Source: Limnohabitans sp. 2KL-17 (GTDB lineage Bacteria > Pseudomonadota > Gammaproteobacteria > Burkholderiales > Burkholderiaceae_C). From it: 64,000 nucleotides of DNA. Positions 1 through 64,000 of the stretch are shown here, in pieces. Each line of letters begins with the position of its first letter. Positions within the stretch are counted from its first letter, which is position 1. Position numbers and translations under genes: made by a program. The notes below the pieces were generated by a model. That model had not been told where the DNA came from. It saw only the letters and a program-made list of their open reading frames with translations, and did not search any database. The stretch covers positions 62,001 through 126,000 of the forward strand of contig NZ_NESK01000005.1 in the NCBI RefSeq assembly GCF_003063415.1, given 5' to 3'.

Positions 1-453
1 GGGATGGTTGGCGTTGATCGACCAGGCACGGTAGAGTTGCTCAATCAAGAGCACCCGGGCCATGGCATGGGGCAAGGTCAGGTCAGAAAGGCGGATACGC
101 TCGTGCGCGGCCTGCCTGAATTCGGGCGCCAAGCCGTCGGGACCACCGATCACCAGGGCCACATCGTCTCCCCCCAGTTGCCATCCGGTCAGGCGAGCTG
201 CAAGGGCTTGGGTGGTCAGGTGGGTGCCACGCTCGTCGAGCACCACGATGCGGGTGCCACGCGGAATCGCAGCTTCAATCCGAAGACGTTCGGCGGCGTA
301 AAGACTGGTCAGGGTTTTAGAGCCCCGAGGCTCGGTTTTCACAGCCTTGAGCTCCACCTTGAGCTCAGGGGGAAAACGTTTGGCATAGTCATCCCAGGCG
401 GTTTGTGCCCAATCGGGGACACGCAGGCCGACCGCAACGATCAGCAGCTTCAT
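1..453 (-). CDS. rlmH: 23S rRNA (pseudouridine-1915-N3)-methyltransferase RlmH, C-terminus cut by window edge
   Basis: SPOUT-class methyltransferase that methylates pseudouridine 1915 in helix 69 of 23S rRNA, using SAM. 151 residues are visible against about 155 in the family, so only the last few (after the NHP triplet of the C-terminal motif) lie outside the window. Recognisable motifs are IGGPDG at about residues 102-107 (SAM-binding knot), [10 protein letters not shown] at 122-131 and EQLYRA at 138-143. The ATG lies 6 nt beyond the rsfS stop, so it is the last visible gene of the hemF-nadD-rsfS-rlmH string, a common betaproteobacterial order. Confidence 0.95.
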
Positions 454-459
454 GAAAAA

Positions 460-1197
460 TCAATCGGCTTTGCGGCGAGTAGCAGCTTGCACGGCCTTGC
501 GAGCAGGCGCTTTTTTGGCAGCGGCTTTCGCTACGGGTTTGGTAGCCGGTTTGGCGCTGGGTTTGCCCACGGTTTTAACGGTGGGTTTGCTGGTGGCGCG
601 TGTCGGCTTGGCTGCTGGCTTGACGGTTTTCTTGGCAGGGGCCTTGCCCGCTGTTTTAGCCGGCGCCTTGACAGCCGGCTTGACCGATTTGGCGGGCGCC
701 TTCAGTGCTGGTTTGGCTTTGGCGGCAGGAGATGCTGCTGTCTTTTTCGCCGCGGGGGTTTTCACGGTCGCTTTCTTGGCCACCGAATTGCGAATGTGTC
801 CCTTGACTTCGGCAGTCGCAGCCGGTTTGGGCGCACCGAATTTCAAGCGCACAGGGGTACCGCCCCAAATTTCTTCGAGGTTGTAGTAGCTGCGAATGGT
901 CGGCTGCATGATGTGCACCACGGCCTGGCCGCAGTCCACGATGATCCATTCACCATTGCCTTCGCCCTCCATACGGGGCTTGCCAAAACCAGCATTGCGG
1001 ACTTTGTCGCGCACGCTGGCAGCCAAGGCTTTGGTCTGGCGGTTCGATGTGCCGGATGCAATGATGACCCGCTCAAACAGCGAAGACAGGTGCTCGGTGT
1101 CAAACACCTGAATCTCTTGGGCCTTGACGTCCTCCAGTGCGTCCACGATGGCTCGCTGGAGTTTTTGAATGTCTTTTTTGGCAGCGGTTTCGGTCAT
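460..1197 (-). CDS. rsfS: Ribosome silencing factor RsfS with long basic C-terminal tail
   Basis: RsfS binds L14 on the 50S subunit and blocks joining to 30S when nutrients are scarce. Residues 1-123 are the canonical RsfS/Iojap domain (LQRAIVDALEDVKAQEI, then GEWIIVDCGQAVVHIM at about 83-98, and YYNLEEIW). Residues ~124-245 are an unusual low-complexity extension of Lys, Ala, Pro and Thr, like histone H1 or AlgP-type tails; the family normally ends near 105-130 residues. I chose ATG 1197, which overlaps the nadD stop as TGATG, over a TTG one codon upstream. It sits between nadD and rlmH and is translationally coupled to nadD. Confidence 0.95.
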   Translation of the reverse strand: MTETAAKKDIQKLQRAIVDALEDVKAQEIQVFDTEHLSSLFERVIIASGTSNRQTKALAASVRDKVRNAGFGKPRMEGEGNGEWIIVDCGQAVVHIMQPTIRSYYNLEEIWGGTPVRLKFGAPKPAATAEVKGHIRNSVAKKATVKTPAAKKTAASPAAKAKPALKAPAKSVKPAVKAPAKTAGKAPAKKTVKPAAKPTRATSKPTVKTVGKPSAKPATKPVAKAAAKKAPARKAVQAATRRKAD

Positions 1198-1832
1198 CAA
1201 TTGGGCCTGTAAAGGTGGTGTTCGTGAATATAGCGTTCAACAGCGGGGGGTACCAGGCCAGTCATGGCCTGCTCCGAGGCCGCCAGTGCGCGGATGTCCG
1301 TGGCACTGTGGGGCATCAGCGGCATCTTCAAGGTGAGAATATGCGCTTGCAACGTGTCAGAAATAGGCGAAGGTGACTGCAGCGTGCCGGGCTCTTCATT
1401 CCAGGCACGCACGGCTTTATCCCGCCCTGCGGCGCAGATTATAGCGATGCGCCCAATTTCAGAGATATTTCGCCAGGCTGCCAGAGAGCGGCGCTGGTCG
1501 TCACCGATCAACAAATACAACTGCGCACCAGGAAACTCAGCTTGCAGTTCGTGCAATGTGTCCACGGTGTAACTGGGGCCTGTGCGATGTATTTCCCGCT
1601 CGTCCACCACCACTTGCGGCAAATGTCCAAAGGCCAGTCGAGCCATTGCCAACCGGTGCTCGGCGCCTGTCAAGTTGCGTGGTTTGTGCCAGGCCTGGCC
1701 CGTAGGCAGTACGCGAACCTGGTCAAGTTGCAGTTGCGCGATGGCGGCCTCAAGCAAGGCCACATGCGCCAGATGGGGCGGATCAAATGCTCCGCCAAAG
1801 ACACCCAGTCGGGTGAATGGAGAAAGGCTCAA
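1197..1832 (-). CDS. nadD: Nicotinate-nucleotide adenylyltransferase NadD
   Basis: Transfers AMP from ATP to nicotinate mononucleotide to form deamido-NAD in NAD synthesis. The nucleotidyltransferase signature [11 protein letters not shown] lies near the N-terminus and the second nucleotide-binding motif appears as SATDIRAL near the C-terminus. About 211 residues, normal for the family. I prefer the TTG at 1832: it overlaps the hemF stop as TTGA and has AAGG about 7 nt upstream. A TTG two codons earlier has the AAGGA too close to it. Confidence 0.92.
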
Positions 1833-2749
1833 ACCCAATCCTTGGGCACCAGGAAGTGGCTGAGCAGGCGCTCCTCTGGTGAGCCTGCTTCGTCCTTGCG
1901 CTGATACGACCAGCGCACCTCAGGTGGCATGGACAGCAAAATCGACTCGGTGCGGCCACCCGATTGCAAGCCAAAGTGGGTGCCCCGGTCCCAGACCAGG
2001 TTGAACTCGACGTAGCGACCGCGGCGGTAAAGTTGAAAATCCCGCTCCCGCTCGCCATAGGCCGTGTCTTTGCGGCGCTGAACAATCGGAAGGTAGGCAG
2101 GCAGTAAGGCATCTCCCACGCTTTGCAACATGGCAAAGCTCTGCGCCATACCCAACTCCGAAAAGTCGTCAAAGAAAATGCCTCCCACGCCCCGCTGCTC
2201 ATAGCGGTGCTTGTTGCTGAAATAATCATCACACCAGGTCTTGAAGCGGGGGTGCAAAGCATCACCAAACGGGACCAGCGCGTCTTTGCAGGTTCGGTGA
2301 AAGTGCACCGCGTCTTCATCAAAGCCGTAATACGGTGTCAGGTCCATACCCCCCCCAAACCAGGCCACAGGCGGACCACCCTGGGGCTTGGCTGCAATCA
2401 TGCGGACATTCATGTGAACCGTGGGCACGTAGGGATTGCGGGGGTGGAACACCAAAGAAACGCCCATGGCCTCAAAGGCCGAACCGGCCAGTTCTGGACG
2501 GTGCTGCGTGGCCGAGGGGGGCAACTGCGGCCCGGTGACGTGCGAAAAACCACAACCTGCACGCTCAAAAATACGCCCGCCCTCCAATATTTTGGTGATG
2601 CCATTGCCTTGAAGTTTTTCACCTGGATCTTTTTGCCAAGCATCGACTAAGAAAGTTGCTTCATCCATGTCGGCCAGGGCACCGGTGATGCGGGACTGCA
2701 AGCCAAGGAGGTAATTTTTGACCGTATCGAGTTCAAACGAAGTGTTCAT
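1829..2749 (-). CDS. hemF: Oxygen-dependent coproporphyrinogen III oxidase HemF
   Basis: Aerobic decarboxylation of coproporphyrinogen III to protoporphyrinogen IX in haem synthesis. 306 residues, close to E. coli HemF (299). Conserved blocks are [41 protein letters not shown] and [22 protein letters not shown] chose the ATG that begins [13 protein letters not shown]; the 46 codons of open frame upstream have no family similarity. The first 17 bp overlap the end of the acyltransferase gene, and the stop overlaps nadD by 4 nt. Confidence 0.95.
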
Positions 2750-3428
2750 GGGAAGAATCTTTTGACGGAAAACAGCCATTATTGGGGGGGGCACCTGGAG
2801 GTGGCGCAGACCCATGTGGGCTAGGGCTCCAGGGCACGATGGGGGACATTTGGAGTTCATGGAAACCCTTGACACCCGCAAACACACTGGCCATGTGAGC
2901 GTAGTCCTCTTCGACCCGTCCTGTTAGATCATAAAAATCCACCATGCTCAAGCAACGCTTGCCCCAATCGAGTTTGACCAAGGCCAAAGGCACCTGCGCA
3001 CCTGTCGCCAACTGGTAAAAACCGCTGCGCCAACCGGGGGTAAGGCTGCGTGTGCCCTCAGGGGTCACGCCCATCCAGAGCAGTTGGTTTTGAAGTTTGC
3101 GCTCCTCAAACAAATGAACCATCTGACCCACCACACCTCGCGAAGAGCTGCGATGGATGGGTATACCCCCCACCCAACGCAACCAAGCTCCAATCACGGG
3201 CAACTTGAACAGCGAGTCCTTGCCCCAAAAATGCGCCGGAAAACCCATCGCCCATTTGGCCAGGATGCCAATCGGAAAATCCCAGTTGCTGGTATGCGGG
3301 TAGATGATGACCAAGCCCTGGCGTTTTGGTAAACCGTCAAACTCAAGGCGCCAGCCCAGCAGCTTCAAAACCCAGCGGGCCAGGCGGGAACCTTGAAAAC
3401 TCACGGGTTGGGTCTGTAATGCGCTCAT
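2733..3428 (-). CDS. Lysophospholipid (1-acyl-glycerol-3-phosphate) acyltransferase, PlsC family
   Basis: Acyltransferase of the PlsC/LPLAT superfamily. The catalytic HX4D motif is seen as HTSNWD at about residue 45, the second block as [11 protein letters not shown], and the third as TPEGTRS near residue 122. It is expected at the inner membrane, acylating a lysophospholipid; the exact substrate is not evident. 231 residues. The last ~35 residues are Pro/Ser-rich ([15 protein letters not shown]) and partly overlap the hemF start, so the C-terminus may have drifted or been extended by loss of an earlier stop. It lies 15 nt downstream of purD. Confidence 0.85.
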
Positions 3429-3443
3429 GGAGTGTCTCGTTGT

Positions 3444-4724
3444 TCAATTTTTCAGGGCGCGGAATCCAATGTCCTTGCGCATCTGCATTCCATCAAATTC
3501 AATGGGGCTGGCTGTCTGGTAAGCCTTTTGCTGCGCCTGACGCACCGAGTCAGCCAATGCGGTAACGCAAAGGACACGCCCCCCGGAGGTCAAAATTTGA
3601 CCGTCCATTTCGGTTGTCCCTGCATGAAAGACCATGGCCTCGTCGTTGTCCTCGGGCAAGCCGCTGATGGGGTCACCTTTGCGCGGATTCACAGGGTAGC
3701 CTGCAGCTGCCATCACCACCCCCAGGGCCACCCGGCGGTCCCACTCCATTTCAAGGCTATCAAGGCCTTCTGATGTGGCCGCCATAAGGACTTCCAAAAA
3801 ATCTGATTTCAGGCGCATCAAAATCGGTTGGGTCTCAGGGTCGCCCATTCGGCAGTTGAACTCCAGGGTTTTGATGCGGCCTTGAGGGTCGATCATCAGC
3901 CCCGCATACAAAAAGCCCGTGTAGACGATGCCGTCTTTTTCCATGCCCCGGATGGTGGGCAGGATGACTTCGCGCATGGCGCGGGTGTGCACCTCGGCCG
4001 TGACGACCGGCGCGGGCGAATACGCGCCCATGCCCCCTGTATTAGGGCCTTCGTCACCATCGAGCAAGCGTTTATGGTCCTGGCTAGTGGCCAGGGCGGC
4101 AACGTGCTTGCCATCGCACAGCACCATGAAACTGGCTTCCTCGCCTTGCAAGAATTCCTCGATCACCACCCGGGCGCCACCCGTGTTGTGGGCCACACCC
4201 AGCGCAGTGTCTGTCAGCATGAAATCGATGGCTTCGTGGGCTTGAGCCAACGTCATCGCCACAACCACCCCTTTGCCAGCGGCCAAACCATCGGCTTTGA
4301 CCACGATAGGGGCACCTTTGCGGTCCACGTAGGCATGGGCCAAGGCCGTGTCGGTGAATGTTTCGAACTCGGCCGTGGGAATGCCATGGCGCTGCATGAA
4401 GGCTTTGGAAAAGGCCTTGGAGCTTTCAAGCTGGGCTGCCGCCTGGGTGGGGCCAAAAATGCGTAAACCATGGGCGCGAAAATCATCCACGATGCCCGCA
4501 GCCAAAGGCGCCTCAGGGCCGACCAGGGTCAAAAACACGCTGTTGTCGATGGCCCACTGACGCAAGAGCGCCAAATCGGTGATCGGCACATTGATCAGGT
4601 CAGGGTCTTTGGCCGTGCCGCCGTTACCAGGCGCCACATAAACCTGCTGAATTCGTGGCGACTGCGCCAACTTCCAGGCCATAGCATGCTCCCGGCCACC
4701 ACTGCCCACTACCAATACTTTCAT
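3444..4724 (-). CDS. purD: Phosphoribosylamine-glycine ligase PurD
   Basis: Second step of de novo purine synthesis: ATP-dependent joining of glycine to phosphoribosylamine. About 426 residues, standard length. N-terminal GSGGREHA, ATP-grasp loop VKADGLAAGKGV, and NTGGMGAYSPAPV followed by EFNCRMGDPETQP in the ATP-grasp core. ATG 4724 has AAGGAAG a few bases upstream; the TTG one codon earlier would crowd that site. It lies 9 nt downstream of the yebC-family stop, so the two are cotranscribed. Confidence 0.97.
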   Translation of the reverse strand: MKVLVVGSGGREHAMAWKLAQSPRIQQVYVAPGNGGTAKDPDLINVPITDLALLRQWAIDNSVFLTLVGPEAPLAAGIVDDFRAHGLRIFGPTQAAAQLESSKAFSKAFMQRHGIPTAEFETFTDTALAHAYVDRKGAPIVVKADGLAAGKGVVVAMTLAQAHEAIDFMLTDTALGVAHNTGGARVVIEEFLQGEEASFMVLCDGKHVAALATSQDHKRLLDGDEGPNTGGMGAYSPAPVVTAEVHTRAMREVILPTIRGMEKDGIVYTGFLYAGLMIDPQGRIKTLEFNCRMGDPETQPILMRLKSDFLEVLMAATSEGLDSLEMEWDRRVALGVVMAAAGYPVNPRKGDPISGLPEDNDEAMVFHAGTTEMDGQILTSGGRVLCVTALADSVRQAQQKAYQTASPIEFDGMQMRKDIGFRALKN

Positions 4725-4733
4725 CAAACTTCC

Positions 4734-5459
4734 TTAATCTTCAAACTCTGCATTGTGGAAAACGTTTTGAACGTCGTCCAAGTCTTCCAATACATCCAAC
4801 AGTTTTTGCATTTTGGCAGCTTCTTCCCCCAAAAGTGACACGGTATTTTCTGCCCGCATGGTCACTTCAGCCATTTCAGCGACCAGTCCCGCTGCTTCCA
4901 AAGCGTTTTTGACAGCTTCAAAATCAGCAGGGGCAGTCAACACCTCGATGGCGCCGTCCTCATCGGTGATCACGTCCTCAGCGCCGGCTTCCAAGGCCAC
5001 CTCCATGACTTTGTCTTCGTTGGTTCCGGGAGCGAAAACCAGCTGACCACAATTTTTAAACTGAAACGCCACCGAACCTTCGGTGCCCAAGTTGCCACCA
5101 TGTTTGCTCAAGGCGTGGCGCACTTCGGCAACAGTGCGAACTCGGTTGTCGGTCATGGTGTCCAAGATGATGGCGGCTCCCCCGATCCCATAGCCTTCGT
5201 AGCGGATCTCTTCGTAGCTCACCCCTTCGAGGTTGCCCGTGGCCTTGTCGACGTTGCGCTTGATGGTGTCAGCGGGCATGTTGGCCGCCTTGGCCTTCTC
5301 AATGGCCAGGCGCAAACGCGGATTGGCGCTGACATCACCACCACCGGTTCGGGCCGCCACCATGATTTCACGGACCACCCGGGTCCAGATGCGTTGGCGT
5401 TTTTCGTCCTGACGACCTTTTCGGTGCTGAATATTTGCCCATTTACTGTGGCCAGCCAT
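4734..5459 (-). CDS. YebC/PmpR (TACO1) family protein
   Basis: Conserved cytosolic protein of the YebC/PmpR/TACO1 family, annotated as a transcriptional regulator and more recently tied to translation of difficult sequences such as polyproline. It starts with the family signature [14 protein letters not shown] and is 241 residues, normal length. The acidic C-terminus ([16 protein letters not shown]) is also typical. It is divergent from the DUF853 ATPase across a 71-bp gap and followed closely by purD. Confidence 0.95.
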
Positions 5460-5530
5460 CGGAAATTCCTTGAATGTTGATTTAACCTAGAGTCTGAATT
5501 TTACGTTTCACAAGCAGGAGGAAACCAAAC

Positions 5531-7054
5531 ATGGCCGAACCAATGCTGATTGCTCAAAATGCGCAGGTCCAATGCCACCTATTGCCCGGACTTGCCAACC
5601 GACATGGCCTGATCACCGGCGCCACAGGCACGGGCAAAACCGTGACCCTGCAGACCCTGGCTGAGCAGTTTTCTCGTTTGGGTGTACCTGTCTTCATGGC
5701 CGATGTGAAAGGCGATCTGACCGGCATCAGCCAGCCTGGCCGAATTGGCGAAAAACTCGCCGCCGTACTGAAAGACCGAGGCCTCGCCCTGCCCGAACCC
5801 GCCGCCTGCCCCACCACTTTGTGGGATATTTTTGGCGAACAAGGGCATCCCGTGCGCGCCACCATCTCGGACATGGGTCCCTTGTTGTTGACCCGCATGT
5901 TGGGCCTGAACGAAACCCAGGCGGGCGTTCTGAATCTTGTTTTCAAGATCGCCGATGAGCATGGCTTGCTGCTTTTGGACATGAAAGACCTGCGAGCCAT
6001 GTTGCAGTATGTGGGTGACAACGCCAAAAACTTCACCACCGAATACGGCAACATCAGTGCGGCCAGCATTGGCGCCATTCAGCGCGGTTTGCTGCAAATC
6101 GAAAGCCAGGGTGGCGACCAGTTCTTTGGTGAGCCCATGCTCAACATTGAAGACTTCATGCAAACCGATGCCCAAGGCAAGGGTGTGGTTAACATTCTGG
6201 CCGCTGACAAGCTGATGAACTCCCCGCGCTTGTACGCCACTTTTTTGCTGTGGCTGCTTTCTGAATTGTTTGAAGTACTGCCCGAGATCGGCGACGCCGA
6301 CAAGCCAAAACTTATTTTCTTCTTTGATGAAGCACATTTGCTGTTCAAGGACGCGCCTGCGGCTTTGGTCGAGCGCATCGAACTCGTGGTCCGACTGGTC
6401 CGCTCCAAAGGCGTGGGGGTTTATTTCGTCACCCAAAACCCGCTTGATATACCGGACAGCGTTCTGGGCCAACTTGGCAACCGAGTTCAGCATGCCTTGC
6501 GCGCTTACACCCCACGCGATCAAAAAGCAGTGGCTGCCACCGCGCAGACCATGCGGCCCAAGGCGGGGCTGAACATCGAAACGGCCATCACCGAGCTTGC
6601 CGTAGGTGAAGCCCTCGTGAGTTTTCTGGATGCCAAGGGGCGCCCTTGTGAGACAGAACGCGTATTTGTGCTGCCCCCAGCCAGTCAGCTAGGCCCAATT
6701 GCTGCGGCCCAACGGCAATCATTGATCCAGAATTCTTTGGTCGCAGGGATTTACGAAACCGCCAACGACCGCGATTCTGCCTACGAGAAGATCAAGGATC
6801 AAACACTGGCGAACAAGGCGGGCACAGCCCAAGCATTACCGGGTATGGCCACAGAAGCAGCGGACAAGGATGGCGGCCTGATGGGCGGCCTGTCAGATCT
6901 GATTTTTGGATCCAAAGGCCCACGAGGCGCCCAGCGAGATGGCATGGCCCAGATGGTGGTCAAGAGTGCTGTGCGCACGGTTGGATCGGCCATTGGATGT
7001 GAAATCGTGCGCGGCGTGCTGGGGAGCTTGATCGGATCTAGTCGACGCCGGTAA
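5531..7054 (+). CDS. HerA-like / DUF853 (YjgR) ATPase
   Basis: P-loop ATPase of the FtsK/HerA superfamily, DUF853 (YjgR) branch, 507 residues. Walker A GATGTGKT at residues 30-37; Walker B region [12 protein letters not shown] near 260-272; sensor/arginine-finger region [33 protein letters not shown]. The C-terminal region after residue ~430 is Gly/Ala-rich and carries a small DUF853 tail. Its cellular role is not established; the fold suggests a hexameric DNA pump or helicase. A strong AGGAGG lies 8 nt before the ATG. It is monocistronic and ends at a bidirectional terminator. Confidence 0.9.
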
Positions 7055-7069
7055 TTTTTTCCCAAAAAA

Positions 7070-7095
7070 AACCGCCTGGTCTTGACCAGGCGGTT
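7070..7095. terminator. Bidirectional intrinsic terminator between the DUF853 gene and rplI
   Basis: Perfect 12-bp inverted repeat AACCGCCTGGTC / GACCAGGCGGTT with a very tight loop. It is preceded by a run of A and followed by TTCTTTC, so it can serve the plus-strand ATPase gene and the minus-strand rpsF-rplI operon that converge here. Confidence 0.85.
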
Positions 7096-7119
7096 CTTTC
7101 AAGGGTGAAGACGACCTTA

Positions 7120-7572
7120 TCAGGCAGTCTCGCCCAAAACTGTCACGGTCACGTCGACCACCACATCGGTGTGCAAGGCCACCGCTACAGTGGATTCGCT
7201 CACGGTTTTGATAGGGCCGTGAGGCATGCGGATCTGTGACTTGAGCAGCTTGTAGCCTTGCTTGTTCAGCTCTTCGGCAATGTCCTGGTTGGTCACAGAA
7301 CCAAACAAACGACCATCCACGCCAGCCTTTTGTGACAGCTTGACGACCAGACCCGACAGTTTCTCGCCTTGGGCTTGTGCTTCAGCCAGTTTGGCAGCAG
7401 CGGCTTTTTCGAGTTCAACACGGCGAGCTTCAAACTCGGCCTTGTTGTTTTCGGTCGCACGGCGAGCACGGCCTTGAGGAATCAGAAAATTGCGAGCGTA
7501 ACCGTCTTTGACTTTGACGATATCGCCCAAATTACCAAGGTTCACAACCTTTTCGAGCAGAATGATTTGCAT
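7120..7572 (-). CDS. rplI: 50S ribosomal protein L9
   Basis: Structural protein at the base of the L1 stalk. 150 residues, typical. N-terminal RNA-binding domain [30 protein letters not shown] appears intact, followed by the long connecting helix and the C-terminal domain ending in [10 protein letters not shown]. Last gene of rpsF-priB-rpsR-rplI; 11 nt separate it from rpsR, and a terminator follows. Confidence 0.98.
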
Positions 7573-7583
7573 GGTTGGGCTCC

Positions 7584-7865
7584 TTAGACTTTGTGCTGGT
7601 CGGTGTAGGGCAACATGGCCAGAAAGCGCGCACGCTTGATGGCAGTGTTGAGCTGACGCTGGAAAATGGCGCGAGTGCCAGTCAGGCGTGCAGGAATGAT
7701 CTTGCCGTTTTCGGCGATGAAGTCACGCAAGGTGTCCACATCTTTGTAGTCGATTTCTTCGACGCCGGTCACTGTGAAGCGGCAAAAACGCTTGCGCTTA
7801 AAAAGCAGCGATTGGGTATTGCGCTTTGGGCGCTTGTCTTTGTTGAACTTTTTGAACGTGGCCAT
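7584..7865 (-). CDS. rpsR: 30S ribosomal protein S18
   Basis: Partner of S6 on the 30S platform. I chose the ATG giving [11 protein letters not shown] because it has AGGAGG 5 nt upstream; the longer open frame has no such signal. 93 residues, including the conserved block [25 protein letters not shown]. It lies directly between priB and rplI. Confidence 0.98.
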
Positions 7866-7879
7866 GGGGCCTCCTGAAA

Positions 7880-8167
7880 TTAATCTTGCTGAAACTCTTG
7901 AATGTGCAACACGACACTTTTGCCTTGTCGAGGGGTGGCCAAAAAGCCTTTGAACGTCCAAACACTGCCTACCGCTTGCTTGACCAGAGCTTCTGCCAGG
8001 GACCCGAAGGCCAAGGCGCGAAGTTTGAGCTGGACTTTTCGGGCTTGACCGGCCTCTTGTATTTCAGAGGCGTGCTCAAGAATCAAATCCAGAGCGGGCA
8101 AACCGGCGGGGGTGTAACGCAGAGCGTTTTGCTCGGCAATACAGGCAGTCAATTCTGTGCTGTTCAC
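7880..8167 (-). CDS. priB: Primosomal replication protein N (PriB)
   Basis: Single-stranded-DNA-binding OB-fold protein of the replication-restart primosome (PriA-PriB-DnaT pathway). 95 residues. The sequence [21 protein letters not shown] and the ending [22 protein letters not shown] match betaproteobacterial PriB. The start is a GTG: an in-frame stop lies two codons upstream, and GAGGA almost abuts the GTG, so initiation is odd and may rely on coupling to rpsF, whose stop is 17 nt away. Confidence 0.92.
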
Positions 8168-8184
8168 TCCTCAACAGGCCAGCA

Positions 8185-8550
8185 TCAAGCGGCGAATTCG
8201 GCTTGTTGTGATTTACGGGCTTCTTCGCGCTCGACCGTCTTCATCATGGAAGAAGGACCGGCGTCTGCTTTCTTCTTGAGCACAGTCAGGTGACGCAAAA
8301 CGGCATCGTTGAACTTGAAGGCATGCTCCAGTTCAGCCATGACGGCTTGATCGGCTTCAATATTGACGCACAGGTAGTGGGCTTTGCCCAGTTTGTTGAT
8401 CTGGTATGCCAACTGACGGCGGCCCCAGTCTTCAACACGGTGGATGTTGCCACCGCCGGCAGTGATCATGCCTTTGTATCGCTCCAGCATGGCCGGAACT
8501 TGTTCGGACTGATCGGGATGGATCAGCAAAATGATTTCGTAATGACGCAT
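8185..8550 (-). CDS. rpsF: 30S ribosomal protein S6
   Basis: S6, which binds S18 on the 30S platform. 121 residues, start [19 protein letters not shown], with AAGGAG upstream of the ATG. The C-terminus is a charged tail ([15 protein letters not shown]), common in proteobacterial S6. First gene of the rpsF-priB-rpsR-rplI operon. Confidence 0.98.
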
Positions 8551-8586
8551 TGAGACTCCTTGCGGTTAACCTAAAAGGTTGGAAAA

Positions 8587-8615
8587 GCCGCCCCCAGCGT
8601 CTGTTGGGGTGCGGC
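8587..8615 (-). promoter_or_regulatory. Hairpin in the rpsF leader (candidate S6:S18 autoregulatory element or attenuator)
   Basis: On the minus strand GCCGC-A-CCCCA pairs with TGGGG-GCGGC around an 8-nt loop, with one bulged base, followed by TTTTCC and 37 nt later by the rpsF ATG. Structured rpsF leaders that bind the S6:S18 complex are known in many bacteria. The hairpin plus short U run could instead be a terminator for the upstream symporter. I cannot separate the two by eye. Confidence 0.5.
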
Positions 8616-8630
8616 AAGGCGAAGCCTCGA

Positions 8631-8636
8631 ATTATA
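8631..8636 (-). promoter_or_regulatory. Candidate -10 box for the rpsF operon
   Basis: A perfect TATAAT on the minus strand, 81 nt upstream of the rpsF ATG and just past the symporter stop. No good -35 hexamer is visible at 16-18 nt, so confidence rests on the -10 match and on location. Confidence 0.4.
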
Positions 8637-8644
8637 GCTTTAAT

Positions 8645-10747
8645 TCAGAGGCCGGGATAGCCAGGCTCTGAGGCCACGACCTCTTTACGGGGGCCAATCC
8701 AACGCGTGGGCACAAGTAAAGTGAGTAAAACCATCACCAAAAGGCCTGCGGGCACACCGAAAACACCTGCAGACAATGGCTGGATACCTAACCATAGGCC
8801 GCCAATTGGGTCCAGCCCCCATATTTGGCGAAAACCGGGGGCATTGATGAGCATGTAATAAAGGGTGACACCCAAGCCCGTCAGCATGCCGGCAACAACT
8901 GCAAGTCGGTGGACCTTGGGCCACAGCATGCCCAAAACCATGCCAGGGAAAAATGCAGCAGCGGCCAATGAAAAGGAGGTTGATACAAGCGCCAGGATCT
9001 CTGCTGGCTTGAAAGCAGCCACGACAGCGGCCAGCATGGCCACGGTCAGCAAAGCAAATTTGGACAAAATGACCCGCCCTTCAGACGATTTGGGTTTGTG
9101 CTCTCGCCCTGGCCCGATGTCGTGCACCAAAGCGTTGCTGATGGTCAGCAGCAAGCCGTCTGCTGTCGACAAAGCAGCGGCCAAACCCCCTGCGGCAACC
9201 AAGCCTGAGACCACGAAAGGCATTCCACCAAGTTCTGGCGTGGCCAGCATGATCATGTCAGCCCCCAGCTTCAATTCACCCAATTGCAAAACCCGGTCAC
9301 CATTGACATCAGAAAATTCCAGCAAAGCAGAATCAAGACGCGCCCATTGGGCCATCCAGCTGGGCAAATCCTCAAAACTGCTTCCCACGAGGCTGTTCAA
9401 CACCTCAAACTTGACCAATACAGCCACAGCGGGGACGCTCAAGTACAGCAAACCAATGAAGAACAAGGACCACGCCACAGAACTGCGCGTTTCGGCCACC
9501 GAAGGCAGGGTGTAAAAGCGTGTCAACAAATGCGGCATGCCCGCTGTTCCGATCATGAGGCAAAACACCAAAGCCAAAAAATTGAGGCGGGATTCACCAA
9601 ACAACTTGACCTCTTCGGGACTGCCATCCGGCTGCCCCGCGAAGGCTTGGGCGTGGGGGGGCATGCCCCCCAAAGGTTTGGCACGCTCACGGTTTTCATG
9701 CATGGCGCGAGTCCACTGCTCACGCGCTGAAGCCGCATCGCGCGGCACCGACAACAGCTCACGCCGGGCTTGCGCAATGGCTGCGTAATCGGCAGATTGC
9801 GCCTTGAGCGTGCGAATTTTTCCCTCCAACTCTTGGCGCAATTCGATCATTGACTGTTCGACATTCTCCAAACGCGACTCAAACACTTTTGCCCGACGCG
9901 CGAACTCTTGACGCACCTCGATTTCAGCAGGGTCGTTGACCAGTTTTTTTTCAATCGCTTCAATTTGGGCCAGTTGCTGCCCATAGACCAAAGGTGCCAG
10001 GGGTGTTCCCAGTTGCTTGTAAGCCAGCCAGGAAACGGGAATCATGAAGGCCATCAACAACATGATGTATTGGGCCACCTGGGTCCAGGTGATGGCACGC
10101 ATACCTCCCAGAAAGGAGCACAGCAAAACGCCGCCCAATCCGAGCAAAATGCCGATTTCAAACTGAACGCCCGTCAAACGGGATGCGATCAGCCCGATGC
10201 CATAGATCTGGGCAACCACGTATGTGAACGAGCACAACACCGATGCCAGGGCCGCGATGATGCGAGGCCAGCGTCCGCCATAGCGGCGGTCAAAGTAGTC
10301 TGGCAAGGTGTAGAGCTTCATGGCTCGCAAATGGGGGGCGATCAACAATGCGACCAAACAAAACCCACCTGTCCACCCCATCACGTAAGCCAAGCCACCG
10401 GGCTGCTGACCACTGCCAGAAAACCCCTGCAAATAAAGTGCACCGGACAAGCTGATGAATGAGGCTGCACTCATCCAATCTGCCGCAGTGGCCATGCCGT
10501 TGTACATGGCTGGAATGCGCCGCCCGGCGACGTAATACTCGTCCTCGTCAGAGGTCCGGCTCGAAATGCCAATCAAGGCATAAATCATCACCGTGCTGAA
10601 TAAAAAGATGGGGCCAATCAAGTTGCGTGACAAGCCCCATCGCTCTGCCAAGGCCATGGCGCCAACCAAGCTGACAAGGATGGCAATGTAAATCAGTACA
10701 TTGCGATGAAGCCGCCGATGGTATGCCGCAGTTTGAATGGATGCCAT
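8645..10747 (-). CDS. Sodium:solute symporter family protein (large VC_2705-like type)
   Basis: Twelve-to-thirteen-helix Na+/solute symporter of the SSS family, related to acetate permease ActP. 700 residues, longer than usual ActP (~550). The N-terminal helices (about 17-35, 43-61) precede the family block DEDEYYVAGRRIPAMYNGMA and the core GLAAALSTADGLLLTISNALVHD. Between helices there is a soluble insertion at ~256-388, largely a predicted coiled coil, and an EF-hand-like loop at 480-491 (DVNGDRVLQLGE). The substrate is unknown; short carboxylates are likely from the family. I chose ATG 10747 over a TTG five codons earlier; neither has a clear ribosome-binding site. It lies 33 nt downstream of ppsA. 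Confidence 0.88.
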   Translation of the reverse strand: MASIQTAAYHRRLHRNVLIYIAILVSLVGAMALAERWGLSRNLIGPIFLFSTVMIYALIGISSRTSDEDEYYVAGRRIPAMYNGMATAADWMSAASFISLSGALYLQGFSGSGQQPGGLAYVMGWTGGFCLVALLIAPHLRAMKLYTLPDYFDRRYGGRWPRIIAALASVLCSFTYVVAQIYGIGLIASRLTGVQFEIGILLGLGGVLLCSFLGGMRAITWTQVAQYIMLLMAFMIPVSWLAYKQLGTPLAPLVYGQQLAQIEAIEKKLVNDPAEIEVRQEFARRAKVFESRLENVEQSMIELRQELEGKIRTLKAQSADYAAIAQARRELLSVPRDAASAREQWTRAMHENRERAKPLGGMPPHAQAFAGQPDGSPEEVKLFGESRLNFLALVFCLMIGTAGMPHLLTRFYTLPSVAETRSSVAWSLFFIGLLYLSVPAVAVLVKFEVLNSLVGSSFEDLPSWMAQWARLDSALLEFSDVNGDRVLQLGELKLGADMIMLATPELGGMPFVVSGLVAAGGLAAALSTADGLLLTISNALVHDIGPGREHKPKSSEGRVILSKFALLTVAMLAAVVAAFKPAEILALVSTSFSLAAAAFFPGMVLGMLWPKVHRLAVVAGMLTGLGVTLYYMLINAPGFRQIWGLDPIGGLWLGIQPLSAGVFGVPAGLLVMVLLTLLVPTRWIGPRKEVVASEPGYPGL

Positions 10748-10780
10748 ACTTTGAGACAACAAAGATCCGTGCTCAAAAAA

Positions 10781-13171
10781 TCAGCGGCCCAGTTGGGTCC
10801 AGGTTTCGATCACCGTGTCCGGGTTGAGCGAAATGGAGCTGATCCCCTGGTCCATCAACCAACGAGCGAAGTCCGGATGGTCACTGGGGCCCTGGCCGCA
10901 AATACCGATGTATTTGCCTTGTGACAAACAAGCCTCGATCGCTTGCGAAATAAGCGCCGTCACGGCTGGATCGCGCTCATCAAAGTCCATCGCCAGCAGG
11001 GGCATGCCTGAGTCACGGTCAAGGCCCAAGGTCAATTGCGTCAGATCGTTCGATCCGATCGAAAAACCATCAAAAAACGCCAGGAACTGCTTGGCCAGAA
11101 TGGCGTTGCTGGGCACTTCGCACATCATGATGAGCTTCAGGTCGTCTTCGCCACGTCGCAAACCCTGGGTGGCCAGCAAACGGGTCACCTTTTCGGCCTG
11201 CCCCAGCGTGCGAACAAAGGGCACCATGATCTGCACATTGGTCAGGCCCATCTCGCCGCGCACACGCTTGATTGCTTCGCATTCCATGGCAAAAGCTTCG
11301 CCAAAGTCTTCGCTGATGTAACGCGCTGCACCCCGAAAGCCCAGCATCGGGTTTTCTTCTTCCGGCTCGTATCGGCTTCCACCAATCAGCTTGCGGTATT
11401 CGTTGCTCTTGAAATCGGAAAGACGCACGATCACGGGCTTTGGCCAGAATGCCGCAGCGATGCTCGCAACCCCTTCAGCCACCTTGTCCACATAAAACGC
11501 ACGCGGAGATGCATGGCCACGGGCCACAGATTCCACAGCCTTTTTCAGGTCGGCGTCGATTGCTGGGTAGTCTAGGATGGCTTTGGGGTGCACGCCAATG
11601 TTGTTGTTGATGATGAACTCCAGACGCGCCAGTCCGACACCCGCGTTGGGCAGCTGGGCAAAATCAAAAGCCAACTGGGGGTTGCCCACGTTCATCATGA
11701 TTTTGGTTTTGATCTCGGGCAACACGCCACGCTGGATCTCACTGATTTCGGTTTCGAGCAAGCCGTCATAAATATGGCCGGTATCACCTTCAGCGCAGCT
11801 GACAGTCACAAGAGTGCCTTCATGCAACGCTTCCGTGGCGTTACCGCAGCCCACGACCGCTGGAATGCCCAACTCGCGGGCAATGATGGCGGCGTGACAG
11901 GTACGCCCGCCACGGTTGGTGACGATGGCGCTAGCCCGCTTCATCACAGGCTCCCAGTTCGGGTCGGTCATGTCTGTCACCAGCACGTCCCCAGGCTGCA
12001 CCTGGTCCATTTCGCTGATGTTGTGAACAAGACGGACCGGGCCTGTGCCAATCTTCTGACCAATCGCCCGCCCCTCAGCCAGGATCACGCTTTTGCCTTT
12101 GAGCTTGTATCGCAGTTCGGGGGTGCCTTTGGCCTGACTTTTGACGGTTTCCGGGCGGGCTTGCAGGATGTAAAGCAAACCATCCGTGCCGTCTTTTCCC
12201 CACTCGATGTCCATCGGGCGGCCGTAATGCCGCTCAATGATCACCGCATATCGGGCCAGCTGCTCGACTTCATCATCTGTCAGGCTATAGCGGTTTCGCA
12301 ATTCAGCAGGCACATCGGTGGTTTTGACCAGCTTGCCAGAAGCGGCTTTCTCTTCTGGGGTGGCAAATACCATTTCGATCAGCTTGGAGCCCAGGTTACG
12401 CCGGATGACGCAGCGCTTGCCGGCAGCCAGCATGGGCTTGTGAACATAAAACTCATCGGGATTGACCGCGCCCTGCACCACTGTCTCACCCAAACCGTAG
12501 CTTGAAGTGATGAACACCACGTCTTCAAAACCCGACTCGGTATCAATGGTGAACATCACGCCTGCCGCACCCAAATCAGAGCGAACCATGCGCTGAACAC
12601 CCGCTGACAAGGCCACATCGGCATGGGCAAAACCCTTGTGCACCCGATAACTGATAGCCCGGTCGTTGTAAAGGGATGCGAAGACTTCTTTCATCTTGTG
12701 CAGCACATCTTCGATGCCCACCACGTTCAAAAAGCTCTCTTGCTGCCCAGCGAACGAGGCATCAGGCAGATCTTCGGCTGTGGCGGAAGAGCGCACAGCG
12801 AATGAAGCATCGAGGTTACTGCCTTGCATGCGAACAAACTCTTCGCGAATGGCTTTTTCAAGATCGGCCGGAAAAGGTTGGTCCACGACCATGGCACGAA
12901 TTTCTGCACCTGCTGCGGCCAAGGCACGGACGTCCTCGGTGTCCAGGGCATCCAGTCGGGTGTTGATGCGCTCGGTCAAGCCACCGAAGGCCAGAAACTG
13001 CCGAAAAGCATGGGCGGTCGTGGCAAAACCTGTCGGCACACGCACTCCGGAAGGCAACTGGGAAATCATCTCCCCCAAACTGGCGTTTTTGCCACCGACC
13101 GACTCCACATCGGTCATGCGCAAATGCTCAAACGGGACGACCAGGGCGGTCTCACTGAAAAGATCAGGCAT
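10781..13171 (-). CDS. ppsA: Phosphoenolpyruvate synthase PpsA
   Basis: Converts pyruvate and ATP to PEP, AMP and phosphate for gluconeogenesis. 796 residues, family length. ATP-grasp N-domain with [12 protein letters not shown] and [19 protein letters not shown]; the phosphohistidine loop [18 protein letters not shown] contains the catalytic His; the PEP-binding C-domain ends with [17 protein letters not shown] and the reactive Cys of [14 protein letters not shown] 13171 has TTGGAG about 8 nt upstream. It is divergent from its own regulator ppsR. Confidence 0.97.
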
Positions 13172-13245
13172 TAAAAGCTCCAAAGTTAAAACCAGGCTCC
13201 ATGAGGCAGGACGGGGTTTTGTTGTTCTTGGTGTGAACCGCCGTC

Positions 13246-13292
13246 CGGGGTGCCATGGATAATCAGATCATTTTAGGGGGCTCGGCACCCCG
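13246..13292. promoter_or_regulatory. Inverted repeat between ppsA and ppsR
   Basis: Nine-base arms CGGGGTGCC (13246-13254) and GGCACCCCG (13284-13292) flank a 29-nt spacer in the 142-bp divergent gap. On the plus strand the right arm is followed by an AT-rich stretch ending in TTTTTT just before the ppsR ATG. It could be an operator or a ppsR leader hairpin. Confidence 0.45.
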
Positions 13293-13313
13293 TCATTTAA
13301 TTTTTTCAAGCCC

Positions 13314-14135
13314 ATGTCAAAACGCACTGTCTTTTTCGTTTCCGATGGCACTGGCATCACTGCCGAGACTTTCGGCAACGCCATCCTGGCCCAGTTCGAC
13401 ATGAAAACCAGGCATGTGCGTCTGCCCTTTACAGACACCATCGACAAAGCCCACCAGGCGGTGCGGCAGATCAACCACACCGCTGACACCGAAGGCAACA
13501 AGCCGATCGTATTCACCACCTTGGTGAACATGGATGTGCTCAAAGTCTTACAAGCGCATTGCCAAGGCATGCTGCTGGACATGTTTGGCACCTTCGTGAA
13601 TCCGCTGGAAAACGAGTTGGGCATCAAGTCACATCACCGGGTGGGTCGTTTTTCGGATGTGAGCAAAAGCAAGGAATACCACGACCGCATTGAGGCCATC
13701 AACTTCTCTTTGGCCCATGACGATGGGCAATCCAACCGCGATCTTGACTCTGCCGAGGTGATTTTGGTCGGTGTGAGTCGAAGCGGAAAGACACCAACCA
13801 GCCTATATTTGGCCATGCAGCATGGGCTGAAAGCTGCCAACTACCCCTTGATCCCCGAAGACTTTGACCGCAAGCAACTGCCACCAGCCTTGGTGCCACA
13901 CCGTAAAAAAATCTTCGGCTTGAGCATTCATCCCGATCGGCTGGCTGAAATTCGCGCCGAACGTCGGCCCAACTCACGTTACGCCAGTCTGGAAAATTGC
14001 CGCATGGAAGTCTCTGAGGCAGAAGCCATGATGCGCCGGTCTGGCATCCGCTGGCTGTCCACCACTACCAAATCGATCGAAGAAATTGCGACAACCATCT
14101 TGCAAGAAATCAAGCCCGACCGGTTGATTTATTGA
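13314..14135 (+). CDS. ppsR: PEP synthase regulatory protein (ADP-dependent kinase/pyrophosphorylase) PpsR
   Basis: DUF299 family bifunctional enzyme that inactivates PpsA by ADP-dependent phosphorylation and reactivates it by phosphorolysis. 273 residues. P-loop GVSRSGKT at 153-160; N-terminal VFFVSDGTGITAETFGNAIL; C-terminal RRSGIRWLSTTTKSIEEIA is the family signature. The divergent arrangement with ppsA supports the pairing. The preceding bases lack a strong ribosome-binding site. Confidence 0.96.
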   Translation: MSKRTVFFVSDGTGITAETFGNAILAQFDMKTRHVRLPFTDTIDKAHQAVRQINHTADTEGNKPIVFTTLVNMDVLKVLQAHCQGMLLDMFGTFVNPLENELGIKSHHRVGRFSDVSKSKEYHDRIEAINFSLAHDDGQSNRDLDSAEVILVGVSRSGKTPTSLYLAMQHGLKAANYPLIPEDFDRKQLPPALVPHRKKIFGLSIHPDRLAEIRAERRPNSRYASLENCRMEVSEAEAMMRRSGIRWLSTTTKSIEEIATTILQEIKPDRLIY

Positions 14136-14175
14136 GCCTCTGGCTTACCGCCATTGCAACGACAAGGCGGTGGAT

Positions 14176-15504
14176 TCACGCGAGTGTTGCAGCGATCCGT
14201 TCGGCGCACTTGCGAGCCTGCAAGGCAACGCGTGCCTCCACCATCACACGAACTAAAGGCTCGGTGCCACTGGCGCGAATCAAAACACGCCCAGAATCGC
14301 CCAACTCAGACTCCGCAGCCCGCTTGGCATCCCATAAAGCTTCATGGCCTTCCCAATCAAAGCCTGGCGCCAAACGCACATTGATCAAGGTTTGCGGAAA
14401 CAGTGTGATGTCCTCGAGCAGTTGCGCCATTGTCTGACCACTGCCCACGCAGGCTTGCAGCACCTGCAAAGCACTCACCAAACCGTCTCCCGTGGTGTGC
14501 TTGTCAAGGGCTAACAAATGGCCAGAGCCTTCACCACCCAGCAGCCAGCCTTTGTCGTGCAAGACTTCCAGCACATAACGGTCACCCACTTTCGCTCGCA
14601 CAAATTGAACACCGCGTCGCTTGAATGCCAATTCGACAGCCAAGTTGGTCATCAAGGTGCCCACGACCCCCGGCACGGCTTCATCACGGGCCAGTCGGTC
14701 AGCGACCATCAGATACAACAGCTCATCGCCGTTGAAAAGGCGGCCAGTGGCATCCACAAATTGCAACCGATCGGCATCACCATCCAGAGCAATGCCGTAA
14801 TGGGCACCATGGTCCTTGACAGCCTGCACCAAGGCCTCGGGGTGCGTGGCCCCCACAGCCTTGTTGATGTTCAGTCCGTCGGGCGAACAACCGATCGCGA
14901 TCACCTCGGCGCCCAGTTCGTGAAACACTTTGGGGGCAATTTGGTAGGCCGCACCATGGGCCGCATCTACCACGACCTTCAATCCTTTGAGTGTCAAATC
15001 GTTCGAAAAGGTGCTCTTACAAAATTCGATGTAACGCCCCGCAGCGTCGTTGAGGCGACGGGTTTTTCCCAGAGCGGCTGAATCCACCCAGGCCGGGTCC
15101 TCCAGAAGCATGGCCTCAACCGTCTCTTCCCAGGCATCCGATAGTTTTTTGCCTTGTGCACTGAAAAACTTGATGCCGTTGTCAGCAAAGGGGTTGTGGC
15201 TTGCGCTGATCACAACACCCAAAGAAGCACGCTGCGCACGGGTCAGATAAGCAACAGCGGGGGTGGGTACAGGACCCAGCAAAACCACATCAACCCCTGC
15301 TGAATTGAACCCTGACTCGAGTGCACTTTCGAGCATGTAGCCGGAAATACGGGTGTCTTTGCCGATCAGCACGGTCGGGTGCGCCTCTTGAGACTTCAAG
15401 ACACGGCCCACAGCATGCGCCAACCGCAAAATGAAATCCGGCGTGATGGGGCTTTGCCCCACTGTGCCGCGGATACCGTCTGTGCCGAAATATTGACGCG
15501 CCAT
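14176..15504 (-). CDS. glmM: Phosphoglucosamine mutase GlmM
   Basis: Isomerises glucosamine-6-phosphate to glucosamine-1-phosphate, feeding UDP-GlcNAc for peptidoglycan and lipid A. 442 residues. [16 protein letters not shown] at the N-terminus fixes the ATG at 15504. The catalytic Ser102 lies in [10 protein letters not shown], and the metal loop is DGDADR. It is downstream of folP by 102 bp and convergent with ppsR. The rlmE-ftsH-folP-glmM order is widespread in proteobacteria. Confidence 0.97.
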
Positions 15505-15606
15505 GAAAACAGTCCTGATTTTTGTAATAAGTTCTGGAATTTTAGCTGCCCGGGCAACCACTGATCCTGACAACAAGCAGGGATTTAGCGCATCAGCGCA
15601 CCTAAG

Positions 15607-16476
15607 TTATTGAATGGCTTGCCAGACTTTAAGAGCATCCACCGTCTCCTTGACATCGTGCACCCTGACCACAGAGGCACCCCGCTCCACAGCCAACAAG
15701 GCTGCTGCCACACTGGCCGACTGTCGCTGGGCAGGTTCTGGCACCTGCCCCTCTTTGGACAACACCGCGCCCAAAGCCGATTTGCGCGACCAACCCGCCA
15801 GAATGGGGTACCCCAAACCCAACAACTCAGCCTGCCTGGCCAATAATTGAAAGTTCTGGGCCACTGTTTTGCCAAAACCAATGCCTGGGTCAAGCACCAA
15901 TCTTTGCGCAGCGATCCCTTGCGCTAAAAGCACACGGACGCGATCTTGCAAAAATGTCTCCACCACTGCGAGCACATCGCCGGCCATGGTCTCCGTTTGC
16001 ATGGTTTGGGGATCACGGTGCATGTGCATCAAACAGACGCCACACCCCGGATGGGCCGCAATCACACGCTCTGCACCCGGTTGCCGCAAGGCCCAAATAT
16101 CGTTGATGATGTCCACACCGCAATCCAGCACGGCCTGCATCACCTCAGGTTTGTATGTGTCTACAGAAATCGGCACATGCCAACGAACAGCTTCACGAAC
16201 AAATGGCATAAGTCGAGCCAACTCCTGAGACAACGGCACAGCAGTTGCCCCTGGGCGCGTAGACTCGCCACCAATGTCCAGAATTTGAGCACCGTTGTCC
16301 AGCAATTTTTCTGCATGGCGCAAGGCTTGGGCCGTCAGCGCTTGCTGGCCACCATCCGAAAAAGAATCGGGCGTGATGTTCACAATGCCCATGACCCAGG
16401 GGCGAGAAAGGTCCAAGTCAAATCGCGCAGTCTGCCAGCGCTTTGCGACATTCAGTTCTGTTTGTTGGCATGCCAT
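15607..16476 (-). CDS. folP: Dihydropteroate synthase FolP
   Basis: Condenses p-aminobenzoate with 6-hydroxymethyl-dihydropterin pyrophosphate; the sulfonamide target. 289 residues. MGIVNITPDSFSDGG at about 29-43 and DIGGESTRPGA form the pterin/phosphate site; GIGFGKTVAQNFQLL and GWSRKSALG follow. The ATG is preceded by ATGGAG directly after the U-run of a hairpin, so translation starts about 20 nt past a terminator-like structure. Confidence 0.96.
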   Translation of the reverse strand: MACQQTELNVAKRWQTARFDLDLSRPWVMGIVNITPDSFSDGGQQALTAQALRHAEKLLDNGAQILDIGGESTRPGATAVPLSQELARLMPFVREAVRWHVPISVDTYKPEVMQAVLDCGVDIINDIWALRQPGAERVIAAHPGCGVCLMHMHRDPQTMQTETMAGDVLAVVETFLQDRVRVLLAQGIAAQRLVLDPGIGFGKTVAQNFQLLARQAELLGLGYPILAGWSRKSALGAVLSKEGQVPEPAQRQSASVAAALLAVERGASVVRVHDVKETVDALKVWQAIQ

Positions 16477-16496
16477 ATGGGTTACTCCATGAAAAA

Positions 16497-16514
16497 CGGA
16501 GCCCTAAGGCTCCG
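16497..16514 (-). terminator. Terminator-like hairpin between ftsH and folP
   Basis: On the minus strand CGGAGCC/GGCTCCG with a 4-nt loop is followed immediately by TTTTTC. It lies 25 nt after the ftsH stop and only about 20 nt before the folP ATG, leaving no room for a separate folP promoter. It may act as a partial terminator or attenuator. Confidence 0.65.
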
Positions 16515-16539
16515 CTTCTGTTGCGCTGCTACTGCTAAA

Positions 16540-18459
16540 TCAAGCAGCCGTGGTTGCCGGCTCTGGCTGAACCACAGTTGAACCACCACCGCTACTGCCA
16601 CCTCCAGAGGGGGGTGTTCGGGGTGTCCAATCTTTGGGTGGCAGGGGATCACGCCCAGCCATGATGTCATCGATCTGGTCTTTGTCGATGGTTTCCCATT
16701 CCAGCAATGCTTTGGCCATGCCATGCATCTGGGCGCTGTGCTCTTCAATCAGACGACGCGCAACATTGTATTGCTCATCAATGATTCGGCGCACTTCCAT
16801 ATCCACCTTCTGCATGGTGGACTCGCTCATGTTGGTGGTCTTGGTGACTGAGCGACCCAGAAACACTTCACCCTCATTTTCAGCATAGACCATGGGGCCC
16901 AAAGCATCGGTCATTCCGTAACGCATGACCATGTCTCGGGCAATGGTCGTGGCGCGCTCAAAGTCGTTGCTGGCACCCGTGGTCATCTGGTGCATGAACA
17001 CTTCTTCTGCAATGCGACCGCCGAACAGCATGCTGATCTGGTTCAGCATGAATTCCTTGTCGTAGCTGTAGCGGTCTTTTTCAGGCAGGCTCATGGTGAC
17101 ACCCAAGGCGCGGCCACGTGGAATGATTGTCACCTTGTGAATCGGGTCGCACTTGGGCAAAAGCTTGCCGATCAAGGCATGCCCAGCCTCGTGATAGGCC
17201 GTGTTGCGACGCTCTTCTTCGGGCATGACCATGCTTTTACGCTCTGGGCCCATCAGGATTTTGTCTTTGGCTTTTTCAAAGTCGACCATCTCCACCACGC
17301 GGGCGTTGCGACGCGCTGCCATCAATGCCGCTTCGTTGCACAAATTAGCAAGATCAGCACCACTCATGCCTGGTGTACCCCGGGCAATCACCTCGGCCTT
17401 CACGTCCTGGCCGATCGGCACTTTGCGCATGTGCACGTTCAAAATTTGCTCACGCCCACGAATGTCCGGCAGGGTCACGTAGACCTGGCGGTCAAAACGG
17501 CCTGGGCGCAACAAAGCCGCATCCAAAATGTCCGGACGGTTGGTCGCAGCAACCACGATCACACCCAGGTTGGTTTCGAAACCATCCATCTCGACCAGCA
17601 TCTGGTTGAGGGTCTGTTCGCGCTCGTCGTTGCCGCCACCCAGGCCTGCGCCACGCTGGCGACCGACCGCGTCAATTTCGTCAATGAAAATGATGCAAGG
17701 CGCGTTCTTTTTGGCGTTCTCGAACATGTCGCGAACACGGGAAGCACCCACGCCCACGAACATCTCGACAAAATCTGATCCGGAGATGCTGAAAAACGGC
17801 ACTTTCGCTTCACCCGCGATGCCTTTGGCAAGCAGAGTTTTACCGGTGCCAGGAGGACCCACCAAAAGCAAACCGCGGGGAATACGGCCACCCAATTTTT
17901 GGAAACGTTGGGGATCTTTAAGGAAGTCAACCACCTCTTTAACTTCTTCTTTGGCTTCATCACAACCTGCAACATCAGCAAAAGTGGTGTTGTTGTTGTT
18001 TTCGTCCATCATGCGTGCCTTGGACTTGCCAAAGCTGAACGCACCGCCTTTGCCACCACCTTGCATCTGCCGCATGAAATAAACCCAGACACCGATCAAC
18101 AGCAGCATGGGCCCCCAGCTGACCAGCAATGTCATGAGCAAGGAGCCCTCCTCGCGAGGCTTGACATCGAACTTGACGCCGCTGCTGATCAAATCGCCCA
18201 CCAAGCCACGGTCAAGATAAGTGGCCGTTGTCTTGATGCGTCGGTCATCGTTTGTGATGGCGATAATCTCGGTGCCACCAGGGCTCTCGGAAATGGTGGC
18301 GCTCTTGATCCGGTTGCTGCGAACCTCTTCCAGAAAGTCTGAATAGCCAACAGCATTCGCACCTGCGACACCACGGTTGTCAAACTGTTTGAACAAGGTG
18401 AACAGCACCATGGCAATCACCATCCAAACGGCAATTTTGGAAAACCAAGGGTTATTCAA
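16540..18459 (-). CDS. ftsH: ATP-dependent zinc metalloprotease FtsH
   Basis: Membrane-anchored AAA+ protease that degrades LpxC, unassembled membrane proteins and sigma-32 in relatives. 639 residues. TM1 at about 4-21 and TM2 at about 113-130 flank the periplasmic domain; Walker A GPPGTGKT at ~201-208, Walker B IIFIDEID, zinc site HEAGH at ~423-427. The C-terminus is Gly/Ser-rich. I set the start at a TTG ([12 protein letters not shown]) because GGAG lies 6 nt upstream; a TTG four codons earlier is also open. Confidence 0.96.
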
Positions 18460-18565
18460 GAGAGTCTCCAATCGAAAAAAATTACTGTTGTTATTCTAGG
18501 CCTGCCACATGCCGGCAAGCGCTAAAGATGTTGTTTTAGCCCTCGGAAACCGAGGAATTACCCAC

Positions 18566-19228
18566 TCAAATGGGGTTGATCAGACCCATGCCCACCAAAA
18601 AAGTCTCCGAAGACTTGTCCCGAGAAGCCTTGGGCTTGATCGGCTTGACCACTTTGAACGTTTCCTTGAACATCTTCACGATCTGACTGTAGCCGCTGCC
18701 ATGGAAGACTTTGACCACCAAGGCCCCTTGCGGTTTCATGTGATTTTGGGCAAATTCCACCGCTAACTCAATCAAATGTGTGATGCGCGCCGCATCCGAC
18801 GACTCGATGCCCGACAAATTGGGGGCCATGTCAGACACGACCACATCCACTTGGCGGCCCTGCAATGCGGACTCCAAAATGGCCGAGACCTCGTTTTCGC
18901 GAAAATCCCCTTGGATAAATTGAACACCCTCCACCGCGGCCATGGGCAAAAGATCCAAGGCAATGATGGTGCCATTCAGCCCCCCCACAGCCGCCCCGTC
19001 CGGTGACAACCTCCTGCGCAGGTACTGGCTCCAGGCGCCCGGGCTTGAACCCAGATCGACCACCAGATCTCCTGGACGGATCAAGCCAAGGGTTTCGTCA
19101 ATTTCTTTCAGCTTGTAGGCTGCCCGAGCACGGTATCCCTCTCTCAGAGCTAATTTCACGTAGGTGTCATTGACATGGTCGTTCAACCAGGCTTTGTTGA
19201 CCTTTTTACTTTTGGTTTTGACTTTCAT
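18566..19228 (-). CDS. rlmE: 23S rRNA (uridine-2552-2'-O)-methyltransferase RlmE (FtsJ/RrmJ)
   Basis: Methylates U2552 of the ribosomal A-loop in assembled 50S subunits. 220 residues from the ATG giving [12 protein letters not shown] site [15 protein letters not shown]; catalytic K-D-K-E tetrad elements are visible in [30 protein letters not shown] and the final helix. It contains a small insertion (AAVGGLNG) after the SAM loop. The gene is upstream of ftsH, as in many proteobacteria, and divergent from yhbY by 31 bp. Confidence 0.95.
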
Positions 19229-19259
19229 TCTTATGCGTCCTTGCGGGGATAATACGGGG

Positions 19260-19733
19260 ATGTCCCAAATACAACTTACACCTGCCGAGCGCAAAGTTTT
19301 TCGCGCCGATGCCCATCACCTCGACCCGGTTGTCATGATCGGTGGCGATGGCCTGACCCCTGCTGTCATCAAGGAAACCGAAGCGGCCTTGAATGCACAC
19401 GGCCTGATCAAGATCCGCGTTCTGGGCGATGATCGTGCCGCACGCGAGGCCATGTTTACCCAACTCAGTGACCAGCTCAGTGCGGCTCCAATCCAGCACA
19501 TTGGTAAATTGCTAATTCTTTGGCGCCCTCAGCCCGAAAAAATCAAGGAAGCCGACGAAGACCGCAAAGCAGGCCCACGCGACTTCAAGATCCTGAAATA
19601 CAGCTCGCGTGGCGGTCAACGCCCAGAGGTCAAAACAGTTCGCGTCCTGGGCAACCAGCGCCTGGCTGCGGGAGGACAAATCAAGCGGGCCAAGCCAAAA
19701 CAAAAATCAATCAAAAAAGGTCGCCTGGACTAA
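19260..19733 (+). CDS. yhbY: YhbY-family CRM-domain RNA-binding protein
   Basis: Small CRM-domain protein that binds pre-50S ribosomes. The core (about residues 1-95: [34 protein letters not shown]) matches YhbY, and [11 protein letters not shown] closes the domain. Total 157 residues against ~97 in E. coli: residues ~96-157 are a basic tail rich in Lys, Arg and Gln. GATAAT lies about 7 nt before the ATG, so the mRNA may be nearly leaderless. It is divergent from rlmE and convergent with greA. Confidence 0.9.
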
Positions 19734-19804
19734 ACCCAGAAACAAGCCTTGGCGGCCTCTTTGGAAGCCAATAAGGCCGATTGCTCATCGGTCTCGACCG
19801 TCAA

Positions 19805-20281
19805 TCAAATATACGAAACACCTACGATTTCGTAGCGGCGTAAGCCACCCGGTGCCTGCACTTCGGCCACGTCGCCCTCTTCCTTGCCAATCAACGCGCG
19901 CGCAATCGGACTGCTGATGTTGATCAACCCCAGCTTCAAATCGGCTTCGTCCTCCCCCACGATCTGGTAATTGACCACCTCACCCGTACTCTCGTCTTCG
20001 AGTGCCACGGTTGTTCCAAACACCACGCGACCGCCTGCGTCCACAGAGACGGGATCGATGATTTGCGCAGCCGACAGCTTGCCTTCAATTTCCTGAATGC
20101 GGCCTTCGACGAAGCCTTGCCGGTCTTTGGCCGCATCGTATTCAGCGTTCTCGCTCAGGTCGCCCTGGGCTCGGGCTTCAGCAATGGCTTGAATCACGCC
20201 GGGGCGGTCCACGGTTTTGAGTCGGTGCAACTCGTCCTTGAGCTTTTCAGCCCCGCGTTTTGTAATCGGGATTGTCGACAT
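19805..20281 (-). CDS. greA: Transcription elongation factor GreA
   Basis: Rescues backtracked RNA polymerase by stimulating transcript cleavage. 158 residues, starting [19 protein letters not shown]. The coiled-coil finger with acidic tip ([15 protein letters not shown]) is intact, and the C-terminal domain ends VGVSYI. The ATG has GGAG upstream. A terminator-type hairpin lies 21 nt before the ATG, downstream of carB on the same strand. Confidence 0.97.
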
Positions 20282-20302
20282 GTTCAGTTCTCCAAAAAGC
20301 AA

Positions 20303-20328
20303 ACCGCCGAGTGTTGAAACTCGGCGGT
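20303..20328 (-). terminator. Terminator-like hairpin directly upstream of greA
   Basis: ACCGCCGAG/CTCGGCGGT around an 8-nt loop, followed on the minus strand by TTGCTTTTTGG; the last bases run into the greA ribosome-binding site. It may end carAB transcripts or act as a greA attenuator, like the leader terminator known for E. coli greA. Confidence 0.7.
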
Positions 20329-20341
20329 CATTCACAACATT

Positions 20342-20367
20342 ATGCCTTGCAACAAAGTGCAAGGCAT
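20342..20367 (-). other. Second hairpin in the carB-greA gap
   Basis: ATGCCTTGC/GCAAGGCAT with an 8-nt loop, 5 nt after the carB stop. No U-run follows, so it is not a classical terminator. It could stabilise the 3' end of carB mRNA. Confidence 0.5.
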
Positions 20368-20372
20368 CGGGT

Positions 20373-23300
20373 TCACGCGGCCAACTGGGCGTGCATTTCC
20401 TGAAGCGAAATAACGTCCAGCTGATCCATGTACTTCATGCCCTCTACGGCCGCTTCTGCGCCTGCAATGGTGGTGAATGTCGTGACCCGATTGAGCAGCG
20501 CTGAAGTGCGTATGTGACGCGAATCGGCGATCGCATTTCGACGCTCTTCGACCGTATTGATCACCAACACCACTTCATTGTTTTTAATCATGTCCACAAT
20601 ATGGGGGCGACCTTCGGTCACCTTGTTCACGGTAGCACAGCCCACTCCTGCAGCCTGGATGGCTGCAGCCGTGCCTTTGGTTGCGATCAATTCGAAGCCT
20701 TGCGCCACCAACTGTCGAGCCGCTTCAATCGCACGGGCCTTGTCGGTGTTCTTCACCGAAATGAAAACCTTGCCCGATGGTGTTCCATCTGCCTTTGTCG
20801 GGCGCGGCAGTTTGGTGCCTGCTCCCAATTGGCTCTTCACAAAGGCTTCGCCAAAGGTTTTGCCGACCCCCATGACTTCGCCTGTAGATTTCATCTCGGG
20901 GCCAAGGATGGTGTCCACACCTGGGAACTTGACAAAGGGGAATACCGCTTCTTTCACACTGAAGTACGGGGGCGTGACTTCCTTGGTGACGCCTTGCGAT
21001 GCCAACGACTGGCCCGCCATGCAACGGGCAGCAATCTTGGCCAAGGGCATGCCCGTGGCCTTGGAAACATAAGGCACAGTGCGAGATGCGCGGGGGTTAA
21101 CTTCCAGCACGTAGATGACATCTTTGCCATCGATGTGCTGAATGGCGAACTGCACGTTCATCAAGCCGACCACGTTCAAAGCGGCTGCCATCGCTGCCGA
21201 TTGACGTTTAAGCTCGTTCACGGTTTCGGATGACAGGGAGTAAGGGGGCAGCGAGCAAGCCGAGTCGCCGCTGTGCACGCCGGCTTGTTCGATGTGCTCC
21301 ATCACGCCACCGATAAAGGTCTTGCCTTCTGGATCGCGCAGGCAATCCACATCGCACTCGATGGCATCGTTCAGAAATCGGTCCAGCAAAACAGGTGAAT
21401 CGTGCGAAACCTTGACCGCTTCGCGCGTGTAACGCTCAAGATCGCGCTGCTCATGCACAATTTCCATGGCACGACCACCCAACACATAGCTGGGACGCAC
21501 AACCAGTGGGTAGCCCAGTGCAGCGGCTTTTTCCAGCGCTTCCGGCTCTGTCCGGGCGGTGGCGTTGGGCGGCTGACGCAAACCCAGCTCTTGCAACAGC
21601 TTTTGAAAACGCTCGCGATCTTCTGCCGCGTCAATCATGTCAGGGCTGGTCCCGATGATGGGTACACCCGCAGCTTCCAGATCCAGTGCCAGCTTCAAAG
21701 GCGTTTGCCCCCCGTATTGAACAATCACACCGGTTGGTTTTTCTTTGTCAACAATCTCGAGTACATCCTCAAGCGTCACTGGCTCAAAGTACAAGCGGTC
21801 CGAGGTGTCGTAATCGGTCGACACGGTTTCAGGGTTGCAATTGACCATGATGGTTTCGTAGCCATCCTCGCGCATGGCCAATGCTGCATGAACACAACAA
21901 TAATCGAACTCGATGCCTTGACCGATTCGGTTAGGCCCCCCACCAAGTACCATGATTTTTTTGTTCTGGGTAGGCTCAGCTTCGCACTCACCGTCGCCAT
22001 TTCCCTCGTAGCACGAATACATATAGGCGGTATCGGTCGAGAATTCGGCCGCACAGGTATCCACGCGTTTGTAGACGGGGCGAATCTTCAAGGCGTGGCG
22101 GCGGGCCCGCACAACATGTTCGGTCGTTTTGAGCAACTTGGCCAAACGGCGGTCAGAAAAACCTTTCTTTTTAAGCGCACGCAATTCTTCAGCCGTGATG
22201 GCTTCCAGATTGGTGGTTTCAAGTTCCAGTTCTATCTTGACGATTTCTTCAATCTGCACCAAAAACCACGGGTCGATCTTGGTCAAGGCAAACACCTCGT
22301 CCACACTCAGGCCCATGGCAAACGCATCGCCGACATACCAAATGCGCTCGGGACCGGGCTCACCAAGTTCTTTTTCGAGCACTTCGCGGTCTTGGGTTTT
22401 CTCGTTCATGCCGTCCACGCCGACTTCCAGCCCGCGCAGGGCTTTCTGAAAAGACTCCTGAAAAGTGCGCCCGATGGCCATGACCTCGCCCACCGATTTC
22501 ATCTGGGTGGTCAATCGGCTGTCAGCGGTAGGAAATTTTTCGAACGCGAAACGAGGTATCTTGGTGACCACATAGTCAATGCTGGGCTCAAAGCTCGCAG
22601 GGGTGGCGCCACCTGTGATGTCGTTGCGCAGTTCATCAAGGGTGTAGCCCACAGCCAGTTTGGCGGCCACTTTGGCGATCGGGAAACCCGTGGCTTTGGA
22701 AGCCAACGCCGATGAACGCGACACGCGGGGATTCATCTCGATGACCACCATGCGACCATCTTGCGGGTTGATAGAAAACTGGACGTTGGATCCCCCCGTG
22801 TCCACGCCGATTTCGCGCAAAACTGCCAAAGAGGCATTGCGCATGATCTGGTATTCCTTGTCGGTCAGCGTTTGTGCAGGCGCCACAGTAATCGAGTCAC
22901 CGGTATGGACCCCCATGGGGTCGAGGTTTTCGATCGAGCAGATGATGATGCAGTTGTCCGCCTTGTCGCGAACCACTTCCATCTCGTACTCTTTCCAACC
23001 CAAAAGCGACTCTTCAATCAACAATTCGGTGGTCGGCGAAGCCTCCAGCCCACGCTTGCAAATGACTTCGAACTCTTCGGGGTTGTAGGCAATGCCACCG
23101 CCTGTGCCACCCAAGGTGAAACTGGGGCGAATGACCGTGGGAAAGCCCAGGGTCTTTTGCACTTCCCAGGCTTCTTCAAGACTGTGAGCGATGCCCGAGC
23201 GCGCAGAGCCCAGACCGATCTTGGTCATGGCGTCCTTGAACTTCAGACGGTCTTCGGCTTTGTCAATGGCTTCGGGCGTGGCGCCGATCAGCTCAACTTT

Positions 23301-23633
23301 GTACTTCTCAAGCACGCCGTTGTGCCACAAGTCCAGTGCACAGTTGAGCGCAGTCTGCCCACCCATGGTGGGCAAGATCGCATCAGGCCGCTCTTTGGCA
23401 ATGATTTTTTCAACTGTTTGCCAGGTGATGGGCTCGATGTAAGTCACATCGGCAGTGGCCGGGTCGGTCATGATCGTGGCGGGGTTGCTGTTGATCAGGA
23501 TGACCTTGTACCCCTCTTCGCGCAAAGCTTTGCAAGCCTGGACGCCGGAGTAGTCAAATTCGCAAGCCTGACCAATGATGATCGGTCCAGCTCCAATGAT
23601 GAGGATGCTTTTGAGGTCGGTGCGCTTGGGCAT
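20373..23633 (-). CDS. carB: Carbamoyl-phosphate synthase large subunit
   Basis: Makes carbamoyl phosphate from bicarbonate, ATP and CarA-derived ammonia for arginine and pyrimidines. 1086 residues, slightly above E. coli (1073). Two homologous ATP-grasp halves are visible: the first begins [17 protein letters not shown], the second near residue 575 with [17 protein letters not shown]. The C-terminal allosteric MGS-like domain starts around 950 ([14 protein letters not shown]). carB follows carA with a single base between stop and start. Confidence 0.98.
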
Positions 23634-23634
23634 A

Positions 23635-24798
23635 TTATTTCGCCTCCATCAAATGGATGAAGCGGTCAAAAAGGTAAGCAATGTCATGGGGGCCTGGCGA
23701 AGCTTCAGGGTGTCCCTGAAAGCAAAAGGCAGGCTTGTCAGTGCGGGCCAATCCTTGCAAAGTGCCGTCAAACAAGGATACGTGGGTAGCACGCAAGTTG
23801 GTGGGCAATGATTTTTCGTCCACTGCAAAACCGTGGTTCTGGCTGGTGATTGAAACACGGCCAGTGTCAACATCCTTGACTGGATGGTTGGCGCCGTGGT
23901 GCCCAAACTTCATCTTGAAGGTTTTGGCACCACTGGCTAAGGCCATGATCTGGTGACCCAGACAAATGCCGAATGTGGGAATGCCGGTTTCAATCAGTTC
24001 CGCTGCAGCAGCGATGGCGTAATCGCAAGGCTGTGGATCGCCAGGGCCGTTGGACAAAAAGATGCCATCAGGTTTGTGCTTGAGCACGTCTGCTGAATGG
24101 GTCTTGGCAGGCACCACCGTGACTTTGCAGCCTCGTTCGGCCAGCATGCGCAAGATGTTTTTCTTGACGCCAAAGTCATAAGCCACTACATGGAATCTGG
24201 GCGATGCCTGGGTGCCGTAGCCTGCACCCAATGTCCACTCGGTTTGCGTCCACTCGTAAGGCTGATCAACTGTGACTTTTTGTGCCAGATCCAGACCCGC
24301 CATGCTGGGGGTGACCCTGGCTGCGGCGATCGCCTGATCAATCAAGGCCTGAGTGATCTGCTGTCCTTGGGCCAAGCCCACGATGGCCCCATTTTGAGCC
24401 CCCTTGGTGCGAAGGATCCGAGTCAGTTGGCGAGTGTCGATATTGGCAATGGCCACTGTACCGCTGTCTGCCAAATAAGAGGAAAGTGTTTGGCTGGAGC
24501 GGAAATTGCTCGCGATCAAAGGCAAATCCTTGATGATCAAACCAGCGGCATGGACTTTGTCAGCTTCGATGTCTTCCACACTGATCCCGTAGTTGCCGAT
24601 ATGCGGGTACGTCAGGGTGACGATCTGCTGGCAATAGCTGGGGTCGGTGAGGATTTCCTGATAGCCGGTGATCGAGGTGTTGAACACCACTTCGCCGACT
24701 GTGGAGCCGGGAGCTCCGATCGAATTACCGATAAAGACCGTGCCGTCTGCAAGCGCCAATATGGCGGGCGGGAAGGTTCCCTGAAGAGACAAAAGCAC
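23635..24798 (-). CDS. carA: Carbamoyl-phosphate synthase small (glutaminase) subunit
   Basis: Hydrolyses glutamine and channels ammonia to CarB. 387 residues when started at the GTG giving [19 protein letters not shown]. That GTG has GGAG 6 nt upstream, which decides it over the longer open frame. N-terminal small-subunit domain, then class I amidotransferase with SNGPGDP, nucleophile Cys in [10 protein letters not shown], and catalytic [10 protein letters not shown]. Confidence 0.97.
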
Positions 24799-24925
24799 TG
24801 GGTTCTCCGGAATAGTTCGGGTACGCCTCAGCACTCACAAGAGATTTGATCTCTTTTTGGCTGCTTGTTCGAGGATTGGGCCTGGGATGGACTGTGGCGT
24901 ACTGGTTGATGCGGGAAAGCCTCTC

Positions 24926-24931
24926 ATTATA
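24926..24931 (-). promoter_or_regulatory. Candidate -10 box for carAB
   Basis: Perfect TATAAT on the minus strand in the 200-bp gap between trmH and carA, about 128 nt before the carA GTG. The -35 region is not recognisable. The implied leader of ~120 nt contains a short AGAGAT/ATCTCT repeat (24840-24854); I see no clear attenuator. Confidence 0.4.
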
Positions 24932-24998
24932 GCTGAGGACCACTCGAAAACCCTGACGATTTGCCCACAAATCAAGCCAGCCCTTCAGCAAAAGGGAC

Positions 24999-25772
24999 TC
25001 AACAGCTGGCGGTTGCGCTGGCGTGCAGGCAAATGGCTGCCGCAGTGGCCACATTCAGTGATTCTTCGCCACCGGGCTGGGCAATGCGCACTTTTTGATG
25101 TGCCAATGCCATCAAACTGTCACTCACACCCTGCCCTTCATGCCCAAAGACCCAGGCGCATTTTTGCGCTAAAGCGTTGCTCTGCAGCAATGCGTGTAAA
25201 AAAGGGCCCTCATGAGAACTGGTGGTCAATATGGGAACCTGCAAGGCAGCCACATCGGCTTCGCTGGCGGATTCGACCATGTGCAAAGCAAAATGAGCGC
25301 CCATACCAGCCCGGAGAACCTTCGGGGACCACAGAGCCGCAGTGCCCTTGATGGCCAGCACCTGGCGGTAACCAAAAGCCGAAGCACAACGCAATATGGC
25401 CCCAACGTTGCCTGCATCCTGAAGGCGGTCCAAAACCACGGTCATGGCATCCGGCAAGATGTTTTTTTCTGACGCCCAGTCCACAACAAAACCCATTCGG
25501 GCAGGCGACTCCAGGCCACTCAAGCTGGCAAACAGGGTGTCAGGCAAAACAAACAACTGATCACTCAGACCTGCCCACTGCGGCCCTTGTTCTTCAAAAA
25601 AGGACGCGCACAACACAATCTGTAGCGGACGAACACCTCGCTCGAGGGCGGCACGGCAAAGGTGATCGCCTTCAAGCCAGAACTGCGAAGCCTTTCGGTA
25701 GGCGGTGCCGTCTTGCGCGAGGCGCCGCCAAGTCTTGACTTGCGGGTTTTCTCGAGAGGTGATCAGGTTCAT
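24999..25772 (-). CDS. TrmH/SpoU-family RNA 2'-O-methyltransferase
   Basis: SPOUT methyltransferase, 257 residues. An N-terminal substrate-binding region (NLITSRENPQVKTWRRL) is followed by the SPOUT domain: motif 1 LDRLQDAGNVGAILRCASAF, motif 2 VFGHEGQGVS, motif 3 ESLNVATAAAICL. It probably methylates rRNA ribose; the target nucleotide cannot be read from sequence. The ATG overlaps the rnhB stop as TGATG and has GGAG 6 nt upstream. Confidence 0.92.
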   Translation of the reverse strand: MNLITSRENPQVKTWRRLAQDGTAYRKASQFWLEGDHLCRAALERGVRPLQIVLCASFFEEQGPQWAGLSDQLFVLPDTLFASLSGLESPARMGFVVDWASEKNILPDAMTVVLDRLQDAGNVGAILRCASAFGYRQVLAIKGTAALWSPKVLRAGMGAHFALHMVESASEADVAALQVPILTTSSHEGPFLHALLQSNALAQKCAWVFGHEGQGVSDSLMALAHQKVRIAQPGGEESLNVATAAAICLHASATASC

Positions 25773-26368
25773 CACTTGCTCCTGACCACCGGGGCAAATG
25801 TCATCCTGTGGCAGTCTGCAGGTCCATGCATTTGCAATGCTTCCAGATGTTGGGCAGTGCCATACCCCTTGTGTTGATCAAAGCCATACAAGGGATACCG
25901 CTCGTGCATGGCCTGGCACAAGCGATCACGGTGCACCTTGGCCAAGATCGAAGCCGCCGAAATAGCCGGCACCAACGCATCACCTTTCACAATGGCTTCT
26001 GCCCGGATGGTCAGCATCGGCAGACGGTTGCCATCGATCAGCACCATTTTGGGCGGAAGTCGCAAAGTTTCAACAGCTCGCTTCATGGCCAGCATCGTGG
26101 CTTGCAAGATGTTCAACTGGTCAATTTCCTGCACACTGGCCTCTGCGATTGAAAAACACAAAGCCCGCGCCCTGATTTCGTCAAACAGGCTCTCCCGGCG
26201 CTTGGCTGTGAGTTTTTTGGAGTCGTTCAAGCCGGAGATGGGGTTCAACTCGTCCAGAATCACGGCGGCCGCCACGACCGGGCCCGCCAGCGGCCCGCGC
26301 CCGGCCTCATCAACCCCGGCCATCAGGCCAGCGGTGTCCCAATTCAAGGTTTTTTGCTCAATCAGCAA
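25772..26368 (-). CDS. rnhB: Ribonuclease HII
   Basis: Cuts RNA of RNA-DNA hybrids and single ribonucleotides in DNA. The active-site Asp-Glu lies in [15 protein letters not shown], with further acidic residues in VLIDGNRLP and [17 protein letters not shown] set the start at TTG 26368 (198 residues, E. coli length), overlapping the lpxB stop by 11 nt; an ATG immediately before AGVDEAG (26323) is possible but would trim the N-terminal strand. The upstream open frame inside lpxB is a shadow. Confidence 0.93.
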
Positions 26369-27539
26369 GGATTTTCTGGATCGCATGGGTCGCCAGCGTC
26401 GGCATGTCCTGACGCAGTTGAAGGTGCAACTCGGTAAAGCGCTGCTGAATATTGGCCACAGCAACAGGATCGTCCAGCCACTGCAACACGGCTTTGGCCA
26501 AGGCCTCGGGCTGAACCTGTTCTTGCAAAAATTCGGGGACCAGGCTTTCATTGCACAGGATGTTGGGCAAACCAATCCAGGGCAGTAAGCGCTTGCGGTT
26601 GGCGATCTGCCAGGACAACCATTGCATTCTGTAAGCAATGACCATGGGGCGCTTGTGCAAAGCCGTTTCGAGCGTCGCGGTACCACTGGCCACCAGCGCC
26701 ACATCGCAGGCAGCCTGCACCTCATGGGAACGCCCCATCACCAAATGCACATGGCCATGCATGCCAGCTTGTGCGATGGCTGCCTCGATCATGGGTTTCA
26801 AGGGGCTGTGGGTGGGCAAGACAAATTGCAACCCGGGGCGAACCGTCAGCATTTGACGTGCGGCTTGAAGGAATGCAAGGGCTAGACCTTTGACCTCAGA
26901 AGGTCGGCTGCCCGGCAACAAGGCCACCACGGTGACATCGGCGGGCAGGCCCAGAGCCAGGCGTGCTTTCAAGCGGTCAGGCTGCAACGCAATCACATCG
27001 GCCACAGGATGCCCGACAAAGGTGCCCTCAATGCCATGCTGCGCCAACAAGGCGGGCTCAAACGGGTAAATGCACAAGACATGGTCCACGCTGTCGCGAA
27101 TTTTCTGAACGCGCTCCGGGCGCCACGCCCAAATGGATGGGCACACCAATTGAACCGTGGGAACGCCCTGCTTGCGCAGCAAGCGCTCCACCGGCAAATT
27201 AAAGTCAGAGGCGTCCACACCAACATACAAATCAGGGGGAGAAGCCAGCAATTCCTGAATCAGGCTTTGACGAATTCCGTTGATGTGGCGGTAACGCCAA
27301 AGCGCCTCGACCAAACCACGCACGGACAACTCATCACAAGACCAGCGCGACGTGAAACCCGCCGCATCCATCTGCGGCCCGCCAATGCCTGAAGCATTCA
27401 GATCAGGCCAGGTTTTACGCATGCCCTGCAACAACAACGCGGCAAGCATATCGCCAGAACGTTCAGCCGCAACCATGCTCAAACGCAAGTCTTGCTTGAT
27501 TGCTGCGCCTGGAAGTGGCGGCGCGCCTTGCACAGACAT
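26358..27539 (-). CDS. lpxB: Lipid-A-disaccharide synthase LpxB
   Basis: GT19 glycosyltransferase that joins UDP-2,3-diacylglucosamine (or its 2,3-diamino analogue) to lipid X at the inner membrane. 393 residues. Motifs: [15 protein letters not shown] near the N-terminus, [25 protein letters not shown] and [12 protein letters not shown]. The ATG overlaps the stop of the aminotransferase gene as TGATG, showing tight coupling. Confidence 0.97.
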
Positions 27540-28639
27540 CACGCCTTCAAAGCTTGTCGAATAACGCCACAGACTTCATCCACGGCATCGTTGCTTAATT
27601 CGGGGTAAATGGGCAAGGACAAACAGCGCTCAGTCACAGATTCGGTCACAGGAAAGCTGGCCCCAGCTGCGATCGAAGCAAAGACTTTTTGCCAGTGCAA
27701 GGGCACGGGATAGTAAATAGCACTGGCAATTTTTTGCTCGGTCAGCGCCTGCTGAACGGCTGCACGGTCATCGGTCAACAAAGTGTACTGGTGGAAAACG
27801 TGCAAGCCCACGCCATCTTCAACCGGTGTCTGCAACTTCAGCCCCGCCAAGCCAGCGTTGTAACGATGGGCAACCCTGCGACGCTCTTGGTTGTAATGGT
27901 CGATCAGGGGCATCTTGGCCCGCAACACCACCGCCTGCAACTCGTCCAGGCGACTGTTGTAACCAATGATGTCGTGGTAATAGCGAACTTTGCTGCCATG
28001 GTTGCGCAACATGCGTAATTTTTCAGCCATCGCATCTGACTGCGTGGTCACCATGCCGCCGTCGCCGTAGCAGCCCAGGTTCTTGCTGGGAAAAAAACTG
28101 AACGCGGCAACATCCCCCATCGCGCCGGTTTTACGGCCACCGATATCGGCGCCAAACGATTGCGCGCAATCTTCAACGAGCTGCAGCTTGTGCTCTTTGG
28201 CCAAATCCATCAAAGGCGCCAGGTCGGCGGGTTGCCCAAACAAGTGGACTGGCAACAAGGCTTTGGTTTTCGGAGTGATGGCGCGCCGCGCCTGCGCTAC
28301 ATCGATGTTGAAGGTGCCAGGATCGATGTCCACAAACACCGCTTTGGCCCCCACATAAGCAATCGCCTCGGCAGTGGCGATGAAGGTAAACGGTGAGGTG
28401 ATGACTTCGTCACCAGGCACGATGTCTGCAGCCAGCAAAGCCAGGTGCAAGGCATCCGTGCCATTGGCGCACGTGATGGCATGGGCCACACCCAAATAAG
28501 TCGACGCCTCTTGTTCAAACGCCTGGACGTTGGGACCCAATATGAATTGCGCAGCACTCAAGGCATTCAAGAAAACAGGTTCAAGTGTGGGCTGGAGGTC
28601 ACGGTATTGAGCGACCAGATCGACCATAGGAATGCGCAT
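27539..28639 (-). CDS. gnnB: DegT/DnrJ/EryC1/StrS aminotransferase, GnnB-like (UDP-GlcNAc3N synthesis)
   Basis: PLP-dependent sugar aminotransferase, 366 residues. Cofactor Lys186 in SFFPSKNLGCYGDGG, the phosphate-binding CANGTDALHLAL at ~58-68, and EDCAQSFGA around 156-164 are intact. In Acidithiobacillus ferrooxidans, GnnB transaminates the 3-keto sugar made by GnnA to UDP-GlcNAc3N, and the two genes lie between lpxA and lpxB, exactly as here. The function is therefore inferred from family plus context; a role in O-antigen sugar synthesis is the alternative. It is 25 nt downstream of the oxidoreductase and overlaps lpxB. Confidence 0.8.
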   Translation of the reverse strand: MRIPMVDLVAQYRDLQPTLEPVFLNALSAAQFILGPNVQAFEQEASTYLGVAHAITCANGTDALHLALLAADIVPGDEVITSPFTFIATAEAIAYVGAKAVFVDIDPGTFNIDVAQARRAITPKTKALLPVHLFGQPADLAPLMDLAKEHKLQLVEDCAQSFGADIGGRKTGAMGDVAAFSFFPSKNLGCYGDGGMVTTQSDAMAEKLRMLRNHGSKVRYYHDIIGYNSRLDELQAVVLRAKMPLIDHYNQERRRVAHRYNAGLAGLKLQTPVEDGVGLHVFHQYTLLTDDRAAVQQALTEQKIASAIYYPVPLHWQKVFASIAAGASFPVTESVTERCLSLPIYPELSNDAVDEVCGVIRQALKA

Positions 28640-28664
28640 GGCTTGCCTTTTAAATATTCAAAAA

Positions 28665-29606
28665 TCAGGAAATCAGACGGGTGGCTTCTGTGATGCGCTG
28701 CACGGCTTCCAGCGCACGTCGACCCGCTTCACCACTCACCTTCGGCGGGCGTTTGTGGCGAATACTGTCAACAAAGTCAGCTATTTCGGCAAACAAAGGA
28801 TCGGCTTCGCCAAAGGATTGCTCTTGCCGATCAATAGCCAACTCAGCATCGGCCAGCGCGTCGGGCGCTCCGCGGTAGGTAGTCAATGTACGTGCTTGAA
28901 AATCCAGCGAGTGGCACGCCTGCTTTTGAAACACACGCATTTTTCTCTCGCTCTTGGCACTCACACGGCTGGCGGTCACGTTGGCTACGCAGCCGTTGGC
29001 AAAGCGAATCCGGGCATTGGCAATGTCTATGTCCGAAGTCAGCACTCGGGCACCGGAACAGTCCACACTTTCAAGGTCGCTATCGACCAACGACAAAATC
29101 AGGTCGACATCGTGAATCATCAAGTCGAGCAACACACTCACATCTGTGGCCCGCGGCTTGAAAGGCGCCAGACGTGAACTGTCAATGAACCGGGGATCAG
29201 ACAGCAACGGCTCCAATGCCAAAGCGGCAGGGTTAAAGCGCTCCAAGTGTCCAACCGCCAGCACACAATGGTTTTCTTTGGCCAAACGGATTAACTCATC
29301 CGCCTGTTTCAATGTTGTGGTCATGGGCTTTTCAACAAGGACATGCACGCCCGCTCGCAAAAACTCGACGCACACATCGTAATGGCCTTGTGTAGGCACC
29401 GCTATGCTGACCGCATCGACCTTGCCAAGCAGTGCCCTGAAGTGTGTGAAAGCAGCGCAATTCAAAGGGCCGGCAACGGCATCGGCCTGCTCCTGGCGGT
29501 TGTCCACCACAGCAACGAGCTCACATTCCGGAATTTTGGCGTACTTTTGGGCATGAAATTTACCCAAATAACCAACGCCAATGACGGCACAACGCAACAG
29601 GGCCAC
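28665..29606 (-). CDS. gnnA: Gfo/Idh/MocA oxidoreductase, GnnA-like (UDP-GlcNAc 3-dehydrogenase)
   Basis: NAD-dependent sugar oxidoreductase, 313 residues. Rossmann GVGYLG at 10-15, the family EKP motif at 92-94, and GHLERFNPA at 119-127, a block I associate with the lpx-linked members of this family. It would oxidise the 3-OH of UDP-GlcNAc before GnnB transamination. The start is GTG 29606 because AAGGAGG lies 5 nt upstream; the open frame continues into lpxA without a signal. The gap from lpxA is 52 nt. Confidence 0.8.
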   Translation of the reverse strand: MALLRCAVIGVGYLGKFHAQKYAKIPECELVAVVDNRQEQADAVAGPLNCAAFTHFRALLGKVDAVSIAVPTQGHYDVCVEFLRAGVHVLVEKPMTTTLKQADELIRLAKENHCVLAVGHLERFNPAALALEPLLSDPRFIDSSRLAPFKPRATDVSVLLDLMIHDVDLILSLVDSDLESVDCSGARVLTSDIDIANARIRFANGCVANVTASRVSAKSERKMRVFQKQACHSLDFQARTLTTYRGAPDALADAELAIDRQEQSFGEADPLFAEIADFVDSIRHKRPPKVSGEAGRRALEAVQRITEATRLIS

Positions 29607-29658
29607 AGGGCCCTCCTTTCGAGCACGGGCCGGGAAAGACTCCTGACCCTTGTATTGA

Positions 29659-30474
29659 TCAATCAACCGAACGCCGCCGCGAACGCACGATACCGACTTT
29701 GGGCGAAACTGCTCCAAGAAAGTCGAGCATCATGTCCACATCGCCTTGTGCTTCAGGCTTGTCTAGGGCGATCTGAAGGATGCGTTCTTTAGCAGCTTCA
29801 AGCGTCAAATTTTCACGGTATAAGACCTTGTGCATGGCACGCACTGCGGCAATTCTGATGGGAGAAAAACCACGACGGCGCAAGCCTTCGGCGTTCACAG
29901 TGCGTGCCGCAGCAGGCTGGCCCTGACACATCACATAAGGTGGCAGATCGGCAAACAACAAGGTGCACATGGCCGTGAAGCTGTGTGCCCCCAGACGCAA
30001 GAACTGACGCACCACGGTAAAGCCGCCCAGGATCACCCAGTCACCCACATGGACATGGCCTGCCAACTGGGAGTTGTTGGCAAAAATTGTGTGGCTTCCG
30101 ATGTGGCAGTCATGTGCCAAATGAACATAAGCCATGAACAGGTTGTCGTCACCAACCTGCGTCACGCCACCACCATTCACAGTGCCCGCATTGAAGGTGC
30201 AAAACTCACGGATGGTGTTGTCGTTGCCAATCACCAGTCGGGTCGGCTCACCCGCATACTTTTTGTCTTGTGGCGCAGCACCCAGCGAGGTGTAACTGTG
30301 GATGTGGTTGTTTTGCCCAACGGTGGTAAATCCCTCAATCGTGCAGTGTGAGCCGACTGTGGAGCCTGCACCAACGACCACGTTAGGACCGATGATGGTA
30401 TAGGGACCAACGGTCACGGACGCATCCAGCTGAGCAGCCGGATCAACCAGAGCTGTGGAATGGATAGTGGCCAT
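29659..30474 (-). CDS. lpxA: UDP-N-acetylglucosamine acyltransferase LpxA
   Basis: First lipid A enzyme: left-handed beta-helix of hexapeptide repeats that transfers a 3-hydroxyacyl chain from ACP to position 3 of the UDP-sugar. 271 residues. Catalytic His121 (E. coli His125) in HLAHDC, QDKKYAGEPT for substrate binding, and GLRRRGFS in the C-terminal helices. Aligning by eye, E. coli Gly173 (chain-length ruler) is Met169 here and E. coli His160 is Arg156. With adjacent gnnAB the acceptor may be UDP-GlcNAc3N, giving an amide. It lies 6 nt after fabZ. Confidence 0.96.
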   Translation of the reverse strand: MATIHSTALVDPAAQLDASVTVGPYTIIGPNVVVGAGSTVGSHCTIEGFTTVGQNNHIHSYTSLGAAPQDKKYAGEPTRLVIGNDNTIREFCTFNAGTVNGGGVTQVGDDNLFMAYVHLAHDCHIGSHTIFANNSQLAGHVHVGDWVILGGFTVVRQFLRLGAHSFTAMCTLLFADLPPYVMCQGQPAAARTVNAEGLRRRGFSPIRIAAVRAMHKVLYRENLTLEAAKERILQIALDKPEAQGDVDMMLDFLGAVSPKVGIVRSRRRSVD

Positions 30475-30480
30475 AAGTCC

Positions 30481-30921
30481 TCAGGCAATCTTTCGCATGG
30501 TGCACATCAATTCGGCCTCACAGGCGAGTTCCAAGCCCACTCGGGCCTGGGCCTTGAACTTGAAAATGCCCGCTTTCATGCGGTCAAGTTGCACCTCAAG
30601 GGTCAGCTGGTCGCCAGGCTCCACCGGGCGCTTGAAGCGTGCACCATCAATCCCTGCAAAGTAATAAATGGTGTTGTCATCTGGCGCTGCATCCAGGGTG
30701 TCAAAAGACAACAAGGCAGCAGCCTGCGCCAAGGCTTCCAGCATCAACACACCCGGCATGACCGGTCGGTGCGGAAAATGGCCTGCGAAAAAAGGCTCGT
30801 TGATGGTCACGTTCTTCAAGGCTTTGATGCGCGCACCTTTTTCAATCTCCAGCACGCGATCGACCAACAGAAATGGATAACGGTGCGGGAGTTGCTTGAG
30901 AATTTTATGAATGTCCATCAT
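30481..30921 (-). CDS. fabZ: 3-hydroxyacyl-ACP dehydratase FabZ
   Basis: Hot-dog-fold dehydratase of fatty acid elongation that competes with LpxA/LpxD for 3-hydroxyacyl-ACP. 146 residues. Active-site His in [13 protein letters not shown] and the [23 protein letters not shown] block are clear. It overlaps the lpxD stop by 4 nt (ATGA) and precedes lpxA. Confidence 0.97.
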
Positions 30922-31913
30922 GGCTGAGGTTCCTTGTTATTTTGAATGCTGGCCTCTAGGGCTTTGATACGCTCACGCAACCGAGACAGTTGCTTGAGGC
31001 TGGCGGCGTTTTTTTCCCAACTTGCGTTGTTGTCGATTGGAAACATCCCCGTGTACTGCCCTGGCTGCAAAATGGACCGTGTGACCACCGAAGCTGCAGA
31101 AATGTGCACGTGATCTGCCAAGCGCAAATGGCCCAGCACCACCGCACCGCCGCCCACGGTGCAGTGCGCACCAATTCGGGCACTGCCGGCAACCCCAACG
31201 CAACCTGCCATGGCCGTATGACGACCCACATGCACGTTGTGCCCGATCTGAATGAGGTTGTCGAGTTTGACCCCATCATCGATCACGGTGTCGTCCAATG
31301 CACCCCGGTCAATGCAAGTGTTGGCACCGATTTCCACATCGTTGCCAATGCGAACCGCCCCCAACTGTTCAATTTTTTCCCACTCGCCTTGATGGGGCGC
31401 AAATCCGAACCCGTCAGCACCAATGACAACGCCTGAATGCACGAGACAGCGTGCGCCGATCTTGCAGTCCTCACCCACAGTCACGCGAGATTTGAGAACC
31501 GTTCCGGAACCCACTACAGCGCCACGCTCAATCACGCACAAAGGTCCGATCACGGCATCAGCAGCAATCAGCGCGTCAGGGGAGATGACCGCACTGGGAT
31601 GAATTCGCGGACTTTCTGCTTTGTGGTGAGCACGCTTCCACAGTTGGGTCAGGCGCGCAAAATACAAATAAGGGTCTTCGGTAATGATGGCTGCAAGTCG
31701 GTTCGAAACTTGCCCCTCAAAGGCAGGGTCAACAATCACACAGCCCGCAAGGCTCTCTGTCAATTGGCTTTGGTATCTGGCTTGGCTTAAAAAACTGATT
31801 TGGTCAGGCTGGGCATTTTGCAGTGGGGCCAATCCCGAAACTTGCATAGTGGAAGGCCCCAACAGACGACCACCCAGTGCCTCAACGATAGCGCCAAGCG
31901 TCAGTGACACCAT
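30918..31913 (-). CDS. lpxD: UDP-3-O-(3-hydroxyacyl)glucosamine N-acyltransferase LpxD
   Basis: Third lipid A enzyme, adding the N-2 hydroxyacyl chain. 331 residues. N-terminal uridine-binding domain (~1-100), then a left-handed beta-helix of hexapeptide repeats, with the conserved [25 protein letters not shown] and the catalytic-His region [15 protein letters not shown]. The C-terminus is a helical tail ([13 protein letters not shown]). It lies 21 nt downstream of skp and overlaps fabZ. Confidence 0.97.
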
Positions 31914-31934
31914 TTCAACCAGGCCTGTTGCCTG

Positions 31935-32453
31935 TTATTTACCCACCGAGGCATTGAGGGCCTTGATGACTTTTTCAGTGATGTCGTGCTTGGGGTTGAA
32001 GTAAGCAGCGTCCTGAAGTATCAGGTCGTACTTCTCTGACTCAGCAACTTGCTTTACCGCACGCCCTGCTTTTTCGAAAAGCATTTGATTTTCTTCATTT
32101 TTGCGAGCGCCCAAATCCTCCTGAAACTCCCGCTGGCGTCGTTTCAAGTCACGATCAAGTTCAATCAACTGTTTTTGCTTGGTCACCCTTTGCGCTTCCG
32201 ACAGTGTGGGCGCGTCGCGCTCGAACTTTTCGGCAGAAACCTTGAATGCACTGATGGCATCGTTCAAATCTTTCTCCCGCTTCAGGAATTCCGACTCCAA
32301 TTTCGCTTGAGCGGCTTTGGCCACATTGGAGTCACGCAGGATACGGTCTGTGTTGACAATGCCAATTTTGAAATCCTGGGCTTGGACCACAGAAGTCAAA
32401 AGGGATGCCCCAACAAGCAGCGCGGCAATAAAGTACTTGGAAAGCGTTTTCAT
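31935..32453 (-). CDS. skp: Periplasmic OmpH/Skp-family chaperone
   Basis: Holds unfolded outer-membrane proteins in the periplasm for the BAM complex. 172 residues. Signal peptide with hydrophobic core YFIAALLVGASLLTSVV and likely cleavage after AQA. The mature part is a long charged coiled coil (about residues 45-130) with GIVNTDRILRDS at the start. Its ATG overlaps the bamA TAA stop by one base. Confidence 0.95.
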   Translation of the reverse strand: MKTLSKYFIAALLVGASLLTSVVQAQDFKIGIVNTDRILRDSNVAKAAQAKLESEFLKREKDLNDAISAFKVSAEKFERDAPTLSEAQRVTKQKQLIELDRDLKRRQREFQEDLGARKNEENQMLFEKAGRAVKQVAESEKYDLILQDAAYFNPKHDITEKVIKALNASVGK

Positions 32454-34777
32454 TAGAAGGATGTTCCGATTTGGAATTGTAGTCGTTGAATTTTATCGTT
32501 TGTCTGCTTGCGAATGGGCATCGCATAGGACAAGCGCAGGGGGCCCATGGGTGAAATCCAGCTCAGACCGATGCCGGCAGACGCACGTAACTCAGCAAGT
32601 GACAGTTTTTGTTCTTCAGCAAACGCACTGCCTACATCGGTAAAACCGTAGAGGCGAAGCGTTTTGTCGTTGCCCGCGCCAGGGAAAGGCATCATGAACT
32701 CTGCGTTCAAAACCACTTTTTTGGGACCACCTAGGTAAACCAACGCTGAAGTGGTGTCATTTTGAATTGTTCGCTCTGATGGCCCAAGAGTGGATTGCTC
32801 AAACCCGCGAACACTGCCCAAGCCACCCACATAAAAGTTCTTGAACAAGGGGAACTCTTGACCACTCAGGCCCTTGCCCCAACCCACGTCGGCATTCACA
32901 GCCAGCGTGTATTTTTTACTTAACGGGAAATACTGCTGGTATTGGTAATTGCTGCGGAAATAACGCACGTCACCAGCAAGGCTCAAATCAGCGTTTAACC
33001 TTTGATAAGTCCCCCTGGAAGGCACCAAGGCGCTGTCTCGCCCGTCCCGAGCCCAGCCTAGGGTTAAAGGTATAGCGGTACTGGTGGCACCGAAATCATT
33101 AGCGTATTTTAGGTAGGGGTAAGGCAGACCCGTTCCCGTTTTTATTTGGGTCTGCTCGGCGTTTGCTCCTACAAAAACAGTGTCTGTCTCTGTCACCGGT
33201 ACGCCAAAACGAAGCCCTAAGCCTGAATTGACCAGGCTGTAGGAATTGATGTCACCTAAATAGGGCCGCGTGGTTCGCTGAAAAACATCAAGGGTCCTGG
33301 AAATGCCGTTTTGTGTGAAGTAGGGGTCCGTGGTGCTCACGACCAAGTTTCGGTTGTACTTGCTGGTGTTGACTTCAACGGCCAGGTAATTGCCTGAACC
33401 AAAAGCATTTTCCTGGCGAATACCAAAGCTCAAGGTCACTTTTTCTGCCGAGGAAAAGCCTGCCCCCAGCGAAATACTGCCTGTCGGCTTTTCTGCCACG
33501 GTGAACATCAAATCAACTTGGTCGGGTGTGCCGGGAATCTCGATGGTTTCCACGTTCACGTCCGTGAAAAAGCCCAAACGGTCGACTCTGTCGCGTGACA
33601 GTCGAATTTTGTCACCGTCGTACCAAGCGGCCTCAAACTGGCGAAATTCGCGGCGGATCACTTCATCGCGGGTGCGGTTGTTGCCTGCCACCAAAATGCG
33701 CCGAACATAAGCACGGCGTGAAGGTTCGGCCTGCAGGACAAACTGAACACGGTTGTTTTGTCGGTCAATTTCAGGCTTGGCTTCCACCTTGGCGAAAGCA
33801 AAACCAAACTTGCCGAAATAATCGGTGAACGCCTTTGTAGTCTCCGCCACGGTCTCCGCGTTGTAAGGTTTGCCAACGCCGATTTTGACCAAGGCCTTGA
33901 ATTCGTCGTCCTTGTCGAGGTAGTTGCCCTCCAACTTGACCCCCGAGACCACGAATCGTTCCCCTTCGGTCACATTGATGGTGATGGCCATTTCCTGTTT
34001 GTCTGGCGACATGGCCACTTGGGTGGAGTCAATGCGGAACTCCAAAAAGCCCCGAGACAGATAATAAGAACGCAGTGACTCAAGATCGGCATTGAGCTTT
34101 GTTCTGGCATAACGATCGGACTTGGTGTACCAACTCATCCAACCGCCCGTGTCCAGATTGAACTGGTCACGCAAATTGGATTCAGAGAACGCCTTGTTTC
34201 CCACAATCTGAATCTGCTTGATCTTTGCCGGTCCACCTTCTGTGATGGTAAAGCTCAAATTGACGCGGTTGCGATCGACAGGCGTTGCTGTGCTCACCAC
34301 TTCAGCGCCGTAAAGACTGCGGCTGATGTACTGACGCTTGAGTTCTTGTTCGGCCTTGTCAGCCAAAGCCTTGTCGTAGGGCCGGCCTTCGGCCAACCCC
34401 ACCTCTTTCAAGGCTTTGAGCAGAACATCTTTGTCAAACTCTTTGAGGCCGATGAACTCGACCATCGCCACAGATGGGCGCTCTTCCACCACAACCACCA
34501 GCACGTCACCCTGGGTTTCAACACGCACATCCTTGAACAAACCCAAGGCAAACAAAGCGCGAATGACTGCGGCGCCTTTTTCGTCTGAGTATTGGTCTCC
34601 GACACGCAATGGCAGAGATGCAAAAACAGTTCCTGCTTCAATTCGCTGCAGACCCTCGACACGAATGTCTCGGACAGTGAACGGATCGACGGCCCAAGCA
34701 GGCATGCAGGCCATCAAGGAAATCGCCACGGTCAAAGCAGCAGGTTGAAGGCGCGAACGAATGTCAAAAAAATTCAT
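32453..34777 (-). CDS. bamA: Outer membrane protein assembly factor BamA
   Basis: Omp85-family core of the BAM complex. 774 residues. Signal peptide (LTVAISLMACMPAWA), then five POTRA domains (~25-425), e.g. FTVRDIRVEGLQRIEAGTVF and RFVVSGVKLEGNY; the 16-strand barrel follows, with the conserved loop-6 VRGFEQSTLGP near residue 660. It ends in aromatic Phe (QFQIGTSF), as barrel proteins do. In most proteobacteria rseP precedes bamA; here dxr does. Confidence 0.97.
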   Translation of the reverse strand: MNFFDIRSRLQPAALTVAISLMACMPAWAVDPFTVRDIRVEGLQRIEAGTVFASLPLRVGDQYSDEKGAAVIRALFALGLFKDVRVETQGDVLVVVVEERPSVAMVEFIGLKEFDKDVLLKALKEVGLAEGRPYDKALADKAEQELKRQYISRSLYGAEVVSTATPVDRNRVNLSFTITEGGPAKIKQIQIVGNKAFSESNLRDQFNLDTGGWMSWYTKSDRYARTKLNADLESLRSYYLSRGFLEFRIDSTQVAMSPDKQEMAITINVTEGERFVVSGVKLEGNYLDKDDEFKALVKIGVGKPYNAETVAETTKAFTDYFGKFGFAFAKVEAKPEIDRQNNRVQFVLQAEPSRRAYVRRILVAGNNRTRDEVIRREFRQFEAAWYDGDKIRLSRDRVDRLGFFTDVNVETIEIPGTPDQVDLMFTVAEKPTGSISLGAGFSSAEKVTLSFGIRQENAFGSGNYLAVEVNTSKYNRNLVVSTTDPYFTQNGISRTLDVFQRTTRPYLGDINSYSLVNSGLGLRFGVPVTETDTVFVGANAEQTQIKTGTGLPYPYLKYANDFGATSTAIPLTLGWARDGRDSALVPSRGTYQRLNADLSLAGDVRYFRSNYQYQQYFPLSKKYTLAVNADVGWGKGLSGQEFPLFKNFYVGGLGSVRGFEQSTLGPSERTIQNDTTSALVYLGGPKKVVLNAEFMMPFPGAGNDKTLRLYGFTDVGSAFAEEQKLSLAELRASAGIGLSWISPMGPLRLSYAMPIRKQTNDKIQRLQFQIGTSF

Positions 34778-34852
34778 GGAGCAACCATATAAAGATCAAG
34801 CGCTGAATGTAGGCATGGTCACAAACAGCTCAAAAACCCATGTGAAAAACCG

Positions 34853-34873
34853 GCCAAATCGCCGCAATTTGGC
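34853..34873 (-). terminator. Terminator-like hairpin in the dxr-bamA gap
   Basis: GCCAAAT/ATTTGGC around a 7-nt loop, followed on the minus strand by CGGTTTTTC. It lies 130 nt after the dxr stop. A weak TATTAT -10 candidate (34939-34944) is upstream of the hairpin, so any bamA transcript starting there would cross it. A further repeat GCTTATG/CATAAGC is at 34885-34905. Nothing coding is recognisable in this 225-bp gap. Confidence 0.5.
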
Positions 34874-35002
34874 TGTGCCAAAACGCTTATGTTGCTTTCA
34901 TAAGCAAAGTCCATGCGGGTCATGGCGCTTAAGCCAAGATAATACACCTCGGGGGGCAGGACAAGGCGGGCATGACAAGCAGATTGCGGCTGACACAATC
35001 AA

Positions 35003-36196
35003 TCAACCCAGTCTTGCAACCACCGTGCGCGCAGCCTCTCTGGTTCGTCGGTCAAGCCCCAGCAAAGCCTCGAGATTTTCAGGACGAGAACTGACCACCG
35101 CATTGAGGGTTGCTTCATTGACGTGGTGTATTTGGTCAAACCGAATTTGGTGCTTCAAAAATGCGTCTACAGCGATTTCATTGGCCGCATTCAGCACGGC
35201 GCAACTGCCCGGTGTGCCGTTCAGAGTGTCCCATGCCAGCTTGAGACCTGGAAACCGCATGGGGTGTCCGTGATCGTCCAAGGACTCGAACGTCATGGCT
35301 GCCAGGGAATGGAAATCGAGCGCACCAGCACCGGACACAATGCGCTCGGGCCAGCTCAAGCCATAAGCAATGGGCACCCGCATGTCAGGCGTGCCCAACT
35401 GGGCCACCACCGAGTTGTCTTTGTACTGAACCATGGAATGAATCACGCTTTGGGGATGAATCACCACCTCCAATTGTTCAGGGGCCAAACTGAACAAATA
35501 ACGCGCCTCAATGACCTCAAGGGCCTTGTTCATCATGGTGGCCGAGTCGACTGAAATCTTGCGCCCCATCACCCAGTTGGGGTGGGCGCAGGCCTGATCA
35601 GGAGTGACATCTTTGAGGCTGATCGGATCACGGCCTCGAAATGGCCCACCAGATGCCGTCAAAATGATTTTGTGAACGCGCCGCTGCCATGTGGTTGGAT
35701 CCTCTGGCAATGATTGAAAAATCGCCGAATGCTCACTGTCAATCGGCAGCATCACTGCCCCGCCCTCACGCACAGCTGACAGGAACAGCTCGCCGCCCAT
35801 CACCAAGGCCTCCTTGTTGGCCAAGAGCAACTTTTTGCCTGCTCGCGCCGCAGAAAGGCAGGGCGACAAACCAGCAGCGCCCACGATGGCCGCCATGACC
35901 GCATCGACTTGAGGCGCTGCTGCGACCTCATCCAAAGCCGCAGCCCCGCACCTGACCACTGTTTTCAACCCTTCAGCGCGAAGTTTTTCGGCCAATAAGC
36001 GGGCCGCATCTTCATGGACCATCACAGCCACTTCGGGCTTGAATTGGGCACATTGGGCAACCATCAAATCAACCTGGGTCGATGCCGTCAAGGCATACAC
36101 GGCAAATTGCTGCGGGTGTCTGGCCAAAACGTCCAGCGTGCTTTTGCCGATCGAGCCCGTACTGCCCAAAATGGTGATGCGTTGAACCGATTGCAT
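35003..36196 (-). CDS. dxr: 1-deoxy-D-xylulose-5-phosphate reductoisomerase Dxr (IspC)
   Basis: Second step of the MEP isoprenoid pathway (DXP to MEP, NADPH-dependent). 397 residues. NADPH site ITILGSTGSIGKSTLDV; active-site block MGRKISVDSATMMNKALEVIEA; LTASGGPFRG also present. It lies 16 nt downstream of cdsA. Confidence 0.97.
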   Translation of the reverse strand: MQSVQRITILGSTGSIGKSTLDVLARHPQQFAVYALTASTQVDLMVAQCAQFKPEVAVMVHEDAARLLAEKLRAEGLKTVVRCGAAALDEVAAAPQVDAVMAAIVGAAGLSPCLSAARAGKKLLLANKEALVMGGELFLSAVREGGAVMLPIDSEHSAIFQSLPEDPTTWQRRVHKIILTASGGPFRGRDPISLKDVTPDQACAHPNWVMGRKISVDSATMMNKALEVIEARYLFSLAPEQLEVVIHPQSVIHSMVQYKDNSVVAQLGTPDMRVPIAYGLSWPERIVSGAGALDFHSLAAMTFESLDDHGHPMRFPGLKLAWDTLNGTPGSCAVLNAANEIAVDAFLKHQIRFDQIHHVNEATLNAVVSSRPENLEALLGLDRRTREAARTVVARLG

Positions 36197-36212
36197 AAAT
36201 GGCCTTTTTATC

Positions 36213-37061
36213 TCAGATCCAGAAAACCAGCATCATGGCCAATGGCAAAGTGGGCAACAAAGCATCCACACGGTCCAAAACCCCGCCATGTCCAGGCAAC
36301 AGGCCCGAGCTGTCTTTCATGCCCGCACTTCGCTTGACCAGCGACTCGACCAAATCACCCACCACACTCATGGCAGACATGAACAACAAAGCCGGCAAAG
36401 CGACAAACCAGCCTTTGGCAAACAACAATGAATAAAAACTCAAGTTGGTGAGCGCCCAACGGTGATCAACTTCAGCCCATAAAACGGCCACCACAAGGAC
36501 ACCCAACATGCCGCCAAAAACGCCTTCCCAGCTTTTGCCAGGACTGATGCTGGCCGCCAACTTGGTTTTGATCCAGCGACCACCCAGCGCCTTGCCAAAG
36601 AAATAGGCAAACACATCGGCCGCCCAGACCAGCACCAAAACAGACAACAGAAAATTGATCCCAATCTGGTGAGCCTGCGCCATGGCGACCCAAGCCAAGG
36701 TCAAAAGCAACAAGCCTACGACCCAACGCACAGAGCGTGGCCAAAGTCCCCAACCCGTCACGCCGCGCTGGACCATCCACGCTCCCAGCAGCACCCAAGT
36801 GGCACCAGCAATAAGCCAAACCAGTGGCGGCGTGCGTTGCACCCAGCCCATCTGTTCAGCCACTGCGCAAGCCATCAAACACATCACTGCGCCGGCCCAA
36901 ACCGCCCCAGAAGGCATGGCATTTAACCGGCCCCATTCCCAGGCCCCCGCAGCGATCAGAACCACGGTCAAGCCCATGAAGGGCCAGGGATTTGTGGCAA
37001 ACAAGGCAGGGAGCAGCAAGCCCATAAGGACGAGTGCGGTGATAACTCTTTGTTTGAGCAA
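36213..37061 (-). CDS. cdsA: Phosphatidate cytidylyltransferase CdsA
   Basis: Integral membrane enzyme making CDP-diacylglycerol from phosphatidate and CTP. 282 residues, about eight membrane segments. The signature near the C-terminus (SLVKRSAGMKDSSGLLPGHG) and FFGKALGG are present. The start is TTG (MLKQRVITALVL) with GGAG 5 nt upstream. In relatives uppS precedes it; here only a terminator hairpin lies between frr and cdsA. Confidence 0.95.
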   Translation of the reverse strand: MLKQRVITALVLMGLLLPALFATNPWPFMGLTVVLIAAGAWEWGRLNAMPSGAVWAGAVMCLMACAVAEQMGWVQRTPPLVWLIAGATWVLLGAWMVQRGVTGWGLWPRSVRWVVGLLLLTLAWVAMAQAHQIGINFLLSVLVLVWAADVFAYFFGKALGGRWIKTKLAASISPGKSWEGVFGGMLGVLVVAVLWAEVDHRWALTNLSFYSLLFAKGWFVALPALLFMSAMSVVGDLVESLVKRSAGMKDSSGLLPGHGGVLDRVDALLPTLPLAMMLVFWI

Positions 37062-37076
37062 GGCTTCTCCAGAAAA

Positions 37077-37098
37077 AAGGCCGCCTGTGGGCGGCCTT
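37077..37098 (-). terminator. Terminator hairpin between frr and cdsA
   Basis: AAGGCCGCC/GGCGGCCTT with a 4-nt loop, followed on the minus strand by TTTTTTCTGG, whose last bases are the cdsA ribosome-binding site. It is a strong intrinsic terminator by shape, only 15 nt before the cdsA start. Confidence 0.8.
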
Positions 37099-37127
37099 TC
37101 AGGCCGCAGAAACCACGGAGGGGATGC

Positions 37128-37688
37128 TCAAACCGCCATGATTTCTTGCTCTTTGGCGGTCACCAACTGGTCTATCTCGGTCATTCGCCTATCGGTCAAT
37201 TTTTGGGTATCTGCTTCTGCGCGTTTTTGATCGTCCTCAGAAACCTCTTTGTCCTTGACCAGTTTCTTGACAGCTTCATTGGCATCACGGCGCAAATTCC
37301 GGATGGCTATCTTGGCATTTTCACCCTCTGTGCGGGCCAACTTGGTCATTTCCTTGCGGCGCTCTTCGCTCATGGCGGGCATGGGCACACGGATCAAGTC
37401 ACCCATGGATGCAGGATTCAGGCCCAGATCGCTTTCACGAATGGCTTTTTCAATCTTGGCACCCATGCCTTTTTCCCAAGGCTGAACGCTGATGGTGCGC
37501 GAATCCATCAAGGACACATTCGCTACTTGTGAAAGGGGCAACATGGATCCGTAATAGTCAACCTGTATGGTGTCCAGCAAAGCCGGGTTGGCGCGACCGG
37601 TGCGAATACGGGTCAGGTTGTTCTTGAAAGCCGCAATGGATTGCTCCATTTTGGTTTCGCTTGTTTTCTTGATGTCTGCAATGGTCAT
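37128..37688 (-). CDS. frr: Ribosome recycling factor
   Basis: With EF-G splits post-termination ribosomes. 186 residues; starts [21 protein letters not shown], with the [11 protein letters not shown] block and the C-terminal helix typical of RRF. It follows pyrH by 24 nt and ends before a terminator. Confidence 0.98.
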
Positions 37689-37712
37689 GGGGTTCTCCTC
37701 GTCAGAACGGGC

Positions 37713-38435
37713 TCAAGCATAAACCAGCGTGCCTTCGTTTTCGCCCATCACAACGCGCTTCAAGGCGCCGTTCTTGATGATCGAAAACACCTTGATCGGC
37801 AGTTTCTGGTCGCGGCATAAGGCAAAAGCTGTGGCATCCATGATGCCCAAATTGCGTGAAATGGCTTCATCGAAGCTGATGGTGCTGTAGCGGGTAGCCT
37901 GCGGGTCTTTTTTCGGGTCAGCCGTGTACACACCGTCCACCTTGGTGGCCTTCAGAACCATCTCGGCACCAATTTCGGCACCGCGCAAGGCCGCAGCCGT
38001 GTCGGTCGTGAAAAATGGGTTGCCTGTTCCCGCAGCGAACACCACCACTTTGCCTTCTTCAAGATATTGCAAAGCTTTGGGGCGAACATAAGGCTCCACC
38101 ACCTGGTCGATACCAATGGCAGACATGACGCGCGCGGTCAGGCCGGCCTTGTCAAGCGCATCGGCCAAGGCCAAGGAATTCATGACCGTGGCCAGCATGC
38201 CCATATAGTCGGCTGTGGCTCGGTCCATGCCCACGGCGCCACCGGCGACACCCCTGAAGATGTTGCCACCACCAATCACCACAGCCACCTGAACGCCTAG
38301 TTGATTGATCTCAGCGATCTCTTGGGCCATGCGAACAATCGTGGCACGGTTGATGCCAAAAGCATCGTCCCCCATCAAGGCCTCACCCGACAGCTTGAGC
38401 AGAATGCGCTTGAAGGCTGGTTTGGCTGAAGACAT
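37713..38435 (-). CDS. pyrH: UMP kinase PyrH
   Basis: Hexameric amino-acid-kinase-fold enzyme phosphorylating UMP to UDP; allosterically regulated by GTP and UTP. 240 residues from ATG 38435, which has AAGGAG 6 nt upstream. [13 protein letters not shown] at the N-terminus, [11 protein letters not shown], and [15 protein letters not shown] are diagnostic. Confidence 0.98.
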
Positions 38436-38494
38436 GTTGGACTCCTTGGATATCAATGGGGACGATGGTATGGCAACACAAGCGCTGGATGGAA

Positions 38495-39388
38495 TCAGGC
38501 TGCGCCTTGCGCAGCGGCCACTTGGGCAGCCACTTCAGCCGCAAAGTCGTCCACTTTCTTCTCAATGCCTTCGCCCACGACATACAAAGTGAAAGCCTTC
38601 ACTGTGGTGCCAGCGGCTTTGAGCATTTGCTCAACAGTTTGCTTGTCGTTTTTGACGAAAGACTGGTTAAACAAAGACACTTCTTTGAGGTACTTTTGAA
38701 CTGAGCCGTCGACCATTTTGGTCACGATGTCAGCAGGCTTGCCTGACTCGGCAGCTTTGGCTGCAGCCACCGAACGCTCTTTTTCGATCAAGTCGGCGGG
38801 CACTTCGGCACTGGTCAGGGAGACAGGCTTCATGGCAGCCACGTGCATGGCAACGTCTTTGGCGGCAGTTTCGTCACCTTCAAACTCGACCAGAACACCG
38901 ATGCGGGTGCCATGCAAATAATTGGCGATCTTCGCACCACTGGCAGCACGCTTGAACCGGCGAAAGCTCATGTTCTCGCCGATCTTGCCGATCAAGCCTT
39001 TGCGCACATCTTCGAGGGTAGGGCCGAAGCTGTCCTGGCTGTAAGCCAATGCGCCCAAGGCGTTGATGTCAGCCGGATTGTGCTCCGCGACCAATTTGGC
39101 TGCAGCATTGGCCAAGGCCAAAAAACTGTCGTTTTTGGTGACAAAGTCGGTTTCGCAGTTGACTTCGATCATGGCACCCGTGGTGCCGTTGACAAAGCAG
39201 GTCACCACGCCCTCGGCGGTCACTCGCGATGCGGCCTTTCCGGCCTTGGTGCCCAGCTTGACACGCAACAATTCTTCTGCCTTGACCATGTCGCCTTCAG
39301 CTTCGGTCAAAGCTTTTTTGCACTCCATCATTGGGGCATCGGTTTTTGCACGCAGTTCAGCGACCATGCTTGCGTTGATTACAACCAT
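38495..39388 (-). CDS. tsf: Elongation factor Ts
   Basis: Nucleotide exchange factor for EF-Tu. 297 residues. The UBA-like N-terminus ([25 protein letters not shown]) and the [13 protein letters not shown] motif are diagnostic. ATG 39388 has GGAG 7 nt upstream. It follows rpsB across a terminator-like hairpin, as in many bacteria where partial termination balances the two products. Confidence 0.98.
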
Positions 39389-39427
39389 TTGATTTCTCCG
39401 TATTCAGTCTAAAAGTCAGATTAAAAA

Positions 39428-39449
39428 AAAGGGGCCACAAAGCCCCTTT
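39428..39449 (-). terminator. Intrinsic (probably partial) terminator between rpsB and tsf
   Basis: AAAGGGGC/GCCCCTTT with a 6-nt loop, followed by a run of eight T on the minus strand. It sits 17 nt after the rpsB stop and 40 nt before the tsf ATG. Since tsf needs expression, read-through or attenuation is likely. Confidence 0.8.
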
Positions 39450-39466
39450 CATCGCATTTTGGGGAA

Positions 39467-40216
39467 TCAGGCCGAAGCGTTGTCCGCTTCAACAAACTCG
39501 TCAGCACCTTCAGTGACCGCCTTGACCACGTCGTTGACCGCATTGGCGCGGCCTTCGATGATGGCGTCGGCAATGCCACGGGCGTACAAAGCTACGGCCT
39601 TGGCCGAGTCATCGTTGCCGGGAATGATGTAATCAATGCCTTCTGGCGAGTGGTTGGAGTCGACCACACCGATCAATGGAATGCCCAATTTTTTGGCTTC
39701 CGAGATAGCGATTTTGTGGTACCCCACGTCGATCACAAAAATGGCGTCAGGCAAGGCCGCCATGTCCTGAATGCCGCCAATGTCTTTTTCGAGCTTTTCC
39801 ATCTCGCGCTTGAACATCAGTTGTTCTTTTTTGCTCAGGCTTTCAAGGCCGACTTCTTGCTGCGCCTTCATGTCCTTCAAACGCTTGATCGACGTTTTGA
39901 CAGTTTTAAAGTTGGTGAGCATGCCGCCCAACCAACGCTGATCAACGAACGGAACACCTGCGCGCTTGGCTTCAGCAGCCACCAGATCACGCGCTTGGCG
40001 CTTGGTGCCTACCATCAGGATGTTGCCGCGGTTGGCGGACAACTGTTTGGCGAACTTGATCGCATCCTGAAACATCGGGAGAGACTTTTCCAGGTTGATG
40101 ATGTGGATCTTGTTGCGGTGGCCAAAGATGAAAGGGGCCATCTTGGGGTTCCAGAAGCGGGTTTGGTGACCAAAGTGGACACCGGCTTCCAGCATTTCGC
40201 GCATGGTAACGGACAT
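39467..40216 (-). CDS. rpsB: 30S ribosomal protein S2
   Basis: 249 residues, from the ATG giving [20 protein letters not shown], with GGAG 8 nt upstream. The blocks [19 protein letters not shown] and [15 protein letters not shown] are diagnostic. First gene of the ~20-kb minus-strand run down to greA. Confidence 0.98.
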
Positions 40217-40260
40217 AAAAATACTCCAAAGGTTAGGTCTAAAATCCGGTCCACTGATCT

Positions 40261-40282
40261 CGCTCAGCCAAAAAACTGAGCG
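40261..40282 (-). promoter_or_regulatory. Hairpin in the rpsB leader
   Basis: CGCTCAG/CTGAGCG with an 8-nt loop, within the ~175-nt 5' leader of rpsB. S2 is known to repress its own operon through the rpsB leader in some bacteria; whether this hairpin takes part is not visible from sequence. Confidence 0.4.
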
Positions 40283-40398
40283 AAACACCTTGACGGGACG
40301 GATTCGCGGATGAACTTCGCTTGATCAAGATCACTGATTGAGGCCTTGTTTTCACATGACACTCCGAAGACAGCGACTTCACTCGGCAAAGCCTTAGG

Positions 40399-40404
40399 AT
40401 TATA
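40399..40404 (-). promoter_or_regulatory. -10 box of the rpsB-tsf operon
   Basis: Perfect TATAAT on the minus strand, 183 nt upstream of the rpsB ATG and 34 nt from the divergent amidase start. The -35 is weak (CTCTTG at 16 nt). Everything between it and rpsB is untranslated leader. Confidence 0.55.
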
Positions 40405-40437
40405 GCATCCTGCCCCCACCCAAGAGAGCCCAAGCCC

Positions 40438-41793
40438 ATGAAAGCTGACCTGATCGCCACCCGTCAAGCCATTTTGGATGGCACACGCCATCCCCAGTCC
40501 GTGGCAGAAGACTGCTTCGCGGTCGCGCAAAGTCGGGCTTGCCAGGATGTTTTCATTCAACTCGACCCCGATCAGCTTTACCATACCGCCTCCAGCGCGA
40601 GCGCTGCAAAAAGACCGCTCGCGGGACTGTCGGTGTCGATCAAGGACCTCTTTGACGTTCAAGGGCAGATCACGGCAGCCGGCTCGGTGGTCTTGAAAAC
40701 CCGGCCGCCTGCATCGAGCGACGCTGTGGCTGTTGCCCGCTTGCGGGCTGCTGGCGCGGGACTGATCGGACGCACCAACATGGTCGAATTTGCCTTTTCG
40801 GGTGTTGGCATCAACCCGCACCATGGCACACCAGCCGCCTGGGATGCCTTGACCGACACCCCTGTAGGCAGCCCCGAAGTGCCCTACGCGCCGGGTGGCT
40901 CCAGTTCAGGGGCCGCCGTGTCGGTCGCGACAGGCGCAGCATTCATCGGCCTGGGTTCGGACACCGGCGGGTCCATCCGCATCCCGGCCGCCCTGAACGG
41001 CATCGTTGGGTTCAAGAACACTGCCAGACGTGTGCCCACTCAGGGCGCCCTGCCCTTGTCCACCACACTGGACACGGTTTGCGCCTTGACCCGCACGGTC
41101 CGGGACACTGTTTTGGCGCATGAAATCCTGTCAGGCAGAAAAGTACCCACAGCACGGAAACCTTTGTCAGCCTATCGGTTGGCTGTTGCCCAAAATGTCA
41201 TGCAGGACAGCATGGACAGCGGTGTCACCCGGGCTTTTGAACGCAGTCTGAAGAACTTGCGTGCCGCTGGTGCTCAGATTGAAGAAATTCCGTTGGCCGA
41301 GCTTCAGGACATCGGCCCCATGATGGCCACCGGCGGCTTCAGCCCAGCCGAGAGTTTTGCCTGGCACCGGGACTTGATCACACAACACGCAGACCAGTAT
41401 GACCCCAGGGTGGCGCATCGCATTCAACGCGGCGCTCAAATAACGGCCCACGATTACATCCACCTGCAAAGCGCCCGCAACGAATGGATTCGCCGGATGG
41501 AAAGCAGGCTGCAGCGCTTTGACGCCGTCCTCTCGCCGACCATACCCATCACCGCACCCCGCTTGAGTGAGCTTGCGCCAGGTGCTGAACGCGATCACGC
41601 TTTCTTTCGTGTTAACGCCTTGCTGTTACGCAACACCAGCGCAGTCAATACGCTCGACGGTTGCGCCATTTCATTGCCCTGCCACGTCCCCGGTGAGTTG
41701 CCCGTGGGCATGATGGCCTGGCATGCAGCCATGCATGACGATGCCCTTCTTCAATTGGCTCTGCTGATGGAGCCGATCCTGCAAAAGCATTGA
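40438..41793 (+). CDS. Amidase-signature family amidase
   Basis: Amidase-signature hydrolase, 451 residues. Ser-Ser-Lys triad visible as Lys69 (SVSIKDLFD), Ser155 (PGGSSSGAA) and nucleophile Ser179 (GSDTGGSIRIPA). It resembles the stand-alone amidases related to GatA and AtzF; it lacks GatB/GatC neighbours, so tRNA amidation is unlikely. The substrate is unknown. It is divergent from rpsB and almost abuts the NAD(P)HX repair gene. Confidence 0.9.
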   Translation: MKADLIATRQAILDGTRHPQSVAEDCFAVAQSRACQDVFIQLDPDQLYHTASSASAAKRPLAGLSVSIKDLFDVQGQITAAGSVVLKTRPPASSDAVAVARLRAAGAGLIGRTNMVEFAFSGVGINPHHGTPAAWDALTDTPVGSPEVPYAPGGSSSGAAVSVATGAAFIGLGSDTGGSIRIPAALNGIVGFKNTARRVPTQGALPLSTTLDTVCALTRTVRDTVLAHEILSGRKVPTARKPLSAYRLAVAQNVMQDSMDSGVTRAFERSLKNLRAAGAQIEEIPLAELQDIGPMMATGGFSPAESFAWHRDLITQHADQYDPRVAHRIQRGAQITAHDYIHLQSARNEWIRRMESRLQRFDAVLSPTIPITAPRLSELAPGAERDHAFFRVNALLLRNTSAVNTLDGCAISLPCHVPGELPVGMMAWHAAMHDDALLQLALLMEPILQKH

Positions 41794-41798
41794 GTCAA

Positions 41799-43289
41799 AT
41801 GGAAAAACTGTCCCCCACATCGGGCTGGCCTGTGCATGGGCAGGGCAGCATTCGGACTCTGGAGTCGCAGCGCCAAGCACTCAGCCCAACCCCGCTCATG
41901 CAAATGGCAGGCTTGGTAACCGCCCAGTTGGCCCTGGCCATGGCACCGCACTGCCAGCGCATCTGGGTGGCAGCAGGCCCGGGCAACAATGGCGGCGATG
42001 GCCTGGAGGCTGCGCTGAATTTGCACCAATGGGGCAAGTCGGTCCGGGTCAGCCTCATGGGTCAAGCCTCCAAGCTGCCTGCTGACGCCTTCGCAGCCAG
42101 GCAACGGGCCCATGAGGCAGGCGTGCAAATCACATCGGAACCGCCCGAGCAGTGGCTGCAAGAAATGGGTCCATTGGACTTGTGCATCGATGCACTTCTG
42201 GGCATTGGGGCCACTCGGCCACTCAGCGCCAACATGCAAAGCTGGGTGCAAATTATCAACCGCTCCCGGGCCCTGGTCTTGGCCATCGACGTGCCAACCG
42301 GCCTGAACCCGGAATCAGGACAACTGCTGGGTGGAGAAACCGACACAAGCTTGCTTGTTAAGGCCAGTCAGACCCTCACTTTCATAGCCGCAAAACCTGG
42401 ACTTTTCATGGGACATGGCCGGGATGCTTGCGGGCAAATTTGGTTGGAGACCCTAGGCCACCCCTCGGAAGTCAGCAGCTTGCCAGCCCAAGCCCTTCTC
42501 AACATGGTTTGGTTACAAGCCCCAAAAACCCACGCCAGCCACAAAGGCAGTCACGGCGATGTCGCTGTGATCGGCGGTGAAGCCATGGCCTCGCGCGGAA
42601 TGGGCATGACCGGGGCCGCTGTTTTGGCAGCGTCCGCCGCCTTGCATGCCGGAGCGGGGCGAATTATGTTGAGCTTGCTTTCAGGCCAAGCCTCAGAGAG
42701 TGCCCCCCCAGACCTGATGCAGCGTGATTGGCGGCAACTGGATTTAGAGCATTTGCATGTGGTGTGTGGTTGCGGAGGTGGCGAAGCTGTGCGACCAGTC
42801 TTGCCTGCGGTGTTGCAACGAAGTGCACAGTTGGTGCTCGACGCCGATGGCCTGAATGCCCTGGCGCAAAGCAAAGCACTGCAAGGGCTGCTGAGACAGC
42901 GGGCAGCCTCTCAACCAACGGTCATCACACCCCACCCCCTTGAAGCGGCACGCTTGCTCCAAACCAGCACTGCACAAGTACAAAGCCATCGGCTGAAGGC
43001 CGCGCAGGATCTGGCTGCCTTGTTCAACTGCACTGTGGTGTTGAAAGGCTCGGGGACGGTCATTGCCACACCTGAAGAAACACCGCGCATCAATACCTCT
43101 GGCAACGGTCGTCTGGCCACGGGCGGCACCGGCGATGTTTTGGCCGGGCTGATTGGCGCCCGCATGGCGCAAGGCCTGAGCCCATTTGATGCCGCCTGTT
43201 CAGCGGTTGCACAACATGGCCAATTGGCCAGTGACTGGCCAGAAGGGCAAGCCCTGACGGCCAGCCGTCTTGCCAGGCGCTTGTGCTGA
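41799..43289 (+). CDS. nnr: Bifunctional NAD(P)H-hydrate epimerase / ADP-dependent NAD(P)H-hydrate dehydratase
   Basis: Repairs hydrated NAD(P)H (NADHX). The N-terminal YjeF_N epimerase (~1-210) has AAGPGNNGGDGLEAAL and AIDVPTGLNPESG. The C-terminal ribokinase-like dehydratase (~240-496) has SHGDVAVIGGEA, VVLKGSGTVIA and the catalytic GNGRLATGGTGDVLAGLIG. About 496 residues, same fusion as E. coli Nnr. I chose ATG 41799; a TTG overlapping the amidase stop (41790) is also possible. Confidence 0.92.
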   Translation: MEKLSPTSGWPVHGQGSIRTLESQRQALSPTPLMQMAGLVTAQLALAMAPHCQRIWVAAGPGNNGGDGLEAALNLHQWGKSVRVSLMGQASKLPADAFAARQRAHEAGVQITSEPPEQWLQEMGPLDLCIDALLGIGATRPLSANMQSWVQIINRSRALVLAIDVPTGLNPESGQLLGGETDTSLLVKASQTLTFIAAKPGLFMGHGRDACGQIWLETLGHPSEVSSLPAQALLNMVWLQAPKTHASHKGSHGDVAVIGGEAMASRGMGMTGAAVLAASAALHAGAGRIMLSLLSGQASESAPPDLMQRDWRQLDLEHLHVVCGCGGGEAVRPVLPAVLQRSAQLVLDADGLNALAQSKALQGLLRQRAASQPTVITPHPLEAARLLQTSTAQVQSHRLKAAQDLAALFNCTVVLKGSGTVIATPEETPRINTSGNGRLATGGTGDVLAGLIGARMAQGLSPFDAACSAVAQHGQLASDWPEGQALTASRLARRLC

Positions 43290-43311
43290 TAAAAAAACAA
43301 GCCTGAACGGC

Positions 43312-43341
43312 AAAAAGCCAGGCGCGAAGGCCTGGCTTTTT
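43312..43341. terminator. Bidirectional terminator between nnr and rnr
   Basis: Twelve-base arms AAAAAGCCAGGC/GCCTGGCTTTTT with a 6-nt loop. The A/T ends give a U-run on both strands, serving the two convergent genes. Confidence 0.85.
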
Positions 43342-43386
43342 GACCGCATCGGTCGATTCAATGCAGCTTCAATTTGAAGCAACACC

Positions 43387-45663
43387 TCAACGCCGAGGTT
43401 TGGTAGTCCTTGAGCCCTTTTTCTTGACAGAGGCCTTCTTCACAGAAGCCTTGAGGGCTTGAATGGGGGATCGGTTGCGCTCTGCATCGGCCAAACGCCG
43501 ATCCTGGGAGCCAGGCTTTTTGCCACGCCCACCCTCTGATGGCAAAGAAACGCCCTTGTCACGCATGGCACGCGGCACCAGATCGTCCCCGGGATGGACC
43601 AATCTGAAATCGATTTTGCGGCCATCCAGATCCACGCGGCTGACCTGCACGTGCACACGGCTGCCAATGGCGTAGCGAATACCTGTGCGCTCACCGCGCA
43701 ACTCCTGGCGCAACTCATCGAAGCGGAAGTACTCACCGCCCAACTCAGTGATGTGGACCAAGCCCTCAACATACAAAGAATCCAGGGTCACAAAAATGCC
43801 GAAGCTGGTGGCAGCCGAAACCACCCCGCCGTATTCTTCACCCAAATGCTCGCGCATGTATTGGCACTTGAGCCAGGCCTCCACATCGCGACTGGCCTCG
43901 TCGGCACGACGCTCATTGGCACTACAATGCAGGCCAGCAGCTTCCCAGGCACGCTGGTCAGCAGCGGACATGCGCACACGCGGCGCCTGCGACTCGGGCG
44001 AATCGCCTTTGGCCGCTCGGCTTTTCTCCAGCCGCTTGCTAAGCTTGGCGTGCGCCTCACCTGGCACGGGCAAGCTGGGCAGCGTATAAGTTCGGCCCAA
44101 CAAAATGGCCTTGATCACCCGGTGCACCAGCAAGTCCGGGTAACGCCGGATCGGGCTGGTGAAGTGGGTGTAAGCCTCATACGCCAAGCCAAAATGCCCA
44201 CTGTTCACTGGCGTGTAAATGGCCTGCTGCATCGAACGCAACAGCATGGTGTGGATCTGCTGTGCATCCGGGCGGTCTTTGGTGGCTTGTGCAATCTTCT
44301 GAAACTCGGAGGTGTGCGGGTCATCACTTATGCTCAGCCCCAAGCCCAGGGCCTTGAGGTAATTGCGCAGGATGTCTTTTTTCTCGGCGGTTGGGCCTTC
44401 GTGCACCCGGAACAACCCAGGGTGCTTGCCCTGCTGAATGAAGTCGGCGCTGCACACGTTCGCTGCCAGCATCGCCTCTTCAATCAGACGGTGAGCCTCA
44501 TTGCGCACTCGGGGTACGATCTTTTCAATCCTGCCGCTCTCGTCGCACACAATCTGCGTTTCGGTGGTCTCAAAGTCCACCGCACCACGCACCGCGCGCG
44601 ATGCCAGCAAGGCTTTGTAAACGTCATGCAAGTTCATCAAGTCAGTCACGCGCTCTTTGCGCTTGGTGGCTTCAGGCCCGCGGGTGTTGGCCAAAATCGC
44701 CGCCACTTCGGTGTAAGTGAAACGCGCATGGCTGTGCATGACAGCCGGGTAGAACTGGTAGGCATGCACATCGCCCTTGGCATTGACCAACATGTCACAG
44801 ACCATGCACAGACGGTCGACATCGGGGTTCAATGAACACAATCCATTCGACAACTTTTCGGGCAACATGGGGATCACCCTGCGCGGAAAATAAACGCTCG
44901 TGGCCCGGTCATAGGCATCGATGTCAATGTCGCTTCCGGTCTGCACATAGTGGCTCACATCGGCAATGGCCACCAGCAAACGCCAGCCTTTGCCGCGGCC
45001 TACCTTGGCTGGTTCGCAATACACCGCATCGTCAAAGTCACGGGCATCTTCGCCGTCAATCGTGACCAAGGGCACATCGCGCAGATCGATCCGGTCCTTG
45101 CGGTCCTTGGCAAGCACTTTGTCAGGCAGGCCCTTGGCCTGCTCAATACAACCCACAGAAAACTCATGGGGCACGCTGTACTTGCGCACTGCGATCTCGA
45201 TCTCCATGCCCGGGTCGTCGACCTCACCCAGCACTTCTTTGACGCGGCCCACAGGCTGACCGAACAAGGCAGGCGGCTCGGTCAACTCGACCACCACCAC
45301 CTGCCCCGGCTTGGCCGTGCCCGTTGCACCTTTGGGGATCATCACATCCTGGCCGTAGCGCTTGTCCTCGGGCGCGACCAGCCACAAGCCGCCTTCCTGC
45401 AGCAAGCGGCCAATGATGGGCTGCTCAGGGCGCTCGACGATCTCGATGATGCGCCCTTCAGGTCGGCCTTTGCGGTCTTGACGGACGATGCGAACCTTGA
45501 CGCGATCACGGTGAAGCACCGCCCGCATTTCATTGGGGGACAAATAAATGTCAGATTCGCCGCTGTCACGAATCAGGAACCCGTGACCATCCCGGTGTCC
45601 CTGCACACTGCCTTCGATTTCTTCCAGCAGGCCGCCGGGTTGTGCTAATTTTTTGATATACAA
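43387..45663 (-). CDS. rnr: Ribonuclease R without the N-terminal winged-helix domain
   Basis: Processive 3'-5' exoribonuclease that degrades structured RNA. 758 residues: two cold-shock domains (from ~18, EIEGSVQGHRDGHGFLIRDSG), the RNB catalytic domain with VTIDGEDARDFDDAVYCE, and an S1 domain near 640-710, followed by a Lys-rich tail. E. coli RNase R (813) has an extra N-terminal helix-turn-helix of ~80 residues that is absent here. The start is a TTG (MYIKKLAQPGG), with AGGAA about 8 nt upstream. The gene begins 18 bp from the divergent tRNA-Leu. Confidence 0.94.
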   Translation of the reverse strand: MYIKKLAQPGGLLEEIEGSVQGHRDGHGFLIRDSGESDIYLSPNEMRAVLHRDRVKVRIVRQDRKGRPEGRIIEIVERPEQPIIGRLLQEGGLWLVAPEDKRYGQDVMIPKGATGTAKPGQVVVVELTEPPALFGQPVGRVKEVLGEVDDPGMEIEIAVRKYSVPHEFSVGCIEQAKGLPDKVLAKDRKDRIDLRDVPLVTIDGEDARDFDDAVYCEPAKVGRGKGWRLLVAIADVSHYVQTGSDIDIDAYDRATSVYFPRRVIPMLPEKLSNGLCSLNPDVDRLCMVCDMLVNAKGDVHAYQFYPAVMHSHARFTYTEVAAILANTRGPEATKRKERVTDLMNLHDVYKALLASRAVRGAVDFETTETQIVCDESGRIEKIVPRVRNEAHRLIEEAMLAANVCSADFIQQGKHPGLFRVHEGPTAEKKDILRNYLKALGLGLSISDDPHTSEFQKIAQATKDRPDAQQIHTMLLRSMQQAIYTPVNSGHFGLAYEAYTHFTSPIRRYPDLLVHRVIKAILLGRTYTLPSLPVPGEAHAKLSKRLEKSRAAKGDSPESQAPRVRMSAADQRAWEAAGLHCSANERRADEASRDVEAWLKCQYMREHLGEEYGGVVSAATSFGIFVTLDSLYVEGLVHITELGGEYFRFDELRQELRGERTGIRYAIGSRVHVQVSRVDLDGRKIDFRLVHPGDDLVPRAMRDKGVSLPSEGGRGKKPGSQDRRLADAERNRSPIQALKASVKKASVKKKGSRTTKPRR

Positions 45664-45681
45664 TCCTTTGGTTCCTGAGGC

Positions 45682-45766
<85 letters not shown>

Positions 45767-45797
45767 ATCTTATCCAAACCGATAATTTAAAAACATC

Positions 45798-45828
45798 AAA
45801 AGCCGTTGATTTTTCATCAACGGCTTTT
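45798..45828. terminator. Terminator downstream of tRNA-Leu
   Basis: Thirteen-base arms AAAAGCCGTTGAT/ATCAACGGCTTTT with a 5-nt loop, followed by TT on the plus strand. It lies 31 nt after the tRNA and between it and the convergent rimO gene. Confidence 0.88.
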
Positions 45829-45907
45829 TTGTTGCCTGCTCCGAAACCACTGGCAATGCGGCGCATGCCGACATGCAAGGGTTCGGACGGCAACCCACCG
45901 AAAATCA

Positions 45908-47305
45908 TCAAACCGGAATCCCCACCAAATCGTGGCCTTCCACGCTGACGATACGGGCTCGGGTGAATTCGCCAACTTTAAGAACTTTGCTCAACTTCTC
46001 GGGCGGCAACAACCGCACCACACCATCGATTTCAGGCGCATCCCCAAAACTGCGGCCAATGCCACCGCGGCGGCCCATGGCCGGCGCCGAATCCACCAGC
46101 ACCTGCATGCTGGAGCCTACACGCTGGTGCAAGCGGGCAATGGACACTTCTTCTGCAACAGCCATGAAACGGGCACGGCGGTCCTCACGCAAAGCTTCAG
46201 GCAACATGCCGGGCAACTCGTTGGCTGCAGCACCTTTGACGGGGCTGTAGGCAAAACAGCCTGCGCGGTCAATTTGCGCTTCACGCAAAAACCCCAACAA
46301 GTGCTCAAACTCTTCTTCGGTTTCGCCCGGAAATCCGGCAATGAAGGTGCTGCGAATGACCAATTCGGGGCACAGTTCGCGCCAGCGCTGTATGCGCTCC
46401 AGATTTTTCTCACCGCTGGCAGGGCGCTTCATGCGTTTGAGCACATCGGGATGGCTGTGCTGAAAAGGCACATCCAGGTACGGCAAAACCAGTCCTTGCG
46501 CCATCAGGGGAATGATGTCGTCCACACTGGGATAGGGGTAGACGTAATGCAATCGCACCCATGCGCCGTGCTCGCGGGCCATCTCACCCAGCGCCTGCAC
46601 CAGTTCAAGCATACGGGTCTTGACGGGCTTGCCATCCCAAAAGCCAGTGCGGTATTTCACGTCTACGCCATACGCTGAAGTGTCCTGACTGATAACCAGC
46701 AGTTCTTTCACGCCGCCGTTGAACAAGGCTTGAGCCTCTTTGAGCACATCGCCAATCGGGCGAGACACCAAATCACCCCGCATGGACGGGATGATGCAAA
46801 ACGTGCAGCGGTGGTTGCAGCCTTCACTGATCTTCAAGTAAGCATAGTGACGCGGCGTGAGTTTCAAGCCCGCTTCGCCGAAAGCGCCAGGCACCAAGTC
46901 CAGAAACGGATCGTGGGGTTTGGGCAAATGCTTGTGCACCGCATCCATCACCTCCTGCGTGGCATGGGGCCCGGTCACCGCCAGCACGCTGGGGTGCATT
47001 TCAAGGACCATGTTGCCACCACCCTCGCCCGTTTTGGCACCCAGGCAACCCGTCACGATCACCTTGCCGTTTTCGTTCAGTGCCTCGGCAATCGTGTCCA
47101 GACTCTCCTGGATAGCTTCGTCAATGAAGCCGCAGGTGTTGACGATGACCAGGTCAGCGCCCTCAAAAGTTTTGGAGGTCTGGTAACCCTCGGCGCTCAG
47201 TTGCGTGAGGATCAATTCGGAATCGGTCAGTGCTTTGGGGCAGCCAAGGCTGACAAAACCCACCTTTGGGGTGGCAAGGGGCGCAGTTGCGTTCATTTCA
47301 CTCAT
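45908..47305 (-). CDS. rimO: Ribosomal protein S12 methylthiotransferase RimO
   Basis: Radical-SAM enzyme that methylthiolates an Asp of S12. About 465 residues. N-terminal UPF0004 domain ([15 protein letters not shown], with the other cluster cysteines in NTCGFIDEA and VTGCLG); radical-SAM CX3CX2C in [17 protein letters not shown]-terminal TRAM domain. I chose ATG 47305; ATG 47296 three codons later is equally possible. Confidence 0.95.
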
Positions 47306-47363
47306 CCCTGCATTGTCCCTGCAAAAACGGCCCTTCGAACAGAAAAGGGCATCAATACACCCC

Positions 47364-47942
47364 TCAAGCCTTGAAACCCAGCGCACCCAGCAACTGCTCG
47401 GTATTTTTCTGGATCTGCTTTTGCATCTGATCTTGCATTTGTGCCATGACGTTTTGGGAGGGATTGGCCAAACCGGAAAACATGCTTTGCATCAAAGGCG
47501 TCTGCCACTGCATGAACTGCGCCCAGACCTCGGGGCTCAGGGTCGGACTGGATTCACCCAGTTTGCTTTGCCAATCCATGAACGACTGGACATGATTCTC
47601 CAGGTAAGAGCCCATGTGGCCCTGCATAGCATGACCATAAAACCGGATGATGTTGGACAACACCGCCTCGCTGAACATGGGCACACCCGCAGACTCCTCT
47701 TCGAGAATGATCTGCAACAAGATGGATCGCGTCAGGTCTTCACCCGTTTTGGCATCCAGCACCACCAAAGGTTCGGCCGCCATGACCAGTTTCTTGATCT
47801 CGGCCAGGGTGATGTAGCCAGCGGTTTCGGTGTCGTACAAACGCCGGTTGGGGTATTTCTTGATCGTCCGAACAGCTTCAGGGGTGCCCGTCAGGGCCGA
47901 TTGGGCAGACTTGATCGATTTAACAAGGGACTTGACCGGCAA
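47364..47942 (-). CDS. phaR: Polyhydroxyalkanoate synthesis repressor PhaR
   Basis: Repressor that senses PHA granules and controls phasin and PHA genes. 192 residues. DNA-binding domain with [19 protein letters not shown], then the PHB-accumulation regulatory domain; a Gln/Met-rich C-terminus ([15 protein letters not shown]). The start is TTG 47942, chosen because AGGAG lies 6 nt upstream. No other PHA gene is in the window, so its targets lie elsewhere. Confidence 0.93.
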
Positions 47943-48129
47943 TGGAAACTCCTGGTGACAGACTGAAATTGAGAAATCTGCTGCAATGCAACATTCTAGG
48001 CACAGCCCAAGACCCCTCAAGCCTTGGTTTTCCCTGATATCGCCAAGACGTCACTGCTAAAACCTGCTGCGCGCTTTTTTCTTGCACGCCCGTCCGATTA
48101 ACCTTCTTTACCTGCGAAAATACACAGCT

Positions 48130-48768
48130 ATGTTCACCGGAATCATCACCGGCGTGGGGCGAATCGTCGCCATTCACGACCTGGGTCGCTCTTTACAACA
48201 CGGCAAGCGCCTCACCATCGAGGCCCCCGCCGGGTATCTTGACGATGTCGGTCTGGGCGACAGCATCGCCCTTAATGGCGCTTGCATGACCGTCACCACG
48301 TTTGCCCCTGAGAGCCGTCAATTCACGATCGACATCTCGGCAGAATCCCTGGACAAAACCAGCGGACTCGACCAGGCAGGCACCGTCAACCTCGAAAAAG
48401 CACTGCGCGCCAACGACCGTCTGGGTGGTCACATCGTGTCCGGTCACGTTGATGGCGTGGGGCAAGTCAGTCACTTTGCACAAATCAGTGAAAGCTGGGA
48501 ACTACGCGTCACTGCCCCTCAGGCACTGGCCAAATACCTGGCCTACAAAGGCTCCATCACAGTCAACGGCGTCAGCCTGACCGTTAACAGCGTGTCCGAT
48601 CGAGCCGAAGGCTGCGAAATCAGCATCAATCTGATTCCCCACACGGTTGAAAACACCGCGCTCGGCGGCCTCAAGGCAGGCAGCCGGGTCAACCTCGAAA
48701 TCGACACCGTGGCCCGCTATGTTGAGCGCATGCTCAGTCTCGAAGCGACACAACAGGACAAAACATGA
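48130..48768 (+). CDS. ribE: Riboflavin synthase alpha subunit
   Basis: Dismutates two 6,7-dimethyl-8-ribityllumazines into riboflavin. 212 residues with two lumazine-binding repeats: [12 protein letters not shown] and, about 97 residues later, [15 protein letters not shown]. The ATG before FTGI is diagnostic. It overlaps ribBX by 4 nt. I see no FMN riboswitch in the 187 bp upstream. Confidence 0.96.
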
Positions 48769-49892
48769 ACACCCCCGTGCAACTGAAACCCGTGGCCATT
48801 TCTCCGGTAGAAGAGATCGTGGCCGATATGAAAGCCGGCCGAATAGTGATCCTGGTCGACGAAGAAGACCGTGAGAACGAAGGTGATCTGGTGCTCGCTG
48901 CCGACCATGTCACGCCCGAAGCCATCAACTTCATGGCCCGTTTTGGCAGGGGCCTGATTTGCCTGACCCTGACTCGCGAACGCTGTGAATTCCTTCAGCT
49001 GCCCCCCATGGCCGCCAGAAACGGCACCTTCTACAGCACCGCCTTCACTGTGTCCATTGAAGCCGCTGAAGGCGTGACCACCGGCATCTCTGCCGCTGAC
49101 CGCGCCAAAACCGTGCAAGTGGCCGTAGCGCGCAACAGTCAGGCCTCTGACTTGGTGCAACCCGGTCACATCTTTCCCCTCCAGGCCGTGGACGGTGGCG
49201 TGCTCATGCGTGCAGGCCACACCGAAGCGGGTTGCGACCTGGCCGCCATGGCCGGGTGCAGCGCCTCCTCGGTGATCTGCGAAATCATGAAAGACGATGG
49301 CACCATGGCCCGTCTGCCCGATTTGCAATTGTTTGCGGCCGAGCACGGCCTGAAGATCGGCACCATTGCCGACCTGATCCAGTACCGCAGCCGCAACGAA
49401 TCACTGGTTGAGCGCATCGGCAGTCGTACCCTGCAAACCGCGCACGGTGAGTTCACTGCGCATGCTTTCCGCGACAAACCCAGTCAAACCGTGCACCTGG
49501 CGCTGGTCAAAGGCCAGTGGTCTGCGGAATCGGAAGTGCCGGTTCGAGTGCACGAGCCACTGTCCGTGCTGGATGCGCTGGAGGTCAACCGATCCATGCA
49601 TTCATGGAGCCTGGACGCCAGCTTGCAATACATCAACGCCCAAGGCTGCGGCGTGGCCGTGTTGCTCAACTGCGGTGAATCGGCCGAGCAGTTGCTGGCG
49701 CAATTTGAAGGCCGTGCCCGCTCGGCGCAAGCGCCCGAACGCGGCAAGATGGACCTGCGCACTTACGGTGTCGGTGCCCAAATCCTGCGCGAATGTGGCG
49801 TTCACAAAATGAAACTCATGGGCCAGCCCCGCCGCATGCCCAGCATGATGGGTTACGGCCTCGAAATCACCGCTTACATCCCCAAGGAATAA
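48765..49892 (+). CDS. ribBX: 3,4-dihydroxy-2-butanone-4-phosphate synthase fused to degenerate GTP cyclohydrolase II (RibBX type)
   Basis: N-terminal RibB domain (~1-205) makes the four-carbon unit of riboflavin: [21 protein letters not shown], and [13 protein letters not shown] are intact. The C-terminal half (~210-375) aligns with GTP cyclohydrolase II but lacks the zinc-binding cysteines: where active enzymes have ECLTGDVFGS...CDCG, this has [14 protein letters not shown]. Such RibBX hybrids are described as common in proteobacteria and inactive as cyclohydrolases, so a separate RibA should exist elsewhere. It is often annotated ribBA. Confidence 0.92.
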
Positions 49893-49896
49893 AAAC

Positions 49897-50403
49897 ATGC
49901 TCGAAGCCAACAAAGGCCAAGCCGAAGAACTCGACGGTCAATTTCTGCACATCGGCATTGTGCAAGCCCGTTTCAACGAAGACATCACCAATGCACTCGC
50001 GAAAGCCTGCATCGAAGAATTGCAAGCCCTGGGTGTAACCAGCATCGACCACGTCATGGTGCCAGGCGCCCTGGAAGTACCCGTGGCCTTGCAAGCCATG
50101 GCCGAGCGAGCCGAATACGACGCGCTCATCGCCTTGGGCTGCATCATCCGTGGTGAGACTTACCACTTTGAATTGGTGGCCAACGAGTCGGGTGCTGGCG
50201 TTAGCCGGGTGTCACTGGACTACAACCTGCCCATTGCCAACGCGATCCTGACCACCGAAAACCTGGAACAAGCCATCGTGCGTCAAACCGACAAAGGCCG
50301 CGATGCAGCCCGTGTCGCGGTCGAAATGGCCTGCATCATGGACGACCTGGCCGCAGACATGGCCGAGCTGGCCGATGACCTCGACGACGAAAAGACCGCT
50401 TGA
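49897..50403 (+). CDS. ribH: 6,7-dimethyl-8-ribityllumazine synthase
   Basis: Condenses the RibB product with 5-amino-6-ribitylaminouracil. 168 residues. [24 protein letters not shown] and the catalytic-His block [12 protein letters not shown] are diagnostic. The acidic C-terminus ([18 protein letters not shown]) is a small extension. Four nt separate it from ribBX, and its stop overlaps nusB. Confidence 0.96.
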
Positions 50404-50945
50404 TGAACGAAGAAACCAGCTCACCAGACACCTCCTCGGAAAGCGCCAAAACGGGCACGTCCGGCTCACGCAAGTCCTCGGCAAAGCCTGCCCGCAGCAG
50501 GTCGCGTGAATTTGCACTGCAAGCGCTTTACCAGCACATCGTTGGCCGCAACGAAACCGCCGACATCGACCTCTTCACGCGCGACTTGTCGGGCTTTCAC
50601 AAAGCTGACTCGGCTCACTACGACGCGCTGCTCTACGGATGCACAGAACAGGCCCTGGCATTGGATGCCCTGATCCTGCCCAAACTGGACCGCAGCTTTG
50701 CTGAAATTTCGCCCGTCGAGCACGCCATCATGTGGATCGGCGTCTATGAAATGCAGAACTGCCTGGACGTGCCATGGCGCGTGGTCCTGAACGAGTGCAT
50801 CGAGCTGGCCAAGGACTTTGGTGGCACCGACGGCCACAAATACGTCAACGCCGTGCTCAATGGCCTGGCGCCCGAACTGCGCAGCGCTGAGGTTCAAGCC
50901 TATCGACAGGCTGCGCCCCAGCCAGGTCGCGACCGATCAATTTGA
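50403..50945 (+). CDS. nusB: Transcription antitermination factor NusB
   Basis: With NusE (S10) binds boxA for rRNA antitermination. 180 residues; the core begins near residue 33 ([16 protein letters not shown]) and holds [16 protein letters not shown] and [27 protein letters not shown]. The first ~30 residues are Ser/Lys-rich and disordered. Start ATG overlaps the ribH TGA. Confidence 0.95.
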
Positions 50946-50950
50946 TTGCC

Positions 50951-52138
50951 ATGCGCATATCCCAACGCGCTCAGCGCATTGAGCCTTTTTATGTGATGGA
51001 GGTGGCCAAGGCTGCCTCCCGAAAAGCCCGAGAGGTCGCGCACACCGATCGACCCGTGGTGTTTCTGAACATTGGCGAACCCGACTTCACCGCCCCGCCC
51101 CGGGTACAACAAGCAGCACAAGCAGCGATTCGGTCAGGCCAAACACAATACACCCCGGCGCTGGGCCTGGACACCCTGCGACAAGCCATCAGCGACTGGT
51201 ACGGCACGCGATTTGGCGTATCGGTGCCCGCCAGCCGCATCGTGGTCACAGCGGGCGCATCGGCGGCGCTGCAACTGGCCTGCCTGGCGCTGATCGACCG
51301 GGGCGATGAAATCCTCATGCCCGACCCAAGCTACCCCTGCAACCGCCACTTTGTGAGCGCTGCTGAAGGCACTGCGGTGCTGGTACCCACCAAGGCCGAA
51401 GAACGCTATCAACTCAGCGCCAACAAAGTAGCTGCGGCCTGGGGGCCCAATACCCGTGGCGTCTTGCTGGCATCACCGTCCAACCCCACAGGCACGTCAA
51501 TTGACCCGATCGAATTGGCTCGCATCGTGGACGTGGTGCGTGCCCATGGCGGCATCACTCTGATCGACGAGATTTATCTGGGCCTGAGCCACGACGCACA
51601 GTTTGGCCAAAGCGCCCTGGCGCTGGGTGACGACATCATCAGCATCAACAGCTTCAGCAAATACTTCAACATGACCGGCTGGCGGTTGGGCTGGCTGGTG
51701 GTGCCGGAACAACTGGTGCCCGTGCTGGAGCGTCTGGCGCAAAACCTGTTCATTTGCGCCAGCACTGTGGCACAACAAGCCGCCCTCGCCTGCTTTGAAC
51801 CCGAGAGCCTGGCTGAATACGAGCGCCGCCGCGCCGAGTTCAAGGCCAGGCGCGACTACTTCATCCCGGCCCTGAATGAACTTGGCCTGACGGTACCCGT
51901 GCCCCCCGATGGCGCGTTTTACGCTTGGGCCGATTGCTCGGCAGTCTGTCAAAAGATGGGCCTGAAAGACAGCTGGGAATTCGCCTTCGCGGCCCTCGAG
52001 CATGCGCATGTCGCCATCACACCTGGCCGAGACTTCGGCACCGACCAAACCGCCCACTTTGTGCGCTTTTCCACCGCCAATTCGATGGCCGAACTGCACA
52101 CTGCCATTGCCCGCCTGAAAGCCTGGTTGCAGCCATGA
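50951..52138 (+). CDS. Pyridoxal-phosphate-dependent class I/II aminotransferase
   Basis: Fold-type I aminotransferase, 395 residues. PLP Lys237 in INSFSKYFNMTGWRLGW; ASPSNPTGT, DEIYLGL and the C-terminal Arg in HFVRFSTANSM bind substrate carboxylate. It resembles aspartate/alanine/aromatic transaminases; the amino acid is not evident. It lies between nusB and ybgC, a placement common in this family of bacteria, and its stop overlaps ybgC (ATGA). Confidence 0.9.
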   Translation: MRISQRAQRIEPFYVMEVAKAASRKAREVAHTDRPVVFLNIGEPDFTAPPRVQQAAQAAIRSGQTQYTPALGLDTLRQAISDWYGTRFGVSVPASRIVVTAGASAALQLACLALIDRGDEILMPDPSYPCNRHFVSAAEGTAVLVPTKAEERYQLSANKVAAAWGPNTRGVLLASPSNPTGTSIDPIELARIVDVVRAHGGITLIDEIYLGLSHDAQFGQSALALGDDIISINSFSKYFNMTGWRLGWLVVPEQLVPVLERLAQNLFICASTVAQQAALACFEPESLAEYERRRAEFKARRDYFIPALNELGLTVPVPPDGAFYAWADCSAVCQKMGLKDSWEFAFAALEHAHVAITPGRDFGTDQTAHFVRFSTANSMAELHTAIARLKAWLQP

Positions 52139-52566
52139 GCCCCCCCCAGGAAACACACCCCCCGTTTCAGCACCCCATCAGAATCTACTGGGAAGACACC
52201 GATGCGGGCGGCATCGTTTTTTATGCCAACTACCTGAAGTTTTTTGAACGTGCGCGCACCGAATGGTTGCGCGAACTGGGCTTTGGGCAACAACTGCTGC
52301 GCGAAGAGACCCGTGGCATGTTCGTGGTCAGTGAAACCACCGTCAAATACCTCGCACCTGCCCGATTGGACGACACCCTGACCGTCACAGCCCAGCTGCA
52401 AGAAGCCGGCCGCGCAAGCCTCACCATTGCCCAGCGCGCTTACCTGCCCACACCTGGCCAAGCCGACCGGCTGCTGGCCGAAGCCACCATTCGTCTGGGC
52501 TGGGTCGACAGCACCACCTTGAAACCGGGCCGCATTCCAGCCCCTGTTCTGAAAGCCATGAAATGA
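52135..52566 (+). CDS. ybgC: Tol-Pal-associated acyl-CoA thioesterase YbgC
   Basis: Hot-dog-fold thioesterase, 143 residues from the ATG giving MSPPQETHPPF. Signature IYWEDTDAGGIVFYANYLKF with the catalytic Asp, then FFERARTEWLRELG. First gene of the tol-pal operon in proteobacteria; the stop overlaps tolQ by 4 nt (ATGA). Confidence 0.95.
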   Translation: MSPPQETHPPFQHPIRIYWEDTDAGGIVFYANYLKFFERARTEWLRELGFGQQLLREETRGMFVVSETTVKYLAPARLDDTLTVTAQLQEAGRASLTIAQRAYLPTPGQADRLLAEATIRLGWVDSTTLKPGRIPAPVLKAMK

Positions 52567-53267
52567 ACCAAGACATGTCCATCGTCTCGCTGCTTTTGCA
52601 CGCCAGTTTTGTCGTGCAACTTGTGGTCTTGCTTTTGCTGGGCATTTCAGTGGCCAGCTGGGCGGCCATTGTGCGCAAGCTCAGCGCCATCAAGCGCATC
52701 AAAAATCTGAACGAAGAGTTTGAACGTGTTTTCTGGTCCGGCACCAGTCTGAACGAGTTGTTCAACGCTGCCAGCCAGAACGCCAAACTGGCAGGCCCGA
52801 TGGAACGTATTTTTGCCAGCGGCATGCGCGAATACCAAAAACTGCGCGAACGCCAAATCAGCGATGCAGGCACCCTGCTCGACGGCGCACGTCGCGCCAT
52901 GCGGGCGAGCTTTCAGCGCGAAATGGATGTCGCTGAATCTCAGCTCGCATTTTTGGCTTCGGTCGGCTCCATCTCGCCTTACGTGGGCTTGTTTGGCACG
53001 GTGTGGGGCATCATGCACGCCTTCACCGGCCTGGCCAGCTTGCAGCAAGTCACCCTGGCCACGGTGGCGCCGGGCATTGCCGAAGCGCTGGTGGCCACGG
53101 CCATCGGTCTGTTTTCTGCTATTCCAGCCGTGCTGGCCTACAACCGGTTTTCGCACGATGTAGACCGCATCGCCATCAAGCTGGAAACCTTCATCGAAGA
53201 GTTCTCCAACATCCTGCAGCGCAGCCTGGGGGCCACGGGTACCAGCGGCTCGGCCTCCGGTCACTGA
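52563..53267 (+). CDS. tolQ: Tol-Pal system proton channel TolQ
   Basis: Inner-membrane subunit homologous to ExbB/MotA. 234 residues, three membrane segments (~14-37, ~135-157, ~168-190). The conserved GLFGTVWGIMHAF and VAPGIAEALVATAIGLFSAIPAVLAYN blocks line the proton path. Confidence 0.96.
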   Translation: MNQDMSIVSLLLHASFVVQLVVLLLLGISVASWAAIVRKLSAIKRIKNLNEEFERVFWSGTSLNELFNAASQNAKLAGPMERIFASGMREYQKLRERQISDAGTLLDGARRAMRASFQREMDVAESQLAFLASVGSISPYVGLFGTVWGIMHAFTGLASLQQVTLATVAPGIAEALVATAIGLFSAIPAVLAYNRFSHDVDRIAIKLETFIEEFSNILQRSLGATGTSGSASGH

Positions 53268-53282
53268 AAGACGGAGTCGCCC

Positions 53283-53702
53283 ATGCCAGCCATCTCAACC
53301 CGGGGCCGCGGACGCCGCACCATCTCTGAAATCAACATGGTGCCCTTCATCGACGTGATGCTGGTGCTGCTCATCATCTTCATGGTCACCGCACCCATGA
53401 TCACGCCCAGCGTGGTCGACTTGCCCAGCGTTGGCAAAGCTGCCAAACAGCCCGACAAAGTCATTCAAATCGTGATCCAGAAAGATGAGCGCCTGGAACT
53501 GGTCACCGATGGCAAGACCGACAGCGCCACCCTCACCAGCGTGGCAGGCAGTGTCAAAAGCCTCGTTGGCGAAGAAGACAACACAGCCGTTGTCATCAGC
53601 GCCGACCGCAGCGTGAAATACGAAACCGTGGTCAAGGTCATGGACAGCCTGCAACGCGCGGGCATTGCACGTGTGGGCCTGTCGGTCCAACTTGCACCTT
53701 GA
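53283..53702 (+). CDS. tolR: Tol-Pal system protein TolR
   Basis: 139 residues; single N-terminal membrane helix (~22-40) with the proton-carrying Asp in EINMVPFIDVMLVLLIIFMV, then a periplasmic domain ending GIARVGLSVQLAP. Homologous to ExbD/MotB; 15 nt after tolQ. Confidence 0.95.
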   Translation: MPAISTRGRGRRTISEINMVPFIDVMLVLLIIFMVTAPMITPSVVDLPSVGKAAKQPDKVIQIVIQKDERLELVTDGKTDSATLTSVAGSVKSLVGEEDNTAVVISADRSVKYETVVKVMDSLQRAGIARVGLSVQLAP

Positions 53703-53712
53703 GGGTCCGGGA

Positions 53713-54666
53713 TTGAACACCAAGACAGTGCCTCACCTCGAATTTGCGCCGCCGGCACAAGCCGGAACGGGGCGCGCCTGGGTGGTCGCGGGCATTGTCC
53801 ACGTGTTGCTGTTCCTGGCGCTGGGCCTGGCCACGGCCTGGAAAACCCAGCCCCAAACCGTTCAAGCCGAAGCCGAACTGTGGTCTGCTACCCCCCAGGC
53901 CGCAGCCCCCCGACTGCAAGAGCCACTGCCTGAGCCGCAGCCCGAACCCGTGCCCGAGCCAACGCCTGCACCGCCAGCCAAACCCACACCACCACCGCCA
54001 CCGGCCCCTGATCCGGCGCTGGAATTGCGTGACGCGCAAATTGCGCTTGAAAAGAAAAAGCAGCAAGAAAAGAATAAAGAAGCCGATAAAGTCGAAAAAC
54101 TAAAAGCTGAAAAGCTCAAGGTCGAGAAAGAAAAAGCCGAGAAAACCAAGGCTGAAAACAAGAGCAAGGAACTCGACAAAGAAAAACTGGCGAAAGAGAA
54201 AAAAGCCCAGGAAGAAAAAGAACGCTACAAGAAAAAGGCCACCGAAAAAGCCAAGGCTGAAAAAGCAGAAAAAGCCGATGCCGCCCAGGCCGAAGCACTG
54301 CGCCAAGAAAACCTCAAACGCATGCAAGGCATGGCCGGTGCTTCAGGCGGAGAAAATGCCAGCGGCACAGCCCTCAAGTCATCGGGGCCGTCGGCCAGCT
54401 ACGGAGGCAAAATTATCCGAGAAATACTTGCTAAAACCAATAACTCAGACTCAACTCCCGGAGCATTAACAGTCGTTGTGTTTGTTCGCGCCAACTCGTC
54501 GGGCGAAATTATGAATAGCCGCGTAATAACACCTAGCAGAAGTCGTGAATTTGACGATTCGGTTCTTCGAGGAATCCAAAAAATGGAACGCGTTCCAAAG
54601 GACATTGACGGAAGAATTCCTGAAATTTTGATCCGCGAGGGACTTGAGTTGACCGTCTCAAGATAA
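53713..54666 (+). CDS. tolA: Tol-Pal system protein TolA with compositionally foreign C-terminal domain
   Basis: Energy-transducing link from TolQR to the outer membrane. 317 residues from a TTG with GAGGG ~7 nt upstream. Membrane helix ~22-43, Pro-rich segment ~66-105, Lys/Glu/Ala coiled coil ~110-205, then a TolA/TonB-type C-terminal domain (YGGKIIREILAKTNN to GRIPEILIREGLELTVSR). From about nt 54400 codon use changes sharply: ATA, TTA, AGA, CGA and GGA codons that neighbours avoid. tolB and pal do not follow. Confidence 0.9.
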   Translation: MNTKTVPHLEFAPPAQAGTGRAWVVAGIVHVLLFLALGLATAWKTQPQTVQAEAELWSATPQAAAPRLQEPLPEPQPEPVPEPTPAPPAKPTPPPPPAPDPALELRDAQIALEKKKQQEKNKEADKVEKLKAEKLKVEKEKAEKTKAENKSKELDKEKLAKEKKAQEEKERYKKKATEKAKAEKAEKADAAQAEALRQENLKRMQGMAGASGGENASGTALKSSGPSASYGGKIIREILAKTNNSDSTPGALTVVVFVRANSSGEIMNSRVITPSRSREFDDSVLRGIQKMERVPKDIDGRIPEILIREGLELTVSR

Positions 54667-54700
54667 ATAAAAAATTACTGACTCATCTCACAATTAGATT
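54400..54700. other. AT-rich segment spanning the 3' end of tolA
   Basis: About 300 bp visibly richer in A and T than the flanks, covering the last ~88 codons of tolA and the 33-bp gap to the convergent oxidoreductase. No inverted repeats or target duplications were seen at its edges. I read it as a recombination or transfer scar. Confidence 0.6.
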
Positions 54701-55686
54701 TATAAATCCACCACCACATTGCCCACCGTCTGTCCTGCCTCAACTGTGCGGTGGGCCTGGGCGATCTGATCCAGCGAAAAGCGGGCGCTCATGCTGTGCT
54801 GCAACAGGTTACGAGCCAACATGTCCGAAAGGCGGGCCACGGCCAATTGGCGGTCAGCAGGCGTCAGGTCGTAGACCAGAAAAAACTTCACGCCGATGGA
54901 TTGAAACAACCAAGGCCTGAATGGCAGGGAAACATCTGGTGCGTTCGAGCCGTAGCAAACCACCTGGCCGTGCGCGGCCAAAGCCCCTTCGGCGGCCCAG
55001 CGTGAGGTGGTCGAAAAATCCATGTCGAGGATGACTTCTGCGCCACGGCCTTGCGTCAAGGCCTTGACGCGCTCGGGCACCGACTCGGTCTTGTAAAAAA
55101 TAGCTTCTTGCAGACCGGCTGCGCGGGCATGTTCGGCCTTGGCTTGTGAGCCCACGGTGCCGATGGCTCGCCCCCCGGCCAGCGTCACCATCTGGGTGAT
55201 GTAATGCCCCACAGCCGATGAGGCGCCAGTGACCAAAACGGTTTTGCCGCGCAAATCACCGGCCAGTCGCTCGGCCAAAATGACCGCCTGCATTGCCGTG
55301 AGGCCGGGAATGCCCATGCAGGCCCCAGCGGCAAAGTCAGTCCCATCGGGCAGTGCCACCGCTTGCGACTCGGACAACGCAATGTATTCGGCACAGGTGC
55401 CCATGGGGCGCTGCCATTGGCCATTCCAGAGCCATACCCGTTGCCCCACGCGCGATGCCGACACGCCTGCACCGACTGCTTCGATCACGCCCGCGCCATC
55501 GCTGTGCGGCACGACCAACGCGTCGGTCAAGGGACGCGCCCGGCGCGATTTGACATCAGAAGGGTTCACCCCCGAAGCGGCCATGCGAACCAGCACCTCA
55601 CCCGCTTGCGGCGTGGGCGTGGGCAACTCACCCACCTGCATCACGTCTTGGGCTTCACCGTTCTGGCTGTACCAGGCTGCTTTCAT
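54700..55686 (-). CDS. NADPH:quinone reductase-like medium-chain oxidoreductase
   Basis: Zinc-free medium-chain dehydrogenase/reductase of the quinone-reductase branch, 328 residues. N-terminal GroES-like domain (GEVLVRMAASGVNPSDVKSR), Rossmann domain with VLVTGASSAVGHYITQMV. No structural- or catalytic-zinc cysteine cluster is seen. ATG 55686 has AGGAG upstream. It lies 20 nt downstream of dnaE and converges on tolA. Confidence 0.9.
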   Translation of the reverse strand: MKAAWYSQNGEAQDVMQVGELPTPTPQAGEVLVRMAASGVNPSDVKSRRARPLTDALVVPHSDGAGVIEAVGAGVSASRVGQRVWLWNGQWQRPMGTCAEYIALSESQAVALPDGTDFAAGACMGIPGLTAMQAVILAERLAGDLRGKTVLVTGASSAVGHYITQMVTLAGGRAIGTVGSQAKAEHARAAGLQEAIFYKTESVPERVKALTQGRGAEVILDMDFSTTSRWAAEGALAAHGQVVCYGSNAPDVSLPFRPWLFQSIGVKFFLVYDLTPADRQLAVARLSDMLARNLLQHSMSARFSLDQIAQAHRTVEAGQTVGNVVVDL

Positions 55687-55706
55687 CAAAGGTCTCCTAG
55701 ATCGAC

Positions 55707-58700
55707 TCAATCGTAAACAATCTGCGCCTGCCCCTGATCGGCCTGGGCCATCCAGCTGGCCAGTGCCGCATCGGTGGGAAAGAATTTGGCGGCTTCGCCC
55801 AGCGCCAGTTCGGCGCGGGCAGCCAGGTCGTCGCTGCGGCGCTCCAGCACCAGTCGCACTCCCAGGCCGCGCACCAGATCACCCTGGTCCGTTTGTTCAC
55901 GTTGCGCCGGGAACTCCTTGACCAGGCGGGCGATGTCCGGCGCCCGGCCATTCACGGCCACACGCAGGTATTTGCCATACCGGCAACGGGCTGCACCCAA
56001 ATCCATGATCTGTTCGATCTTGAGACGGAAACCGCCCGAAAAACGGTCCGCCTGCATTTTGGCCGTGACGATGATCAGCTCGTCATCTTTCAGCAACTGC
56101 TTGGCCGAGTTGATCAAACCCTCGTCGGCGCTGGCCTCCATCGCGCCCGATTTGTCGTCGAGCTTGAAGATCGCGACTTTGCCGCGCTGACCGTTGATGA
56201 TGCGCAAATCGGTCACGATGCCCGCCAGCACCATGGACTCCCGGCTGTCGATCAAGTCGTCGATCTTGCGGCGCGCAAACTGACGCACCTCCCGCTCGAC
56301 TGCGTCAAACAGGTGACCCGACAAGAAAAAGCCGACAGCGGTTTTTTCGAGCAGCAAGCGCTCCTTGATGCCCCAGGGCATGACCGTAACCAGTTCAGGC
56401 TCTTGCGTGCTGGAACCGTGTGAATCGTCGCCCAGCATGTCAAACAAGCCGCCCTGATTGGCATTGGCCACAGCGGCACTGGCAAACTCAAAAGCCTTGT
56501 CGATGCTGGCTGACAAAGCGGCGCGGTTCATGTGCAGCGCGTCAAAAGCACCCGCCTTGATGAGCGCATCCACCGTGCGTTTGTTGATGCGGGTACGGTC
56601 TACGCGCACGGCAAAATCAAACAGGCTGGTGAAGGGCCCCCCCTCTTGGCGGGCCGCCACAATTGCCTCGATCGCCTGCTGGCCTGTGCCCTTGATGGCC
56701 CCCAGACCATAGCGAATGATCCTGTCTGTGACCGGCTCAAAGCGGTGGGTGCCGCGGTTCACATCGGGGGGGTCAAACGTGATGCCGAACTTGAGCGCAT
56801 CTTCGTGCAGCACCTTCAGCTTGTCAGTGTCGTCCATCTCCACCGTCATGTTGGCGCAGAAAAACTCGGCGGTGTAATGCACCTTGAGCCAACCGGTGTG
56901 GTACGCCAGCAGCGAATAAGCGGCCGCGTGCGACTTGTTGAAGCCATAGCCGGCAAACCGCTCCATCAGGTCAAAGATCTCATCGGCTTTGACGTCACCG
57001 ATGTCGTTTTTGGCCGCACCGACACGGAAAATGGCGCGGTGTTCGGCCATTTCTTCGGCCTTCTTCTTGCCCATGGCCCGGCGCAACATGTCGGCGCCGC
57101 CCAAGCTGTAGCCGCCCAGAATCTGGGCGGTTTGCATGACCTGTTCCTGGTAGACCATGATGCCGTAGGTCTCGCTGAGCATCTCGGCGACCAAGGGGTG
57201 CGGGTACTCAATCACCTCGCGACCGTGCTTGCGCGCCACAAAGCTGGGAATCAGGTCCATGGGGCCGGGACGGTACAGCGCGTTCAGGGCAATCAGGTCT
57301 TCCAGCCGGCTGGGGCGAGCATCGCGCAACATGCCCTGCATGCCACGGCTTTCAAACTGGAACACGGCCTCGGTCTTGCCATCGGCAAACAATTTGTAGG
57401 TCCGCGCATCGTCCAGCGGGATGTTTTCAAACGCAAAGTCTTCTTGCCCCTTGTGCCTGCGAACGATGAATTCGCGGGCTATTTCCAGAATGGTCAGCGT
57501 GGCCAGACCCAAAAAGTCAAACTTCACCAAGCCCGCCGCCTCCACGTCGTCCTTGTCGAACTGGCTCACGGCCGATTCGCTGCCAGGCTGCTGGTACAAC
57601 GGGCAAAAGTCGGTCAGCTTGCCGGGTGCGATCAAAACGCCACCCGCGTGCATGCCCACATTGCGGGTCATGCCTTCGAGCTTCTGCGCCAGCTCGATCA
57701 AGGTCTTCACATCTTCTTCGCGCTCGATGCGTTCGGCCAGGATCGGCTCCATGGCGATGGCGTAGTTGTTCTTGTCGCCCTCTTTGGGGGTGGCCGGCGG
57801 GTATTGCAGCGTGACCGACATGCCCGGCTTGTTGGGAATGAGCTTGCTGATGCCATCGCAAAAGGTGTAACTCATGTCCAGCACGCGGCCCACATCGCGA
57901 ATGGCAGCTCGCGCGGCCATGGTGCCGAAAGTCACGATCTGGCTGACCGCCTCGCGGCCATACTTTTGCTTCACATACTCGATCACCCGATCGCGGTTGG
58001 TCTGGCAAAAATCAATGTCAAAGTCGGGCATGGACACCCGTTCTGGGTTCAAAAACCGCTCGAACAGCAAGTTGTATTGCAAAGGGTCCAGGTCGGTGAT
58101 CTTGAGCGAATAGGCCACCAGCGAGCCAGCACCGGAACCTCGGCCTGGCCCCACCGGGCAACCGTTGGCTTTGGCCCATTGGATGAAGTCCCCCACGATC
58201 AGGAAATAGCCGGGGAAACCCATGTTCAAAATGGTAGTCAGCTCGAACTCCAGGCGTTCCACATAGCGCGGGCGCTCCTGGGCGCGCAAGGTTTCCTCCG
58301 GAAAAAGGTGTTTCAGGCGCGCTTCCAGGCCTTCATGGGACATATGGCGGAAATAAGCTTCTACCGACATCACCACGCCATTCACGGGGGGAATCGGGAA
58401 ATTGGGCAGCTGTGGCTTGCCCAGCACCAAGGTCAGGTTACAGCGCTTGGCGATTTCCAGGGTGTTGGCGATCGCACTGGGTACATCGGCAAACAAAGTA
58501 CACATTTGCTGGGCCGATTTGAAGTATTGCTCGCGTGTGAATCGACGCACCCGTCGCTGGTTGGCCAATATTTCGCCTTCTGAAATACACACCCTCGCCT
58601 CGTGCGCCTCGTAGTCTTCGGCGGTATGAAACTGCACCGGATGCGTGGCCACCACCGGCAAATGCAAACGGGCAGCCAAGGCCACAGCCCCCGCGACATG

Positions 58701-59237
58701 GGGCTCATCTTCGGGGCGACCCGCACGCTGCAGTTCGAGGTAAAAGCGGTGCGGAAAGATCGAAGCCAATTGCAGCGCCACATCGGCAGCCTTGTCGGTG
58801 TCGCCCTGCAAAATGGCTTGACCCACAGGACCTGCCTGCGCGCCGGACAGCAAGATCAGGCCCTCGGACAGCTCTTTCAGCCATTCCAGCTTGACCACGG
58901 CAACGGATTTGACAATGTTCTTCGTCCAGGCACGGGCCAGCAGCTCGCAGATGTTCAAGTAGCCTTGCTGGTTTTGTACCAACAGCACGACCCGGCTGAT
59001 GGTGCCCAACTCGGCCCCCAGGCCTTCGAGGTTGATTTCAGCGCCAATGACCGGCTTGAGGCCCTTGCCGCGACTTTCCTTGTAAAACTTGACGGTGCCA
59101 AACAGGTTGTTCAGGTCGGTGATGGCCAGTGCAGGCTGGCCATCTTTGGCCGCGATGCTGACCACATCATCGATGCGGCAAGTGGAGTCAACAACAGAAA
59201 ATTCGGTGTGAAGGCGCAGGTGAACAAACATAGACAT
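55707..59237 (-). CDS. dnaE: DNA polymerase III alpha subunit DnaE
   Basis: Replicative polymerase catalytic subunit. 1176 residues. PHP domain at the N-terminus (FVHLRLHTEFSVVDS), polymerase palm with catalytic aspartates in MPDFDIDFCQTNRDRV (~403-418), GPGRGSGAGSLVAYSL, helix-hairpin-helix, OB-fold and C-terminal tau-binding region. Start MSMFVH has two in-frame ATGs (59237, 59231); I took the first. Confidence 0.98.
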   Translation of the reverse strand: MSMFVHLRLHTEFSVVDSTCRIDDVVSIAAKDGQPALAITDLNNLFGTVKFYKESRGKGLKPVIGAEINLEGLGAELGTISRVVLLVQNQQGYLNICELLARAWTKNIVKSVAVVKLEWLKELSEGLILLSGAQAGPVGQAILQGDTDKAADVALQLASIFPHRFYLELQRAGRPEDEPHVAGAVALAARLHLPVVATHPVQFHTAEDYEAHEARVCISEGEILANQRRVRRFTREQYFKSAQQMCTLFADVPSAIANTLEIAKRCNLTLVLGKPQLPNFPIPPVNGVVMSVEAYFRHMSHEGLEARLKHLFPEETLRAQERPRYVERLEFELTTILNMGFPGYFLIVGDFIQWAKANGCPVGPGRGSGAGSLVAYSLKITDLDPLQYNLLFERFLNPERVSMPDFDIDFCQTNRDRVIEYVKQKYGREAVSQIVTFGTMAARAAIRDVGRVLDMSYTFCDGISKLIPNKPGMSVTLQYPPATPKEGDKNNYAIAMEPILAERIEREEDVKTLIELAQKLEGMTRNVGMHAGGVLIAPGKLTDFCPLYQQPGSESAVSQFDKDDVEAAGLVKFDFLGLATLTILEIAREFIVRRHKGQEDFAFENIPLDDARTYKLFADGKTEAVFQFESRGMQGMLRDARPSRLEDLIALNALYRPGPMDLIPSFVARKHGREVIEYPHPLVAEMLSETYGIMVYQEQVMQTAQILGGYSLGGADMLRRAMGKKKAEEMAEHRAIFRVGAAKNDIGDVKADEIFDLMERFAGYGFNKSHAAAYSLLAYHTGWLKVHYTAEFFCANMTVEMDDTDKLKVLHEDALKFGITFDPPDVNRGTHRFEPVTDRIIRYGLGAIKGTGQQAIEAIVAARQEGGPFTSLFDFAVRVDRTRINKRTVDALIKAGAFDALHMNRAALSASIDKAFEFASAAVANANQGGLFDMLGDDSHGSSTQEPELVTVMPWGIKERLLLEKTAVGFFLSGHLFDAVEREVRQFARRKIDDLIDSRESMVLAGIVTDLRIINGQRGKVAIFKLDDKSGAMEASADEGLINSAKQLLKDDELIIVTAKMQADRFSGGFRLKIEQIMDLGAARCRYGKYLRVAVNGRAPDIARLVKEFPAQREQTDQGDLVRGLGVRLVLERRSDDLAARAELALGEAAKFFPTDAALASWMAQADQGQAQIVYD

Positions 59238-59264
59238 TGATTGTAGAAGGTCGTCCCCGAGCCA

Positions 59265-59960
59265 TCAGTCGCGCAAAACCTGCAGTACCTCGGAGCGGAA
59301 TTCGCGCCCATACAAAATCAGTACCACCAAAGCAGTACCCAGGACCAGCGCCAGCGGCGAGAAGAACCAGGCCATGGCCGCAAATGAAAAGTAATACGCC
59401 CGCAAGCCATCGTTGAAGGTCTCGGCAGCAGCGCTGACCAGGTTGCCCGCACGCTCGGCAAAATGCTGGCGATCATGGCGCTTGGCGTCAAAGTCCTCGG
59501 GCGAAGGCATGGCCCCGATCACCAAGGCCACAAAAGTGTATTGCCGCATGGACCACGAGAACCGAAAAAAAGCATAAACAAAGATAGCGACTAAAACGAG
59601 GATCTTGAATTCAAACACCAGCAAAGGGGTGGCTTGGGCAAACGGAATCTCGCCGACCAACTCGGCCGCCTTGTCGGTCGTCCCCATCAGTGCAAACAAA
59701 CCCCCAATGATGATGATGCTGGTGGATGAAAAGAAGGCCGGGGTTTGCGACAGGTTCTGCGTGATCACGCCGTCCAGCACACGAGGGTCACGCGCGGTGG
59801 CCTGCATCATCCACATCTGTCGATAGCGGTTGGTCGTGGCGATCAGGCTTTGATCACGCAAGCCACGCACTTTGGCCACCCAGGCGTAACCCACCCACAA
59901 ACCGAAAAACGAAAACAGGGCAAGCCAGTCGGCCCAAGGCAAGAGGGTGATGATTTTCAT
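59265..59960 (-). CDS. DUF599 family inner-membrane protein
   Basis: 231 residues with about four membrane helices (~8-28, ~75-95, ~112-140, ~195-222). The block NLSQTPAFFSSTSIIIIGGLFALMG is characteristic of DUF599. Function unknown. It lies 27 nt upstream of dnaE's start on the same strand, so it may be cotranscribed with dnaE. Confidence 0.88.
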   Translation of the reverse strand: MKIITLLPWADWLALFSFFGLWVGYAWVAKVRGLRDQSLIATTNRYRQMWMMQATARDPRVLDGVITQNLSQTPAFFSSTSIIIIGGLFALMGTTDKAAELVGEIPFAQATPLLVFEFKILVLVAIFVYAFFRFSWSMRQYTFVALVIGAMPSPEDFDAKRHDRQHFAERAGNLVSAAAETFNDGLRAYYFSFAAMAWFFSPLALVLGTALVVLILYGREFRSEVLQVLRD

Positions 59961-60020
59961 GGCGCCATCCTAGCAAGCTGCAGGGTCGGATGGGCAGGGC
60001 CCGCCGCCGCCACGCAGAAA

Positions 60021-60051
60021 AAAACCGGCGTGAAGGGCTCACGCCGGTTTT
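60021..60051 (-). terminator. Terminator downstream of the WrbA-like gene
   Basis: Thirteen-base arms AAAACCGGCGTGA/TCACGCCGGTTTT with a 5-nt loop, followed by TTTTTT-like run on the minus strand. It ends the pirin-wrbA transcript before the DUF599 gene. Confidence 0.85.
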
Positions 60052-60073
60052 GAACTTGGCGCAAACGCCAGGT

Positions 60074-60607
60074 TCAGCCGCGCAGCTTGGCAGCCACAGC
60101 CGCCACGCGCTCACCGTAGGCCTTGGCGGTGTCCAGGTCACCTTGGGGAATGTCTTCGGCGGGGCTGGTCGGTCCCACTTGGGCCATCACGCCGGAGTTG
60201 GAGCCGATGCGGTTGATCGTGCCGTCGTTCATGGCGGGCTGGCCCACCCAGACCATGGCTTGCTGCATGGCCAGTGTGATGAAGTACTGGATGGTGGACA
60301 GCTTGTCGCCACTGGGGCTGGCCGAGATGGTGAAACCGCCAGCGACCTTGTCTTTCCAGGCACTGGTGTACCAGCGCTTGGAAGTCGCATCGGCAAACTT
60401 CTTGAACTGCCACGAAGCCATGCCCATGTAAGTGGGCGAGCCAAAGATGATGGCATCGGCCGCGTCCAGTGCGGCCCATTCAGCCTCCGTGATGTTGCCA
60501 TCGGCATCAATGGTCACGGTCTGGGCATTGGCGCCTTGGGCCACAAATTGGGCGACGCGCTGGGTATGGCCGTAGCCAGAATGAAAAACAACAACTGTTT
60601 TAGCCAT
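60074..60607 (-). CDS. Flavodoxin-fold NAD(P)H:quinone oxidoreductase-like protein (WrbA/FMN reductase family)
   Basis: 177 residues. FMN-binding loop VVFHSGYGHTQRVAQ at the N-terminus and GSPTYMGMASWQFKKFAD in the second flavin contact. Close to but shorter than WrbA (~198). Likely two-electron quinone reduction. It follows the pirin gene by 32 nt on the same strand, with AAGGAG before its ATG. Confidence 0.88.
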   Translation of the reverse strand: MAKTVVVFHSGYGHTQRVAQFVAQGANAQTVTIDADGNITEAEWAALDAADAIIFGSPTYMGMASWQFKKFADATSKRWYTSAWKDKVAGGFTISASPSGDKLSTIQYFITLAMQQAMVWVGQPAMNDGTINRIGSNSGVMAQVGPTSPAEDIPQGDLDTAKAYGERVAAVAAKLRG

Positions 60608-60639
60608 GGAAAAAACTCCTTATAAAAACACACAAAAAA

Positions 60640-61341
60640 TCAGGGGGCCAAGTCAAACACCAGAACTTCAGCGTCCTGGCCATGGCTCAAGTGAAGTGAA
60701 GCTTCGGCATGCAGCATGGCGGCATCGCCAGCCTGGAGTGCCAGGCCATTCACCTGCAAACTGCCCCGCACCAAAAACACGTAGGCTTTGCGCTCAGGGC
60801 TCAAGGCCAGGTCGGCATTTTCGGCGCCATTGAACAAGCCCGCATACAGACTGGCATCGGCGTGAATCTTGACCGTGTACTCAGCCGCCTCGGGGGCCGC
60901 GACCAGCGCCAGTCGCCCACGTTTGGCCGATTCAGGCACTGTTTTTTGCTCGTAACCGGGGTCTATGCCGACCACGTTGGGCTCGATCCAGATCTGCAAA
61001 AAGTGGGTTTGCTCGCCGACAGCGTGGTTGAACTCACTGTGGCGCACGCCACTGCCCGCGCTCATGCGCTGCACATCACCGGGCGGTATGCCCTTGACGT
61101 TGCCCATGCTGTCCTGGTGGGCCAGATTGCCCGACAGCACATAGCTGATGATTTCCATGTCGCGGTGACCATGGGTGCCAAAGCCTGTACCCGGCGCAAT
61201 GCGGTCTTCGTTGATCACGCGAAGATTGCCCCAGCCCATGTGAGCCGGGTCAACATAGTTGGCAAAAGAAAAACTGTGAAAGGATTTGAGCCAGCCATGG
61301 TCGGCGTAACCCCGTTCAGACGACTTGCGGATGTTCAACAT
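60640..61341 (-). CDS. Pirin family bicupin protein
   Basis: 233 residues, quercetinase-like pirin (YhaK/YhhW type). Metal ligands in the N-terminal cupin: His58 and His60 (GTHGHRDME), His101 and Glu103 (RHSEFN). ATG 61341 has GGGAG 5 nt upstream. It is divergent from a LysR regulator and upstream of a quinone-reductase-like gene, which suggests a response to quinones or other electrophiles. Confidence 0.92.
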   Translation of the reverse strand: MLNIRKSSERGYADHGWLKSFHSFSFANYVDPAHMGWGNLRVINEDRIAPGTGFGTHGHRDMEIISYVLSGNLAHQDSMGNVKGIPPGDVQRMSAGSGVRHSEFNHAVGEQTHFLQIWIEPNVVGIDPGYEQKTVPESAKRGRLALVAAPEAAEYTVKIHADASLYAGLFNGAENADLALSPERKAYVFLVRGSLQVNGLALQAGDAAMLHAEASLHLSHGQDAEVLVFDLAP

Positions 61342-61372
61342 GCTGGCTCCCGTAAATTTCAAACCCTAATGT

Positions 61373-61424
61373 ATGCAAATCAGGGGCCCGTGTGGTGCAA
61401 GCCATTTGCTGGCATCATGCAAAT
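61373..61424. promoter_or_regulatory. Candidate LysR operator between pirin and lysR genes
   Basis: Inverted repeat ATTTGC-N9-GCAAAT at 61404-61424, plus another ATGCAAAT at 61373-61380 in direct repeat with the one at 61417-61424. This matches the shape of LysR-type recognition and activation sites in a 107-bp divergent gap. Confidence 0.55.
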
Positions 61425-61448
61425 TAATTGAATGAAAGAGCATCAACC

Positions 61449-62393
61449 ATGCAAATACCTCGCGACTGGCTGACCCCCGATACCCTGCACATGCTGCAAA
61501 CCATAGAACACCAAGGCAGCTTTGCAGCGGCGGCACGCGCACTCAACCTCGTCCCCAGCGCCCTGACCTACAGGGTTCGTCAGCTTGAAGACGCGCTGGA
61601 TGTGCTGCTTTTTGACCGCAGCGCACGACAAGCCCGGCCCACTGCTGCTGGCAAGGAACTGCTCAGGGAGGCAGGACGGCTGCTCGAAGACATCGATAGC
61701 GTGGCCAACCGTGTCAAGCGTGTGGCCACCGGCTGGGAAGGCGTGCTCACTGTGGCGGTGGACAGCATTGTGTCGCGCAGCGTGGTGATGGACCTGTGCG
61801 CCAGCTTTCTGGCCCTGGGCGCCACCACGCGGCTGCGTTTGCGCTACGAAACCCTTTCGGGCACCTTGGCTGCGCTCACCTCGGGCCAGGCCGATCTGGC
61901 TTTGGGCGTGGTGCTGGAGCCAGGCCTGCAAACCGACATCCGACATGCGGTGCTGGACTCTGTTCCTTTTGTGTTTGCCGTGGCCAGGCACCACCCCCTG
62001 GCCCAAGCCCCCGAGCCGCTGACCGATGCCACACTGGCCCAGCACCGCGCCGTGGCTGTGGCCGATTCGGTGAGCCGTGGCGGCGGCCTTACTGTTGGGC
62101 TACAAGGCGGGCAAGACGTGTTCACCGTCCCCGACATGCACAGCAAACTCGAAGCACAGTTGCGGGGTCTGGGTGGCGGATTTTTGCCCGAATCACTGGC
62201 CCGAGCGTCCATCGACAGCGGACTGCTGGTCGTCAAACAAGTGCTCAGACCCCGCACCAGCACGGGCCATTACGCTTGGCGCGACAACCCGCAAGCCCCC
62301 GCAGGTCTTGCCCTGCAATGGTGGCTGGCGCAATTGGCCAGCGCCACCACACGCAAAGCCTTGCTGGAGGAAGTGCACAGTGCTGAACCTTGA
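61449..62393 (+). CDS. LysR-type transcriptional regulator
   Basis: 314 residues. Winged helix-turn-helix at ~5-65 (LHMLQTIEHQGSFAAAARALNLVPSALTYRVRQLED), then a periplasmic-binding-like effector domain. I chose ATG 61449 (MQIPRDWLTP); a TTG seven codons earlier is open but lies in the operator region. It is divergent from the pirin gene, the probable target. Confidence 0.93.
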   Translation: MQIPRDWLTPDTLHMLQTIEHQGSFAAAARALNLVPSALTYRVRQLEDALDVLLFDRSARQARPTAAGKELLREAGRLLEDIDSVANRVKRVATGWEGVLTVAVDSIVSRSVVMDLCASFLALGATTRLRLRYETLSGTLAALTSGQADLALGVVLEPGLQTDIRHAVLDSVPFVFAVARHHPLAQAPEPLTDATLAQHRAVAVADSVSRGGGLTVGLQGGQDVFTVPDMHSKLEAQLRGLGGGFLPESLARASIDSGLLVVKQVLRPRTSTGHYAWRDNPQAPAGLALQWWLAQLASATTRKALLEEVHSAEP

Positions 62394-62458
62394 TGCGCCT
62401 CATCGGGGATAACCCACCCGGGCAGTCTGCAGCCCCATTTCTCGGATAAAGTGATCCC

Positions 62459-63505
62459 ATGACCACACAACACATCGCCATCATCGGAGTCGGCCTGGCC
62501 GGCGTGACCAGCGCGCGCACCTTGCGCCAGGCTGGGCACAACGTCACATTGTTCGAAAAAAGCCGGGGGCTGGGGGGGCGCATGTCTACCCGCGCCAGTG
62601 CTTTTGGGAGCTTTGACCACGGTGCCCAGTACTTCACCGTGCGCGACCCGCGTTTTGAACTCGCCATAGGCACCGCACCTGGCGTGTGCAAACCCTGGAG
62701 CGCCAACGCAGTGCGCGTGCTCGACCCGAATGGCCGGGTCATCGAAGCCGGCTTGCCCGGTGGTGAACGCCACTGGGTGGCCACCCCGGGCATGAACGGC
62801 TTGGTCAAGGCCTGGGCTGCGCCCCTGGTCGAAGACGGCAATGTGCAACTGCAAACCCGGGTCACCCAGATCATGGCCGACCCCGTGAAGAAAAACGGCT
62901 GGCAACTCCAGACTGAAACCGACGACGGCGGCCAACGCATCTATGCCGGTTTCGACAAAATCATTTTGGCTATTCCCCCCGCGCAAGCCAGCGACCTGTC
63001 AAAAGCCTCCGGCCTGAGCGCCCTGGCCGCACCCCTTAGTGGTGTGCGGGTTGACCCCTGCTGGACCTTGATGCTGGCCTACCCCCAAGCCGTGCAACCC
63101 GGCCTCATCACCCTCGGCCCGCAATGGAACGCTGCGCGCAGCACACACCACCGAATCGCCTGGATGGCGCGTGAATCGTCCAAGCCCGGGCGCGAGCGCA
63201 TAGAGCGCTGGACCGTACAGGCCAGCGCACCCTGGTCGGCCGAACATGTCAACGACACCCCCGAACGCATCACCGGCAAACTGATCAAGGCCTTTGCCGA
63301 AATCACAGGCATCCGCGCCACCCCGGCCCATGCCGTAGCGCACCGCTGGCTGTATGCCAAAACCGCGCAACCGCTGGGCGAAAGCCACCTGTGGTTCAAG
63401 GACCAGGGCATCGGCTTGTGCGGCGACTGGTGTCTGGGCCACCGCGCCGAAGACGCGTTTGTATCAGGGCTTGAGCTGGCTCTGGCCGTGCTCAAAAACC
63501 GCTGA
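62459..63505 (+). CDS. FAD-dependent NAD(P) oxidoreductase, renalase-like
   Basis: 348 residues. FAD-binding [13 protein letters not shown] and [14 protein letters not shown] at the N-terminus, and [21 protein letters not shown] at the C-terminus as in renalase/amine-oxidase-like proteins. The substrate is unknown. It is 65 bp downstream of the LysR gene. Confidence 0.88.
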
Positions 63506-63531
63506 CTTTGCCCATGGTTGGACGGGGCTCC

Positions 63532-64000
63532 ATGAGCTCGGTTTACAAAGGCCGGTTTGCGCCCTCGCCAACCGGCCTTTTGCATGCGGGCTCGCTGGTC
63601 GCGGCCCTAGCCAGTTGGCTGGATGCCCGTGCCCACGCAGGCCGATGGTGGGTGCGCTCCGAAGACGTGGACACGCCACGCTGCATGCCGGGTGCCGATG
63701 AAACCATCCTGCAGCAACTGCGCACCTGCGGCCTGGTGCCCGATGGTCAAGTCATCCGGCAAAGCCAACGTTCTCAAGCCTACAGCGCTGCCCTCGAGGA
63801 ACTGATCGGCAAAGGCTGGGCCTACCCCTGCGGCTGCTCCCGCAAAGAGGTCGAAGCGGCCGTCGAATCGGCAACACCCCCGCCCCAGACACGCCACAAA
63901 GACACGGTCTATCCTGGCACCTGCCGCGCAGGCCTGAACGGCAAACCCGCCCGAGCCTGGCGCTTGAACGTGCAGGCGGTGCAAACGGCGCTGGGCATGC
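63532..64000 (+). CDS. gluQ: Glutamyl-Q tRNA(Asp) synthetase GluQ, 3' end beyond window
   Basis: Truncated glutamyl-tRNA-synthetase paralogue that attaches glutamate to queuosine 34 of tRNA-Asp. 156 codons visible out of ~300. [15 protein letters not shown] is the HIGH-type motif, followed by [10 protein letters not shown]; zinc-type cysteines in [11 protein letters not shown] and later PGTC. I chose the ATG giving [13 protein letters not shown]; another in-frame ATG is six codons earlier (63514). Confidence 0.94.

Follow-up and report, generated by a model that had tools for sequence, protein, structure and literature searches.

Probable replacement of TolA domain III by a foreign, AT-richer segment in Limnohabitans sp. 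2KL-17, beside an older split of the tol-pal operon

How does a tolA gene come to end in DNA that resembles neither the rest of the gene nor the tolA genes of its congeners? The part of the protein encoded there, TolA domain III, is the site at which filamentous phages and several colicins come together with the envelope motor. The question is raised by a 64-kb stretch of the Limnohabitans sp. 2KL-17 genome, positions 62001–126000 of the 136-kb contig C57 (hereafter “the window,” to which coordinates refer unless a contig or locus is named); the genome is 3.5 Mb in 111 contigs, with completeness 100 and contamination 0.03. A sequence-only reading of the window had proposed that one recombination event both exchanged the C-terminal domain of TolA and split the tol-pal operon, and the two halves of this proposal have to be judged separately.

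The reading frame concerned (53713..54666, forward strand; 317 aa from 53713, start uncertain) is recognizable as tolA in that it scores 71 bits against NCBIfam TIGR02794 (cut-off 59.45), lies 3′ of tolQ and tolR, and ends in a predicted TolAIII fold. It is the sole match in the genome and, as no second tolA was found, what appears to be a chimeric gene presumably works as TolA. Its flanks are native. Upstream, an acyl-CoA thioesterase gene in the YbgC position 5′ of tolQ (52138..52566, +; Pfam 4HBT_2 7.9e-19 on 52138–52563; start codon putative) is followed by tolQ (52563..53267, +; TIGR02796, 282.6 bits, cut-off 221) and tolR (53283..53702, +; TIGR02801, 127.1 bits, just below the cut-off of 127.3), which are 83–97% and 60–93% identical, respectively, to those of 29 genus loci—the TolR minimum of 60% being the comparison with G021, whose own TolR is an outlier. 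Downstream lie a convergent quinone-oxidoreductase-like gene (54700..55710, −; NCBIfam PIG3-type, 125 bits, under cut-off), 83–87% identical in three congeners that carry it in the same place, and dnaE (55707..59237, −; named by eye, without a family call), 72–94% identical in genus loci.

The composition of tolA changes near its 3′ end. Its last 93 codons have a GC of 0.46 and a GC3 of 0.42, as against 0.57 and 0.58 in the remaining frame, and hold 13 ATA, TTA, AGA, CGA, GGA, CTA, or AGG codons, as against 5 in the remainder. Positions 54405–54700 form the lowest-GC 296-bp stretch of the window and the sole place in it that reaches a GC of ≤0.416. The synonymous-codon score of the 86-codon domain III is −1.41, compared with a mean of −1.06 (sd 0.10) over 1488 overlapping stretches of the other long ORFs, of which four score equally low, all within one mechanical ORF at 32453–34777. 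The AT-rich stretch extends to the stop codon of the convergent gene at 54700. The codon and GC switch near 54400 and the AT-rich run up to the next gene, both claimed by the sequence-only reading, are thus confirmed, and its description of the encoded piece as a TolA C-terminal domain agrees with a Pfam TonB_2 match (1e-9 for domain III alone, on 54385–54663; 2.3e-8 in the whole protein) and with the predicted fold.

Amino-acid content was considered as a source of the AT-richness and rejected, as it accounts for domain II and fails for domain III. The Lys/Glu-rich TolA domain II (~54013–54240) is likewise low in GC (0.39–0.47) because of its amino acids, with no foreign origin needed.

DNA identity to congeners breaks at the same two places. 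Relative to G032, it falls from 0.84–0.88 at 54300–54399 to 0.30 at 54400–54449, and it returns from 0.32 at 54650–54699 to 0.78 at 54700–54749; the profile against G024 has both of these edges plus a further dip at 54100–54199 inside domain II. Alignment with three congeners places the 5′ edge in an SSGPSASY linker and the 3′ edge at the neighbor’s stop codon. Together with the identity profile and the GC minimum, it delimits a putative imported segment at 54402..54699 (+; edges good to ~10 bases), comprising the domain III codons (86 codons, 54406..54663, +) and the spacer up to that stop codon. The segment therefore differs in composition from its flanks and has defined edges. Low GC is not the rule for this domain in the genus: domain III has a GC of 0.55–0.66 in 28 of 29 relatives (the 29th, L024, was left out of the comparison). 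In an AT-richer congener, G176, domain III has a GC of 0.46 and the remaining gene 0.50, and its sequence is standard.

The encoded domain is divergent as well. Identity of the 2KL-17 domain III to those of the 29 genus loci is 32–40% (median 36%), whereas the 406 mutual pairs among those loci are 61–100% identical. Across the genus, 85 of 90 genomes have a domain III match, i.e., 2KL-17 itself and 84 others at 28–45%; the five without one are 69–85% complete. The C-terminal tail of the variant is absent from all other genus loci whose domain III sequences were examined. In the family, 307 of 399 genomes match at 1e-5 or better, and the only close one is G640, a member of another genus, whose TolA is 51% identical over residues 1–85 and 53% in global alignment and shares the tail GLELTVS. 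The G640 variant is a true tolA between tolR and dnaE, and its domain is not AT-rich (GC 0.54–0.56). Both variant domains are 3–4 residues longer than the usual 92, and G099, a congener of G640, has the standard tail. G640 apart, the best matches of the variant are ordinary TolA domains of the same family.

Phylogeny places the domain and its gene neighbors apart. In a domain III tree of 104 rows, the 2KL-17 sequence is sister to that of G640 (support 99/95), with a long end branch (1.07) and few columns, whereas a tree of TolQ plus TolR places 2KL-17 inside its own genus (100/99); the two positions conflict, as is expected of an acquired segment. An AU test weakly disfavored the genus with 2KL-17 as one clade (p 0.029), although the genus without 2KL-17 also fared poorly (p 0.071).

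The predicted structure is a complete TolA domain. AlphaFold2 models of the variant and of the G032 domain III were built from 55-row alignments. That of the variant (pLDDT 91.0) has a helix at residues 8–19, strands at 31–38 and 43–51, a helix at 56–69, a short helix at 82–86, and a strand at 89–94; the G032 model (pLDDT 92.3) has the same elements without the short helix, its last strand being 83–88. The part peculiar to the variant is thus predicted to be its tail (54622..54663, +; model residues 82–95), with a short extra helix, absent in the G032 model, and a rewritten last strand (β3); the tail sequence is shared with G640. The best Foldseek match of the variant model is 6S3W (1.6e-4), and the closest solved structures are TolAIII domains, including some solved in studies of TolB, of colicin A, or of phage proteins from IF1 and CTXphi.

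These data lead us to propose, with a probability of roughly 0.75, that foreign, AT-richer DNA encoding a distant domain III has overwritten the last ~86 tolA codons together with the short spacer that follows them, and that the resulting chimera should work. In favor of the domain exchange of the sequence-only reading are the composition, the two sharp breaks in identity, the disagreement between the trees, and the G640 tail; native flanks, an open frame, and the predicted TolAIII fold are consistent with it. Import of domain III is well, if not conclusively, supported by these sequence comparisons. A short fragment may have entered by homeologous recombination, for which the conserved SSGPSASY linker would have served as the 5′ anchor and the end of the neighboring gene as the 3′ anchor. 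TolQ and TolR would then energize the chimera via its native N-terminal part, and the chimera would pull TolB by strand addition, with the TolB N-terminal segment added onto the chimera’s β3, largely by backbone contact. Of 20 congeners, six have exactly this segment (QFRVEVTGVGMTQLPV), and the others depart from it at one or a few positions (e.g., M/L, L/V, T/S, R/K). With a TolB segment like that of congeners and a rewritten β3, strand addition plausibly continues with a new surface. Escape from docking filamentous phages or bacteriocins would be a plausible, and the likeliest, advantage of such a swap, and would fit the site.

Domain III could instead have changed fast in place under phage or bacteriocin pressure, with a local drift to AT, and we consider this unlikely. 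It would fit a domain of the same family in an open frame with a kept predicted fold, and it would also fit the outcome of the donor searches, in which the best matches besides G640 were ordinary TolA domains of the same family. Searches of phage, plasmid, IMG/VR, and GTDB collections and of genome samples from the order and family found no donor with near-identical DNA. Phage records gave 13 weak matches (E 0.4–0.7, several annotated as tail proteins), which we take as chance, plasmids gave four weak TolA matches from Paraburkholderia (E 0.5), and DNA-level searches of both gave no match. IMG/VR gave no relative, and GTDB contigs yielded two partial matches only (48 and 40%, each over 40 residues). 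A donor was likewise not found in 399 genomes of the order or in one genome from the genus of G103, and among the matches listed for 399 relatives of G640, many of them overlapping earlier samples, no other passes position 87 of 96. Yet change in place does not readily account for a composition shift that reaches past the tolA stop codon to the end of the spacer, a place without selection on the protein, or for a tail held in common with another genus; moreover, the divergent domains of G736 and G633, described below, coincide with composition shifts of their own.

An integrated mobile element was rejected as the source of the segment: the spacer between tolA and the oxidoreductase is 33 bp and holds no gene, and no direct repeat of at least 14 bp pairs the two edges. 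Neither a terminator nor a promoter was found at the junction spot.

An assembly error, by which a piece of another organism’s DNA was joined into the contig, is very improbable. The genome is a 111-contig draft and the segment looks foreign; nevertheless, the DNA on either side is native, with its genes ordered as in congeners, the frame is open across the junction, the predicted fold is complete, and the junction spot lies inside a 136-kb contig.

The domain might also have come from a gene other than tolA that has a TolA-like end, a source for which G028 offers a precedent. There, locus L131 (contig C20, 8254–9630, +) encodes a caspase-domain protein (Peptidase_C14, 1.1e-38) with a terminal TolA-like TonB_2 domain (1.2e-17), a GC of 0.49, and a similar linker. 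Still, the domain in G028 is like the standard one of its genus rather than the variant, whose nearest relative is the true tolA of G640, between tolR and dnaE; we therefore give this source little credence. The genes behind the G028 fusion are, by eye, a putative MORN-repeat protein gene and a putative transposase pair of the IS21 type. Within the genus, what separates tolA from dnaE varies considerably, and in two congeners similar five-gene blocks of unassigned function lie there, in L132 (G034; 9991–15813) and L134 (G029; 3477–9290). L132 also holds, at 9241–9723, three separate pieces matching the oxidoreductase that adjoins dnaE; they are apparently the remains of the gene that 2KL-17 has in full.

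The operon half of the question has a different answer. The sequence-only reading had tolB and pal missing; they are indeed absent from the window and from directly behind tolA, but loss can be rejected, as both are intact on the same contig (C57:56097–58011, minus strand). There they form, with ybgF, a tolB-pal-ybgF group (C57:55318–58011, minus strand), 58.7 kb away, and TolB, Pal, and YbgF all score above their NCBIfam cut-offs. A recent split is rejected as well, since the separation is common to the genus relatives and family loci examined. Specifically, tolB lies within ~1.5 kb of tolA in none of the 29 genus loci, where tolA is followed by convergent dnaE in 24 and by the same oxidoreductase as in 2KL-17 in three; among the five without dnaE directly behind tolA, two have a longer insert and then dnaE, and L038 ends at once. 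Where tolA and tolB share a contig, ~417 kb (G012) or ~579 kb (G006) separates them. In a scan of 59 loci, tolB adjoined tolA in 0 of 40 family loci (from 39 genomes, two of the loci ending <150 bp from tolA), whereas it did so in 18 of 19 loci belonging to other families in the order; the nineteenth, L111, lacks matches to tolQ and tolR and probably represents a paralogue. The split of tolQRA from tolB-pal-ybgF is an older, separate, family-wide, and already known feature. Relatives with the same gene order were what the sequence-only reading had itself named as evidence against it, and for its operon half they exist. That a single rearrangement both exchanged domain III and separated tolB-pal from tolQRA is scarcely credible, as the two features meet at one place but the separation is present in genus and family loci that carry other versions of domain III.

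If domain III was replaced in 2KL-17, it may have been replaced elsewhere. We surveyed 126 loci, 124 of them usable, and compared the 109 from 22 genera with at least three usable members. The sample was not random: g55, g255, g118, and g121 were picked for long domain III branches in the tree, and most other genera because the family search had listed them as matching the variant. As the genera of G633 and G811 were among those chosen for long branches, no rates can be read from the survey. Four of the 109 loci were domain III outliers, defined by a best-mate identity >0.15 under the median of the genus: 2KL-17 (0.40), G736 (0.67), G633 (0.70), and G709 (0.73). TolQ is normal in the first three (0.97–0.99); G709 (L278) has low values for all three genes and so, as a distant member, is not counted with them. 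The same three show the largest falls in GC3 from TolQ to domain III, i.e., G736 −0.36 (rank 1 of 109; L305, 0.54 in domain III vs. 0.90 in TolQ), 2KL-17 −0.31 (rank 2), and G633 −0.18 (rank 3; L244, 0.76 vs. 0.94), where the mean offset over the 109 loci is −0.02 (sd 0.065). Only these extremes coincide, the domain III identity deficit and the GC3 offset being uncorrelated over the 109 loci (rho 0.12, p 0.21). G098 (domain III 0.76, TolQ 1.00) was flagged by one cut and not the other, and has no GC3 offset.

In G633, identity drops at the first bases of the domain and recovers within ~50 bp of the stop. This downstream edge appears only in the comparison with L242, as L243 differs from G633 all along the downstream DNA. 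In G736, low identity starts ~100 bp before the domain and continues to near the end of the fetched stretch, where the 3′ edge falls, and the domain is up to 76% identical to those of other genera vs. 67% to its own. As the three outliers with normal TolQ also rank lowest of all in GC3 offset, TolA domain III has probably been replaced more than once in the family, with 2KL-17 the most extreme of several likely cases.

The neighboring gene behaves in a comparable way. Six TolR outliers appeared in the survey; in three (G709, G639, and G014) TolQ is lowered too (0.79–0.87), and in the others the periplasmic part of TolR is low beside a TolQ of 0.93–0.95: G021 (TolR 0.48, TolQ 0.94), G811 (L247; 0.55, 0.93), and G146 (L306; 0.60, 0.95). 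The first 40 residues of the G021 TolR (L025, contig C50, 2491–2922, −) are nearly those of G012 and the remainder differs, which looks like a domain replacement in the gene next to tolA. In G811, tolR has a GC3 of 0.79 vs. 0.91 for tolQ. A tentative and more doubtful generalization would be that in this family TolA domain III and the periplasmic domain of TolR are exchangeable cassettes of the Tol motor. Short stretches of foreign DNA with edges matching the domains would replace them repeatedly, leaving TolQ and the membrane parts in place, because docking phages and bacteriocins would keep selecting new surfaces that still accept a little-changed TolB strand.

What could such alleles offer? 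A natural chimera whose domain III is 32–40% identical to those of congeners, beside a congener-like TolB segment, shows how far this interface may change and presumably still work. That three of 109 loci, in three genera, pair a normal TolQ with a domain III that is both divergent and shifted in composition suggests more than one accident, and natural alleles of this kind could separate the residues that serve TolB from those that serve parasites.

Among the matches listed in an open-licence PMC search (titles and abstract starts), we found no report of a replaced TolA domain III. Tandem-repeat variation in Escherichia coli tolA (PMC3477136) is likewise natural variation inside this gene, but there the number of repeats varies, whereas in 2KL-17 a whole domain appears replaced. 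The split locus has a close counterpart in Acidovorax avenae, where tolQRA also lies apart from tolB-pal-cpoB, with the same gene sets on both sides as in 2KL-17 and no difference apparent (PMC12204202). As for the domain itself, the predicted fold of the variant resembles solved TolAIII structures (PDB 1LR0, 6S3W, 3QDR, 2X9A, and 4G7X) over its whole length (Z 9.5–11.6), and the variant likewise stands at the end of a TolQRA locus; it differs in being only 14–18% identical to these five and, relative to the G032 domain, in the extra short helix before its last strand. In E. coli, TolB faces competition from colicin N and phage G3p for strand addition at TolAIII β3, and single proline changes in TolA abolish this addition (PMC4339652). 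The rewritten tail of the variant is, in our model, the last strand that corresponds to β3, where TolB, colicin N, and G3p are described as adding their strands (PMC4339652; PMC7391070).
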